DNA from: Hordeum vulgare subsp. vulgare
Taxonomy: Eukaryota > Streptophyta > Magnoliopsida > Poales > Poaceae
NCBI RefSeq assembly: GCF_904849725.1
Contig: NC_058518.1
Span: forward strand, 411,811,081 to 411,875,080
Direction of reading: 5' to 3'
DNA length: 64,000 bases
The notes below the pieces were generated by a model, which was not told where the DNA came from, did no database searches, and was given only the letters and a program-made list of their open reading frames with translations. Position numbers and translations under genes: made by a program. Below are positions 1-64,000 of the stretch, piece after piece (positions within the stretch are counted from its first letter, which is position 1; each line of letters starts with the position of its first letter).

Positions 1-1312
1 CCCTTTTGTAGCAAGGGACAAGCCTGAACAAAGTCTTATAGGAGAAAAAACGCTCCCGAGGACACACGGGAATTTCTGTCATGCTAGTTTCATCATGTTC
101 ATAAGATTCACGTTCGTTACTTTGATAGTTTGATATGTGGGTGGACCGGCGCTTGGGTACTGCCCTTACTTGGACAAGCATCCCACTTATGATTAACCTC
201 TCTCGCAAGCATCCGCAACTACAAAAGAAGAATTAAGACAAAGTCTAACCATATCATTACACTAGTGGATCCAAATCAGCCCCTCACGAAGCAATGCATA
301 GACTGGGGTTTAAGCTTCTGTCACTCCAGCAACCCATCATCTACTTACTACTTCCCAATGCCTTCCTCTAGGCCTAAATATGGTGAAGTGTTATGTAGTC
401 GACGTTCACATAACACCACTAGAGGAAAAAACAACATACAACATATCAAAATACCGAACGAATATCAAATTCACATGACTATTATTAACATGACTTATCC
501 CATGTCCTCAGGAACAAAAGTAACTACTCACAAAATAAAATCATAATCATGATCAGAGGTGTAATGAATAGAATCAATGATCTGAACATAAACTCTTCCA
601 CCAAGTAATCCAGCTAGCATCAACTACAAAGAGTAATCAACACTACTAGCAACCTTACAAGTACCAATCGGAGTCGTGAGACGGAGATTGGTTACAAGAG
701 ATGAACTAGGGATTGGAGAGGAGATGGTGTTGATGAAGATGTTGATGAAGATGCCTCCCCTCCAACGAGAGGAGTGTTGGTGATGACGATGGTGACGATT
801 TCCCCCTCCGGGAGGGAAGTTTCCCCGACAGGATCATCCTGCCGGAGCTCTAGATTGGATCTGCTCAAGTTCCGCCTCGTGGCGGCGGCGAAACCACGAA
901 AAAGCTCCCGTCTGATTTTTTCTGGACCAAGACGCTTCATATACCAAAAGAGGGGGGCTAGTGGGCCGTCAGGGAGCCCACAAGCCCCCACTCCGCCACT
1001 AGGGGGGTGGCGATGTCTGGGCTTGTGGCGCCCTGGCAGCCCCCCTCCGGTAGTTCTTTCGCCCAGTATTCTTTATATAATCTCAAAAAATCCACGTAAC
1101 TTTTCAGGGCATTTGAAGATGTGCAGAATAGTGGACTAAGATTTGCTCCTTTTCCAGTCCAGAATTCCAGCTGCCTGAATTCTTTCTCTTCAAATAAACC
1201 TTGCAAAATAAGAGAGAAAAGGCATAAATATGGTACCACAAGTAATATAACAGCCCAAAAAGCAATAAATATCAAAATAAAAGCATGATGCAAAATGGAC
1301 TTATTAGACATG
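1..1312 (-). mobile_element. Gypsy LTR fragment, Athila/Fatima-like, left end outside the window
   Basis: This stretch has the character of a long Triticeae Gypsy LTR read from the minus strand. It holds a GC-rich block around 780-900, a block resembling the part of the Athila-type LTR at 26040-26170, a TATA-like run near 1072 and an AT-rich tail ending near 1312. The tail resembles the start of Fatima-type LTRs as I remember them, but the terminal TG/CA dinucleotide is not clear here, so the right boundary is approximate. No coding potential is convincing; the open frames at 265-546 and 692-1410 are shadows. The Gypsy LTR assignment is fairly safe, the family name is from memory. Confidence 0.6.
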
Positions 1313-1317
1313 AATCG

Positions 1318-1534
1318 CGGCGGAGCTGCTGTGGCGGAGGATGGGGTTTGACGCGTATCCGAGCGGTGAAACCGCATATATGCCGGTTGGGGGTCCTTTT
1401 TCCGGGCCAAGGTACAAAAATTACGGGCCGAATGAGCGATACGGGGTGTGTTTTGGCTAGCAAAACGGGTCGAACCCGTATATTCGCCGAAATTATCCGG
1501 GTTCGGCCCTCTTACGGGTCTGCTAGAGACGCTC
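1318..1534. mobile_element. Truncated PIF/Harbinger-type MITE end
   Basis: The sequence at 1519-1534 differs by one base from the right terminal inverted repeat of the complete element at 5819-6529 (TCTGCTAGAGAtGCTC with t changed to c). No matching left terminus is visible between the Gypsy LTR and here, so the element appears cut on its left side, probably by the LTR insertion. The left limit is a guess. Confidence 0.35.
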
Positions 1535-1721
1535 TATACTCGTCCAGCCCGTAATTTTTTAACGCGGCCTGCAAACCTACCCCCGAAGTTGTATATTTAT
1601 GGGTTTGCGGGGCAGATACGAGTCGAAATCCTATCCCCCCGCCGCCGCATTTCGCTGTGATTCCCCACTCTCTCCCTCGCATTTCTCGCCGCCGGTGAGC
1701 CCTCTTCCGCCTCCAAACGCC

Positions 1722-2299
1722 ATGTGGGGCCGTATGTGGATCTCCGGCAACAGTTCCGGCGGGGGCGGCGACCCCGAGTGCGAGCGGTGCGTCCGCGCGA
1801 ACGAAGCGAGGAAGCGTGCGGCGAGGAGGTGGACGAACCAAGGCCTCGAGCCGCCGTCAAGCCTCCTCCGTCGTGAGATGGAGGAGTACGACTGCCGGCA
1901 TGGGCGGATGCCCTCGCCGTCCGTGGGCTCTTCCTCCGTCGTGGGGAGCTCGTCCGGCGCTGCGCTTCTCCCCGTGAAAAGGGGGTGGGCGGATGAGCTG
2001 GAGGATCGCAGGCTCGTCGCCGTCAAGCAGGAGCCAGAGGAGATCGCGCGCCGAGGCGTCGTCGGGCCCGAAGATTACTTCGGCGATGATGTCGACGCGG
2101 TCGCGTTCGCCATTGCCGAACGAAGCTTGTGCGAGGAGGCGGAGCGCTGCCGCCACGACAAGGAGCTCAAAGACCTCTTGTTCAAGTAGGCGTTCGGGCC
2201 AACCTCGCCGCGGAGGACAAGGACGACGAGTGGCGGCGCATCTGCGAGGAGCAGAGGGAGAAGTTCATCGACCTCGTCAGCTCTAACGAGGAGGACTGA
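1722..2299 (+). pseudogene. Broken gene-like ORF, acidic protein of unknown function
   Basis: From ATG 1722 an open frame of about 155 codons ends at TAG 2187-2189. A second frame then carries on with similar charged composition (ending in an acidic EED-type tail) to TGA 2297-2299, so the original frame was probably about 190 codons and has one frameshift near 2175-2190. The protein has a CxxC pair near its N terminus, is rich in Arg and Glu, and has no signal peptide or membrane segment. GC content is far above the flanks, with a pyrimidine-rich leader at 1640-1720. It may be a host gene fragment carried by a transposon or a non-autonomous transposon gene. I do not recognise the family. Confidence 0.45.
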
Positions 2300-3049
2300 G
2301 CTCCACCACCGCGTCGTCCTTGACCGCGAGCTCGTCCATTTTGGTACATCGACATCGGCCTCGCCACTGCTAGATCCCTCACCCCCTCTAGTAGTAGCAG
2401 CAGTAGAATGAACTATGTATGATCATGTAGTATGTGATAAACTATGAATGATCACTATGGTTGCAAATTTTTTCGCGAATGTTTTTTTTAAATTATATAG
2501 TTTCATGTACGGGGTCTATTCTGCAGCGCACGGTTTTGCCCCATAAAACATATCTTCGTCGAACTATAAACGTCTTATGCAGGTCGGCATTATAGGTTTT
2601 TGGGTTCCAACCATCTCATATTTTGCTTGCGGTAGTACGTCGATGGATCGTGGTATGGGAAAGGTGACGCGTCTATATTTTCCATAGTTGTGATCTTTTA
2701 CAAGACTGCTACATCTAGGGAGGATGGTGGCGGTCGAGGGACGAACAAAGTTGAACCATCATGACACCGATGTTTGACTGCGTAGAAGATTTAACGTGTG
2801 CAACAGAGTTGGCTCTCGGTCAAAACGATCTCATGAACAAACCTTCCAACTATATATTTTTTTTGGAGGGAAAAACCTTCCAACTATAGTGTGCGCAACC
2901 AGGTGCACGCCGAAATGGGCCGGCCTAGCGTACGGGAGGCTATGGCCTCGTTATTTCTTGAAAAAAATACACTTTTTTTGTTTTTTGCTTTATTTTTTCT
3001 TTTATTTATACTTTCAAATATTATGTGTGTATATGTGTATATATATATA
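2300..3049. other. Unassigned AT-rich spacer
   Basis: The first 200 bases look like a 3' flank of the gene-like frame, with a short AGT/AGC-rich run at 2390-2410. The rest is AT-rich with homopolymer T runs and a short TA run at 3038-3050. I see no gene, terminal repeat or target duplication that can be supported. Confidence 0.4.
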
Positions 3050-4428
3050 CCTATTAATAAAGGACGAATGGCATCTGTCCGTGCGTCGTTGGTTATTTTG
3101 CAACAAAAAGCCTATGTGGTTTTAGGTAATCAATCTGCAGTACATTTTTAAGTCAAAACGAATAGTTTTTTATTCTTATAAAAAGCTACGTGACTTTACA
3201 ATAATAAACTCACAGTTCGATTTTAAATCACAGCCAACCATTTTTTTTTACATATAACATCCTAATATTTACGTTAAACAATGCACAGTCCATGTGTAAT
3301 AGATATTTTTCAAAATAATCATATCTTTTAAATCTTAACTTTAATTTTAACATATTATATATTAAATTTGACTAGAAAAATGTGTAGAATTTGAATCTGA
3401 TGTAATTTTTATCTGTTAGCTATTTAAAAAATAATCTATTTAGGATGCAACCTAAATCAATGATGCATGCTTCGTCATTTCTTTATATCGACGTCAATTC
3501 GTAATGCAAATGAACATATCATACACATTGCTCTGTGCTATCTGATAAAGAACGAGCGAGGGAGATAATTACAATGAATCAACTAAAATTCATACGCATG
3601 TTGTAGTTTCACCAGCCTTTGTCTTTGTACATGTCGCATGATTGAAGATGCTACATACGTATTTTCTTTGGTTATATCCACACTTGTACTTATCAATGGA
3701 CTACATAATTAATTTTTATAGTGAATTGACAAATAATTTAAAAATGCCTAGAATCTGAATACTATGTAATTTTTATCTATTAGTTATTTAAAAAATAATC
3801 TATTTAGGGTGCAACCTAAATCAATGGTGCATGCTACGTCATTTCTTCATATCGGCGTTAATTCGTAATGCAAATGAACATGACACACACATTGTTCTGT
3901 GCTGCTTGATAAGGAACGAGCAAAGAAAATAATTACAATGAATCAACTAAAATCCATAGGCATGTTATACTTTCACCAGCCTTTCTCTTCGTACATGTCG
4001 CATGATCGAAGATACTACGTATATATATTTTCTTTTGCCAAATCCACACGTGTACTTACAACGGACTACACAATTCTTTTTTATAGTGAATACACAAATA
4101 GTTTTTATAGCATATACATACACTTATAAAATTCATGAAGATTTATTTTTAAAATATCCAAATAATTTTTGTGATGGTTATGAACATTAATATTGGAACT
4201 CATATATAGGATCTTATTTTGTGTTTCATCCGTTGCAAGTGAGGGTGACACATATAGATTTTTGTAAATAGACTTAATTTGTAGAAGCGGCCTCCTTAAT
4301 ATAAAACGGCATCGACAGGTTGCTATCTGAATCTGGCCGTAGCTGAATCAAAATTGAATCGAAATGAGAACAATGGCTCAGATAAAAAGTATTTACTCTT
4401 CCCTTGCAACGCACGGCATGGTTGCTAG
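3050..4428 (+). mobile_element. Helitron-like non-autonomous element
   Basis: The right end (4401-4428) has the grass Helitron style: a decayed GC-rich hairpin built around TGCAACGCACGG about ten bases before a terminal CTAG (4425-4428) followed by T. The left end near 3050 has CCTATTAATAAAGG, like the 5' ends of such elements, inserted after a TA run; the canonical 5' TC is not seen. The interior is AT-rich and non-coding and contains a 363-bp tandem duplication. Helitrons make no target duplication, so the ends cannot be proven from one copy. Confidence 0.45.
3375..4100. repeat. Two-copy direct repeat, period about 363 bp
   Basis: The segment starting near 3375 is repeated from near 3738. 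Examples are GCAACCTAAATCAATG at about 3446 and 3809, and TTACAATGAATCAACTAAAA at about 3569 and 3932. The copies differ by scattered substitutions and small indels, so the duplication is not recent. No frame is conserved between copies. Confidence 0.75.
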
Positions 4429-4753
4429 TACATATAGATTGTAGTTACTCTCAGTTTTGTTTGATATATTGTAGGTAGTATCTATCATATCGGAGGATAT
4501 GTACACGTAGTATGTAGCATATATCAATATTTAGATAGTATATATACTACCTGTTAGGTAATATGTACCATATTTTTAGCATACTCATTTTTACGTATAA
4601 ATATGTATGTATTTCATAATATTACAAAACTATGGATTAACTATATTATTTTATGTAACATATTTTGTAGTATCTTATCTATAGTATGTGAACATACTTA
4701 CAATAATAAATTATAATATATAGTATCACATGGTAGTATATGACACATGGGAG

Positions 4754-5167
4754 CGAAAGTGCCTTTCTGCTCCCGAGCTCATTTGAGCTCGGGTGAACAG
4801 TAAAATCAAAAAAAAAAATCAAAAAATGTTCAAAAAGTTCTGAATTTTTTTAAAATCAACTTTGACAAAAGTTCTAAGTGCATGCAAAAATTTGGCATGA
4901 ACTAACATTTCTACAAGGCGTTCAAAAATAAACAAAATAGACACTCTGAAAATGCGTATTTTCAGAGCATCCATTTTGTTTATTTTACCACGCCTTGTAG
5001 AAATGTTAGTTCATGCCAAATTTTTACATGCACTTAGAACTTTTGTCAAAGTTGATCCCAAAAAGAATTCAGAATTTTTTAAACATTTTTTGAATTTTTT
5101 TCGATTTTACTGTTCACCCGAGCTCAAATGAGCTCGGGAGCGAGCTCGGGAGCAGATACTCCACGTC
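4754..5167. mobile_element. Mutator-type fold-back MITE
   Basis: The element is nearly one long palindrome. The left arm from about 4768 pairs with the right arm ending about 5155, and the turn lies near 4955-4965. CACATGGGAG at 4744-4753 is repeated at 5168-5177 and fits a 9-10 bp target duplication as made by Mutator-like transposases. The right arm has a short extra copy of the CTCGGGAGC motif. There is no coding sequence. A transcript would form a hairpin of roughly 190 bp per arm. Confidence 0.75.
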
Positions 5168-5219
5168 CACATGGGAGTAACTACACCCGATAGTAGGAGA
5201 TATTTTCCCGTAGGTGGAT

Positions 5220-5600
5220 TAGGAGCACTCGGTGCTCCACCCCCCTATATTGAAAAATAATTTAGTAGTTCAAACAAAGAGTAAAAAAACCTAGAACTTT
5301 TTAGTATCCAATATGACGAGGTAATATGCTGGTATAAAAAGTTTGGCCAAGCAATTAATCTCGTTGACTTTAGGGCAAAAAAACCAAATTATGATGATAA
5401 ATAGTACTTTTATCTAGCCTTTTTGGAAAATCTTTGACTCTGGATGCAATGAAAGTAATTCTGGGTTTAATTTTTTTATATGCAGTGCAATACTTGATCA
5501 TGTTTGATTACATAAAAAATTCCAGAATTTTTTAACTTTTTTGAAATACTAAATTATTTTTAAATATAAAGGGGCGTAGCATCCGATAGCTCCTATGCAC
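5220..5600. mobile_element. Fold-back MITE, superfamily unclear
   Basis: The left end (GGAGCACTCGGTGCTCC, from about 5221) pairs imperfectly with the right end near 5580-5600, and AAAAATAATTTAGTA near 5254 pairs with TACTAAATTATTTTT near 5556. The middle is AT-rich and non-coding. I could not find a clear target duplication, so the boundaries are approximate. Confidence 0.55.
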
Positions 5601-5818
5601 TTTCGGTATTTTCCCTATATATAGCTTATTCCTCGCCCTGGCCATCCATCGAGCCACGTGATTGCACTCAACCAAGCCATAATTTCACCAGTATAAAAAT
5701 ACCTCATATATTAATAGGCACCGAGGTAATTTTACCTTTCCACATACCTCGCGTACTTTTTTTTTTCTCTTTTTGGACGGTACCTCGCATTCTGTTTGCT
5801 TATCCCATTACGAGCTAA
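5601..5818. other. Short unassigned spacer between MITEs
   Basis: AT-rich sequence with a TATA-like run near 5615-5622 and a T-rich run at 5758-5775. Nothing coding is visible. Confidence 0.3.
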
Positions 5819-6529
5819 GAGCATCTCTAGCAGACCCCGTATAAGTGATTAAATTCGTAAATTTTTCGTGTTTTACAGTTTTAGTCGTACAAAGTGTGCA
5901 GAACAGAAACCGTAAAAATAATCCAATCCATAAAACATTTAAGAGGTATGGAAAGCCACACCGAAACCTTTATTTTTAAAGGTTCGAAGGCCGATTCTAA
6001 GGGCCCCGTATACCGGTCAAACCTCGTCGGAGCAAACACGCCGCCGTAGAGTTTGCAAAAATTCATCACCGCATGCCGGAAAAGGCCGCTGGACGCTGCA
6101 ATCGATCGCCATCGGTTTGAATTGGACGAGCTCGACCTCATCATTGCCTCCCATGACCTTAGCCTGGCCGTCAGAATCTTCCCAGCACGGCAGGCAAAGG
6201 GGCACAACTCGGCTGGCAACGGAGGAAGGTGCTGACGAGGAAGGCGATGGGACATGACCGGCGGGCGACAAGGCGTGGCCTGTGAGGTTGGGCCCGATGA
6301 CAGGGACGGGCCGCGACCGACGGGTTGGACGCGACCGGCGTGGCCGGCACGATCGGTTGGAGGAAGGGGCGGCAGCCACCGGACCGGAGGAAGGAGCTCT
6401 TCATCGCAGTTTTACAGTTTATTTTACGGTTTCTGTTTGGACGTAGATAAAATGAACCCTTAAAATTCCTTTCTTACCCGTATCTCAGTTTTACAGTTTA
6501 CGTTTTTATAGAGTCTGCTAGAGATGCTC
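5819..6529. mobile_element. Non-autonomous PIF/Harbinger element
   Basis: The ends are a perfect 16-bp terminal inverted repeat, GAGCATCTCTAGCAGA at 5819-5834 and its complement at 6514-6529. They are flanked by TAA on both sides (5816-5818 and 6530-6532), the TWA target site used by PIF/Harbinger transposases. The outer 150-200 bases on each side are AT-rich and partly complementary. The centre (6020-6400) is GC-rich with open frames on both strands. On the minus strand a short coding-like stretch read from about 6160 to 6010 may be a captured gene fragment, but no complete protein is present. Confidence 0.8.
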
Positions 6530-6532
6530 TAA

Positions 6533-6819
6533 CCCACATGTCCCATCCTAGGTTACCAGCGGTTTCGAGTTCCACTCTCGACGGCAAATATCACGTGGAC
6601 GTGATCAGCGGCGGATGGGCTTGACAACAAGTCCTCTGTGGCGCGGTGAGTGCATGTATATAAGGGTGTCGGTGTAAGCACATGTGGTGGTCGTGGCGGC
6701 ACTATGGCGGCTTGACGGACCAGTCAACTCCCAACGAGGAGGCACCTCGACGGGTGCGCCATGTCCCGTGCTATAAGTCCCCGTGGCGGTTGTGTACGTC
6801 GGGCCTTGTGGAGCCACTG
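6533..6819. other. Unassigned spacer
   Basis: Moderately GC-rich sequence between two MITEs. The open frame on the minus strand at 6605-6889 has no recognisable features and runs into the next MITE, so it is not called as a gene. Confidence 0.3.
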
Positions 6820-7032
6820 GACTATCCACAATGAGAGTAACACAGGTAGTAACATAGATGTCACATAAGCAAAAAATATAATATGACAACTAATTAATGA
6901 AAAAAGAGAAAATTGAGTCTATAGACTAATAAATGAAAGGTTCAATGTTACTATCATATGTTACTATCCATTATGAAGATATTAACTTAGACTAGTAACG
7001 TAATCTATATTACTCTTCATTATGAATAGTCT
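6820..7032. mobile_element. Small MITE with about 25-bp terminal inverted repeats
   Basis: The left end GACTATCCACAATGAGAGTAA is inverted at the right end (7008-7032) with a few mismatches. It encloses an AT-rich centre with repeated TTACTA motifs. The structure matches the common grass MITE type with GACTATCC ends. A target duplication is not obvious. Confidence 0.65.
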
Positions 7033-7065
7033 GAAGGAAGCCATGCAAGGAAGCGTTGTGGGAGC

Positions 7066-7615
7066 TGTTAAAACTAATCTTGTTATTAGTGTTGTGTGAG
7101 TTCTAGCCAGTCCGTGCATGTGTGCATGGATGAGTCAGTCGTTAGCTGCATGCATAGATTAGTTAGTCGGCTAGCTAAAAGGTAGGTTAGTTGATCAGTT
7201 CGTTAGTAACACCCGGTCAAGTTTGAGGTGCCCCTAGAGTGATTCTAGCTAAGAGGTTAGGTGATGAACGTGTGTTGGCTGGGTCATGTGTTAGTGGCCT
7301 AGATTTGTGCACGCATGGGTGAGTTAGTTAGTGGCCGAATGTGCGTGCGTGCGTGCGTGGCACAAATGCATTCTCCTGTGTATATATGTTATATTGAGTT
7401 AATGAGAAGAGGAGGCTGAGTGAGGGCTGTGGAAAAGATGTAGCACTTGTGTGACCAAGGAAGAGAGCCTCCCGGCAAAGCTACTTGGCTTTCTTCCCTA
7501 GTACGTGTGTGTGTGTGTGTTTTTCTTCATGGTGTGTGTTGTGGAGAGAAACCAAGAGAGTTGGAGATTGTGAGGAAGAAGAAAAGCGGCGTTGCAAGAG
7601 GAGGCGACGCCAACA
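7066..7615 (+). repeat. 5' LTR of miniature LTR retrotransposon
   Basis: Begins TGTTAAAACT and ends CGCCAACA. It contains a (GT)n run at 7505-7521, a GCGT run near 7346-7360 and TATATA near 7381-7386, a possible promoter. Confidence 0.9.
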
Positions 7616-7617
7616 TT

Positions 7618-7635
7618 TGGTATCAGAGCTTGGTT
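7618..7635 (+). other. Primer binding site, initiator tRNA-Met type
   Basis: TGGTATCAGAGC lies 2 bases after the left LTR. It is the complement of the 3' end of plant initiator tRNA-Met, the usual primer for plant LTR elements. Confidence 0.85.
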
Positions 7636-8023
7636 GTCTTGGGCGTCGTTCGTCATGCCGAAGGCGTGCCGGTGAGGACGGCGTTCGTCGGCGGCCGCGC
7701 GAAGCTCCGGACCGTGTGTCTGCCTATGAAGGTGCACGGCGTTGCGGTTGCCATGGTGGACACGGTGGAGGCGACGCGGCAGACTCCATGTGAGGGGGAC
7801 GTCGGTGGCGCAAGGTGGACGCCGTTGGCGGCGTGATGCAGCTAGCGGTTGGTGTGTCTTCATCATCGTCAAGCTGTGTCACGCGTGATGGAGAAAGGTA
7901 TGCTGTCGGCAAGTTGTGTCACCGGCGACAAGGAGGTGATGACCATGGAGCGGACGCCATTGCCATAAGGAGTTCCATGTGCGAGTCGTCGATAAGGTGC
8001 GTCATCCTCGGCAACATGGAGAT

Positions 8024-8190
8024 GAGTCACCGGCGAGTTGTGGCACCGGTGACGAACATGGAGTCACCGGCGAGTTGCGACATCGGTGGCAAACATGAAG
8101 GCGAGTCACCGGCGAGTTGTGTCACCGGTGACAAACATGGGGCGAATCACCGGCCAGTTGCGGCACCGGTGGCAAACATGCGGCAACTAT
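8024..8190 (+). repeat. Short tandem repeat inside the miniature element, about 4 units
   Basis: A unit of about 40 bases built on TCACCGGCGAGTTG followed by CACCGGTG and AAACATG is repeated about four times with spacing changes. Each unit contains the near-palindrome CACCGGTG. A partial version of the unit precedes it near 7900-7960. Confidence 0.65.
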
Positions 8191-8370
8191 CGTGTGATGG
8201 AGGCACGCTCGTGGTGAATGTGTAGGAGGTGTGGCTCTCATTGAAGCAAACGGCGACGACGACAATCGGCATGAGAAGATGGCATTGACGGCCGTCTCCG
8301 TGTTACACCGACAACATCGACGACCATGGGCTTCAAGAGAGAAATATATTAACAAGATTAGGGAGGTGAA

Positions 8371-8919
8371 TGTTGAAACTAATCTTGTTATTAGTGTTGT
8401 GTGAGTTCTAGCCAGTCCGTGCATGTGTGCATGGATGAGTCAGTCGTTAGCTGCATGCATATAATAGTTAGTCGGCTAGCTAAAAGGTAGGTTAGTTGAT
8501 CAGTTCGTTAGTAACACCCGGTCAAGTTTGAGGTGCCCCTAGAGTGATTCTAGCTAAGAGGTTAGGTGATGAACGTGTGTTGGCTGGGTCATTTGTTAGT
8601 GGCCTAGATTTGTGCATGCATGGGTGAGTTAGTTAGTGGCCGAATGTGCGTGCGTGCGTGCGTGGCACAAATGCATTCCCCTGTGTATATAAGTTATATT
8701 GAGTTAATGAGAAGAGGAGGCTGAGTGAGGGCTGTGGAAAAAATGTAGCACTTGTGTGACCAAGGAAGAGAGCCTTCCGGCAAAGCTACTTGGCTTTCTT
8801 CCCTGGTACGTGTGTGTGTGTTTTTCTTCATGGTGTGTGTTGTGGAGAGAAATCAAGAAAGCTGGAGATTGTGAGGAAGAAGAAAAGCGGCGTTGTTGCA
8901 AGAGGAGGCGACGCCAACA
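8371..8919 (+). repeat. 3' LTR of miniature LTR retrotransposon
   Basis: Matches 7066-7615 over its full length with scattered differences (start TGTTGAAACT, a shorter GT run, one extra GTT near 8894). It is followed directly by the GGAGC duplication. Confidence 0.9.
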
Positions 8920-8924
8920 GGAGC

Positions 8925-9741
8925 GACTCACCTGGCCGAGCAGCTCCAATTTGGGCTTCTGCTCCTATAGCAACGCGTGGCGTCCTCCAGTCCTTCAATC
9001 CATCCAATTGAGTGCTATGAGCTTGAAGTCTGCGTTTGTATTTGTTTCAGATTGTGTGCTGCACACCCAGTTGAGGTATATCTCAAATTACCTCCTTCCT
9101 TTTCTTATTGAAACACGAAAAAAAACTCCGACTCCAAAGCCATATACGGCATGGGGAAGCATTTGTGACAAATACCACTTTTTCAGAGAGAAAAAAAAGT
9201 ATACGATGTAGTTTGATTGTTGTGTGTACTCATCTCCTGTGTTTCAGTCTCATAAATTTTTCGGACTATAGTTGTACAACGAAAATGGACATGTCTTGAA
9301 TATTTTCTAAAAATCTCTCATCACTAAATACGTATTGCTCATGTTGGTTGATGCAGCGCTCCGCGTTTTTTCCATTTTGATGTGAGGCGCATCTCCTCCC
9401 ATCACAGCGATCCCCAGCCACCGAAGCTCTTCAGTATCATTCTCCATCGATTCACATAACCATGTGTCCTGTTTGCATATACTATTGCATTGCGTCTCCT
9501 CGAAATTAGTTAGATTTATTAAAAAGTTGAGTTTGCTGAAAGCCAAGCTTTGTACATTTAGTTTTTGTTTCACACCATGTTTAATTGTTTTGAGCATAGC
9601 CAAACTACAAGGTTAATATTCAAATTGTGACTTATGTTTCACACGGATAAAACAATATCAAGGTTTGGTTTTCAAGTAACAACTGGTCAAGTATATGCAT
9701 TGGTCATCCCTGATGGGTACTACTTTTCTTTGGCAAACATT
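8925..9741. other. Unassigned region
   Basis: Mixed composition with no terminal repeats or credible gene. The open frames at 8756-9211 and 9307-9603 have no recognisable domains; the first runs out of the retrotransposon LTR. Confidence 0.35.
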
Positions 9742-10334
9742 ATAAACACATATTCTAGATTAAAGTCTCATGTCTAGCATTTACTTTTTAGGCAAACATT
9801 ATATATAAACACATAATGTGGTGATGCTAGCTCCCGTCCTATCATTTTGAAGGACAAATCAAACAAGTGCAAAAGCAATAACAGTGACGCTACAGAAAAA
9901 ACGTCCGCAGTGAATTGATGGATGGCTCTCAGTGTTTTGACGTGCCATCATGGTTGTGCTCATGTCCGTGGCCTATGTCGATGTTTGTTCTTTAAACTAT
10001 CACCCGTGTGTGGAAGCTTACTTGTGATGTTGATTATCATGTGTAAGCGGGTTGTATGGGTAGTGTGGTGGGGGAGTTTGTCTGTTTTTATTTATCGTCT
10101 AGTGATCTCATGACTTGGGAGTAGTCCACCTGCATCATAAGATTGTGTCTTGGTTGTCATTCATAGCTAAGCGTGTAACAGCTTTTGTCCGATTTTTCGT
10201 GAATTAACCGGACAGCTCCCCTGTTCTTAACTAATGGATGAGGCAAAACTTTTGGTTTAAAAAAATAAAAGGAATAAACACATACTGTAGATTCGAGTCT
10301 CCTGTCTAGTAGTTACTTTTAGGCAAACATTATA
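9742..10334. repeat. 62-bp direct repeats flanking a possible LINE 3' fragment
   Basis: ATAAACACAT followed by about 50 similar bases and ending GGCAAACATTATA occurs at 9742-9803 and 10274-10334, with a part copy at 9732-9744. Between them, the sequence ending in GAGGCAAAACTTTTGGTTTAAAAAAA (10231-10264) resembles the 3' end of a plant LINE followed by a short poly(A). The flanking repeats are too long to be a LINE target duplication, so they may be older tandem copies split by the insertion. Confidence 0.45.
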
Positions 10335-10396
10335 AGCCACTGTTTTTAACCCTTCATAGCGCATGGGCCTGACTATAGTAGTAATTTATTTGTGAC

Positions 10397-10676
<280 letters not shown>

Positions 10677-10686
10677 GAAACTCTAT

Positions 10687-11265
10687 TCACCATCAAGGGT
10701 GCAGAATAATTTATTCTTCACCAGAGATAATCTTACGATTAATTTAAAAAAATTACATTTAAAATACAAATAATTACATTTATATTGAAGTACAACATAA
10801 AATTTCACAAAAGAAAAACAAAAACATAGGTCACAAGACCAGAAAAAATTGAATTTCTTGTATTTTTTACACTATTTTTGTATGTTCGTAATTTTACGTG
10901 ACATAAAATATTTTTACATTGATTATATTTTTTAGGTCTCTTTTTAAGTATAAAATAAGAAAAAAATTATGGAACTTAAAATTATGATGCATTGATATTA
11001 AAAATAGAGGGGATGAAGAATAACTATTCATCACCCAGGGTGACGAATATTCACGTAAAATTACGAACATACAAAAATAGTACAAAAAATACAATAAATT
11101 CATTTTTTTCTCATCTTGTGACCTATATTTTTGTTTTTCTTTTGTCAAATTTTACGTAGTGATTCAATATAAATGTAACTATTTGTATTTAAAATATAAT
11201 TTATTTGTAAATTGATCGTAAGATTATCTCGGATGAAAAAAAAAACTATTCTGCATCCTAGGTGA
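10687..11265. mobile_element. Large AT-rich fold-back MITE
   Basis: The left arm from 10687 is the inverted complement of the right arm ending near 11265: GGTGCAGAATA at 10698 pairs with TATTCTGCATCC at 11248, and AGATAATCTTACGAT pairs with ATCGTAAGATTATCT. Pairing continues for about 200 bases inward. Near 11010-11050 a third terminal-like motif (GAATAACTATTCATCACCC) suggests a nested or rearranged copy. It is non-coding. Confidence 0.7.
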
Positions 11266-12183
11266 TTTATATATGGAAGTGAGTGTTAGAATAAAGAGAT
11301 TTCGAATCTAATAATGTAAGAGGAAAGTCACCATTTTGAAATCGAGATTCAGAGCAAGGAAGCATGATGTAGCATGATGTACGCATCGATGGCTTGATCA
11401 GAAGCCAAATCTAGTTTATATCCAGTGCACACGTATCTTTCTTTCATCTACTTCGAACATTTCGGCAACTAGAGATATTAAGATAAAACGTTCAGTATTG
11501 AAAGACATTCATAGTGAGTTGCTTTAGGTTGGAAAACTATTTCAGTTATTGTTCTTGCATACTCCTATAGGAATGACCTCATCACTAGCTTAGTTAACAC
11601 CACTAGTAATAGCTCGATTTGACATAAGTGAGTCATAAGTTTTGACAATGTTTTGTCAATTACTCGCAGAAGAAGATCAACTTTAATGGAAAAAATCTCT
11701 ATTTGAAGCTATTCAAAGCTAGGCCAACTAATGATACTTCCCTCAACTAAAATACACGTTTTTAAGGTTGTACATCCATGGAGTTCTCAATTGTTCTTGT
11801 TTTTGAAAGTTCTGGTTGTGTTATCGTTTTCTAAGTTCAGGTTGGGAGAGTATGAATATTGATAATAGTTGTGATTCTAGTCAGAGTAATGCAAATGTCA
11901 TACAGTTTCTTCAGGCTTACACCATATAACCAAATTAACCACCGAAATGATGTTATAACCATGTTTCAGTCTCATGTACTTCTAAGTGACAGCTGAGAAC
12001 ACTGTGCATTTCTGTAATCGATTTCTTTTCCACATAATTTTCAGAAGCTAACTCAAGTAGTTAGGCAAGAGCATAAGAATTGCCATGGTAGGCCGGTGTG
12101 CCCTCTGATTGCTCTGCATTTGATGCCTGCTTGCGACATGAACAACAATCTCATGTACATCTCTATTTGGATCATAGGAAAAT
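11266..12183. other. Unassigned region
   Basis: AT-rich single-copy-looking sequence. I see no open frame above chance, no terminal repeat and no structural RNA. AGCATGATGT is repeated in tandem near 11361-11380. Confidence 0.4.
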
Positions 12184-12196
12184 AAAGCTAGTTCTT

Positions 12197-13682
12197 TTTT
12201 TTGGAACGAGGCAAAAGATTTGCCATTTTCATTGATTAAGAAGAGGAGAATTGCGCGGTTAATTGGCAGAAAATCGGACTAAAAAGATATAATATACAAC
12301 ACATATGACATGGGCACCACAGGTCAATCTGGCCATCGATATGGGATCCGAAGATGCAAAGAAGAAAGACATCCGCCGTGGAGTCGCTAGCGTCATCATC
12401 ATTACCGGTTGCCTCGAACGAGCGACTCCGACTTCAACATCGAGCTCCAACTTCGAGGCCGTCCCGTAAACAACTGCAAAGAAACCACAACAACACATGT
12501 CACCGGATGACCACACGCGCGAGTAGCAGACAACTCCGACCTTGATGATGAGTATCACGAGGGAAATATCCAGGACTTGAGCCGACCGTGTCCTTCGCAA
12601 ACGATCACCGAGCGCACATCATCGTCACTGCCTGGACTAGCTCCATCGCAGCTCCGACTTCAAGCAACCAAGCAACCCACGGAAGACCACCTCGGACACG
12701 TCGAAAAGAACCGACTACCAAAGTCTACGCCGCGACTCGATCTCCTCGCAACACCATCATCATCGCCAAACAGTAACCAACGCCCCACCTCAGCAAACCA
12801 TTCGGCGAAGATGCCGCCAACCACAGCGAAGATGCCACAACACGCTAGTCTCCCAGACGTAGTCGGCTCCGAGGCGATGCCCCCAAAAAGGAAAAAGATG
12901 CAGTGACACCTCCACCGCCCAATCCAGGGGAGCTGCGGTTTCCCTCTAGAGCTCAGGTCGTGGGGAGGAGCAGCACACCTCCACGACTACCCTTCCAAGA
13001 AAGATAGTGGCAACGGGCGGGCGTCGCAGTCGTCGGCTCTGATGAGGACTGGAGGAAAGATTTCTCCCGGAGCTGCGCCGAACACCCGCCGCCCACCAAC
13101 CACCGGTTGCCGAGGCTTACCTCCTTCTGAACACGGGATGCCATGATCCACCATGAACAGACGCACCACCCCCTGGCCGAAGCCGCCACCACCAAATCCA
13201 GGGCTGCCGCCCCGGCAACCGTAGACCTCCGGAGCATGGCCGGCGCACACCACCATGGCCACCATCCAGGGCAGCCCCCCGACGAGGCCTAGAACTGACC
13301 GAAGATGGCCAGATCTGGGAAGCCGCCGCATCCGACGACGAGCACACACACGAGCTCACACAGGAGGAAAAGGGGGCCTCCACCCCGCCGAGACGTGCTG
13401 AAGGAGAGCCCTCGAGCGTCAGAGGAGGCCCGTCGACGCCGGCGATGCCACGCCGCGAGAGGCCGCGGAAGGGCCGACCTCCCGTGCCACGAGAGTGCAT
13501 CGCAGGGCGAGGAAACGTCTCGTCATCGCTGTCTGCCAGCCGGACTTAGCCCGTCGGCTTCCTCCGGCGACGACGAGGGAGGAGGAAGCATGGGAGGGGG
13601 CGACGGCGACGGCGGCTAGGGTTCCGCCCGAGTCGCCACCAGGAGCAACACGGGCGTGGGGAAAAAATTGCCTCCATATATA
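12197..13682 (-). mobile_element. Poly(A)-tailed non-LTR retroposon (LINE-type 3' end)
   Basis: AAAGCTAGTTCTT is present at 12184-12196 and again at 13683-13695, a perfect 13-bp target duplication. Read on the minus strand, the insertion starts in GC-rich DNA near 13682. It ends with TTTTGCCTCG plus an A run (T run 12195-12202), which is the 3' tail seen on grass LINEs. It has no endonuclease or RT, so it is a short non-autonomous or internally deleted copy mobilised by LINE machinery. The GC-rich body has open frames on both strands, for example 12953-13500 on the minus strand. They lack known domains and are not called. Confidence 0.75.
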
Positions 13683-13695
13683 AAAGCTAGTTCTT

Positions 13696-14475
13696 CCGTG
13701 CCATTAGAAGATGGGTATTAGTTCACCACTAGTCGGGCAAACGGCACCACACGATCCTATATAGAATGTACCGCCTATCGAAACGATGGTAAAATGAGAC
13801 AGTCTTTGAAACAATAATAACTGTCTGGAGTTTAAGCTAGCAAAAAATCTGTATGTACAGTTCTCTACATGAGTAACATTTATAATTTCGGGAAATGAAC
13901 CTGCTATTATATATTCAGCCGACTGCATGAGTAACATTGATTATTTATCTGAATCCATAGTAGTTTAACTGGACCATACGTTGAAGATATTTTCTTTGTA
14001 TGAACGTTGATTCGTTGAAGATACTCTTGTTTACGTGGAAATTCACTTGGCTAATAAGTGTAGATCCACCCGTTTTCCAAATACACGTTTTGAAATGTTA
14101 CAATGTTTTGAGAGAAATTCCGTGTGTACATCCAGGCATTATATATTTGTGCACAAATCCCACATGCCATTTGAAATGTTAAAATGTTTGCTTTTACTGC
14201 CAAATTTCTTACGTTTGGATCTCCACTGTTTTTTTTACTGGTCGGATCTCAACTGAATTAGTAGAACGTGTTTCTCTTTTCGCAAAATAAAATAAAAGTA
14301 GAACGTGTTTCTCAACTGGATTATTTGTACTTGTTTCTTTACGGTCAAAATAAAATTAGAACGTCTTGTTTGCCTTTTCGATTCCAAACTCCTTACAGGC
14401 CTAGGAATTGAATGGAAAGCTTTTTCTTTAAAAATTTGACCCGTGACGGAGAGACAATTATGATGCAGAGCTCAT
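13696..14475. other. Unassigned region
   Basis: AT-rich sequence between the retroposon and the copia LTR. A near repeat of AAAATAAAA plus TAGAACGTGTTTCTC occurs at 14265-14316. No gene is supported. Confidence 0.35.
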
Positions 14476-14551
14476 TGTAGAGAGAGATTTTGTTGATGCA
14501 ATTCATAATGTATTGATTGGATGCATGCGCGCGCGCACACACACATATATA
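14476..14551 (-). mobile_element. Ty1-copia 3' LTR, distal part
   Basis: Read on the minus strand this is the end of a short LTR, finishing ...TCTCTCTACA at 14476. It begins in a TA/CA/CG dinucleotide tract where the pararetrovirus is inserted. The other half lies at 23819-23922. Together they make an LTR of about 180 bp. Confidence 0.55.
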
Positions 14552-15067
14552 TATCAATCATTCGGGCGCGGAGGACATATACTCCGACTGAATGCATTTA
14601 GGAATTTAGAATCTTAGTGTATATTGATATGAAATATCAATTATATGGGCAGGGAAGACCCCCTTCAAAAAAAAATGCAGCATGTATGCGTACGCATATC
14701 AATAGCCAATGCACACACATGTGCATGTTTCCAGCTAAGTATGCTCGCGTACACATATCAGCAGGCAGTGTACGGACACATGCATATCCAAAGATTGTAA
14801 TATTACTGAAGATTAAAGTCCAAGACAAAATCATGACGAAGAAGAAAATCAAAAAAGAAGACAATGCCACCTCCATTGGCAGCCAAGACATGGTGTGCAA
14901 ACCTCTCCAACATGCACTCAATACCCTAGAAAGAAGGGCTATAATGGCTACAAAGCCTATAAAGCCTAGAAGGCCTAAAAACTAGGTGCATGATGGACAA
15001 GGAGAAAGAAGAAGGAAATAATAGAGGAGCCTTCTCCCGGAAGCCATCCAAGAGGTGCTCTCTTGCC

Positions 15068-15074
15068 TATAAAA
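15068..15074 (+). promoter_or_regulatory. TATA box of the pregenomic RNA promoter, left copy
   Basis: TATAAAA in the context GCCTATAAAAGGAGG, followed by a purine-rich start region. The expected RNA start is about 15095-15105. The spacing to the poly(A) signal (about 130 bases) and to the primer site (about 780 bases) fits the tungrovirus layout. Confidence 0.7.
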
Positions 15075-15199
15075 GGAGGAGCCTTGCTGCGAAGAGAGAC
15101 ACCAGACGGAGAAGAACCAGCCACAGATAGAGCACAGAGTTGCAACTCAGCTAGCAAGCTCTTTGCTCAAGTAGTAGTAGTAGTACTTCCTCATCGTGT

Positions 15200-15205
15200 A
15201 ATAAA
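15200..15205 (+). terminator. Poly(A) signal AATAAA, left copy
   Basis: AATAAA lies about 125 bases after the TATA box. In Caulimoviridae it is bypassed on first passage, and the copy in the right repeat (23327-23332) would end the RNA, giving a short terminally redundant transcript. Confidence 0.65.
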
Positions 15206-15277
15206 GAGCTACAATATTTAGAGCATTTGTAAGCTCGCGAAGGTAGTTAGAAGGTAATTTCTTTATCCTTGTGTAAA

Positions 15278-15300
15278 CCCTTCGGGGGTTCCCGAAAGGG
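15278..15300 (+). other. Leader hairpin, left copy
   Basis: CCCTTCGGG, a GGTT loop and CCCGAAAGGG form a strong stem. The same hairpin is in the right repeat near 23405-23427. A structured leader is a known feature of the family, where it supports ribosome shunting. Confidence 0.6.
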
Positions 15301-15846
15301 AAAACCATATGTAAATTATGTTGTGGAAATGATGTAGTTTCGTGTTTTCACTTGGTATTTTATTTTTGAATTTATGGAACAAGTTCTTATGCTAGGGATC
15401 CTATAGGAGAAAACTCTGCCGGTAGTTCTCTGTGTAGCCTTTTATGGCATTTGAATGAGAACCTTATGGCCGTAGAGAAGTGTTCCCTTCGGGTGGAACT
15501 GCCTGGGAAGACGATAGGAATTTACTCCATAAATTTGCAACTAAAACATCAAGTGAACGAACTTAGCTACATCTGAAACAACATAATGATAAATATGGTG
15601 AGTACTGAGTAGGATATTACACCACTGCGTACACCTCAGTCGTCTTGTTGGCCTCGACAGCCCCTCAAAGATCCTGCAATATAAGCGATATAATTTAAAA
15701 ACATTTCGTATTAAAAATAATATAAAATAAATAAATAAGTTTGTATTTACTCGTATACGTAATCACGTATATCAACATTTAAAACCTGAATTTATAACTT
15801 AATATAGTTTAGATTTATTATAAATATTTTAATTATTCTGTATATT

Positions 15847-15864
15847 TGGTATCAGGTCCAGCGT
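15847..15864 (+). other. Primer binding site for reverse transcription, tRNA-Met type
   Basis: TGGTATCAG at 15847-15855 matches the complement of the 3' end of initiator tRNA-Met; the following bases match only partly. It sits just before ORF1 and about 750 bases after the inferred RNA start, as in tungroviruses. This point defines nucleotide 1 in the family numbering. Confidence 0.75.
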
Positions 15865-15871
15865 TTTAAAC

Positions 15872-16345
15872 ATTGATAGGTTAAAGTATTTAAATTTAGA
15901 AGTTAGCGCAGGTAAGGTAATAAATACTAAAGAGAATATTAATATAAGGTGCAGAATAAATCCTTCTGAAGAGCATACCTGGCATACATCTCATAGCCAG
16001 CTAAATACAATTGTCGATTTGATATATAACTTTTACATATCTTGGGGGAAAAGACAAGATAATTTAGACCAAAAATTTGAGAGTTTATCCAAAGAATACC
16101 AAAAGCTTGCGGATAAATATTCTGGTCTGAACAATAAAATTGATCTCGCCTTACATAAGCTAGAAGAAGCAAAGGCCAGGCAGAACGTACTTTGCAAGAA
16201 TAACGATTATATTAAAGAAGAAGTGTTGTCAATTGGCCGTTACCTAAGTAAAGGCAAAGACTCACTCCCTCGCACAGAAGCAAGACAAGATATCCTCGAT
16301 ATAAAGAAGTTGCTGCAAGAAGTTAAAACTTTGATTGTCTCATAA
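15872..16345 (+). CDS. Pararetrovirus ORF1, no ATG start
   Basis: The frame is open from 15833 to the TAA at 16343-16345 and contains no ATG at all. The first plausible start is ATT at 15872, 25 bases after the primer site begins, giving about 157 residues; ATT 15938 and TTG 16019 are later options. Rice tungro bacilliform virus ORF I is known to start at AUU, so the layout agrees. The second half is Lys/Glu-rich with heptad-like spacing around EAKAR and LDIKKLL, suggesting a coiled coil. The role of the family protein is uncertain. The next gene begins 4 bases after the stop. Confidence 0.7.
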   Translation: MDRLKYLNLEVSAGKVINTKENINIRCRINPSEEHTWHTSHSQLNTIVDLIYNFYISWGKRQDNLDQKFESLSKEYQKLADKYSGLNNKIDLALHKLEEAKARQNVLCKNNDYIKEEVLSIGRYLSKGKDSLPRTEARQDILDIKKLLQEVKTLIVS

Positions 16346-16349
16346 TTAT

Positions 16350-16634
16350 ATGACTGAATATAGCCAAGCATTAAACGAAGTAGCCAAATACTTGTCACCT
16401 CCTGTAGGATTTTCTGATCACGACTCACCAAAAGAAGACTCTAAAATTATAATAAGACAAAATAATACAATTCTTCAGCTATTAATCCAAGTTTTAGACA
16501 AGCTAAAAAGTGTCCAGAACAACAAAGAAATTGTGCTATCGTCATCTGGAATCGTAACATCATCAAGAAATATTAATCCAGAAAAATGGACATATCTAAA
16601 GGCTTCCTTAGAAGAGATAAAACCCTCCAATTAG
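16350..16634 (+). CDS. Pararetrovirus ORF2, small virion-associated-type protein
   Basis: ATG 16350 opens 94 codons to TAG 16632-16634. The in-frame TTG at 16335 would overlap ORF1. There is no internal ATG in this frame, and ORF3 starts inside its end (49-base overlap). That suits translation of ORF1, ORF2 and ORF3 from one RNA by leaky scanning. Sequence features are a helical middle (LLIQVLDKLKSV) and a basic, Lys/Pro C terminus. In tungro- and badnaviruses the product at this position binds the coat protein and nucleic acid; that role is inferred from position. Confidence 0.75.
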   Translation: MTEYSQALNEVAKYLSPPVGFSDHDSPKEDSKIIIRQNNTILQLLIQVLDKLKSVQNNKEIVLSSSGIVTSSRNINPEKWTYLKASLEEIKPSN

Positions 16635-19600
16635 TAAGGCAAGACTCAAGACCACTCGCAATGAAGCATAGATTATCATGTAAAGCCGATGATATTGATA
16701 GTATTGAAGAAGTTATAGATATTCAGAGAGACCTCGAAAGATATCAAAAGGATACCCTAAGAAAAATAAAACCGCAACAGGTATATCACATGGGTATGTT
16801 TGAGAGTAAGAGCGGGTTATACCGAATATCTAGAGAAGTAGAACTAAGTGTGTTAACACACCCAGTTGATTTAAGAATAGTAAGCAAAAATATTGAAAAT
16901 GAACTAAAATATTGTGGTTACAAATATATTCATCAAGGTATGTATATTATAGGAGTTAAAGGTATGACAAGAAAGAAATTAGGAGCAAAGGTGCTTATAA
17001 CTCTATTAGACCGAAGGTGGGAATCAGTAGATAAAGCAGCATTAGGATTTTTAGAAGGAGACATGAATGAAAATAGATTAATAACCTATATAGCTCCAGA
17101 CCTAATGATGCCTGTAAAAGAATTTATTGAAAAAATGAGTTTTGGTTTCCAAACTAAGGGATATGAAGATTTTAAAGGAACAAATTTGTTAGTAAGCATA
17201 GAATTTATAGGAAGGCTCACTAACAGAAGTAACTCTAGATATAGAGTTAATGTGAGCGATGTAATTGATAGTATGCAATCAAAGGGTATTAAATTTACGA
17301 ATCCACTTAAAATTGGTTCTGAAGAAACAACGGGAGAAGAATGGAAGATTGGTGAATTAATAGAGAAAAAAGAATTAAAGCAACCTGAAAACTATATAAG
17401 TTATCAAAATTGTGAAGGAAGTAGTAGCATTAGATTTATGAACTATAAATCGGCATCAATAGAAGACGCAGAATCCTTTATGTCAGAAACAGAATCTATT
17501 GACGATAAGAATAAAGGTGTGACCGAATGCATGGAAAAGGCTAATTTAGATGATGAAATAATTCACTGGGAAAATACGCTAAAGCATATAGATTGGGAAT
17601 ATAAAAATTCTGTGACAAAAGATTGGCCTAAGATAAGAGAAAGAGAATTGTTTATAATTAGAGAAATTGCAAGGTTAAAAAAACTAAAAAATGAGAAAAA
17701 GTTGGTAACTAGTGGTTCAATTATGCCAAATACATCATCAATTGAAAGGGGAGAACATGCTGGTAGTAATAATGATGCTATCACTAATAGAGATAAGAAT
17801 ATTGCTCAGGAAGAAGAATTTGTTAGTGAAGAAGAGCAATGGGATATAAATAATAAGTTATTACTAGAAAGTTATGAAGAGGAAGAGGAATTAGTAAAAG
17901 ATATGTGGTTAGAAGATGAAAATTATAATGATTCGGAGCAGAATAGTGATTTTTATAACTCACTAGATGATGTGCGACTACAAAATTTAGACAATGCAAT
18001 GGAAGCTATGGAAGTAGAAAGTAGTAATAAAAGAAGAAAGGGATATGGCGAGTCTTCGGTAAAAAGAGAAGGAGAGAGAGAGAGACCTACCAGATCAGTT
18101 GGACAATGGCCTCCAGAAAAGGATGATTATCAACCTACATATATCCCTGGACAATATAGATATATGGGTGCTAAAAGAAGAGATTTTGAAAAGCCAGTGC
18201 AATTTCAAAATTATAAGAATGATGGCGCTATTTTAAACCTAGCAGCTCATGACCCGATAGATTGGCCGAATATAATCAACATATGGAAAGGTTTAATAGT
18301 TCAAAAATATATAAAAAATCAGTATAATATAGGAACTAAGGTAGAAGATATTTTAACATATCTTGAAACATTTTTAGGAGAATCTGTAAAAGTTCTATGG
18401 GAACAATGGGTAGAGACATATCCTAATCAGTATGAAGAATTAAAAAGGGCCGGAAGTAATCCTAATAACTTTGCAAATGTTATTTCAAATATGATCATCG
18501 CAGAAGACCCGGAATTAGGATATACCTCACTACAAAACGAAAGGTTGAGAGAAATAGAAAAACTAACATTAACTAGCTGGAAAGGAATAAAAGAATTCTC
18601 TCAACATTATTTATATAATGCTACCACTGCGAAGCAAGGGTTTAATGTAGGTGTTGTAGAAAGATATTTTAATAAGTTGCCAGACCCTCTAGGATCCATA
18701 ATATTTGAAGAATATAAAAAAGAAACAGGCGGAAACGTGGTAAATATATCTCAAGCCATAACATTTGTTTTTAAACAATTAAGAAAGGTATGTACAGGCA
18801 TACAAGCCCAAAGGTCTATGAAGAAGTCAGAATACAATTTCTGCAATAACATTGTCCAAATACCGCTTACGTATGGAGAAGAAAGGCATCGGAAAAACAA
18901 ATATTATAAACCACAAAGGAGAGATAATAGAAATTTTAGAACAAAGAAAAGATATTTCTTGAGAAGGTCCGATAATAGAGCCCCATTCTTGCATAAAAGA
19001 AATGTAAGAAGATATAATCCTAAGAAATCATATGATAAAACATGCAGGTGTTTCATATGTAACTCTCCCGATCACTTAAGTAGAACTTGCCCTAATAAAG
19101 ACCAGAAAAGGTACTCTAGCAAATATGAGGAGCAAGAGAGAGTATTAATAGTAGATAGTGTTAATGAGAATATTTTGGTATGTGATGATGAAATAAAAGA
19201 CGACGAGTCAATATATTCAATCATAGAGACAGATGAAGTAGAAAATGAGACTCCAGAATATGAATCAAGCGATGATGAAATAGACCTAATTGATGAATTA
19301 GCCGGTTTAAAGATCGAAATGATGAATCAAGTAGATTGTGAACATGACTGGATTAAAGGAAAAGGGGATTATAACATAAAATGTGCTTTCTGTATATATT
19401 ATCCTAGCCAAGATAATAGATTCACATGTAGTTTATGCTTAAAGCAAGCATGTACCTCCTGTCTAAAAGTCAGTAATCAAAAATGGAGACAGGAAATAGA
19501 ATGGGAGCCAGAAGAAAGAATATTATCCAGCAGGGTTAGAAACTTAGAAAATAGAATAAATAAGCTAGAAGCAGAATTAGAAAAGCTAAAGGATGAATTA

Positions 19601-21079
19601 GAAGATAATAAAGAGCAAGATAATAAGGTTGCAAAAATCACAGAGATGAAAGAACAAATGATAACAATAAGGGATAAAAAAGGAGATAAATTAATACAAT
19701 TAAAAGATGCAATAACTAGTTTTGGAAACAAATATATTGTTCGATTACCATTCAAAGAAGTGTTAGGGATAAGAATCCCAGTTAGAATAGTTCTAAAGCC
19801 AAACATTTCTTATAAAGTGTTAGCGCTACTAGATACGGGTTGCACAAAGAACATCATACATGATAAATATTTCATGAGATGTCCAGAAATAGTTGAAACT
19901 ATAGATAATAATAAAGCTGAAGTATCTACCGATATGTCAGGAATAAAGAAAATCCACAACCAGTTAGCATATAATATTGAAGCATACATAAATGGCACGA
20001 AATATATAATAGATGAAATTACAATAAGAGATTTATCAGTAATAAATGATGACATGATAATAGGGTTGAGGTTTTTACAACAGTCTTTACAAACTACAAT
20101 TATACATGAAGAAGGGGTTACATTTATCCCTTATCAAGATAATCTCCCATACATATCTGAAGCAAGAAAGCAAAGAAAAGCTTTGCAAAATGTAGAGATA
20201 TCTAATTTGGATGGAGAATATAGTACAAGTCCAGAGGTAGCCCTTGAATTCTGTAAAGATGAAGAACTTAGTGAGACCATAGAAGAATATCATATAGAAA
20301 ATACAAGTACAGAATGCATAGCATTACAATCATTTTCACCAAATTGGTATAGAGACATAAAATCCAAAAAAGATATAGATAAGATAGTGCAAAGATTAGA
20401 AAACATACAAATTATAGGGGAAATACCGATGAAACATTGGGAAAGGAACTCTATAGTTTGCAAAATAAATATTATAAATCCAGACTATATCATTAAGTCA
20501 GGGCCAATAGAAGCTACTCCTAAAGATATTGAAGAGTTCAAAATGCATATTGAGGAATTGTTAAAATTAAAAGCAATTAGAGAAAGTAGAAGTCCTCATA
20601 GGTCTGCTGCTTTTACAGTGAGAAATCATGCTGAAGAGGTGAGAGGTAAATCCAGAATGGTAATTAACTTTAAAAGGCTTAATGATAATACGGTAGATGA
20701 TGCATACAACATACCTAATAAACAGGAATGGATCAATAGAATACAAGGAAGTAAATTTTTCTCTAAATTTGACTTAAAAGCAGGGTTTTGGCAAGTGAAA
20801 ATGGCCGAAGAATCCATTCCATGGACTGCCTTTACTTGTCCACAAGGCCATTATGAATGGCTAGTAATGCCATTGGGTCTAAAGAATGCACCTGCACTAT
20901 TTCAAAGGAAAATGCAAAATATATTTAATGAGAACCAAGCCTTTATATTAGTATACGTAGATGATTTGTTAGTATTCTCAAAATCATATAAAGAACATAT
21001 AGCCCATCTCGAAGTGTTCTTTCGCAAGGTAGAACAAAATGGGCTCATATTATCAAAAAAAGAAGATGGAAATTTGTAA
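16586..21079 (+). CDS. Pararetrovirus ORF3 polyprotein: movement, coat, protease, reverse transcriptase (frame breaks in RT-RNase H)
   Basis: An open frame of 1497 codons. Order: 30K-type movement protein region at about residues 60-235; an acidic, Glu-rich linker at about 270-480; a coat region at about 510-860 ending with a CCHC zinc knuckle (CFICNSPDHLSRTC, residues about 822-835); a second Cys/His-rich cluster at about 920-960, as in badna- and tungroviruses; a coiled coil at about 985-1020; an aspartic protease with DTG near residue 1081; and RT with its YVDD catalytic motif near residue 1456. The frame ends at TAA 21077-21079, just after a seven-A run (21055-21061). RT-RNase H coding continues in the next frame. 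No nonsense codon was found upstream. The product would be cleaved by its own protease. Confidence 0.9.
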   Translation: MDISKGFLRRDKTLQLVRQDSRPLAMKHRLSCKADDIDSIEEVIDIQRDLERYQKDTLRKIKPQQVYHMGMFESKSGLYRISREVELSVLTHPVDLRIVSKNIENELKYCGYKYIHQGMYIIGVKGMTRKKLGAKVLITLLDRRWESVDKAALGFLEGDMNENRLITYIAPDLMMPVKEFIEKMSFGFQTKGYEDFKGTNLLVSIEFIGRLTNRSNSRYRVNVSDVIDSMQSKGIKFTNPLKIGSEETTGEEWKIGELIEKKELKQPENYISYQNCEGSSSIRFMNYKSASIEDAESFMSETESIDDKNKGVTECMEKANLDDEIIHWENTLKHIDWEYKNSVTKDWPKIRERELFIIREIARLKKLKNEKKLVTSGSIMPNTSSIERGEHAGSNNDAITNRDKNIAQEEEFVSEEEQWDINNKLLLESYEEEEELVKDMWLEDENYNDSEQNSDFYNSLDDVRLQNLDNAMEAMEVESSNKRRKGYGESSVKREGERERPTRSVGQWPPEKDDYQPTYIPGQYRYMGAKRRDFEKPVQFQNYKNDGAILNLAAHDPIDWPNIINIWKGLIVQKYIKNQYNIGTKVEDILTYLETFLGESVKVLWEQWVETYPNQYEELKRAGSNPNNFANVISNMIIAEDPELGYTSLQNERLREIEKLTLTSWKGIKEFSQHYLYNATTAKQGFNVGVVERYFNKLPDPLGSIIFEEYKKETGGNVVNISQAITFVFKQLRKVCTGIQAQRSMKKSEYNFCNNIVQIPLTYGEERHRKNKYYKPQRRDNRNFRTKKRYFLRRSDNRAPFLHKRNVRRYNPKKSYDKTCRCFICNSPDHLSRTCPNKDQKRYSSKYEEQERVLIVDSVNENILVCDDEIKDDESIYSIIETDEVENETPEYESSDDEIDLIDELAGLKIEMMNQVDCEHDWIKGKGDYNIKCAFCIYYPSQDNRFTCSLCLKQACTSCLKVSNQKWRQEIEWEPEERILSSRVRNLENRINKLEAELEKLKDELEDNKEQDNKVAKITEMKEQMITIRDKKGDKLIQLKDAITSFGNKYIVRLPFKEVLGIRIPVRIVLKPNISYKVLALLDTGCTKNIIHDKYFMRCPEIVETIDNNKAEVSTDMSGIKKIHNQLAYNIEAYINGTKYIIDEITIRDLSVINDDMIIGLRFLQQSLQTTIIHEEGVTFIPYQDNLPYISEARKQRKALQNVEISNLDGEYSTSPEVALEFCKDEELSETIEEYHIENTSTECIALQSFSPNWYRDIKSKKDIDKIVQRLENIQIIGEIPMKHWERNSIVCKINIINPDYIIKSGPIEATPKDIEEFKMHIEELLKLKAIRESRSPHRSAAFTVRNHAEEVRGKSRMVINFKRLNDNTVDDAYNIPNKQEWINRIQGSKFFSKFDLKAGFWQVKMAEESIPWTAFTCPQGHYEWLVMPLGLKNAPALFQRKMQNIFNENQAFILVYVDDLLVFSKSYKEHIAHLEVFFRKVEQNGLILSKKEDGNL
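21055..21061 (+). other. Seven-A run at the polyprotein frame change
   Basis: The run sits exactly where the upstream frame loses homology and the downstream frame begins. A length change in a homopolymer is the simplest cause, either mutation after integration or a sequencing error. No other frame change was found in 4.5 kb of upstream polyprotein. Confidence 0.8.
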
Positions 21080-21794
21080 AGAAAGAATAAATTTCCTTGG
21101 TCATGAAATAGGAGAAGGAAAAATATATTTGCAAGAACACATTGCAAAGAAAATTTTAGAGTTTCCTGATAATATGAGTGATAAAAAAGTTCTACAACAA
21201 TTCTTAGGAATTGTAAACTATGCAAGAAATTACATAGATAACCTAGCAAAGCTAGCCGGACCTTTATATGCTAAATTAAGAAAGAATGGTCAGAGATATT
21301 TTAACTCTGAAGATATAAAATTAGTAAAGGCCATCAAAGAAAAAGTCAAGAATTTAAAGCCCCTAGAATTGCCTCTAGAAGATAATTATTTTATTATTGA
21401 AACAGACACATCTAAAGTAGGATGGGGTGCTATATTAAAACAAAAACCTAATAAATATTCCCCGAAAGCAGATGAAAAAATATGTAGATATGCTTCACGA
21501 AGTTACAAGTTAAAAACGGTAAATAATATTGATAGAGAAATCCTTGCAGTTGTAAATGCAATAAATGCTTTTAGGTTATATCTAGGATTCAAAGAATTTA
21601 CAGTGCGAACTGATTGTGAAGCCATATGTCGATATTATAATAAAATTAATAGTAAGAAAAGTTCAACCAGAAGATGGGTCTTATTTGAAGACACCATAGC
21701 TGGGAATGGTTATAAAGTTATTTTTGAGCATATTAAGGGAAAAGATAATACTTTACCTGACATATTTTCTCGTGCATCAAATTTGCAGAAATGA
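21062..21794 (+). CDS. Pararetrovirus RT C-terminal part and RNase H (displaced frame)
   Basis: Directly after the seven-A run the RT thumb/connection sequence resumes in another frame and runs to TGA 21792-21794. An ATG at 21039 lies in this frame but is not a natural start. The RNase H domain has its first acidic catalytic motif (IETDTSKVGWGA) near 21400 and further conserved stretches (DREILAVVNA near 21530, RTDCEA near 21610). The last four bases overlap the start of ORF4 as ATGA. As the copy stands, this part would be made only by frameshifting or not at all. Confidence 0.85.
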
Positions 21795-22639
21795 AGAAAG
21801 GATTATTCCCCACCAGGGACGAATGCTTCTTCTTTGGAGAGGAGAACAGGCTGAAGATATTTCAGCCAAATACCTTCAATTTCAAGCCAAAGGCCCATAT
21901 CAAGCTTGATGAAATTCAGAGGTGCATACTGGACAATTTCTGGTTCCAATATACCAATAAGAGAGATGAAAAAGGATATATGCTATCAATTCTAAATAGC
22001 TTGGCAGAATATTTTAACCAAATGAATATGAAGGCGGCAAAACTAGAAAGGGCTGAAATACAAAAAGGAGAAATATTATATGTTTTATTTGACGGAAATA
22101 AACCCGGAATATATTTGACATGGGAAGACATCATGATAGAGAAACTAGATGCAAAACGAATGGGACAAGACTTAACATTCAAAAAATATGAAGGTATTGA
22201 TGAGGCCTTGTTTTGGGCAAGAAAAATGATAGGGGAAAACTATTATATTGACCCCAAGGCTAAAGATTATATCCAGAAGAGAAAGAATGCAGATAACAAT
22301 GCATCTAATATGCCAATATTTAAAATAACCAAGGGAGAATCATCAGGAAAGAATATAAAGGAAGAAGGTTCTCCAAAAAATTATACATATAAAGAATGCC
22401 TTCTGAAGGGCCTAGACCCTTTGGATAGTGAATATATAGATCAAGAAATGGATAAAAGATTTGAAGAATTGTCAAAAATAATGAAGAAAGAATTAAAGGA
22501 AGAGATATTAGAAGAAATAAGGGTTGAAATGAAAATAAGATTTGAAGATATAAAGAAAGAATGTGATACGAAGTATGATTTCCATCTCTTAGATGAGGAT
22601 CATATGGATATCGCAGGGCATGGGCAGCCACCTGAGTAA
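21791..22639 (+). CDS. Pararetrovirus ORF4
   Basis: ATG 21791 overlaps the polyprotein stop as ATGA and opens 282 codons to TAA 22637-22639. A separate gene at this place is the mark of tungroviruses; badnaviruses lack it. The rice tungro bacilliform virus product is longer (about 390 residues by memory) and comes from a spliced RNA. The N-terminal half holds conserved-looking aromatic motifs. The C-terminal 80 residues are Glu/Lys-rich with hydrophobic heptads (near 22450-22570), predicting a coiled coil. The function in the family is not settled; a leucine-zipper-like and possible silencing-related role has been discussed. The copy has no visible lesion. Confidence 0.8.
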   Translation: MKKGLFPTRDECFFFGEENRLKIFQPNTFNFKPKAHIKLDEIQRCILDNFWFQYTNKRDEKGYMLSILNSLAEYFNQMNMKAAKLERAEIQKGEILYVLFDGNKPGIYLTWEDIMIEKLDAKRMGQDLTFKKYEGIDEALFWARKMIGENYYIDPKAKDYIQKRKNADNNASNMPIFKITKGESSGKNIKEEGSPKNYTYKECLLKGLDPLDSEYIDQEMDKRFEELSKIMKKELKEEILEEIRVEMKIRFEDIKKECDTKYDFHLLDEDHMDIAGHGQPPE

Positions 22640-23194
22640 AACCCAACTTCAAATGTCACTGAATTTGAATTGATATTACTATCAATCATTCGGGCGCGGA
22701 GGACATATACTCCGACTGAATGCTGATAGGAATTTAGAATCTTAGTGTATATTGATATGAAATATCAATTATATGGGCAGGGAAGACCCCCCTCAAAAAA
22801 AATGCAGCATGTATGCGTACGCATATCAATAGCCAATGCACACACATGTCCATGTTTCCAGCTAAGTAAGCTCGCATACACATATCAGCAGGAAGTGTAC
22901 GGGCACATGCATATCCAAAGATTGTAATATTCCTGAAGATTAAAGTCCAAGACAAAATCATGACGAAGAAGAAAATCAAAAAAGAAGACAATGCCACCTC
23001 CATTGGCAGCCAAGACACGGTGTGCAAACCTCTCCAACATGCACTCAATACCCTAGAAAGAAGGGCTATAATGGCTACAAAGCCTATAAAGCCTAGAAGG
23101 CCTAAAAACTAGGTGCATGATGGACAAGGAGAAAGAAGGATGAAATAATAGAGGAGCCTTCTCCCGGAAGCCATCCAAGAGGTGCTCTCTTGCC

Positions 23195-23201
23195 TATAAA
23201 A
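23195..23201 (+). promoter_or_regulatory. TATA box, right repeat copy
   Basis: TATAAAA in the same context as at 15068. If active it would direct transcription rightward out of the provirus into the copia and CACTA sequence. Confidence 0.6.
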
Positions 23202-23326
23202 GGAGGAGCCTTGCTGCGAAGAGAGACACCAGACGGAGAAGAACCAGCCACAGATATAGCACAGAGTTGCAACTCAGCTAGCAAGCTCTTTGCTCAAGTA
23301 GTAGTAGTAGTACTTCCTCATCGTGT

Positions 23327-23332
23327 AATAAA
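23327..23332 (+). terminator. Poly(A) signal AATAAA, right repeat copy
   Basis: Same position relative to the TATA box as in the left repeat. A transcript started at the left TATA box and ended here would be a unit-length, terminally redundant pregenomic RNA. Confidence 0.6.
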
Positions 23333-23818
23333 GAGCTACAATATTTAGAGCATTTGTAAGCTCGCGAAGGTAGTTAGAAGGTAATTTCTTTATCCTTGTG
23401 TAAACCCTTCGGGGGTTCCCGAAAGGGAAAACCATATGTAAATTATGTTGTGGAAATGATGTAGTTTCGTGTTTTCACTTGGTATTTTATTTTTGAATTT
23501 ATGGAACGAGTTCTTATGCTAGGGATCCTATAGGAGAAAACTCTGCCGGTAGTTCTCTGTGTAGCCTTTTATGGCATTTGAATGAGAACCTTATGGCCGT
23601 AGAGAAGTGTTCCCTTCGGGTGGAACTGCCTGGGAAGACGATAGGAATTTACTCCATAAATTTGCAACTAAAACATCAAGTGAACGAACTTAGCTACATC
23701 TGAAACAACATAATGATAAATATGGTGAGTACTGAGTAGGATATTACACCACTGCGTACACCTCAGTCGTCTTGTTGGCCTCGACAGCCCCTCAAAGATC
23801 CTGCAATATAAGCGATAT

Positions 23819-24034
23819 GTCTATATATATATATAATACAATATGGGTCTTAACCTCAATTATACGAAGGCTAGGAGATGGACTAAGCTATACACATATA
23901 CATGCAAACTATATGTTCAACACCCCCCTCCCCCGCGCAGTCGAAGTAGTGCCGGAGACGCACAGACTGGGCCTGAACTTCTCAAAAAGGAACTGGACAA
24001 TCCCTTTGTCATAACATCGGCGAACTACTGCGTC
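23819..24034 (-). mobile_element. Ty1-copia pol end, polypurine tract and proximal 3' LTR
   Basis: On the minus strand 24034-23940 reads as a degraded C-terminal piece of copia RNase H (FEKFRPSLCV and an upstream remnant of the usual DxxTKGL motif). A polypurine tract follows (plus-strand C run 23923-23934), then an LTR start TGTTGAAC at 23922. The LTR runs into a TA repeat at 23823-23838, where the pararetrovirus begins. The upstream part of pol is cut off by the CACTA end at 24035. Confidence 0.65.
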
Positions 24035-24948
24035 CACTAGTAGAAAATGACCCATTTGTCTTTTTAAGAATGCGGTCATAGTTGGAATCCAGCGGAGGCC
24101 GTGGTGGTCGCTTCAGGGCATTGATAGTGCGTGTCACTTTCATCGGATCTAGCTTCTCCTTCGGAGGTGGAGTTTTTTTTGCAAAATGTTTCCTCAATTG
24201 GGCACGACATATGTCCTCATTTTCCCGCGCGGTCCTCTCATATGGTAACTTTTCCAAAGGCTTGAGAGATGGACCGTATCTCCCGCCTCTGCTTGTACTG
24301 CTATCCACCGGAGCGACGACATCTCTCTTCCGTCGTTGCTGACGAGGCACAGGAGGAGGCGGACTGCTCTGACGCACAAGAGGAGCCGGAGCGGCGGCGG
24401 CTGTCTTCCGCCGTTGTCGACGAGGCGAAGCAGGAGGCGGACTGCTCTGACGCGCCGGAGTAGGCGAAGGAGGAGGCGGAGTGCCCTCACGCGTCAGAGG
24501 AGCCGGAGAAGGAGGCGGAGTGCCCTGATCAATCGCCGGAGGAGGTGGAGTGCCCTGACTCGTCGTCGTCGGAGGAGGAGGTGGAGACGTCCAGTTTGGA
24601 AGCTTGATGTATTCCTTCTGCCATAGACATGTACTCCTGAGAGCACGAACCAACTGATTCTCCCCTTCACGTGTAGGGTGGTCAAGCTCGAGCTCCTCAA
24701 ATCCCTCCATTACTTGATCCACCATCACAACAGAATAGCCATGTGGAATCGGAAGGCGGTGAAAAGTTCCGTTGGGTTGAGGAGGTGCAACAGAGCCGAC
24801 AGCCGCCTTGAAAGTGAGGTTCGAGCATTTCGTCATAAGCTCGCAATGTTGAGACTTCGTGATAGTATCCACGGGGTAGCTAGGAGCCGTGAAGTCAGAT
24901 TGAACGGGCTCCGACGAAGCTACGCTGCTTCTCAGCTGAGATGGCGGG
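24035..24948 (-). mobile_element. CACTA transposon, terminal segment with 3' part of accessory ORF
   Basis: CACTAGTAGAAAA at 24035 is the typical terminus of grass CACTA (En/Spm) elements; the 3 bases before it (GTC) may be the target duplication. The segment encodes, on the minus strand from 24948, the later part of a proline-rich CACTA accessory protein. It has a conserved block around residues with SVVMVDQVMEGFEELEL, then tandem PPP-Q/E-GTPPPP-type repeats, then a basic C terminus. The frame stays open through the TIR into copia DNA (stop at 24009-24011), so the true end is uncertain. The gene continues upstream at 33163 across the Athila insertion. Confidence 0.75.
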
Positions 24949-26577
24949 TGATACTGCAACAAAAGACCTTCCAATGGCGCCAGAAATAGGCACGTTGACG
25001 GGTGAATACTTGGCTTGATCCTTCTGCTGCGGCTACGCCTTAAGGGACTTCCTAGGCAAGTATGCAAAGGATTTCCCCCATGGCCTTGGAGCCTTGCGTT
25101 GGTGTTCCCTCGAAGCGGAAAGGGTGATGTAGCATAGCGGTGGTAAGTATTTCCCTCAGTTTGAGAACCAAGGTATCGATCCAGTGGAGGAGTATCACAA
25201 GAGCCTGCACAAACACAAAAAGCTTGCTCCCATCGCTATGAAGGGGTTGTCAATCCCTTATAGATTGTTTGCCAAGTGAGAACTGAAAGCAACAAAGTAA
25301 CAAAGCAAAGTAAAAGCGGAGGTGTAAACAATGGATGTGAATAGACCCAAGGGCCGTAGTGTTTACTAGTGGCTTCTCTCATGAAAGCAAGTAGACGGTG
25401 GGTGAACAAATTACTGTCGAGCAATTGATAGAACCGCGCAAAGTCGTGACGATATCTATGGCAATGATTATATCTATAGGCATCACGTCCAAAACAAGTA
25501 GATCGATACTTTCTGCATCTACTACTATTACTCCACACGTCGACCGCTATCCAGCATGCATCTAGTGTATTAAGTCCAAAAGAACAAAGTAACGCCTTAA
25601 GCAAGATGACATGATGTAGAGGGATAATCTCAAACCAATGATGAAAACCCCATCTTTTTACCCTTGATGAAAACTACTTAATGTGTGTCTTGCTGCCCCT
25701 ACTGTCACTGGGAAAGGTCACCACATGGTAGAACCCAAAACCAAGCACTTCTCCCATTGCAAGAATCATAGATCTAGTTGGCCAAACAAAACCCAAGACT
25801 TGGAGAGACTTACAAGGATATCAAATCATGCATATAAGAAATCAGCAAAGACTCAAATATATATCATAGATAATCTGATCACAAATCCACAATTCATCGG
25901 ATCTCGACAAACACACCGCCAAACAAGATTACATCGGATAGATCTCCATGAAGATCATGGAGAACTTTGTATTGAAGATCCAAGAGAGAGAAGAAGCCAT
26001 CTAGCTACTAACTACGGACCCGTAGGTCTGAAGTGAACTACTCACGAGTCATTGGAGGGGCGATGATGATGATGAAGAAGCCCTCCAACTCCAAAGTCCC
26101 CTCCGGCAGGGTGCCAGGAAGGGTCTCCAGATGAGATCTTGTGGAAACGGAAGCTTGCGGCGGCGGAAAAGTATTTTCGAGGCTCCCCTCATTTTTTGCT
26201 GAATTTTTGGGAATATATAGGCCAAGGATCTAGGTCAGGGGCGGCCAGGGAGGCCACAAGCCCTGACACCGCCGCCTCCCCCTGGTGGCGGAGTGGGAGC
26301 TTGTGGGCTCCCTGGAGCCGACCTGTCTTGGCCAAGAGGACCCCTGATCTTCTTCCGTTCGGGAAAAAAATCATTTCGGGGTTTTTATTCTGTTTGGACT
26401 CCGTTCCAAAATCAGATATGAAAAGAGTCAAAAACACAGAAAAAATAGGAACTGGCACTTGGCACTGAATTAATAAGTTAGTCCCAAAAAAGATATAAAA
26501 GGTACATAAAACATCCAAAGATGACAAGATAACAGCGTGAAACCGTTAGAAATTATAGATACGTTTGAGACGTATCA
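24949..26577 (-). repeat. 3' LTR of the Athila-type element
   Basis: 1629 bp, matching 31530-33157 with substitutions and small indels. A TATATAT motif on the minus strand at 26213-26219 is a possible promoter TATA box. Confidence 0.85.
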
Positions 26578-29327
26578 AGCATCCCCAAGCTTAACTCCTG
26601 CTCGTCCTCGAGTAGGGAAGTCATAAAGAATGAATTTTTGATGCTTTCATGCTACCTAGCATAGGTGTCCTTTGTAATTCCTCTTATCTGACGTGAATGT
26701 TCAAATCCATTAGATTCAAAACAATAGTTTGCTATTGGCGTGGAAACAATAATAATTCAAGCAACCTAGCAAGGTAATCATGAACTTTCAAAATAACAAG
26801 GCCAAAAGAAAGTTATCCCTACAAAAGCATATAGTCTGGCTATGCTCTATCATCATTGCACAATGAATTTAAATCATGCACAACCGCAGTATTGGCCAAG
26901 TAATTGTTTCACACCTTTACTTTCTCAAACCTTTTTCAACTCTCACGCAATACATGAGCGTGAGCCATGGTTATAGCACTATAGATGGTGTGGAGTGTGG
27001 TGGAGGTTGCAAGACAAAAAAGGAGAAGATAGTCACATTAACTAGGCATATCAATGAGCTGTGGAGATGCTTATCAATAGATATCAATGTGAATGAGTAG
27101 GGATTGCCATACAAATGATGCACTAGAGCTACGAGTATGTGAAAGCTCTTAAAGAAAACTAGTGGGTGTGCATCCAACTTGCTTGCTCACGAAGACCTAA
27201 GGCAATTTTGAGGAAGCCTATCATTGGAATATACAAGCCAAGTTATATAATGAAAATTTCCCACTAGCTATATGGTGGTGACAAAACAAGAGACTCTCAA
27301 TCATGAAGATCATGGTGCTTAATATGCACAAGTGTGGAAAAAGTGGTAGCATTGTCCCTTCTCTCTTTTTCTCTCATTTTTTTTATTTTTTTTGGTGGGC
27401 TCTTTGGCCTCTTTTATTTATTTATTTATTTTGGTGGGCTTCTTTGGCCTCTTTTATTTCCTCACATGGGACAATGCTCCATTGATGATGATCATCACAC
27501 TTTCAACTCAAAACTTAGAGCAACTATGACTCTATATGGAATGCCTTCGGTAGTGTACCATGGCACTGATCTAGCATGGCATAGACATCAATGGAAACAT
27601 CATGCTAGCTATCTTACGATCATGCAATGGCAATGTAGACACGGTTGCACATGTCATGGTGGTAGTTGCATGGCAATATATCTCGGAATGACTTTGAAAA
27701 AGCCATAGTAGGTAGGTATGGTGGCTGTTTTGAGGGAGGCTAATGGTGGGTTTTGTGCACCGGCGAAAGTTGCACGACACTAAGAAGATAGTGATGGTGG
27801 TAGGTGAAAGTGCATCTAAACCATGGACTCAACATTAGTCATGAAGAACTCATATACTTGTTGCAAAATTTTTATTAGTAATCGAAACAAAGCATTCAAC
27901 GTATACTCCTAGGGGAAGGGTTGGTAGGTATAAACCATCGCGCGATCCCGACCGCCACGCAAAGGATGACAATCAATAGACTAATCATGCTCAAATTTCA
28001 TCACATAGAGGTTCGCCATACGTGCATGCTACGGGAATCACTAACTTCAACACAAGTGTTTCTAGATCCACAACACCTTACTAGCATGACTTCAATATTA
28101 CCATAACCACAACTCAAAACTAATTGAGATGAATCAAACTTCTCTAACTATGCAATGCACATGAAGGTGGAAGTTTTCATATCCCTTTGGATAACTACCC
28201 CTTTTGAGACTACTTTCAAAGCATAGATCAACTACCAAGCCACGCACCGCTGCGCTCTAAAAGATATAAGTGAAGCACACAAAGCAAAAGTATCTAGCTC
28301 AAAAGATATAAGTGAAGCACATGTGAGCTGAATTGTCTACCAAAAGATATAAGTGAAGCTCGACAAAATCACGGTGTGTGCATGTCTCTCTCTCTAGGTG
28401 TGCAGCAAGGATGATTGTGAAAAAAAAATACTCCTACGATACAAGACGCTCCAAGCAAAAACACATAACATGTGGTGAATAAAAATATAGCCCCAAGTAA
28501 CGTTACCGATGGATTGAAGACGAGAGAGGGGATGCCTTCCGGGGCATCCCCAAGCTTAGGCTTTTACGACATCCTTGAATCTCTTGGGGTGCCTTGGGCA
28601 TCCCCAAGCTTTAGCTCTTGCCACTCTTTATCTCTTTGTCCATAAGAACTTCACCCAAAACTTGAAAACTTCACAACACGAAACTTAAACACAAACTCGT
28701 GATAACATTAGTACAAGAAAGCAAACCACCACTTCCTTAGGTACTGTAGAAAACTTAAATTCTACTTGTGCTGATGTTGGGTTACTGTACCTTCAATCTT
28801 CCATGGCTAATACCCCCCGATACTATCCATAGTTTCATCAAAATAAGCAACCAACACAACACAAACAAAATCTGTTAACAGCAGACCAGTCTGTAGCAAT
28901 CTGTATATTTCGTATACCTCTGGTACTTCCAAAAATTCTGAAAAATTACAGCAGTCTGAAGAATTTGCGTAGAAATCAGCAGAAAAAAGAATCAACTCAA
29001 AAGCTCTTACAGAAAAAAATGAAAATTCTTTTCCTGAGCAGAAAGTTTCTGTCTTTTCGAGCATGACCAAACGATCATCCCCAAGACTAATCATAACGCT
29101 TTTGCTTGGCACAAACGCAAAAAGAAACACAAAAAACACAATCATAACAGAATTATGAAAGTGTATAAAACACAAAACAGAAAGAAAAATGATAGATTCG
29201 TTGGGTTGCCTCCCAACAAGTGCTTTTGTTTAACGCCCTTAGGTAGGCAAAAAGTGATGGAATCACGTATAGTCATCTTTGGTGCTCAAACCATATGTAG
29301 CCCTCATCATAGGTTCATAAGGCAATC
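26578..29327 (-). other. Athila-type element, non-coding region between protease and 3' LTR
   Basis: This is where RT and integrase would lie in an autonomous relative. It contains no such motifs. It does contain three copies of AAAAGATATAAGTGAAGC (28259-28276, 28301-28318, 28342-28359), an imperfect duplication of a T-rich/GGTGGGCT segment (27368-27460) and repeated CATCCCCAAGCTT motifs (26578, 28544, 28599), the first of which abuts the LTR as a purine-rich tract on the minus strand. Confidence 0.6.
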
Positions 29328-31288
29328 TTATTTTCTTTCTAGGAAAGAGATCCATGCCCTTTTAAAAGGAAACTGAAATCTCATATTCCCTTCCTTCATA
29401 TCGATGATAGCACCAATAGTCCATAGGAAAGGTCTACCAAGAATAATGGGACATGAAGGATTGCAATCTATGTCAAGTAAAATGAAATCCATGGGTACAT
29501 AGTTCTTATTTGCAACAAGAAGAAAATCATCGATCCTTCCCATGGGTTTCTTGACAGTAGAATCCGCAAGATGCAAATTAAGAGAACACTCTTCAATCTC
29601 ATGAAAACCAAGAATATCACATAAAGACTTTGGAATCGCGGAAACACTAGCACCCAAATCACACAAAGCATTACACTCATAGTTTTTTATTTTGATTTTG
29701 ATAGTAGGTTCCCACACATCATGAAGTTTTCTAGGTATAGATACTTCTAGTTCGAGCTTCTCTTGAAGAGATTTCATCATAACATCTACGATATGCGCGG
29801 TAAAGGCTTTGCTTTGGCTATAAGCGCGTGGAGAGTTTGCAATGGATTGCATCAAAGAAATGCATTCAAACAAGGAGCAATTATCATAATTGAATTCCTT
29901 GAAATCCAAAGTGGGAGTTTGATTACTTCCCAAAATTTTGACTTCTTCTACTCCACTCTCCACACCTTTATCATCAAGATAGGTGGACTCCGAATCATTG
30001 GGCCGTTTTTCAACCAAAGTGGATTCATATCCAGCCCCTCCATAAGTAGGTGTGACACGCGAAAACAAAGATGCAAGAGGAGACACACCAAGCACTTTAG
30101 GATCTTCGTGATTTGCATCACTAGAACGCACCCTTTTAAACCATTCATGTCTAGCGCGAATTTGGGCAGTTCTTTCTTTGCTCTCATTCATGGAGATACG
30201 CATAGCTTTCAAAGTTTCATCCAAGTTGACCTTGGGAGGAGCGCATCTAACTTTCAAAGCATCAATATCACAAGACATTCTATCAACGCTTTTAGCCAAA
30301 TCGTCTATTTTGAGTAGTTTTTCCTCTATGGACGCATTGAAAATCTTTTGAGAGTTGATGAACTCTTTGATATTACTCTCTAGATCAGAGGGTAATTTGT
30401 TGTGATTTCCATAAGTGTTGTCGTAGGAATTGCCATAATTGTTAGAGGAGTTACTAGGAAAAGGCCTAGGAACATAGTTTCCTCTAAAAGCATTATTGTT
30501 GCCAAAATTGTTCCTACCAACAATATTCACGTCCAAACTAGCGTTGCTACTCTCGATCAAAGAAGATAGTGGCATGTCATTAGGATCTACGGTAGCGTTT
30601 CTACTAGCAACCAAATTTATCAACTCGTCCATCTTAGCACTAAGCAAGTTAATCTCTTCTATAGCGTGCACCTTTTTGCTAGCAGGCGACCTTTCAGTGT
30701 GCCACTGAGAGTAGTTGGTCATGATATTGTCTAGGAGTTTTGTAGCGTCTCCTAACGTGATTTCCATGAACGTTCCACCTGAGGCGGAGTCCAAGATATT
30801 GCGAGAAGCGAAATTCAAGCCAGGGTAAAAGATTTGTATAATCATCCACAAACTCAAGCCATGAGCGGGACAATTTCTAATCATAAGCTTCATCCTCTCC
30901 CAAGATTGTGCAACGTGTTCATGATCAAGTTTCTTGAAATTCATGATATCGTTACGTAAGGAGATGATCTTAGCCGGCGGAAAAATACTTGGATATGTAA
31001 GCATCTTTGCACCTATCCCAAGAATCGATACTATTTTTAGGCAAAGAAGAAAACCAAGTTTTTGCGCGATCTCGCAACGAGAAAGGAAAAAAGTTTCAAC
31101 TTAATCACGTCATTATCCACATCTCTTTTCTTTTGCATATCGCAAAGCTCAATGAAGGTATTGAGATGGGATGCGGCATCTTCACTAGGAAGGCCAGAGA
31201 ATTGCTCTTTCATAACAAGATTCAGCAAAGCTGCGTTGATTTCATATGATTCCGCACTAGTGGCGGGAGCAATCGGAAGAAGTCGCAT
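29328..31288 (-). pseudogene. Athila-type gag-protease, frameshifted
   Basis: The gag N terminus is readable from ATG 31288 to 31037 (SYEINAALLNLV block). It then shifts frame near 31010-31050 and continues as a 558-codon frame from 31004 to 29328. That frame has the gag core (FASRNILDSASGGTF near 30790), an acidic linker, and at its C-terminal end a retroviral-type aspartic protease with DLGAS in place of DSGAS (near 29650) and the ILGRPFL motif (near 29430). DLGAS is normal for Athila and does not itself mean inactivity. The usual ATG for this family probably lies further upstream near 31309 in another frame, implying a second small lesion. Confidence 0.75.
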
Positions 31289-31502
31289 GCTTTGGTGTTT
31301 TTAGACATGATGTCTTCAACAAACAAACAAGCACACAAGCAAGCAAGAAACTGGCAAGGGCAAGAGAAAACGGCGAAGGAGAAAGGCGAATGAAAACAAC
31401 AAATGTGAAGTGGGGGAGAGGAAAACGAGAGGCAACTGGCAACAAAAGTAAATGAAAGAGAAGAGTTTGCGAGACCTACTTGGATAGATCTTGATTTCTC
31501 CT

Positions 31503-31519
31503 CCCCGGCAACGGCGCCA
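31503..31519 (-). other. Primer binding site, tRNA-Asp type
   Basis: The minus strand reads TGGCGCCGTTGCCGGGG, the exact complement of the plant tRNA-Asp 3' end including CCA. It lies 10 bases inside the 5' LTR, which fixes the orientation of the element. Confidence 0.9.
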
Positions 31520-31529
31520 GAAATACTTC

Positions 31530-33157
31530 TGCTACTGAAACAAAAGACCTTCCAATGGCGCCAGAAATAAGCACGTTGACGGGAGAATACTTGGCTTGAT
31601 CCTTCTGCTGCGGCTACGCCTTAAGGGACTTCCTAGGCAAGTATGTAAAGGATTTCCCCCGTGGCCTTGGAGCCTTGCATTGGTGTTCCCTTGAAGCGGA
31701 AAGGGTGATGTATCGTAGCGGTGGTAAGTATTTCCCTCAGTTTGAGAACCAAGGTATCGATCCAGTGGAGGAGTATCACAAGAGCCTGCACAAACACAAA
31801 AAGCTTGCTCCCAACGCTATGAAGGGGTTGTCAATCCCTTATAGATTGTTAGCCAAGTGAGAACTGAAAGCAACAAAGTAACAACGCAAAGTAAAAGCGA
31901 GGTGTAAACGATGGATGTGAATAGACCCGGGGGCCGTAGTGTTTACTAGTGGCTTCTCTCATGAAAGCAAGTAGACGGTGGGTGAACAAATTACTGTCGA
32001 GCAATTGATAGAACCGCGCAAAGTCGTGACGATATCTATGGCAATGATTATATCTATAGGCATCACGTCCAAAACAAGTAGACCGATACTTTCTGCATCT
32101 ACTACTATTACTCCACACGTCGACCGCTATCCAGCATGCATCTAGTGTATTAAGTCCAAAAGAACAGAGTAACGCCTTAAGCAATATGTCATGATGTAGA
32201 GGGATAATCTCAAACCAATGATGAAAACCCCATCTTTTTACCCTTGATGGCAACTACTTAATGTGTGCCTTGCTGCCCCTACTGTCACTAGGAAAGGTCA
32301 CCACATGGTAGAACCCAAAACCAAGCACTTCTCCCATTGCAAGAATCATAGATCTAGTTGGCCAAACAAAACCCAAGACTCGGAGAGACTTACAAGGATA
32401 TCAAATCATGCATATAAGAAATCAGCAAAGACTCAAATATATATCATAGATAATCTGATCACAATCCACAATTCATCGGATCTCGACAAACACACCGCCA
32501 AAGAAGATTACATCGGATAGATCTCCATGAAGATCATGGAGAACTTTCTATTGAAGATCCAAGAGAGAGAAGAAGCCATCTAGCTACTAACTACGGACCC
32601 GTAGGTCTGAAGTGAACTACTCACGAGTCATTGGAGGGGCGATGATGATGATGGAGAAGCCCTCCAACACCAAAGTCCCCTCCGGCAGGGCGCCCGGAAG
32701 GGTCTCCAGATGAGATCTCGCGGAAACGGAAGCTTGCGGCGGCGGAAAAGTATTTTCGAGGCTCCCCTCATTTTTTGCTGAATTTTTGGGAATATATAGG
32801 CCAAGGATCTAGGTCAGGGGGCGACCAGGGAGGCCACATGCCCTGACACCGCCGCCTCCCCCCTGGTGACGGAGTGGGAGGTTTTGGGCTCCCTGGAGCC
32901 TAGCTGGCTTGGCCCAGAGGCCCCCTGATCTTCTTCCGTTCGGGAAAAAATCATTTCGGGTCTTTTATTTCGTTTGGACTCCGTTCTAAAATCAGATTTG
33001 AAAAGAGTCAAAAACACAGAAAAAACAGGAACTCACACTTGGCACTGAATTAATAAGTTAGTCCCAAAAAAGATATAAAAGGTACATAAAACATCCAAAG
33101 ATGACAAGATAACAATGTGAAACCATCAAAAATTATAGATACGTTTGAGACGTATCA
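31530..33157 (-). repeat. 5' LTR of the Athila-type element
   Basis: 1628 bp. Ends GACGTATCA on the plus strand and is followed by the GCGGG duplication. On the plus strand both LTRs begin with a four-base core shared in style (TGATAC / TGCTAC). Confidence 0.85.
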
Positions 33158-33162
33158 GCGGG

Positions 33163-35330
33163 GTACCTTCTGGGGTAGCTTCGTGCCGCTGAGATGGTTG
33201 GCCGGTAGCTCACTCGCTCTCAAGTTCCTCTAGCTTTTGTAGTCTTGTTTGGATCTTCTGCATGTCGCTCAGCTCCTTTTGCCTCTTTCTCTCCCGTCTT
33301 CTGTAACCGCCTGCGTCAGGAAACCCAACCATCCACGTAACAGAGCCTGGTGTTTCCCGTATTCGTCTAGGGTGCTCAGCATTCCCTAGGGCCTCAGTCA
33401 GCTCGTCCTTTTCTCTGTCGGGAATGAACGTACCTTCCTGCGCTGTGGTGATATACTTCTGAAGCTTCTTGATGGGTATTGCAAGTTGCTCATCCGTCCA
33501 ACGACACTTCCCTATTTCAGGGTCCAAAGTTCCCCCAACCCCGAAGAACCAAGTCCTTGAACGGTCTGGCTAGTTCAATGTATGTGGTTCGACCACTTTA
33601 GCTATCAGGTCATTCTCAGTTTTGTCCCAGAACGGCCAGGCTTTGAGGTAGCCACCTCACACCGTGTGATGGTGATACTACTTCTTTGCAGCATTGTTCT
33701 TGTTTGTCTCTCACATTTTCTTACTCTTGTCTGATGTCTTGTAGGACAAAAATGCGGGCCAGTGATCTCTTATCTTCTCAAATCGGCCAATGAATTCTGG
33801 AGTCTTCCCTTTGTCGACAAAATTTGACTTCAACTCCTTCTTCAACCTCCTGAATAGATCTACCAATTTCTGAGAGCACACGCCTTGACCAGTGGCTCTA
33901 TAACTGGCTTATTCGGATCCTCCTCTGGCGGTAGGATGAAATTTGCCTTCAGCGCGGTCCAAAGATCATATTTCTGTCTATCGGTGACATAATCACCTTC
34001 AGGGATGTCGTCGCCCTTAGGCTTATTCCATTGCTTGATGCTGATCGGGATGTTGTCCCTAACAATAGCTCCGCACTGAGCAAAAAATGCGTCCTTGGTC
34101 CGCTTGGGTTGAATCGGTAGGCCATCGTCCGCGAGTGTTGTGATCATGAACCTTTCATCCTTGCGCAACCTTCTCTTCGGGCCCTATCTCGTTACCGAAG
34201 TTTGGCTCAATCCAGAGGGCTATAAAAGAAGAAAGAAGAGTTAATATATGTACATACCAAAAAAAATAATGCATCAATTAGCTAGTCAGCACATGATTAA
34301 TTAATATATATACCTCGCCACACTTTGCAATAGCTCCCTCCTCCGTTCGGTCACCGGAGTCGTCATCATGGTCTCCTTCTTCCTCCGACATTTGGTGACC
34401 GGAGCCATCATGATCATGTCCTTCCTCCTCCATTGTTCAATCACCCGAGCCGTCATCCTCTCCTTCCAGACCATCGGTGCCATTGTGATACGAGAAGACA
34501 TCACGTCCGACGAGGATTATCTCCCCCAACAACTGTTCTTTTTCCAAGTCTCTTTGATCCATAGTTTCTGCAAATATTTCAGCTCCTTGTATGAATAAGT
34601 GAATCACACAAACTTCTATGTTTTAAACATGCACAAAACATTTTCTTTGTCTCCCATTAATATTGGCCAAAAAAGTTCCATCACCGTACGATTTATTTTT
34701 GTGAATGAATGAATCGGGACTTGACAATGCATTCCCATGACTTACAAGATATAGCTTGAGAGTGCTTTCAAGGGAAGGGAAGCAAGAAATAAAATGTGTA
34801 ATCATAAATAAACTAGGTCATTCTCAGCAGCAAGATCATCATGTGTATATAATATCACAAATACATCGAATAATCAACTTAACTAATGCATCATCAAATA
34901 ATCCACTTAATATTATCGAATATATAATCTCGAATACATCACTAATACATCTCTCTAATACACTAGTACATCTCTCGAATAATTACTAAATGATGAACCA
35001 ACAAAGAGTTGTCGTTGTATTGAGGCGCGGGCGGTGGACACCCAAAGAGCAGGAACCATCACCGGATCATAGCTCGGGTGAGATCCCTGAAGAACCTGCC
35101 ACGTATTGGAGAACCTGGCATTCAACGCCTCCATGTAGTGACGGACGTGCTCGTCCTCCTCCCTAACACGACGACGTACCTCCTCCTTGGGGGCCAACAA
35201 CCTCGGCACCGAAAGTGGCCATGTGACCGCCACCAAAGAAGCTCCAGGTCGACGACGGGAGCCCTGTTCCTCACCAAGATGCCCGCCCTGGAAGGTAGCT
35301 CCTCCTAGTGCCAGCCCAGCGGAGCCCAGT
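33163..35330 (-). mobile_element. CACTA transposon, upstream segment with transposase-24-like accessory gene
   Basis: On the minus strand exons of an En/Spm-type accessory protein are readable. An acidic, His/Asp/Glu-rich N-terminal part lies at about 34500-34313, and an intron at 34312-34224 (GT donor after GCGAG, ATAG acceptor). A block at 34168-33860 contains PIQPKRTKDAFFAQCG. A block at 33527-33210 contains CRWTDEQLAIPIKKLQ and VTWMVGFPDAGGYRRR. A coiled-coil-like LQKLEELESE follows. Stops and frame changes at 33530-33860 show decay. The frame runs into 24948 across the Athila insertion. At 35330 the chromovirus LTR begins; the rest of the CACTA element must lie beyond that element. Confidence 0.7.
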
Positions 35331-38300
35331 TGTAACGACCAAGATGCGGTCCTTTCTGGTCTGGGGATCGAGGCCCCGAATTGGAAAGAAGCGCATCTAA
35401 GCGTCTCACAAACAAGTAACACATCACATACATAATAATAAAAATAGACAATCAGGGATTCAATTGCCTTCTCATAAATATCTCAGAGTACATCACACAT
35501 AAAACCAAGGTAGTTCCGCTACGGACTACAAAACATAGAAAGGCTATGCTACCCTGTCTGCAGGCCCACGATCACGACCACGCCTCAATCTTCTGGATAG
35601 TTCACGTAAAGGCGGTTTGTCTCCTCATCGTACTGCCACACCAGCTGCGTGCTGTCGAGATCATCTGTCTCTGGGGTACCTGAACCTGTTGGTATTGTGG
35701 AGGAATCCGTGAGCCACGGGGACTCAGCAATCTAAGACCTTGGTGCCAGAACTAGTCAAGTTATTAGGTAGGATAAAGTGAAGTGTTTAAGGTTGCAACA
35801 TCCTAAGCTTGATTTAGTGGCTAACTTATGTAGAACATTTATGAAGGTGGTCTATACTAGCGGTCGTGAATACTTGATCACTAAGTGATCTTGAACACCT
35901 ACCTACATCATACATAACCCCACTGTGTTCCCGATCGAAGAGAGATCTTCGAGGGGACAGTCACGGTTATGCACACAATTGGCAATTTTATTAGCTTTTG
36001 TTTAAGTTATCTAATACCGGATGTTAACAAAATATTCCAAGTTGCCAGATAACCGCGGGCATGGCTTTCCGAAAGATTAAACCCTGCACGGGTGCTCCAA
36101 CTAGTCCATCACAAATGTACACGGGCCGCAAAGTAATCCTCTATCACGAATCTCGTGATCTCGTTGGATTCCTTAGAGGAAAACCTCAACTCTGGGGAAA
36201 CCAAAGCTTCACCGGGATTCCTATACGCAAGATATATCGCTAAGGTAAGACAAGACTAGCAGGACCTCCCGACGTGTCGACGACCCTGATAAGAGCCGCG
36301 TATCTCAGTCTGAGGACACGCCGGATGGAACTAGCTATAGGTACCAAACCTCAAGTTTCCTTGTGGTGGCCCCGCAGGCAGACCAGTTTGGACCAACACT
36401 CATGAGGAGCACTGGCCCGGGTTGTTGATTAAAGATCCTCGGGGTGATCATTCCCTCTGCAGATTATTATTAAGTGATTAGCAAATTAACACCAATGTTG
36501 GGTCCTGCCGGACAAGCCTTAGCACTACGCGATTTATCGAGGGGGTTCCCATAACAACCCCGAACGTGTTAGGAGCGATCAATATGGAATCAAACACCGA
36601 TGGCTGGTAACTAAGGCGGCAATAACGGAACAAAGCACCCGGCAAAAGGCTAGGCCTTCCGTCATTTACCAAGTGTATAGGTGCATTAATTAAATAACAG
36701 CATTTAAGATAATGATATCAAGCTCATGTTAACACATGAGTCAAAGCACCTGCATCTAGCAACGCTAACATTAGTAGCTGAGCAAAGCCTACTTAGCCAA
36801 TCAAGTTTGCTAGGAAGGAATCAGTGTTTGGGTTCATGGCATATCAAGAGGCAATTTAATTCAGTGGTAGGCAGCGAGCAGTATGACATGGAAACGCAAT
36901 CTAGCATAACAAGTCTAGAGATGGAATCAAGGTCATATCATCTTGCCTGTGAGATGCTCAGCTTGGAAGGGTTCTTGTTCGTCCTACACGTACTCTCCCG
37001 AATCCACGTACTCGTTCTCCGATCCTGGTGCTACCCAACATAAGAATAACATCCAATGAATAACAGCACCTCAAGATGCAACAAGCACATGATGCATGAG
37101 ATGAATATGAGCATGCATCACTATTTCTATCACTAGCACAAGCAAAAGAAGCTAATACATGTTCCTGGACAGAACTGTAACTTAAGCTATTTTGACATGA
37201 ATGAGAATGACATTATCATATGCGTCTCGAGAAATCGAAGCAAAACCATATAAAGAACAATACTATCGGAGCTACGGATCAACGGGAATCAACGAAACAA
37301 GATATGAAGCCCTACGTGTAAAATCTTCACCACACACTCAAATGGCACAAATCTGGTTTTCCCAGGTTTCCAGGACATATAACAACCCAACATGAATGGA
37401 TTGGAGCAAGGAAGAACACCACAACATCAACTAAGCACTCACAAACATCAAAATGACAATACTACACAATCTGCCATAATCTGCATCTTAGCACTTTGTG
37501 AGCTACATGCAACATAGCTACGGCCCTCCAAATATGACAAATAATATATGTGGCTGTAGCCAACCAAGAATACTACAAGCACAAGCAAGAATGACACCAA
37601 AAGGAATTAAACACAGGAAGATACAAGGCTGCAAACTTTCCCAAAACCATCAGATCTCAGGGACTTAGTGAAAATTCCTGTACCTAACTTTCTGTCTTTG
37701 CTCTGAAGCTTTTTGACAGAAGCCAAAACATAACCTACAGGACTCCAAATGGGATGCAATTTGACAGGGAGCTTCACAAACGTATCAGGTCCAAATGCCT
37801 AGCACTAAACTAAGGCTAGATCACAACAAAATGACCAACACAACCTCATCAACAGAGGAAGAAAATATAACCAGATTCTCAGACTTGGTGAAAATCTCAG
37901 GTTTTTTCACTAATCTGGAATTCCATCCACATGCCCACTTTGTCTAGGCATAACTTGCACACAAGTAACACCAAGAGATAAATGACACCACTATGGTGTA
38001 GAGCAAAACCCCTACTACTACCACACAAAAGCTCAGGCCCATGGGCTCAACCTATTCCATGGAAACAAAGAGCAAACTTGCAACACATCTGAATGTGTCA
38101 ACTCCAGAAAGTATCCAAATGGGAAAAATAACTTCACCACTGGATTCCTTGGGAGATTCTACCCCAAAATCATATATAATATGTGGGTACTTACTTGGAA
38201 CAAGTGACCACAAATTAAGGAAGAGGAAACTACTCCAAATCATGCCTAGTGATTAGTGCATCATTTCATGTAGTTTCACTATATCAACTACTACATGGTT

Positions 38301-38919
38301 GAGCTCATGTGCACAATGACAAAGTGACATGGGGGTTTGAACCCCATGTTTGTTTCATGCACATCAACTCACAACCACTTCTCTCACTAGATCACACACA
38401 CACACACATCCTCATGCCCTCTCTCATATTAACATGAGGAGGTGCACAAGTTGCAACTGGGGCTGGTTTACCACCCACATACATCATCACCACACTTCAC
38501 AAGCACTTGAACCAAAGTATAACATGAAGGTAAAATCTACTAAACAAGTAAACTTGGAAACAACACATACATGCACTCCACTATGCTTGCAAGCACAAGA
38601 TTATACTAGCACATGCACCTACTTATGCATCATCTCATGGTGCCAATCACTCACAAGGTGCACACACAACATGATACTTGCACACACATGCACATCACCA
38701 TGTGCACACATACACACACACACATGCACATCACCATGTATGTGCACAACACACCACCTTCAGATCACACATATATGAACCACACAACTAATGCATTGCA
38801 GGAAGGAAAAATAATTGTACTACTTTTAATGCCCATTATTTAGGCACAAGAAGTAGCAAAGAATAGCAAAGAAAACAAAAATAAGAAAGAAATAAGAAAA
38901 TAGCAAAAGGGGCTGGAAG

Positions 38920-39030
38920 GGATTCGAACCCTGTACCCCATAGTGCACCACACTGCATCCTACCACCCTGCTGCTGACCAAGCTCGACAGTGCAGGGAAG
39001 TTTAACAGGATAAAACATCCCCCTGCGCTA
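38920..39030 (-). other. tRNA-like Pol III box pair 1 in chromovirus LTR
   Basis: On the minus strand TAGCGCAGGGG (39020-39030) fits the A-box consensus and GGTTCGAATCC (38920-38930) fits the B-box consensus, about 90 bases apart. It is repeated in the second LTR near 49799-49910. A cloverleaf is not formed, so this is tRNA-derived or chance similarity and not a tRNA gene. Confidence 0.45.
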
Positions 39031-39082
39031 CTGCTAATGTGCCAAAACAAAGGAGAATTTAAAAGGGGAGGTGGCAACCCTG

Positions 39083-39143
39083 GGACTCGAACCCACGCCC
39101 ACCTGCAACTACATACAGACACACAGCATCTGCCGCTACGCTA
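39083..39143 (-). other. tRNA-like Pol III box pair 2 in chromovirus LTR
   Basis: On the minus strand TAGCGTAGCGG (39133-39143) and GGTTCGAGTCC (39083-39093) match the A and B boxes with tRNA-like spacing (about 40 bases). The T-arm stem has 4 of 5 pairs, but the acceptor ends do not pair. A copy is near 49959-50018 in the other LTR. Confidence 0.45.
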
Positions 39144-40914
39144 TGCTCGAATACTTGGTGTAACCAAGGGAGTTAGCAAGGTAACCCATCGAGGCGGGTG
39201 TGCCCTGCTACTCACAGAGTCGCCGACGGCAGCAAGCCACCGGAGCAAGCCTACATGCTCCACTGCCGCTCTGCACTACGACGAAAGGAACTACGGCTAC
39301 TGCTGCTACGCGGGGAAGATCTCTGCTGCTTTTGCAACGCCGAGACACACCACATCAACTACACACACGAACTGCTGTTGCTGCTGCTCGGCAGAGAGCT
39401 CGGCGACAGTGAGGTCGCCGGATGCCTCGTCGTGCTACTGCTGCTGCTATGCCACCGGAGGCCGGAGCAGAACGAGGAGAAGGAAGCCCTAGAGAACTAC
39501 TGCTACTGCCCTAGCTCCATCTAGATGCCACGCACAACCACCACCTGCACCTGCTACCGTCTACAAACATAGAAGCATGCACGCATACACATGGAACCGG
39601 GCTGATCTACGGAGGGGTAAAGCAGGAGAGGTTAATCCGCACCTTGGGGAGGAAGAAGGGGTTTGGATCGGGGAAGATGGCGCCGGAGATGAGGCAGATC
39701 GACGACGATGAAGCCCTGAACCGCAGACCGAAGAAGAGGAGGCAGACCACCGGGTTCGCGCCGTTGACGAGGTCGAGCTCGTCGGTGTGGTCGCTTCCCG
39801 ACTCTACCGATGATGGGAATGGAACGCGGGACGCACCCCCGATCTTTTGGACATGGCCGCCGTCGCCGGAGACGACGGGAGGCAGGGGATCGACGGCGGG
39901 CTCCTTCTCTGCTACTCTGCTAACTCCTACAGAGTACTTACCTTGGGGAGGAAGGGAGAGATGGAGGGGAAGAAGAGAGGTGGCGGCGGCAGGAGTGAAT
40001 GGAGAGGAACCCTAGGCGAGGGGGGGGGGGCACGGACGCCCAGGTTATATGGGGCCCCTCGACGTTTGTGCAACAGCGTCACTGCCCGCTCTCTCTTGCA
40101 CACTGAAGGAAAGCGAGGGAAGGAAAACAACGGCGTCAGGAGGAGGACGAAAGGCGGATGGGCCACCTGCGCGAGGGAGGAAGGGAAAGGGCCGCCAGGG
40201 AGAGGGAGCCCAGTGGCGCTATTTAGACAAAAAAGAAAAACCTGTGCTTCTTCTATTTAAAAGAAAGGCCAGAAAGGAAAAAATAGTACAAGGCAAAAAC
40301 TACTGGGATAAATTCAAAAGAAAATACCCCTTGGTCATATAAAAATATGACCTATTTAAATAAAATAAGATCAAGATTTTTAGGAGCAGATAATATTTCA
40401 CAAAATAGAATTAATGCCTCTGTTTTGTTCTTATTGCATCTGCTTTCAACACTTTAAAAACACCAAACTATCACAACTTCACACTCTCAATAATCCCTAA
40501 ACATTGGACATTTTTTTAAACAGGGAAGGAACAAGTAAATATTTGAACTAGGGGATTAATAGAGAGAGAGAGAGGGGTTTTGTAGTCAAAGGGTTTTGCA
40601 AACCAACTATCACCACAACATTACTTCTAATCACCACAACACAAATGCACCCACATCACAAGAATTCACAAGACCCCACATCATCACTACCACCTAGCAA
40701 TACCAAGTGACAAAGATACATGGAAGAGATGATATGCCATGCATGCATGCAAGGAAGGAAACAAGACAAGGTGACACATGAAATAACACATGCATTAAGC
40801 TCTCATTGCAATGACAAGGTGGACCCACATAGAGAAGGTTCCAATTATGGCAAGTTACACACTTGGGGCATTACAAACTCTCCCACACTACAAAGAAGAT
40901 CTCGCCCTTGAGAT

Positions 40915-43900
40915 CTAAGACTGAAAGAAATCGGGAAATTCGGAACGGAGGTGATCCTCGCGTTCCCAAGTCGCCTCTTTATCTGAATGGTGTGACCACT
41001 CCACTTTGAGAAATTTGACAGTCTTGTTACAGGTCTTGCGCTCAGTCGCCTCGAGAACCGCAACTGGATGCTCACGATAAGAAAGGTCAGGCTGAAGGTC
41101 GATATCTTGAAGATGCACAGTGCGCTCGGGGGTCTTGAAACACCTCCGAAGCTGAGAAACATGGAACACATCATGGACATTTGCAAAGGTTGACGGGAGC
41201 TCGAGCTGGTACGCAAGGTCGCCTCTCTTGCCAACCACTCTGAACGAACCAATGAAACAAGGCGCAAGCTTGCCTTTGATGCCAAAGCGCTGCATACCCT
41301 TCATAGGCGACACCTTGAGATAGACAAAGTCATCAAGCTCATAAGACATGTCACGGTGCTTACTATCATAGTAGCTCTTCTAACGGGACTGAGCTGCTCT
41401 GAGGTTGTCGCGAATGATCCGACACATCTCCTCGGCTTCTTCTATCATATCATTGCCAAGGATCTGACACTCGCCGGTCTCGGACCAGTTGAGCGGAGTA
41501 CGACACTTTATACCATAGAGAATCTCAAACGGAGCCTTGCCAGAACTAGCTTGATAACTGTTGTTATACGAGAACTCCGCAAAAGGCAGACAATCTTCCC
41601 ACTTCATGCCAAAAGAGATAACACAGGCTCTCAACATGTCCTCAAGAATTTGATTCACTCTCTCCACTTGACCACTAGTCTGAGGATGGAACGTTGTGTT
41701 GAAGCGGATCTTCGTGCCCATAGCAGACTGAAAAGAATCCGAGAACTTGGAAGTGAAGATACTTCTGCGATCTGAAGAGATCATCATAGGTACGCCGTGC
41801 AAAGAGACAATCCTGGAGGTGTACAACACTACCAGCTGAGCTGCTGAAATGGACTCCTTGACTGGAAGGAAATGAGCCACTTTACTCAATTTGTCGATGA
41901 CGACGAAGATAGCATCATTGCCCTTCTTGGACTTCGGGTACCCGGTGAAGAAATCCATCTCAATGTGATCAAACTTCCACTCAGGAATCGGCAACGGCTG
42001 CAAGAGACCTGTTGGGCGTTGATATTCCACTTTCACCCTTCGACATACATCACACTCGTTTACGAACTGAGCAATCTCACGTTTCATATGAGTCCACCAG
42101 AATGTGTGCTTCAAGTCATGGTACATTTTGGAGCTTCCAGGATGAATATAGAGCAGAGAGTTATGAGCTTCTTCCATGACCACCTTCCTGAGATCACCTT
42201 TCGGGACGACAAGGCGATCCTCGAAAAACAACGTGTCCCTGGCATCAACAGTGAAGCACTTATACTTGGGGAGACTCTTTCCCACGCCAATCTTGACCTT
42301 CTTCACCATAGCGTTAAGAAGCTGAGCTGCTCTGACCTGATCTTCCAAGGTAGGAGAGATCTGAAGGTTCGCAAGAAATCCCTACGGTACTAGCTGAAGG
42401 TTGAGCTTCCTAAAAGACTCACAAAGACCCGGCTGGAGAGGTTGCAGAATCAGACTGTTGCAATATGCCTTCCTGCTCAATGCATCCGCCACGACATTTG
42501 CCTTGCCTGGCATGTACTCAACACTCGGATTAAAATCCTCAAGCATTTCCACCCAACGTGTTTGCCTAAGATTCAAGTTAGGCTGAGTGAAGATGTACTT
42601 GAGACTCTTGTGATCGGTGAAAACTTCAACCTTACATTCCAACAAGAGATATCTCCAAGTCATCAAGGCGTGTACCACAGCTGCTAGCTCGAGATCATGC
42701 ACAGGATAGTTCTTCTCCGCAGGCTTCAACTGCCTGGAGGTATAAGCAACCACCTTCTTATCTTGCATCAAGAATGCACCAAGACCCTGGAGAGAAGCGT
42801 CGCAAAAGATCTGGTACGGCTTGGAATCATCCGGAGGGGCCAAAACCGGAGTGGAGATAAGCTTCTCTTTGAGTGTATCGAAGGCCAGTTGACACTCTGG
42901 AGACCAAGCATACTTAACACCCTTCTGAAGAAGACTTGAGAGCGGCTTAGCGATCTTGGAGAAGTTCTCAACGAACCTTCTGCAATATCCAGCAAGCCCG
43001 AGAAAGCTTCGAATCTACTTCACATTCTGCGGAGGCTCCCATTCAACAATGGCTTGAAGCTTGGACGGATCAACTTTAATGCCCTCGGCAGAGATAATGT
43101 GCCCAAGATAAACCACTTCTTTCAGCCAGAACTCACACTTGGAAAACTTAGCATACAACTTGTACTCTCTCATCTTATCAATCACCAATCTGAGATGTAC
43201 TTCATGTTCTTCCTCAGTCTCAGAAAAGACCAGAATGTCGTCGAGATAGAGCAAGACAAATTCATTCTTGTAAGGGGAGAAAATATAGTTCATCAATCGA
43301 CAGAATGTCGGAGGAGCATTAGCCAGACCAAAATACATGACCGTATACTCAAACGAGCCAAAACTAGTCTTGAATGCCGTCTTCGGAATGTCTTCCTCGC
43401 GAATGCGAATTTGATGATAGCCCATTCTGAGATCAAGCTTGGAGAATACTTTAGCACCTTTCAACTGTTCGAACAACTCAGTTATGTTCGGAAGTGGATA
43501 TTTGTTCCTCATTGTCTTCTTGTTCAATGAACGGTAATCGACACACAGCCGGTCCGTGCCATCCTTCTTCTTGACAAAGAGAACACCACAACCCCATGGA
43601 GACGAGCTCGGTCTGATCAAACCCAAATGCTCCTGCTCATCGAGTTGCCTCTTAAGTTCCTTCAATTCTTCCGGACCCAGCTTGTACGGCCGTTTGCACA
43701 CTGGCTCTGTGCCTGGCTCAAGCTCAATGACAAACTCAACTTCACGGTGCGGAGGCATGCCTGGCAGCTCTTCAGGAAACACATCTTGATATTCGCAGAC
43801 TACTGGAACTTTCTCAATAGGATTGATCTCACCCTTTTCATTCAAGGAGAACAAACGGATTGTATCATCGCGCGCCGCGAATATAATCACATCCTCCGAA

Positions 43901-45354
43901 GAGTGGGTAAGCTTCACTTCTTTGGCTTCGCAATCAATTGACGCCTTGTTCATGGCCAGCCAGTCCATACCAAGAATCAAGTCGATGTCGGAATTGCCCA
44001 AAACAATAGGAGATGCCAGAAAAGCATAAGCGCCCATCTTGACAGAAACATCTGGGACGAACAACTGAGAGCTCATCCGCATACCCGGAGACACAACTTG
44101 CAATGACTTGGGAAAGAACTCGGTCGCAATATTATTACCAAATGCAAAGGGGTATGCCATGAAGGAATGCGAAGCACCAGAATCAAATAACGCTTTAGCA
44201 GGGATATCATTGACGAGGAGGTTACCCATAATCACATCTGACGAGTTCTCTGCTTCATATGCATTCACCATGTTGACTCGAGCTGATCTGGGGTTGAACT
44301 TGACAAGAGCATTGCTTGGAGGTTTGCCTGGAGGAGGAGGCGGCAGTCGGAGCTGAGAAGTACATTTGTTGGCATAGTGACCCTTCTGCCCACATTTGTG
44401 ACAAGTGACATCTGCTGGCTGCCGGTACTGAGTTTGAGGAGATCCTTGCCTCTGATGCTGAAATCTCTGCTGGAAGCCAGGGTTGGGTGGGTGGGAAGAA
44501 CCGCGACCACTTGAGTGCTTAAGCTGATGCGAGTGCCGAGGAGGAGGAGGAGAAACCCAAAACCTCTGTTGCTTCTGAACCACCTGAGTCGAGGAAGAGC
44601 TGGAATCTCTGAAGCACTTCTTGGAATTTTCCACCCTGAGCAAGGATGCCTCTGCTCTGAGAGCTAGGTTGTAGAACTTGTCAAACTCCTCAGGATCGTG
44701 CAAGGCAAGAGCTAACTGCAAGTCTTCTTTCAAGCCACCCCTGAACTGATAGATCTTGCTCTTCTGATCCGGGATATCTTGCAGCGCGTAACGGGCCACC
44801 TCGTGGAACTCGACATTGTACTTGTACACGGAATTGTCGCCCTGCTTCAAACGCGTGAACTTCTCACGCATCTCCTCCACAAAACTGGAAGGGATGTAGT
44901 GGGACCTGAAGTCACGACAGAACTCGTCCCAAGACATCACCCTGGCGCCTCTGGAGTCCTTGAGCTGCTGCCACCATATAGAAGCCTGTCCCTTCAACTA
45001 AAACATTGCAAACTTGACATAGTCCTCCAGACACACATTGCTACACTCGAAATGTTTGTTCATATCACGGATCCAATCTTCTGCATCAAATGGCTGGTCG
45101 CAAGAAGTGAACGTCTTAGGCTGGTTCGACAGAAACTGACTCAGACTCGCAAACTGATTTCCACCATGTTGAAAATTGCCTGGCTGTTGGTTGGCTCTCT
45201 CTTGTAGCAACTGAATCAGCACCTGAGTGTTTGCATTAGTAGCTGCCATCACCGCTTGCCATGCCTCTGCAGGAGGAGGCGGCGGAGGAGGAGGAGGAGG
45301 TGGTGGAGGCGGCATATCCTCACGCCCTGGGTTCTGACGAGTCGGTGGAGCCAT
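40915..45354 (-). pseudogene. Chromovirus gag-pol polyprotein, one frame with four in-frame TAG stops
   Basis: A single frame of 1480 codons from ATG 45354 to TGA/TAG-side end 40915, interrupted by TAG at 44998-45000, 43015-43017, 42382-42384 and 41380-41382 and by no frameshift. Order on the minus strand: poly-proline N terminus and gag (45354-44410), CCHC knuckle [14 protein letters not shown] (about 44355-44400), protease with DSGAS (about 44190), RT with YLDD (about 43240), RNase H (FCDASLQG near 42800, [10 protein letters not shown] near 42610), and integrase with its HHCC finger (about 42170-42040). The catalytic DDE core (about 41970-41660) and a chromodomain (EWSHHSDKEATWE near 40975) follow. 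Nearly all motifs are intact, so decay is recent. Confidence 0.9.
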
Positions 45355-46222
45355 CCTGAAGACGGATACATATTAGTCCACAGAATAATTGAAGATATTG
45401 CTGAATCAAAGACAGAATATCTGAACAGAATTTAGCAATTGCACTTGAGCAACAAAGCAAGAATGCATCCTCAAAGTGACGGACGACAAAATTCCGATAA
45501 GGACCACTGCAAACAAGTGTGAGCTAGAATTGCTCGGAACAAACATATGATCGAGATTTCCCCAAACCTCAACCATGCGTCTGTAGGAAGATAGTCCTAT
45601 AAGATACTACTTGATATCCCACCTATGAATTCCTGAAATAACTGGTCATGCAATCTGGTACACGGATACAAGGAGTATTTCACACACCTCCTAAACTAAC
45701 CCGTCACCTGTATCACATCCTTCAACACACAACCAGCATCTTGGACCTTCATCTACAACAGATCCTCGTGATCACAATGATACCAAGTGTGGTAGTACCC
45801 CTGAACAATCTGCACCAGTACTGGGGACATCGGGGTTATCTCACCACTACCAGTATTGAAGCAATAACGAACACCCTCCGTTCTTAGATACTCAGAAATC
45901 TGAATGATGGCGATGTGCGCGGGAATCCCCCGGAGCTCAACTCCCCTGAAACTTAGAGCAGATAGGAGGCACCAAGACAGGATTCCGTCACATCGAAATC
46001 ATATAGACTTCACAAATACCCGCGTGATCCTAAAAAAAATTTGAGCGAGAAAAGGAGTAGAGTTAAGGATTTCCTAAGTCGGGAACCTCACCAGAGCATA
46101 GAAGAGGAGAAAAAAGGATCCTACTCTCCGATATAACTAAGACTCAAAACATTTTCTTGACTCGACTCGGCCAAGTACGATCACACAAAGGCTCCCATGG
46201 TCGTAAGGCTCTGATACCAACT
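45355..46222 (-). other. Chromovirus 5' leader with primer binding site
   Basis: The minus strand reads TGGTATCAGAGCC at 46219-46207, complementary to initiator tRNA-Met, 3 bases inside the 5' LTR. The 850 bases down to the gag ATG hold no frame of interest and are taken as leader. Confidence 0.8.
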
Positions 46223-49200
46223 TGTAACGACCAAGATGCGGTCCTTCCCGATCTGGGGATCGAGGCCCCGAATTGGAAAGAAGCGCATCAAAGCGTCTCG
46301 CAAACAGGTAACACAGCACATACATAATAATAAAGATAGACAATCAAGGATTCAATTACCTTCTCATAAATATCTCAGAGTACATCACACATACAACCAA
46401 GGTAGTTCCGCTACGGACTACAAAACATAGAAAGGCTATGCTACCCTGTCTGCAGGCCCACGACCACGACCACGCCTCAATCTTCTAGATAGTTCACGTA
46501 AAGACGGTCTGTCTCCTCATCGTACTGCCACGCCAGCTGCGTGTCGTCGGGATCATCTGTCTATGGGGTACCTGAACCTGTTGGTATTGTGGAGGAATCC
46601 GTGAGCCACGGGGACTCAGCAATCTAAGACCTTGGTGCCAGAACTAGTCAAGTTATTAGGTAGGATAAGGTGAAGTGTTTAAGGTTGCAGCATCCTAAGG
46701 TTGATTTAGTGGCTAACTTACATAGAACATTTATGAAGGTGGTCTATACTAGTGGTCATGAATACTTGATCACTAAGTGATCCTGAACACCTACCTACGT
46801 CATACATAACCCCACCGTGTTCCCGATCGAAGAGAGATCTTTGAGGGGAGAATCACGGTTACGCACACAGTTGGCAATTTTATTAGCTTTTGTTTAAGTT
46901 ATCTAATACCGAATGTTAACAAAATATTCCAAGTTGCCACATAACCGCGGGCATGGCTTTCCGAAAGATTAAACCCTGCAGGGGTGCTCCAACTAGTCCA
47001 TCACAAACGTACACGGGCCGCAAAGTAATCCTCTATCACGAATCTCGTGATCTCGTCGGATTCCTTAGAGGAAAACCTCAACTCTGGGGAAACCAAAGCT
47101 TCACCGGGATTCCTATACTCAAGATATATCGCTAAGGTAAGACAAGAATAGCAGGACCTCCCGACATGCGATGACCCCGATAAGAGCCGCGTATCTCAGT
47201 CTCAGGACACGCCGGATGGAACTAGCTACGGGTACCAAACCTCAAGTTTCCTTGTGGTGGCCCCAGAGGCAGACCAGTTTGGACCAACACTCATGAGGAG
47301 CACTGGCCCGGGTTGTTGATTAAAGATCCTCGGGATGATCATTCCCTATGCAGATTATTATTAAGTGATTAGCAAATTAACACCAATGTTGGGTCCGGCC
47401 GGACAAGCCTTAGCACTACGCGATTTATCGAGGGGGTCCCCATAACAACCCCGAACATGTTAGGAGCGATCAATATGGAATCAAACACCGGTAGCCCGTA
47501 ACTAAGGCGGCAATAACGGAACAAAGCACCCGGCAAAAGGCTAGGCCTTCCGTCATTTACCAAGTGTATAGGTGCATTAATTAAATAACAGCATTTAAGA
47601 TAATGATATCAAGCTCATGTTAACACATGAGTCAAAGCACCTGCATCTAGCAACGCTAACATTAGTAGCTGAGCAAAGCCTACTTAGCCAATCAAGTTTG
47701 CTAGGAAGGAATCAGTGTTTGGGTTCATGGCATATCAAGAGGCAATTTAATTCAGTGGTAGGCAGCGAGCAGTATGACATGGAAACGCAATCTAGCATAA
47801 CAAGTCTAGAGATGGAATCAAGGTCATATCATCTTGCCTGTGAGATGCTCAGCTTGGAAGGGTTCTTGTTCGTCATGCACGTACTCTCCCGAATCACGTA
47901 CTCGTTACCGATCCCGGTGCTACCCAACATAATAATAACATCCAATGAACAACAGCACCTCAAGATGCAACAAGCACATGATGCATGAGATGAATATGAG
48001 CATGCTTCACTATTTCTATCACTAGCACAAGCAAAAGAAGCTAATACATGTTCCTGGACAGAACTGTAACTTAAGCTATTTTGACATGCATGAGAATGAC
48101 ATGATCATATGCGTCTCGAGAAATCGAAGCAAAACCATATAAAGAACAATACTATCGGAGCTACGGATCAACGGTAATCGACGAAACAACATATGAAGCC
48201 CTACGTGTAAAATCTTCACCACACACTCAAATGGCAAAAATCAGGTATTCCCAGGTTTCCAGGACATATAACAACCCAACATGAATGGATTGGAGCAAGG
48301 AAGAACACCACAACATCAACTAAGCACTCACAAACATCAAAATGACAATACTACACAATCTGCCATAATCTGCATCTTAGCACTTTGTGAGCTACATGCA
48401 ACATAGCTACAACCCTCCAAATATGAAAAATAATATATGTGGCTGTAGCCAACCAAGAATACTACAAGCACAAGCAAGAATCACACCAAAAGGAATTAAA
48501 CACAGGAAGATACAAGGCTGCAAACTTTCCCAAAACCATCAGATCTCAGGGACTTAGTGAAAATTCATGCACCTAACTTTCTGTCTTTGCTCTGAAGCTT
48601 TTTGACAGCACCCAAAACATAACCTAGAGGACTCCAAATGGGATGTAATTTTACAGGGAGCTTCACAAACATATCAGGTCCAAATTCCTAGTACTAAACT
48701 AAGGCTAGATCACAACACAACGACCACCACAGCCTCATCAACAGAGGAAGAAAATATAACTAGATTCTCAGACTTGGTGAAAATCTCAGGTTTTTCACTA
48801 ATCTGGAATTCCAGCCACATGCCCACTTTGTCTAGGCATAACTTGCACACAAGTAACACCAAGAGATAAATGACACCACTATGGTGTAGAGCAAAACCCC
48901 TACTACTACCACACAAAAGCTCAGGCCCATGGGCTCAACCTATTCCATGGAAACAAAGAGCAAACTTGCAACACATCTGAATATGTCAACTCCAGAAAGT
49001 ATCATAATGGAAAAACTAACTTCACCACTGGATTCCTTGGGAGATCCTACCCCAAAATCATATATAATATGTGGGCATTTACTTGGAACAAGTGACCACA
49101 AATTAAGGAAGAGGAAACTACTCCAAATCATGCCTAGTGATTAGTGCATCATTTCATGTAGTTTCACTATATCAACTACTACATGGTTGAGCTCATGTGC

Positions 49201-51094
49201 ACAATGACAAAGTGACATGGGGGTTTGAACCCCATGTTTGTGTCATGCACATCAACTCACAACCACTTCTCTCACTAGATCACCCACACACACACATCCT
49301 CATGCCCTCTCTCATATTAACGTGAGGAGGTGCACAAGTTGCAACTGGGGCTGGTTTACCACCCACATACATCATCACCACACTTCACAAGCACTTGAAC
49401 CAAAGTATAACATGAAGGTAAAATCTACTAAACAAGTAAACTTGGAAACAACACATACATGCACTCCACTATGCTTGCAAGCACAAGATTATACTAGCAC
49501 ATGCACCTACTTATGCATCATCTCATGGTGCCAATCACTCACAAGGTGCACACACAACATGATACTTGCACACACATGCACATCACCATGTGCACACATA
49601 CACACACACATGCACATCACCATGTATGTGCGCAACACACCACCTTCACGTCACACATATATGAACCACACCACTAATGCATTGCAGGAAGGAAAAATAA
49701 TTGTACTCCTTTTAATGCCCATTATTTAGGCACAAGAAGTAGCAAAGAAAACAAAAATAAGAAAGAAAGAAGAAAATAGCAAAAGGGGTTGGAAGGGATT
49801 CGAACCCTGTACCCCATAGTGCACCACACTTCATCCTACCACTCTGCTGCTGACCAAGCTCGATAGTGCAGGGAAGTTTAACAGGATAAAACACCCCCGT
49901 GCGCTACTGCTACTGAGCCAAAACAAAGGAGAATTAAAAAGGGGAGGTGGCAACCCTGGGACTCGAACCCACGCCCACCTGCAACTACACACAGACACAC
50001 AGCATCTGCCGCTACGCTACGCTCGAATACTTGGTGTAACCAAGGGAGTTAGCAAGGTAACCCATTGAGGCGGGTGTGCCCTGCTACTCACAGAGTCGCC
50101 GACGGCAGCAAGCCACCGGAGCGAGCCTACATGCTCCACTGCTGCTCTGCGCTACGATGAAAGGAACTACTGCTACTGCTGCTACGCGGGGAAGATCTCT
50201 GCTACTTTTGCAACGCCGAGACACACCACATCAACTACACACACGAACTGTTGTTGCTGCTGCTCGGCAGAGAGCTCAGCGACAGTGAGGTCGCCGGCTG
50301 CCTCGTCGTGCTACTGCTGCTGCTACGCCACCGGAGGCCGGAGCAGAACGAGGAGAAGGAAGCACTAGAGAACTACTACTACTGCCCTAGATCCATCTAG
50401 ACGCCACGCACAACCACCACCTGCACCTGCTACCGTCTACAAACATAGAAGCACGCACGCATACACATGGAACCGGGCTGATCTACAGAGGGGGAAAGCA
50501 GGAGAGGTTAATCCGCACCTTGGGGAGGAAGAAGGGGTTTGGATCGGGGAAGATGGCGCCGGAGATGAGGCAGATCGACGATAACGAAGCCCTGAACAGC
50601 AGACCGAAGAAGAGGAGGCAGACCACCGGGTTCGCGCCGTTGACGAGGTCGAGCTCGTCGGTGTGGTCGCTTCCCGACTCTACCGATGATGGGAATGGAA
50701 CGCGGGACGCACCCCCGATCTTCTGGACATGGCCGCCGTCGCCGGAGATGACTGGAGGCAGGGGATCGACGGCGGGCTCCTTCTCTGCTACTCTGCTAAC
50801 TCCTACAGAGTACTTACCTTGGGGAGGAAGGGAGAGATGGAGGGGAAGAAGAGAGGTGGCGGCGGCAGGAGTGAATGGAGAGGAACCCTAGGCGAGGGGG
50901 GGGGGCACGGACACCCAGGTTATATGGGGCCCCTCGACGTTTGAGCAACAGCGTCACTGCCCGCTCTCTCTTGCACACTGAAGGAAAGCGAGGGAAGGAA
51001 AACAACGGCGTCGGGAGGAGGACGAAAGGCGGATGGGCCACCTGCGCGAGGGAGGAAGGGAAAGGGCCGCCACGGAGAGGGAGCCCACTGGCGC
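46223..51094 (-). repeat. 5' LTR of the chromovirus, larger part
   Basis: Matches 35331-40217 of the other LTR. It is interrupted after ...CACTGGCGC by the Tat-lineage element; the GGCGC at 51090-51094 is the target duplication. Confidence 0.9.
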
Positions 51095-51652
51095 TGATGG
51101 GGTTATAGTCCTAGGGTAGGGTCATAGGCCTGCCCTGTGGGGCCTACCCAAGGACTACCCTTCATAAAGGACAAGGCCCTTAGTCAGTTCCGACTGAATT
51201 AAGGACTTCCCATCATCCAGTCGGTGACGATTCCTCCATCCTCCAGTCGGAGATGAGCATTCGGAGCGTATCAAGCTTACCGACTCGATTCCACTCTGTA
51301 CATCGTAAGCCCCTTGGAGAGCAACGGTCGTACGTTTCCATATACCTTTATTAGCATTTAAGACATACGTTACCTATAACGTATGCAGTTATTCACCACT
51401 ACTCCACCCCTACGCACCAAAACGTTGTGAAGGGTAGCGCACTCTATATAAGCCGCCCTTCCCCACCGGTGCAGGGGTTAGCAATTCACTGTAATCCATA
51501 TTCCACTCGACAACAAGCTCCCAAGAGCACTGAGACATAGGGCTTTTACCTCCATGGTAGAGGGGCCTGAACTCATACAACCTCGCCGTAGCTAAGGCTC
51601 TGCCCATCCTTTCGTACCCTACACATCTACTGTCAGACTTATACCCACGACA
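51095..51652 (+). repeat. 5' LTR of the Tat-lineage element
   Basis: TATATAA at 51445-51451 is the likely promoter TATA box, about 205 bases before the LTR end. The LTR repeats the AGTCGG motif several times and carries a short GCATACGTTA inverted element near 51366-51390. Confidence 0.9.
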
Positions 51653-51654
51653 GT

Positions 51655-51672
51655 TGGCGCCCACTGTGGGGC
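51655..51672 (+). other. Primer binding site, tRNA-Lys-like
   Basis: TGGCGCCCACTGTGGGGC begins 2 bases after the LTR. It matches the complement of the plant tRNA-Lys 3' end except in the middle. This version is common in this lineage. Confidence 0.7.
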
Positions 51673-51719
51673 AGGCGTCTAAGCGACTTCCGGCGAGTTT
51701 GCAACTACATCTTTTCATC

Positions 51720-52787
51720 ATGTCATCCGGTGGAGATCTGAGCATGGGTCACGAGATCCTCTTCGGCGCTCTCTCCTTCATCGTCGACGATTCGGCATGG
51801 CTTCGGGATGCCCCTCTTGAAGTCGAGGCGCTCCCCAGTTGCGGGGCTACGCACTTCCTTGCCGGCGCCCGCGGTATTCTTCTTCTCCAGCAGTCGGCTC
51901 CGGTGTCGACCTACGCCGCCATCGCGCGCCGCAACAAGCGGTCCCGCCGTCCGCGGCTCCAGCGTTGGGTGCAACACGCCCAGGCGCGCCAGAACGCGTC
52001 CTCACAAGTGGCGGTCCTAGAGTCGGTTGTGGTTGCACCGCCGTCCCAGCCCTCGGACTCAGTTCCGATTGAGTTTCCTTCCGAGTACTTGGGTCGTGGG
52101 CCTGCAGCTGAGGTGCACATGGCCAACTCCCATGAAAGTCCCCGCAAAACTGGCCGGAACGAGCACGAGGTCGGCGAAACATCCGGCGCTCGCCGTCAGC
52201 CCCACCGTTCTGCCAGTCGGCACACTCGGCGGAGCAACGTGGAGGTGTTTCGCACACCCGTCCTCAACCTGGCTGCCGCCGCCAGGATAGCCGATTCTCT
52301 CCAGCTGACTGATTCAGAGGCTGGCAGAGGGATCGAGCAAATCCGTGCCCTGCTGCATATGGCGCAGCAGCAAAATTCAGCGGTCTCCCAGTCGCACAAC
52401 AGGATTCACAATAGTTCTGTTCACGCGAACACGCATCGGTCCGTTCACAGCCCCGGTTCTCATCAGCGACATAGGGGAGGCAGTCGTTCCATGAATCCCG
52501 AAGATCGTCGCCGCTCACGCACCCCTCCGCGGGGTGGGCCCTATGGGCCCCGACATCATGATGATCGGCGTTCAGTCGGTGACACTTATGATCCAAGGCC
52601 CGACGCGAGAGGGCATATCGCCCAGAGGAGGGTTGACAGGGGCCGAGCCCACCGCGATGGTCACGATATGGACCGTCCGAGTGGAAGCAGGACCATCGCC
52701 TCTGACCCGAGTGTTTCAGTCGAGCCATCCGTTCGACTGACATCCCTCCCAACTTCCAATTGGCGACGGGGATCAGCAAGTTTATAG
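51720..52787 (+). pseudogene. Tat-lineage gag, N-terminal part
   Basis: Starts at ATG 51720, 48 bases after the primer site; the frame is open upstream but that part lies in the primer site. It is Arg/Ser/His-rich from residue 120 with an RSRTPPR-like basic tract near 52510, typical of the long disordered gag N terminus of this lineage. The frame ends at 52787 while the gag core begins in another frame near 52760, so there is a frameshift at about 52740-52785. Confidence 0.7.
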
Positions 52788-54367
52788 GAGAATCCAAGCC
52801 AGAAACGTGGCTGGACGACTACCGAGTGGCAGTCCAGATCGGAGGAGGGGACGACCACGTCGCCATGAAACACCTCCCTCTGATGCTCGACGGCTCGGCA
52901 CGAGCGTGGCTAAACCAGTTGGCTCCCTCAAGCATCTACATCTGGGCAGATCTGGCCCGAGTCATCATCAGGACCTTCGAAGGGACGTGCAAACGCCCTG
53001 CTGGCCTCGTGGAGCTCCAGCACTGCATCCAGAAGCAGAATGAGCCCCTGCGCGATTTCATTCAGCGTTGGACGACCCTCTACCACACGGTGGAGAACGT
53101 CACAGAGCACCAAGCAGTCTGCGCCTTCAAGGCAGGCGTGCGGTACAGAGATTTGTACCTGAAGTTCGGTCGAACAGGCGACATCTCCATGAGTAAGATG
53201 ATGGAGATAGCGGCACACTATGCAAATGGCGAAGAAGAGGACCGCATTCATAGCGGCAAGCACAAAGCAGTCGCCGATGGAGATGGGAACGGCACTCGGA
53301 AGCAGAAGCAGAAAGCTCCGTCCACTCCGCAGGCAGAGGCCGCAGCCGTTACCAATGCCAAGTTCAAGGGCAAAGGGAAGGCTCAGTTCAGCCCCAAGAA
53401 GAAGCAGTTCGGAAACCCCATCTTGGACCAGCCATGTCCAATTCACACGAAGATGGATGAAGAGGGAAACGCCATATATCTGAAGCATACCACTCGGAAA
53501 TGTCGCCTCCTGATCCAGGGGTTCAGTGAAGGGCAGCCGAGTGAAAAGGACAATGAACAGGATGAGGAGGACAAGGAGGATCCGTTCCCCCAAGTCCATG
53601 CAACACTGATGATTTTTGCTGACGTTGAGAGCAAGAGTCGACTGAAGCTAGTGAACAGGGAGGTGAACATGAACATGGCCACGCCGACCAACCCCACGTT
53701 CCTCAAATGTCCTCAGACTGCGATCACCTTTGACCAGTCGGATCATCCAGCACACGTACCCACCCCAGGGAGCCAGGCCCTGGTCATCGACCCAGTGGTG
53801 GAAGGAGTCCGACTGCGCAAAGTCCTCATGGACGGCGGCAGTGGCTTGAACATCATGTATGCTGACACTCTCAAGGGGATGGGCATTCCGATGTCCAAAC
53901 TTAGCGAGAGCAGCATGCAGTTCCATGGAGTCGTCCCTGGACGAAAGGCCAAGTCACTCGGCCAGATCGCGTTGGACGTCGTCTTCGGCTTTGACAAGAA
54001 CTTCCGCAAGGAAAAGCTGACGTTCGAGGTGGTGGACTTCCAGAGTGCGTACCATGCAATTCTGGGCCGCCCGGCGTATGCGCGTTTCATGGCCCGTCCA
54101 TGTTACGTGTACCTAAAGCTGAAGATGCCAGGCCCAAAAGGTGTGATCACTATCACAGGCAATCGGCAGCGGGCTGAGGAGTGTCTGCAGCAGGGATCGA
54201 GGATCGTCGATCAGCAGATGGCTGTCCTCGAGCTTGACGAGTACAAGAAAACAGTCGACCCCGCTGACTTGATGCGTTCGAAGAAGCCAACTTTGGAGTC
54301 CGCTTCCAGTCGACGGGAGAGACGAAGAAGGTCAGCATCCACCCGACGGACGACACCGCTGCCCTGA
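52760..54367 (+). pseudogene. Tat-lineage gag core and aspartic protease
   Basis: The frame opens in the retrotransposon gag domain (WLDDYRVAVQ, then ARAWLNQLAPSSIYIW near 52900). It passes a Cys/His segment (CPIHTKMDEEGN...HTTRKC near 53435-53500) and reaches a protease with DGGSGLNIMY near 53830 and ILGRPAYARF near 54060. The natural reading would then move to the RT frame near 54300, where the present frame becomes basic nonsense and stops at 54365-54367. The peptide before 52760 belongs to the other gag frame. Confidence 0.8.
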
Positions 54368-54399
54368 CGAACATCTCCACCACCCTCGATCCTAAATAG

Positions 54400-55788
54400 G
54401 AAGCCGAGCTCACCCAATTCCTTCATGAGAACTGGGACATCTTCGCATGGAAGCCCGCTGACATGCCAGGTGTACCCAGGGAGTTGGCTGAGCACCGACT
54501 GCATGTGGATCCCGCCGCTCGGCCTGTCCGAGAATGCCTGCGTCGGTCTGCCACGCACAAGAGGAAGGCAATCAGAGAAGAGGTGGCTAAACTTTTGGCA
54601 GCCAACTTCATTCGCGAGGTACACCACTCCGAGTGGCTCGCCGATATTGTCATGGTGCCCAAGAAAGACAAGTCGCTCCGAATGTGCATCGACTTCAAGC
54701 ATCTCAATAAGGTCTGCCCGAAAGACCATTTTCCGCTCCCCCGCATCATTCAAATTGTCGATTCGACTGCGGGTTGCGAGCGGTTGTCATTCCTTGATGC
54801 CTACTCGGGCTATCATCAGATCCGTCTGTATGGCCCCGATAAATTAAAAACAGCCTTCATCACCCCATTCGGGTGCTTCTGCTACATCACTATGCCATTT
54901 GGTTTGAAGAATGCAGGAGCAACCTTTATGCGCATGATCCAAAAATGCCTCCTCGACCAGATCGGTCGGAATGTGGAGGCGTATATGGATGATATCGTAG
55001 TCAAGTCACGCAAAGGTTCCGACCTGCTGACTGACTTGGCAGAAACATTCGCCGACCTTTGTAGGTACGATATCAAGCTCAATCCAGCCAAGTGTTCATT
55101 CGGCGTTCCCAGCGGAAAGTTACTCGGTTTCTTCATTTCCGAACGAAGGATCGATGTCAACCCCGAAAAGATCGGGACCATCGTCCGAATGGAGCGGCCG
55201 GTCAGAATACACGATGTTCAAAGACTCACAGGTTGCCTAGCGGCTTTGAGCAGGTTTATCAGTCGACTCGGTGAGAAGGCACTTCCTCTGTACCGACTCA
55301 TGAAGAAATCAGATACTTTCGAGTGGACAGGCGAAGCCCAAATCGCATTCGACGACCTGAAAGTCCTACTTTCCATCCAACTGGTTCTTACTGCTCCGCT
55401 CAGTAAAGAACCCCTTCTTCTGTACATCGCGGCTACAAATCAAGTCGTCAGCACTGTTCTCACAGTCGAACGGGAAGAAGAAGGCAAATCATACAAGGTT
55501 CAGCGGCCAGTGTATTATGTCTCCGAAGTCCTGACTCCTTCCAAGCAGAGGTATCCCCATTATCAAAAACTTATCTACGGGATTTACATGACTGCGAAGA
55601 AGGTGGCTCATTATTTTCAAGACCACTCGGTGTCCGTTGTTTCTGATGCTCCGTTGTCGGAAATCCTACACAATCGGGACGCATCGGGCCGAGTGGCGAA
55701 GTGGGCAATGGAGATGTTATACTGCGACATCAGGTTCGAGGCCAAGAAAGCTATAAAGTCTCAAGCTCTGGCTGACTTCATAGCATAA
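54400..55788 (+). pseudogene. Tat-lineage reverse transcriptase and RNase H
   Basis: The RT frame is readable from about 54310 but has a TAG at 54397-54399; after it the frame is open to TAA 55786-55788. RT landmarks: MCIDFKHLNKVCPKDHFPLP (near 54680), FLDAYSGYHQI (near 54790), FGLKNAGATFMR (near 54900) and the catalytic YMDD (near 54985). RNase H covers about 55400-55770. The TAA falls at the start of the linker to the second RNase H, where the lineage normally has glutamate (ADFIA-x-W), and reading continues in frame. Confidence 0.85.
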
Positions 55789-57612
55789 TGGGTAGAACAA
55801 CAGCAACCGACCCACATCTACTCGGCTCATTGGACAATGTTCTTCGATGGGTCCAAGATGTTGAATGGCTCCGGCTCTGGCGTTGTGATCATATCGCCAA
55901 AGGGTGACAAACTCAAGTACGTGTTGCAGATACACTTTGATTCCTCCAATAACGAGGCAGAGTATGAAGCTCTCCTTTATGGACTGCGCATGGCCATCGC
56001 ACTCGGCGTCCGTCGCCTGATGGTCTATGGCGATTCGGATTTGGTGGTTAATCAAGTGATGAAGGAGTGGGACGTCAGGAACCCCACCATGACCAAATAC
56101 TGCAATGCAGTGAGGAAGCTCGAGAAAAAGTTTGAAGGTCTGGAACTCCACCATGTTCCGCGACTGAAAAACCAAGCAGCTGATGAGTTGGCAAAACTCG
56201 GATCCACTCGGAGACCAGTCTCGAGTGATGTCTGCCTCGAGCACCTCCACCTTCCCTCAGTTAAAGAAGATCCTTTCACAAAGGAACCAGTACAACCAAA
56301 AAGCTCGACAGATCCGACTGAAGTCGAAGTCCCTGCTGTGGTTGATTTGATCATGGAGATTCTTGCTATCATCCCCAATTGGACTGTGTCGTTTATTGCA
56401 TACATCCTGAGGCAAGAATTACCAGAAGACGAAGTCCAAGCAAGACAGATCATCTGCAGGTCAAAGTCGTTCACTGTCGTTGATGGCCAGATGTACAAAG
56501 AAAGCGTTTCAGGCGTCCTTCAACGATGCATCTCCCCTGAGGAGGGACAGTTAATCCTGGAAGAAATTCACTCGGGAACCTGCGGTCATCACGCCTCCTC
56601 AAGGGGAATCATCGCCAAAGCATTCAAAGCTGGCTTCTTTTGGCTGCAGGCGAATGAAATGGCGAAAGATATGGTCGATCGATGTGAAGGCTGTCAGTTC
56701 TACTCTAACAAGTCCCACAAACCAACATCTGCGTTGAAGGCAATCCCTCTTGTTTGGCCGTTTGCAGTATGGGGATTAGATACAGTCGGTCCAGTCAGGA
56801 CAGGCCAAGGGGGATTCACACATCTGTTGGTGGCAGTCGACAAGTTCACAAAGTGGATTGAAGCCAAGCCCATCAAAAAGCTCGACGCCCTTACGGCCAT
56901 CAAGTTTGTCAGGGACATCATCTCCAAATTCGGGGTACCTCACAGCATAATCACTGACAATGGAACAAACTTTGACTCAGACAGATTCAAAAGTTTCTGT
57001 ACAGGCCAAGGTATCCGAGTGGATTTTGCATCCGTGGCGCATCCCCAAACAAACGGGCAAGCAGAGCGGGCGAATGGACTTATTCTGCAAGGTTTGAAGC
57101 CTCGACTCCTGCGAGAAGTGGGGCATGCCGCCGGCGCATGGGTCACCGAGCTGCCTTCGGTGCTTTGGGGTCTCCGCACAACCCCAAACAGATCTACAGG
57201 GCGATCCCCATTCTTCCTCGTTTACGGAGCAGAGGCAGTCCTTCCGAGTGACTTGCTTCACAACGCTCCACGAGTTGAACTCTTCTCCGAATCTGAAGTA
57301 GAGCAAGCAAGGCAAGACGGAGTGGATCTTCTAGAGGAGGAGCGCGAGATGGCACTGACTCGCTCAACCATTTATCAACAAGACTTGCGGCGTTTTCACG
57401 CGCGACACGTCAGGAGTCGTACATTCCAAGCAGGCGACCTGGTGCTCCGACTGGATCAGCAGAGACCTCACAAGTTGGCTCCCGCCTGGGAAGGACCCTT
57501 CATCATCTCCAAGGTGCTGAACAACGGAGCATATCGACTCGACAACCTCGACAGGGAAACGGACGAGCCGCGAGCATGGAACGGAGATCTCCTGAAGCGC
57601 TTCTACACGTGA
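55789..57612 (+). pseudogene. Tat-lineage second RNase H and integrase
   Basis: In frame with the RT part. The second RNase H begins with FFDGSKMLNGSGSG (near 55840) and includes NNEAEYEALLYGL (near 55950) and YGDSDLVVNQ (near 56030). Integrase follows with the HHCC finger (HHASSRG to CEGCQ, about 56590-56700) and the DDE triad at WGLDTVGP (56770), ITDNGTNF (56950) and NGQAERANG (57050). The C-terminal part has the GDLVLRL and APAWEGPF motifs. The stop is at 57610-57612. ATG 55837 is internal and not a natural start. All catalytic residues appear present. Confidence 0.85.
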
Positions 57613-57725
57613 CTATCGACTGAAGCAATGTAAAGAACAAGTATCGTTGAAGTAATACAAAGCAGATTGAGTTTTTGCAGATTCAAAATTCTTCCGCGGT
57701 CGCAGACTCCGGTCTCAAAAAAAAA

Positions 57726-58694
57726 ACTTAGCTGCGATCCAGAATCGCCTAAGTACAAACTTTCTCCGAGTGTGCACTAAACGTCGCACTCGGGGACTTA
57801 TCTGCGATCAAGAATCGCCTAAGTACAAACTTTCTCCGAGTGTGCACTAAACGTCGCACTCGGGGACTTAGCTGCGATCAAGAATCGCCTAAGTACAAAC
57901 TTTCTCCGAGTGTGCACCAAACGTCGCACTCGGGGACTTAGCTGCGATCAAGAATCGCCTAAGTACAAACTTTCTCCGAGTATGCACCAAACGTCGCACT
58001 CGGGGACTTAGCTGCGATCAAGAATCGCCTAAGTACAAACTTTCTCCGAGTATGCACCAAATGTCGCACTCGGGGACTTAGCTGCGATCAAGAATCGCCT
58101 AAGTACAAACTTTCTCCGAGTGTGCACTAAACGTCGCACTCGGGGACTTAGCTGCGATCAAGAATCGCCTAAGTACAAACTTTCTCCGAGTGTGCACCAA
58201 ACGTCGCACTCGGGGACTTAGCTGCGATCAAGAATCGCCTAAGTACAAACTTTCTCCGAGTATGCACCAAACGTCGCACTAGGGGTCTTAGCTGCGATCA
58301 AGAATCGCCTAAGTACAAACTTTCTCCGAGTATGCACCAAACGTCGCACTCGGGGACTTAGCTGCGATCAAGAATCGCCTAAGTACAAACTTTCTCTGAG
58401 TGTGCACCAAACGTCGCACTCGGGGACTTAGCTGCGATCAAGAATCGCCTAAGTACAAACTTTCTCTGAGTGTGCACCAAACGTCACACTCGGGGACTTA
58501 GCTGCGATCAAGAATCGCCTAAGTACAAACTTTCTCCGAGTGTGCACCAAACGTCGCACTCGAGGACTTAGCTGCGATCAAGAATCGCCTAAGTACAAAC
58601 TTTCTCCGAGTGTGCACTAAACGTCGCACTCGAGGACTTAGCTGCAATCAAGAATCGCCTAAGTACAAACTTTCTCCGAGTGTGCACACTCAGA
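57726..58694 (+). repeat. 70-bp tandem array, 13 full units plus a partial
   Basis: The unit begins ACTTAGCTGCGATC and repeats at exactly 70-base steps from 57726 to 58636. Units differ by one or a few bases (CACTAA/CACCAA, TGTG/TATG). Each unit can form two stems: CCGAGTG with CACTCGG, and CTTAG/GCGAT with ATCGC/CTAAG. The array lies between the integrase stop and the 3' end of the antisense gene. Confidence 0.95.
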
Positions 58695-58701
58695 GACTTA
58701 G

Positions 58702-58869
58702 CAGACCCTCATTGAAGCTCATGTAGATGTCAAGACAAATGACAATTACATGAGTAGCAGAATCTCATTGAGGCTCATGTAGATGTCAACACAACTGACA
58801 ATTACATGAGTAGCAGAACCTCATTGAGGCTCATGTAGATGTCAAGACAACTGACAATGACATGAGTAA
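58702..58869 (+). repeat. 56-bp tandem repeat, three units, plus one dispersed copy
   Basis: Units start at 58702, 58758 and 58814 (CAGAMCCTCATTGAGGCTCA type), and a fourth copy lies at 58985-59036. Each has an ATTGAxGCTCATGTAGATGTC core and ends in TTACATGAGTA. Between 58870 and 58980 the first repeat family reappears as a degraded unit. Confidence 0.85.
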
Positions 58870-59277
58870 CAACTCGCTCCGAGTACGACCTTACAGTCCC
58901 ACTCGAAGACTTAGCCGCGATCACGTATCGCCTAAGTACACAATTGCCTTCGAGTGTATCCTATAGATCCACTCGGAGACCCAGCAGACCCTCAGTGAGG
59001 CTCATGCAGATGTCAACACAACTGACAATTACATGCTCCGCATGTTTTCCATTGGCTTCACCAAGAAACGCCAAACAAAAACCACGAGCCAAAATCGTGT
59101 CAACAACTCTTTGGCAAAGGAAGAGCAAAAGATTCGATTCAAATTCAATGTTCGTCTAAAGATAGTTGGTTCGGTGTAGATCAAGCTTATCCACACCGAA
59201 CCACGAATGTGACGACCAACAGTAGTGGCCAAAGTTTCATACAGCTAACACTCGGCATACCGAGGTAAAAAGTTTTC

Positions 59278-62200
59278 TCAAGAGTCATCAGGACTGGCAC
59301 TGGGACTGGCAGGCTGCACGAAAGTGTCGAGGTCGATCCCGTCTACGATGCGAGTGGCGCTCTCAAGGAAGGTCTCCATGAAATCTTTGAGTCGAAGCTT
59401 CTTCGTGTTTGCGACCTGCAACACCTTTAGCTTCTCTTCGCGAGCCTCCTTGCAGTGCACTCGGAACAGCGATAGCGCCACGTCCGCACCACAGCGAGCC
59501 GCAGACTTCTTCCACGCCTGCACTCGGTTCGGGACCTCCTCCAGCCGAGTCATCAAACCTTCCATCTCTTGCCGAGACTCGTCTTCGGGCCATAGCTCCT
59601 TGTCGATTCGGCCGACGATCTCTCTCAGTCGACCGATGAAAGGTCCCACTTTACCCAGGCGAATGTGCGCTCGGAGCATATCTCGATTGGCGTCGTCGCC
59701 GAGTGGAACGTTCGGAATAACCGACCGCTCCACGTCAGCTGCTTCAGCCTCAGCGTCCATACAAAAATCTGCAAAGACAAGACGAGCAGCAAGTAAGCGC
59801 AGAATGAACTACACAGTCAACGAACACTCGGAAAAACAAAACTTACCACCGAGAAGCGCAATCATCTGCCTTGCCCAGTCACTGACGTACTTCTCCTGTG
59901 CTATGCACCGCCTGTTCAGCACCTGCATCTGTCCCATCAGTTCAGTTCTTTGTTTCCCCATTTTCTCCACTTCGGCCACCAATGCCTTGTTTGCTTCACG
60001 GGACTCCTCCAAGGACTACTCTCGTTCAGCCAGAACACCCTTCATACCAGCCAAGGCAAGCATTGCTGCATCTAGTTCCGCAGCAAACTGAATCTTTTCA
60101 GCTCTCAGAGTTTCATACGCTGATCCCATCTCGCAAGTCTTCTGCAAGTCAGCGCGAAGAGACGATCAGACAAATTCAACAAGGACAACAATACAAACTC
60201 AAAGTTCTTCAGACCCCTGCCGATGCAAGCAGTCGACAGCGGTCTCGGGGACTACACCCAGTGGGTTCACTAAGAGTGACCCCACTGGCATGACGCTCAA
60301 ACAGGTCAGCCCTATTGAGATACATAACAAAAAACAAGCCTATGAGGCTACTACCACCCGATCTGAGTAAAATTACTCTCGGGGACTAATCCAGTAGGTG
60401 CACTCGGAATGCCCCCACCGGTAACATTCGAACAGATTAGTTTTGATCTGATCAAGTTAAAAGAAAATTTATATAAAGACAACTGTCGGTGCAAGCACTC
60501 GACAGAAGTCTCGGGGACTACACCCACTGGGTTCACTAAGAGTGAACCCACCGCAAACTAATCATTCTGTATCCGAGTATCTGGCTTAAACACCCAGTGG
60601 GTTACAAGGGGAAAGCAAATACATACTAGCCCACTTACTCGGATATCGTCCCGGAGTTCCAAGCTTCGCTTGTACACAGACGCGATGGAGTCGTACGCTC
60701 TCTTGGCATCACCCGCCATCAACTCCGCCTGCACCATGGCCTCCTTGGCAGCTCCCACCTGATCTTCCGGGAGGCACCGGGCGTCGTACTGGACAGTCGA
60801 CGGACCTGGCGCCACAAGAGATTCCTTGGGCATCCCAAGTCCTGCTCCAGTCGGTTCAGCAGCGAGAAGCGCCGTTTCAGTCGACGGCATCGTCTCGGTT
60901 GGCGGCGCGTCCATGGCGGGGGTAGTAACAGACGGAACAACCTCAAGGACAGGTGCCGCAGCTTGCTCGGACCTCTTCTGGTCGTCGTCCTCCACATGGA
61001 TCACCTCTGAAGGAAGCCCGACCAAACGACGTGAGACCACAGAAAAAGGGCAAGACTAAAGACGGAATTCGCGAAACAATGATGTAAGCTCTCGGAGTCG
61101 CCACGATGTACCTTGCTGAGACGTGACAACATTATCTGTATCCATTGGATCGTCTTCCTGGCGCGGCACAGAAGTGGCAGAGGTGGCAGCTCTGTCAAGT
61201 AAAATTCATTCGACCGATAAGCATGAGTTCAATCAAATACTAGAAGAAGATGGAAGAACAATGCACTTACGCTGAGGCGACGGGAACGGCGATCCTCATC
61301 TACGGCAAAGCCTTCCGAGGCTTGGATCCACTCGGTTTGGCCACCTTAGGGGGCTGGCCCGTGGGCTCAGCAGCAGAGTCCCTGGTCCTCTTTGTGCTCC
61401 GAGCACTCGGAACCACGGGAGCAGCTGGCGAGGCACTCGGAACCACAGGAGCGGCTGACGGGGCACTCGAGGCCGCTGGAGGAGCCGACGGAGCCACGGG
61501 TTCGTGGCGGCGTTTGGTTCGAGGCTCTGGAGGTGGGTGTGGCGAGTTCTGCTCCTCATCTTCCCCCTCTTCTTCTTTGGACTCCTCCTCCGTCTCCCCA
61601 CTGTCGGAGACGTACTCGACGCTCTCCACGCTGCCCTCCTGGCTGCCTTCCTCCTCCTCGGTCGGATTCTCATTTGACACAGGAGAGAACCAGTTGGTCC
61701 ACGCCTGCACGAGATACAGTCGACAACATCAGACGTGAGACAGTGATACAAGAAAAAGCGATAAATCTAAGACAATTGGGTGCACTCGACAAGTTATACT
61801 CACCTCATTCGGAGGAGGGTTGTCTGCGCGGAAGGGCTTCACTCGCCGGGCTCCTCTGGGATTATCGCAGGCGCCTGTGATGTTGAGGACCCACGACGCC
61901 ACCAGCTCCCCGGTCACGCACTCGGGGTTAGTCCGAGTGGAGTCCTCAGGCCCCGTGTAGTGCCACATGGCATGGTGTCGAGCTTGCAGAGGCTGGATAC
62001 GCCGACCCAGAAAAACCTCCAGCAAATCTATGCCAGTGACTCCCTTTCGGACGACCTCTACAAGCGCATCGACCAGAGGCTGGATCTGGATGTTCTCCAT
62101 CTTCGTGAGCGCGAGCTGCCTAGGCGGAGCCGGTCGGTCTAAGCTAAAAGGTGGTAGTCCAGTGGTGGCATTCGGGCTAGCAATGTACTGGCAGTAAAAC

Positions 62201-62787
62201 CAAGTCGACTGCCAGTTCCTAACGGATTCAGACAACTGAAGAGGAGGATAGCTACTTTTACTTTTCTTTTGGAAGCCTAAGCCTCCGCAGAGCTGGAGGA
62301 GGTGAGTTTTGTCATCCGACTGGCTCAACCTTTTTATGGTTTGAGATCTAGCAGAGAAGATGTGCTTAAAAAGCCCGCAATGGGGAGGACAGCCGATAAA
62401 GCACTCGCACAGCACGACGAAGGCAGAGAGATGAGCTATTGCGTTGGGAGGAAAATGGTGGAGCTGCACCCCGAAGTGGTTCAATATACCTCTGAAGAAG
62501 GGATGAGGAGGCAGAGAGAAGCCTCGGTGCACGTGACTGAGCAGCAAGACGCGCTCCCCCTCCTGGGACGCCGGCTCGGTCTCGCCCTCCGCCGGCAACC
62601 TCCACGTCTTGTGCTCGATCATGCCATGCTCCACCAGCTCCAGCATGTCCTCCTCCGTCACCGTGGAGGGGAGGAAATCCCCCTCGATCCAACCCGCCGG
62701 CAGTGCTCGCTGCCGCCGCTGAGCAGGAGCTGCCGCCTTCCCCTTCTTCTTCCGCGCCTCGAGCTTGCTCGTCTGCCCCTTTGTCAT
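59278..62787 (-). pseudogene. Antisense six-exon accessory gene of the Tat-lineage element (PF04195-like N terminus)
   Basis: On the minus strand exons can be placed at 62787-61804, 61704-61271, 61191-61112, 61006-60639, 60141-59847 and 59768-59278. Every intron has GT-AG ends (for example donors GTGAGT, GTAAGT, GTAAGT, GTAAGT), the phases join correctly and the total is 884 codons including the TGA stop. Exon 1 has the conserved domain of the 'putative gypsy type transposon' family (HPFFRGILNHFGVQLHHFPP near 62510). Exon 2 is acidic and Pro/Ala-rich. Exons 4-6 are helical and charged. Two TAG codons (61300-61302, 60016-60018) break the frame. TATTTAAA at 62922-62915 is a possible TATA box. 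The function of the family is unknown. Confidence 0.8.
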
Positions 62788-62914
62788 GGTGGAGGCTGCA
62801 GACCCGCGGGGGAGAAGGAGAAGGAAAGAGCTTGAGATGCGCAGGAGGTGGCGAGAGAAGCGGGGCAAGTGCGAGCTATCACGCGAGTGCAACGAAAAAC
62901 CCTCGCTGTAGAGG

Positions 62915-62922
62915 TTTAAATA
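62915..62922 (-). promoter_or_regulatory. Candidate TATA box of the antisense accessory gene
   Basis: TATTTAAA on the minus strand, 128 bases before the ATG at 62787. It is separate from the LTR TATA box, suggesting an independent antisense promoter in the 3' part of the element. Confidence 0.45.
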
Positions 62923-63305
62923 AGGTTCCGACTGGGTCACTAGCAGGTGGCCCCGAAATCTTATCCCCTGACCGGTCGCTGCGATATTAGTGGAGAAAAT
63001 GAAGGTGCGGAAATCGAGGCGGCAGATACTACTCGATTACGATGTCATCAGCCCCGCCGAGCGTGCGACAACCGAAATTTGAGGATCCCGGAAAATCCGC
63101 CGCTGTCAGTTGACTGGTCACGTCAAAAGATACCACGGAAGCACTCGGTCCCTGACGGTTCGTTTCACAAATACATCCACTCGGATCACTGGTCAAGAAG
63201 ATAAAATGTATCGAGGCAAACAACGCCAAAGTCGCATCCGTACCAGTCGGATCCGTACTCCAAGGATCGCTTCGTCGTTCCAACCCCAATCCATTCGGGG
63301 ACTAA
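62923..63305 (+). other. Tat-lineage element, spacer between antisense gene and 3' LTR
   Basis: Holds the upstream region of the antisense gene and, at its right end, a G-rich run (CATTCGGGGACTAA) directly before the 3' LTR that serves as the polypurine tract. No other gene is visible. Confidence 0.55.
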
Positions 63306-63861
63306 TGATGGGGTTATAGTCCTAGGGTAGGGTCATAGGCCTGCCTGTGGGGCCTACCCAAGGCTACCCTTCATAAAGGACAAGGCCCTTAGTCAGTTCC
63401 GACTGAATTAAGGACTTCCCATCATCCAGTCGGTGACGATTCCTCCATCGTCCAGTCGGAGATGAGCATTCGGAGCGTATCAAGCTTACCGACTGGATTC
63501 CACTCTCTACATCGTAACCCCCGTGGAGAGCAACGGTCGTACGTTTCCATATACCTTTATTAGCATTTAAGACATACGTTACCTGTAGCGTATGCAGTTA
63601 TTCACCACTACTCCACCCCTGCGCACCGAACCGTTGTGAAGGGTAGCGCACTCTATATAAGCCGCCCTTCCCCACTGGTGCAGGGGTTAGCAATTCACTG
63701 TAATCCATATTCCACTAGACAACAAGCTCCCAAGAGCACTGAGACGTAGGGCTTTTACCTCCACCGTAGAGGGGCCTGAACTCATACAACCTCGCCGTAG
63801 CTAAGGCTCTGCCCATCCTTTCGTACCCTACACATCTACTGTCAGACTTATACCCACGTCA
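63306..63861 (+). repeat. 3' LTR of the Tat-lineage element
   Basis: Matches 51095-51652 with two single-base deletions near 63344-63364 and about a dozen substitutions. TATATAA at 63654-63660 is the counterpart of the 5' TATA box. It is followed by the GGCGC duplication. Confidence 0.9.
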
Positions 63862-64000
63862 GGCGCTATTTAGACAGAAAAGAAAAACATGTGCTTCTTC
63901 TATTTAAAAGAAAGGCGAGAAAGGAAAAAATAATACAAGGCAAAAAATACTGGAATAAATTCAAAAGAAAATACCCCCTGGTCATATAAAAATATGACCT
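63862..64000 (-). repeat. 5' LTR of the chromovirus, continuation after the nested insertion
   Basis: GGCGCTATTTAGACA resumes the LTR sequence seen at 40216 onward in the other copy, with a few substitutions. It runs off the window. Confidence 0.9.

What the first reader, a model, noticed from the sequence alone, without database searches (positions are those of the whole stretch)
14552..23818. Near-intact endogenous tungrovirus-like pararetrovirus in a Triticeae-type genome
Seen: all four tungrovirus-order genes, Met-tRNA primer site, zinc knuckle, second Cys cluster, DTG protease, YVDD RT, RNase H, separate ORF4, and repeats spaced 8128 bases apart. Known: endogenous tungrovirus-like copies in grasses are usually rearranged fragments. 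Inference: this is a complete recent capture of a virus related to, but distinct from, rice tungro bacilliform virus, and a candidate type copy for a poorly described grass lineage.
Basis: partly seen in the sequence, partly recalled or inferred. Interest (0 to 1): 0.92.

Follow-up and report, generated by a model that had tools for sequence, protein, structure and literature searches.

The report
Near-complete endogenous grass orendovirus copy
A grass chromosome holds a slightly more than full-length, almost undamaged copy of a plant DNA virus from a group already known from wheat relatives and rice, and its last gene looks like a relative of the transactivator gene of cauliflower mosaic virus's kin.

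Summary
Window 14552-23818 is a caulimovirid insert: one 8128-nt unit plus a 1140-column terminal repeat at 98.6% identity, between (AC/AT)n and (TA)n host DNA. ORF1 (no ATG), ORF2, ORF3 and ORF4 are present. Of the 25 best RT relatives, 13 carry RT and RNase H strings in one chain and none has the window's tail. The lineage is already described: the RT lies in a 13-row clade with Triticum, Lolium and Oryza (100/99). [quoted passage not shown] The main correction is ORF4: a transactivator/viroplasmin (TAV, PF01693) family protein by profile and predicted structure, as in Dioscovirus and, per one paper, unlike RTBV. Signals fit leaky scanning and perhaps a spliced ORF4 RNA. Some public contigs near unit length leave a circulating virus open. 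Copy number, host, RTBV and Aegilops tauschii virus placement could not be tested.

The parts
14552..23818 (+). whole insert: 1.14 units of an orendovirus genome (unit 8128 nt)
   Evidence: terminal repeat and spacing
14552..15691 (+). left copy of the terminal direct repeat
   Evidence: 98.6% to 22680-23818 over 1140 columns
22680..23818 (+). right copy of the terminal direct repeat
14536..14551 (.). host side of left junction: (AC)n(AT)n microsatellite
   Evidence: sequence read; no target-site duplication beyond TA repeats
23819..23837 (.). host side of right junction: (TA)n microsatellite
15068..15074 (+). TATA box of the pregenomic RNA promoter (second copy at 23195)
   Evidence: motif; transcription start near 15098 is inferred, not mapped
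15200..15205 (+). AATAAA polyadenylation signal (second copy at 23327)
   Evidence: motif
15304..15599 (+). large leader stem-loop; a start-stop AUG-UAA (15309-15314) sits at its base
   Evidence: 411-nt fold -130.5 kcal/mol, z -5.43, 0 of 100 shuffles as good; outermost pair 15304-15599; arms also found by blastn; start-stop
15598..15603 (+). candidate splice donor GTGAGT, the only GTRAGT in the 8128-nt unit
   Evidence: 3.3 expected by shuffle; P of one or none 0.13
15847..15858 (+). candidate initiator Met-tRNA primer-binding site, 10 of 12 bases
15833..16345 (+). ORF1 (stop-to-stop frame, no ATG; non-AUG start inferred)
   Evidence: same length class as rice Region x, which also lacks ATG (PMC526188)
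16350..16634 (+). ORF2, 94 aa
   Evidence: 144 homologues, length conserved
16586..21079 (+). ORF3, first frame: movement protein, coat, zinc knuckle, protease, RT
   Evidence: start agrees with residue 1 of relatives P0002, P0003, P0004, P0007, P0010
16883..17206 (+). movement protein domain PF01107
18530..18859 (+). coat protein domain PF22909
   Evidence: two adjoining pieces
19046..19096 (+). CCHC zinc knuckle
   Evidence: (below Pfam cut-off), motif legible
19820..20080 (+). aspartic protease with DTG
   Evidence: PF21024 below cut-off
20786..21061 (+). reverse transcriptase, C-terminal half of RVT_1 with YVDD
21039..21079 (+). stretch in which ORF3 changes frame (lesion of this copy)
21384..21683 (+). 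RNase H domain, in the second frame
   Evidence: PF17917 2.5e-17
21782..21788 (+). candidate splice acceptor TTTGCAG, the only one in the unit, just before the ORF4 start
   Evidence: 0.44 expected by shuffle
21791..22639 (+). ORF4, 282 aa, intact; start overlaps the ORF3 stop (ATGA)
22076..22228 (+). RNase H1 hybrid-binding / Cauli_VI (TAV) domain of ORF4, residues 96-146

Best explanation
The insert is an endogenous copy of a grass caulimovirid of the proposed genus Orendovirus. A linear or concatemeric viral DNA of 1.14 units was joined into a TA-rich microsatellite, most likely by host end joining because no integrase is present. It carries one frameshift in ORF3. In the ancestral virus, one pregenomic RNA would start near 15098. 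Ribosomes would bypass the leader stem-loop, start ORF1 at a non-AUG codon, and reach ORF2 and ORF3 by leaky scanning through an ATG-free stretch. ORF4 would be made from a spliced RNA (donor 15598, acceptor 21788) or by reinitiation at the ATGA overlap. ORF4 is a divergent TAV/P6-family protein carrying an RNase H1-type hybrid/dsRNA-binding domain. Shown here: the anatomy, the frame change, the grass clade and ORF4's family. Inferred: the translation route, the splicing, the manner of integration and any activity of ORF4.
For: 1140-column terminal repeat with unit spacing. Pfam domains in caulimovirid order, no integrase in the six ORF3 pieces. RT clade of 13 rows at 100/99, with Triticum nearest by path; named hits Triticum 95%, Avena 87%, Lolium 86%, Oryza 79-82% (coverage 63-93% of the query region), while from P0026 on no hit that covers over half the query exceeds 59% (120 of 211 listed). 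No ATG in 15847-16349 where shuffles give 7.6 (0 of 2000 as low), and one (the ORF2 start) before the ORF3 start. Leader fold z -5.43. ORF4: 37 of 58 family members match PF01693 at E<=0.1, best 2.8e-6, while no other family matches more than 2; profile match to a TAV-bearing relative, 98.8%, E 1.1e-16, 129 columns; beta-beta-alpha-beta-alpha predicted within residues 96-146; the five best PDB matches are the RNase H1 hybrid-binding domain; viral best matches are DNUaV ORF4 (1.4e-5) and Rose yellow vein virus TAV (2.5e-4). AT-repeat flanks are reported for most rice relatives (PMC526188; PMC4241990).
Confidence: 0.9

Rival explanations
1. Endogenous tungrovirus proper: a close relative of RTBV in genus Tungrovirus, with an RTBV-type P4.
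For: Same four-gene order, ORF1 without ATG, leaky-scanning layout as published for RTBV, unit near 8 kb.
Against: Literature treats Orendovirus and Tungrovirus as separate genera or OTUs. ORF4 is TAV-type, which RTBV ORF4 is said to lack.
Confidence: 0.04
2. Ty3/gypsy LTR retrotransposon whose LTRs are the 1140-nt repeats.
For: Direct terminal repeats flank the coding part; several rice relatives are labelled Ty3-gypsy in databases.
Against: No integrase in the element (all six ORF3 pieces); movement and caulimovirid coat domains present; no target-site duplication other than TA repeat; the two gypsy rows of this window branch outside (98/76; long branches).
Confidence: 0.02
3. The sequence is that of a still circulating episomal orendovirus and the insert is a young capture of it.
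For: Some relatives occur on contigs close to unit length (longest 8084, 8175, 8184, 8191, 8221 nt); one ORF2 allele 99% like the window's is on 73 contigs from three sources; five relatives have a one-piece ORF3 of 1711-1736 aa.
Against: Other relatives lie on long contigs of other lengths (6373, 7173, 7536, 7703, 8567, 22098 nt) and most on short ones. Terminally redundant endogenous copies also collapse to unit-length contigs, and the contigs and their samples could not be viewed. No episomal orendovirus appeared in the paper listings and passages seen. Two scans of viral contigs found none, though that collection gave no caulimovirid at all.
Confidence: 0.2
4. ORF4 has only a chance resemblance to TAV and is an orphan gene like RTBV P4.
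For: The single-sequence Pfam match is below cut-off; a 2018 paper saw no obvious homology apart from a short TAV motif (PMC6179347).
Against: Family-wide Pfam matches, profile-profile alignment across 129 columns including about 80 residues before the motif, and structural top hits in two libraries.
Confidence: 0.07

Closest known systems
[quoted passage not shown]
   Same: endogenous caulimovirid of grasses; RT clade with wheat and rice sequences; named in PMC5766536 and PMC13308828 (passages)
Rice eRTBV / ERTBV-A, -B, -C (PMC526188, passages)
   Same: ORF1-like Region x without ATG (486-495 bp), ORF y 5133-5154 bp, ORF z 819-822 bp, AT-repeat flanks; RT protein of rice rows 79-82% identical
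   Different: published assemblies are 7.5 kb with no gene between Region x and ORF y; the window has a 94-aa ORF2 there and an 8128-nt unit; rice copies are described as decayed fragments (PMC5902531)
Dioscorea nummularia-associated virus (Dioscovirus)
   Same: 8139 bp, four ORFs, ORF3 start 47 nt before the ORF2 stop, TAV domain in ORF4 (PMC6135502 passages); best structural match of ORF4
   Different: RT only 56% identical over 51% of the query; separate branch in the RT tree; infects yam
Rice tungro bacilliform virus (Tungrovirus)
   Same: gene order, ATG-poor ORF1-ORF2 stretch, leader stem-loop, ORF4 possibly from a spliced RNA (PMC5902531 passages)
   Different: RTBV ORF4 is reported to lack a TAV domain; placed in a different genus
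CaMV P6 / TAV (PF01693)
   Same: RNase H1 N-terminal-type domain, gene position after RT-RNase H
   Different: 282 aa against about 520 aa (recalled); the rest was not aligned here; no transactivation tested

Membership tests
Caulimoviridae | MP, CP, protease, RT and RNase H domains, no integrase | tested here: met
   pieces of ORF3 (protease below cut-off); no integrase match
Caulimoviridae | Met-tRNA primer site near genome origin | tested here: inconclusive
   10 of 12 bases at 15847
Orendovirus (proposed) | RT relatedness to grass eRTBV-type sequences | tested here: met
   clade of 13 rows, 100/99, with three named Oryza rows and one identical to one of them
Orendovirus (proposed) | nearest to Aegilops tauschii virus in RT-RNase H nucleotide sequence | not testable with these tools
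   record not available
Orendovirus (proposed) | ORF1 without ATG, MP-CP-PR-RT-RH ORF, terminal ORF z | tested here: met
   compare
Tungrovirus | RT closer to RTBV than to other genera | not testable with these tools
   RTBV sequence not obtained
Tungrovirus | RTBV-type P4 without TAV domain | tested here: not met
   ORF4 has the TAV domain; RTBV lacks it per PMC6135502, not tested here
Badnavirus | RT inside badnavirus clade | tested here: not met
   nine-row clade with two named badnaviruses, 100/99, excludes the window
Dioscovirus | RT inside Dioscovirus | tested here: not met
   DNUaV groups with the badnavirus side; 56% identity
Metaviridae (Ty3/gypsy) | integrase and RT among gypsy | tested here: not met
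TAV / Cauli_VI (PF01693) | RNase H1 N-terminal-type domain | tested here: met
   37 of 58 members at E<=0.1; window sequence alone below cut-off
TAV / Cauli_VI (PF01693) | translational transactivation | not testable with these tools
   needs an assay

The most novel reading that the evidence does not exclude
Orendoviruses combine the two translation strategies thought to divide the family: leaky scanning through ATG-free leading genes, and a genuine TAV/P6-family protein, made from a spliced RNA. RTBV P4 would then be a worn-down TAV descendant, and at least one orendovirus is still circulating as free circles in temperate grasses.
Probability: 0.2. Interest if true: 0.6.

Novelty: new member of a known kind. 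Interest (0 to 1): 0.36.

Why it matters
All four genes, both regulatory ends and the unit length of an orendovirus can be read from one locus, while the rice copies are described as decayed fragments (PMC5902531); whether Aegilops copies in print are as complete was not seen. It corrects the view that no TAV homologue is recognisable in Orendovirus (PMC5902531) and turns the 2018 remark on a 'TAV motif' (PMC6179347) into a supported homology, so ORF4's function becomes directly testable. The near-unit-length contigs with intact genes raise a checkable question: do these viruses still circulate in cereals?

Tried and rejected
Two scans of viral contigs (RT alignment; ORF4) found no relative, so RTBV could not be drawn in that way. 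ORF1 against Pfam gave only below-cut-off, mostly coiled-coil matches. ORF2 structure prediction was of low confidence (pLDDT 58.6) and was not searched further. No second copy of the element in the window (four pieces against both flanks). A target-site duplication was looked for; only TA repeats are shared. Considered and dropped: a programmed frameshift in ORF3, because 13 of the 25 best relatives carry the YxDD and HIKGK strings in one chain (the other 12 lack one of these strings, some being fragments). Repeat-based dating was considered: 16 differences in 1140 columns would give about 0.5 million years at 1.3e-8 per site per year (recalled rate), but the clustering (14 of 16 upstream, P 0.0012, split chosen after seeing the positions; longest clean run 311, P 0.10, not significant) makes this at best an upper bound. 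Wheat, Aegilops and barley assemblies could not be searched.

Paper searches on this kind. The eight papers opened were seen as passages only, apart from section 7 of PMC13308828; other papers only as listings.
Full report
Observation. The two ends of the reported interval align as one direct repeat of 1140 columns, 14552-15691 against 22680-23818, with 15 mismatches and one gap, and a start-to-start distance of 8128 (repeat finder sees part of it as two blocks). The insert is therefore 1.14 copies of an 8128-nt unit. The left host side ends in (AC)n(AT)n and the right begins with (TA)n; no target-site duplication other than TA repeat is shared. Most rice relatives are likewise described as flanked by AT repeats (PMC526188, passage; also cited in PMC4241990, passage).

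Genes. ORF3 opens at 16586 and runs to 21079; the continuation with the RNase H domain is in another frame, 21039-21794. Searched in pieces, it gives movement protein, caulimovirid coat domain, a zinc knuckle and A3B protease below cut-off, RT and RNase H, in caulimovirid order. Five relatives align from their residue 1 to the window's residue 1 (P0002, P0003, P0004, P0007, P0010), which supports the start. The frame change looks private: of the 25 best RT relatives, 13 carry the YxDD and HIKGK strings in one chain and 0 of 25 carry the window's out-of-frame tail; the other 12 lack one of the strings, some because they are fragments. Relatives with a one-piece ORF3 of 1711-1736 aa exist (five rows). 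ORF2 (94 aa) has 144 homologues at E<=10; of the 120 listed, 94 are exactly 94 aa and 12 are 92 aa. ORF4 (282 aa) has 118 homologues at E<=0.01, one identical. ORF1 is a 170-codon open frame, against a maximum of 103 in 1000 shuffles, without any ATG; no homologue search was run for it.

Lineage. The tree has 51 RT rows: the window, two gypsy rows of this window, and 48 of the 50 relatives that I picked from the 120 listed (of 211); two were dropped for short overlap (P0015 Avena, P0018 Oryza). The window lies in a 13-row clade at 100/99 with Triticum, Lolium and Oryza rows, and within a six-row subgroup at 99/88. Gypsy rows are outside (98/76, long branches). The two named badnaviruses lie in another, nine-row clade (100/99), with DNUaV branching just below it. 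The backbone between the grass clade, the Dioscovirus/badnavirus side and several unnamed rows is unresolved. No row bears the name RTBV, though most rows bear none, and two viral-contig scans gave no relative, so the position relative to RTBV rests on literature: Orendovirus and Tungrovirus are separate in PMC5766536, PMC13308828 and PMC10377300, with Aegilops tauschii virus as an Orendovirus representative.

Expression signals. A TATA box at 15068 and AATAAA at 15200 (each also in the right repeat) bracket a likely short RNA redundancy. The leader folds into one large stem-loop, 15304-15599, within a 411-nt fold of -130.5 kcal/mol, z -5.43, 0 of 100 shuffles as stable. A start-stop AUG-UAA sits at its base, which is not the canonical shunt layout. 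From 15847 to 16349 there is no ATG in any frame against 7.6 expected (0 of 2000 shuffles), and only the ORF2 start before the ORF3 start. This is the layout that lets RTBV ribosomes reach ORF2 and ORF3 by leaky scanning (PMC5902531, passages). The only GTRAGT of the unit is at 15598, and the only TTTGCAG is at 21782-21788, two bases before the ORF4 start. Of the 11 relatives inspected that keep the ORF3 end, nine finish in LQE or LQK (P0002, P0003, P0004, P0005, P0006, P0007, P0011, P0013, P0014), which fits a kept CAG there, and two end FQV (P0010, P0019). A spliced ORF4 RNA is thus plausible but not shown. The 4-nt ATGA overlap of ORF3 and ORF4 would also allow reinitiation.

Age and state. 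Of the 16 repeat differences, 14 lie upstream of the estimated transcription start (P 0.0012, a split chosen after seeing the positions; the longest clean run alone is not significant, P 0.10). Neutral decay after insertion should not favour that side, so part of the difference may be variation between two viral molecules joined at integration. I treat the 1.4% as an upper bound on age. Some relatives lie on contigs whose longest is 8084-8221 nt, close to the unit length; others lie on contigs of 6373, 7173, 7536, 7703, 8567 or 22098 nt. The near-unit ones could be free circles or collapsed terminally redundant inserts; the tools could not show the contigs.

Verdict.

Noticed in passing
window 41383-44997 (-): Ty3/gypsy element: gag, protease, RT (43018-44997) and integrase (41383-42348)
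   Followed up: partly
window 52760-57609 (+): second Ty3/gypsy element: gag, RT-RNase H, RVT_3 and integrase in separate frames
   Followed up: partly
window 61732-62940 (-): Transposase_28 (putative gypsy type) match 7.5e-21
   Followed up: no
window 24009-25067 (-) and 29328-31004 (-): long open frames of 352 and 558 aa without Pfam match at 1e-5; the first overlaps a 78/39-nt tandem-like repeat at 24308-24502
   Followed up: no
protein P0028 (unnamed source): one 1304-aa chain with RT, RNase H, a below-cut-off protease-like stretch after RNase H, a PF01693 TAV domain and dUTPase: an unusual caulimovirid gene order or fusion
   Followed up: partly
proteins P0239 and P0278: ORF2 alleles on 73 and 6 contigs, longest 8184 and 8221 nt, close to unit length
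   Followed up: no
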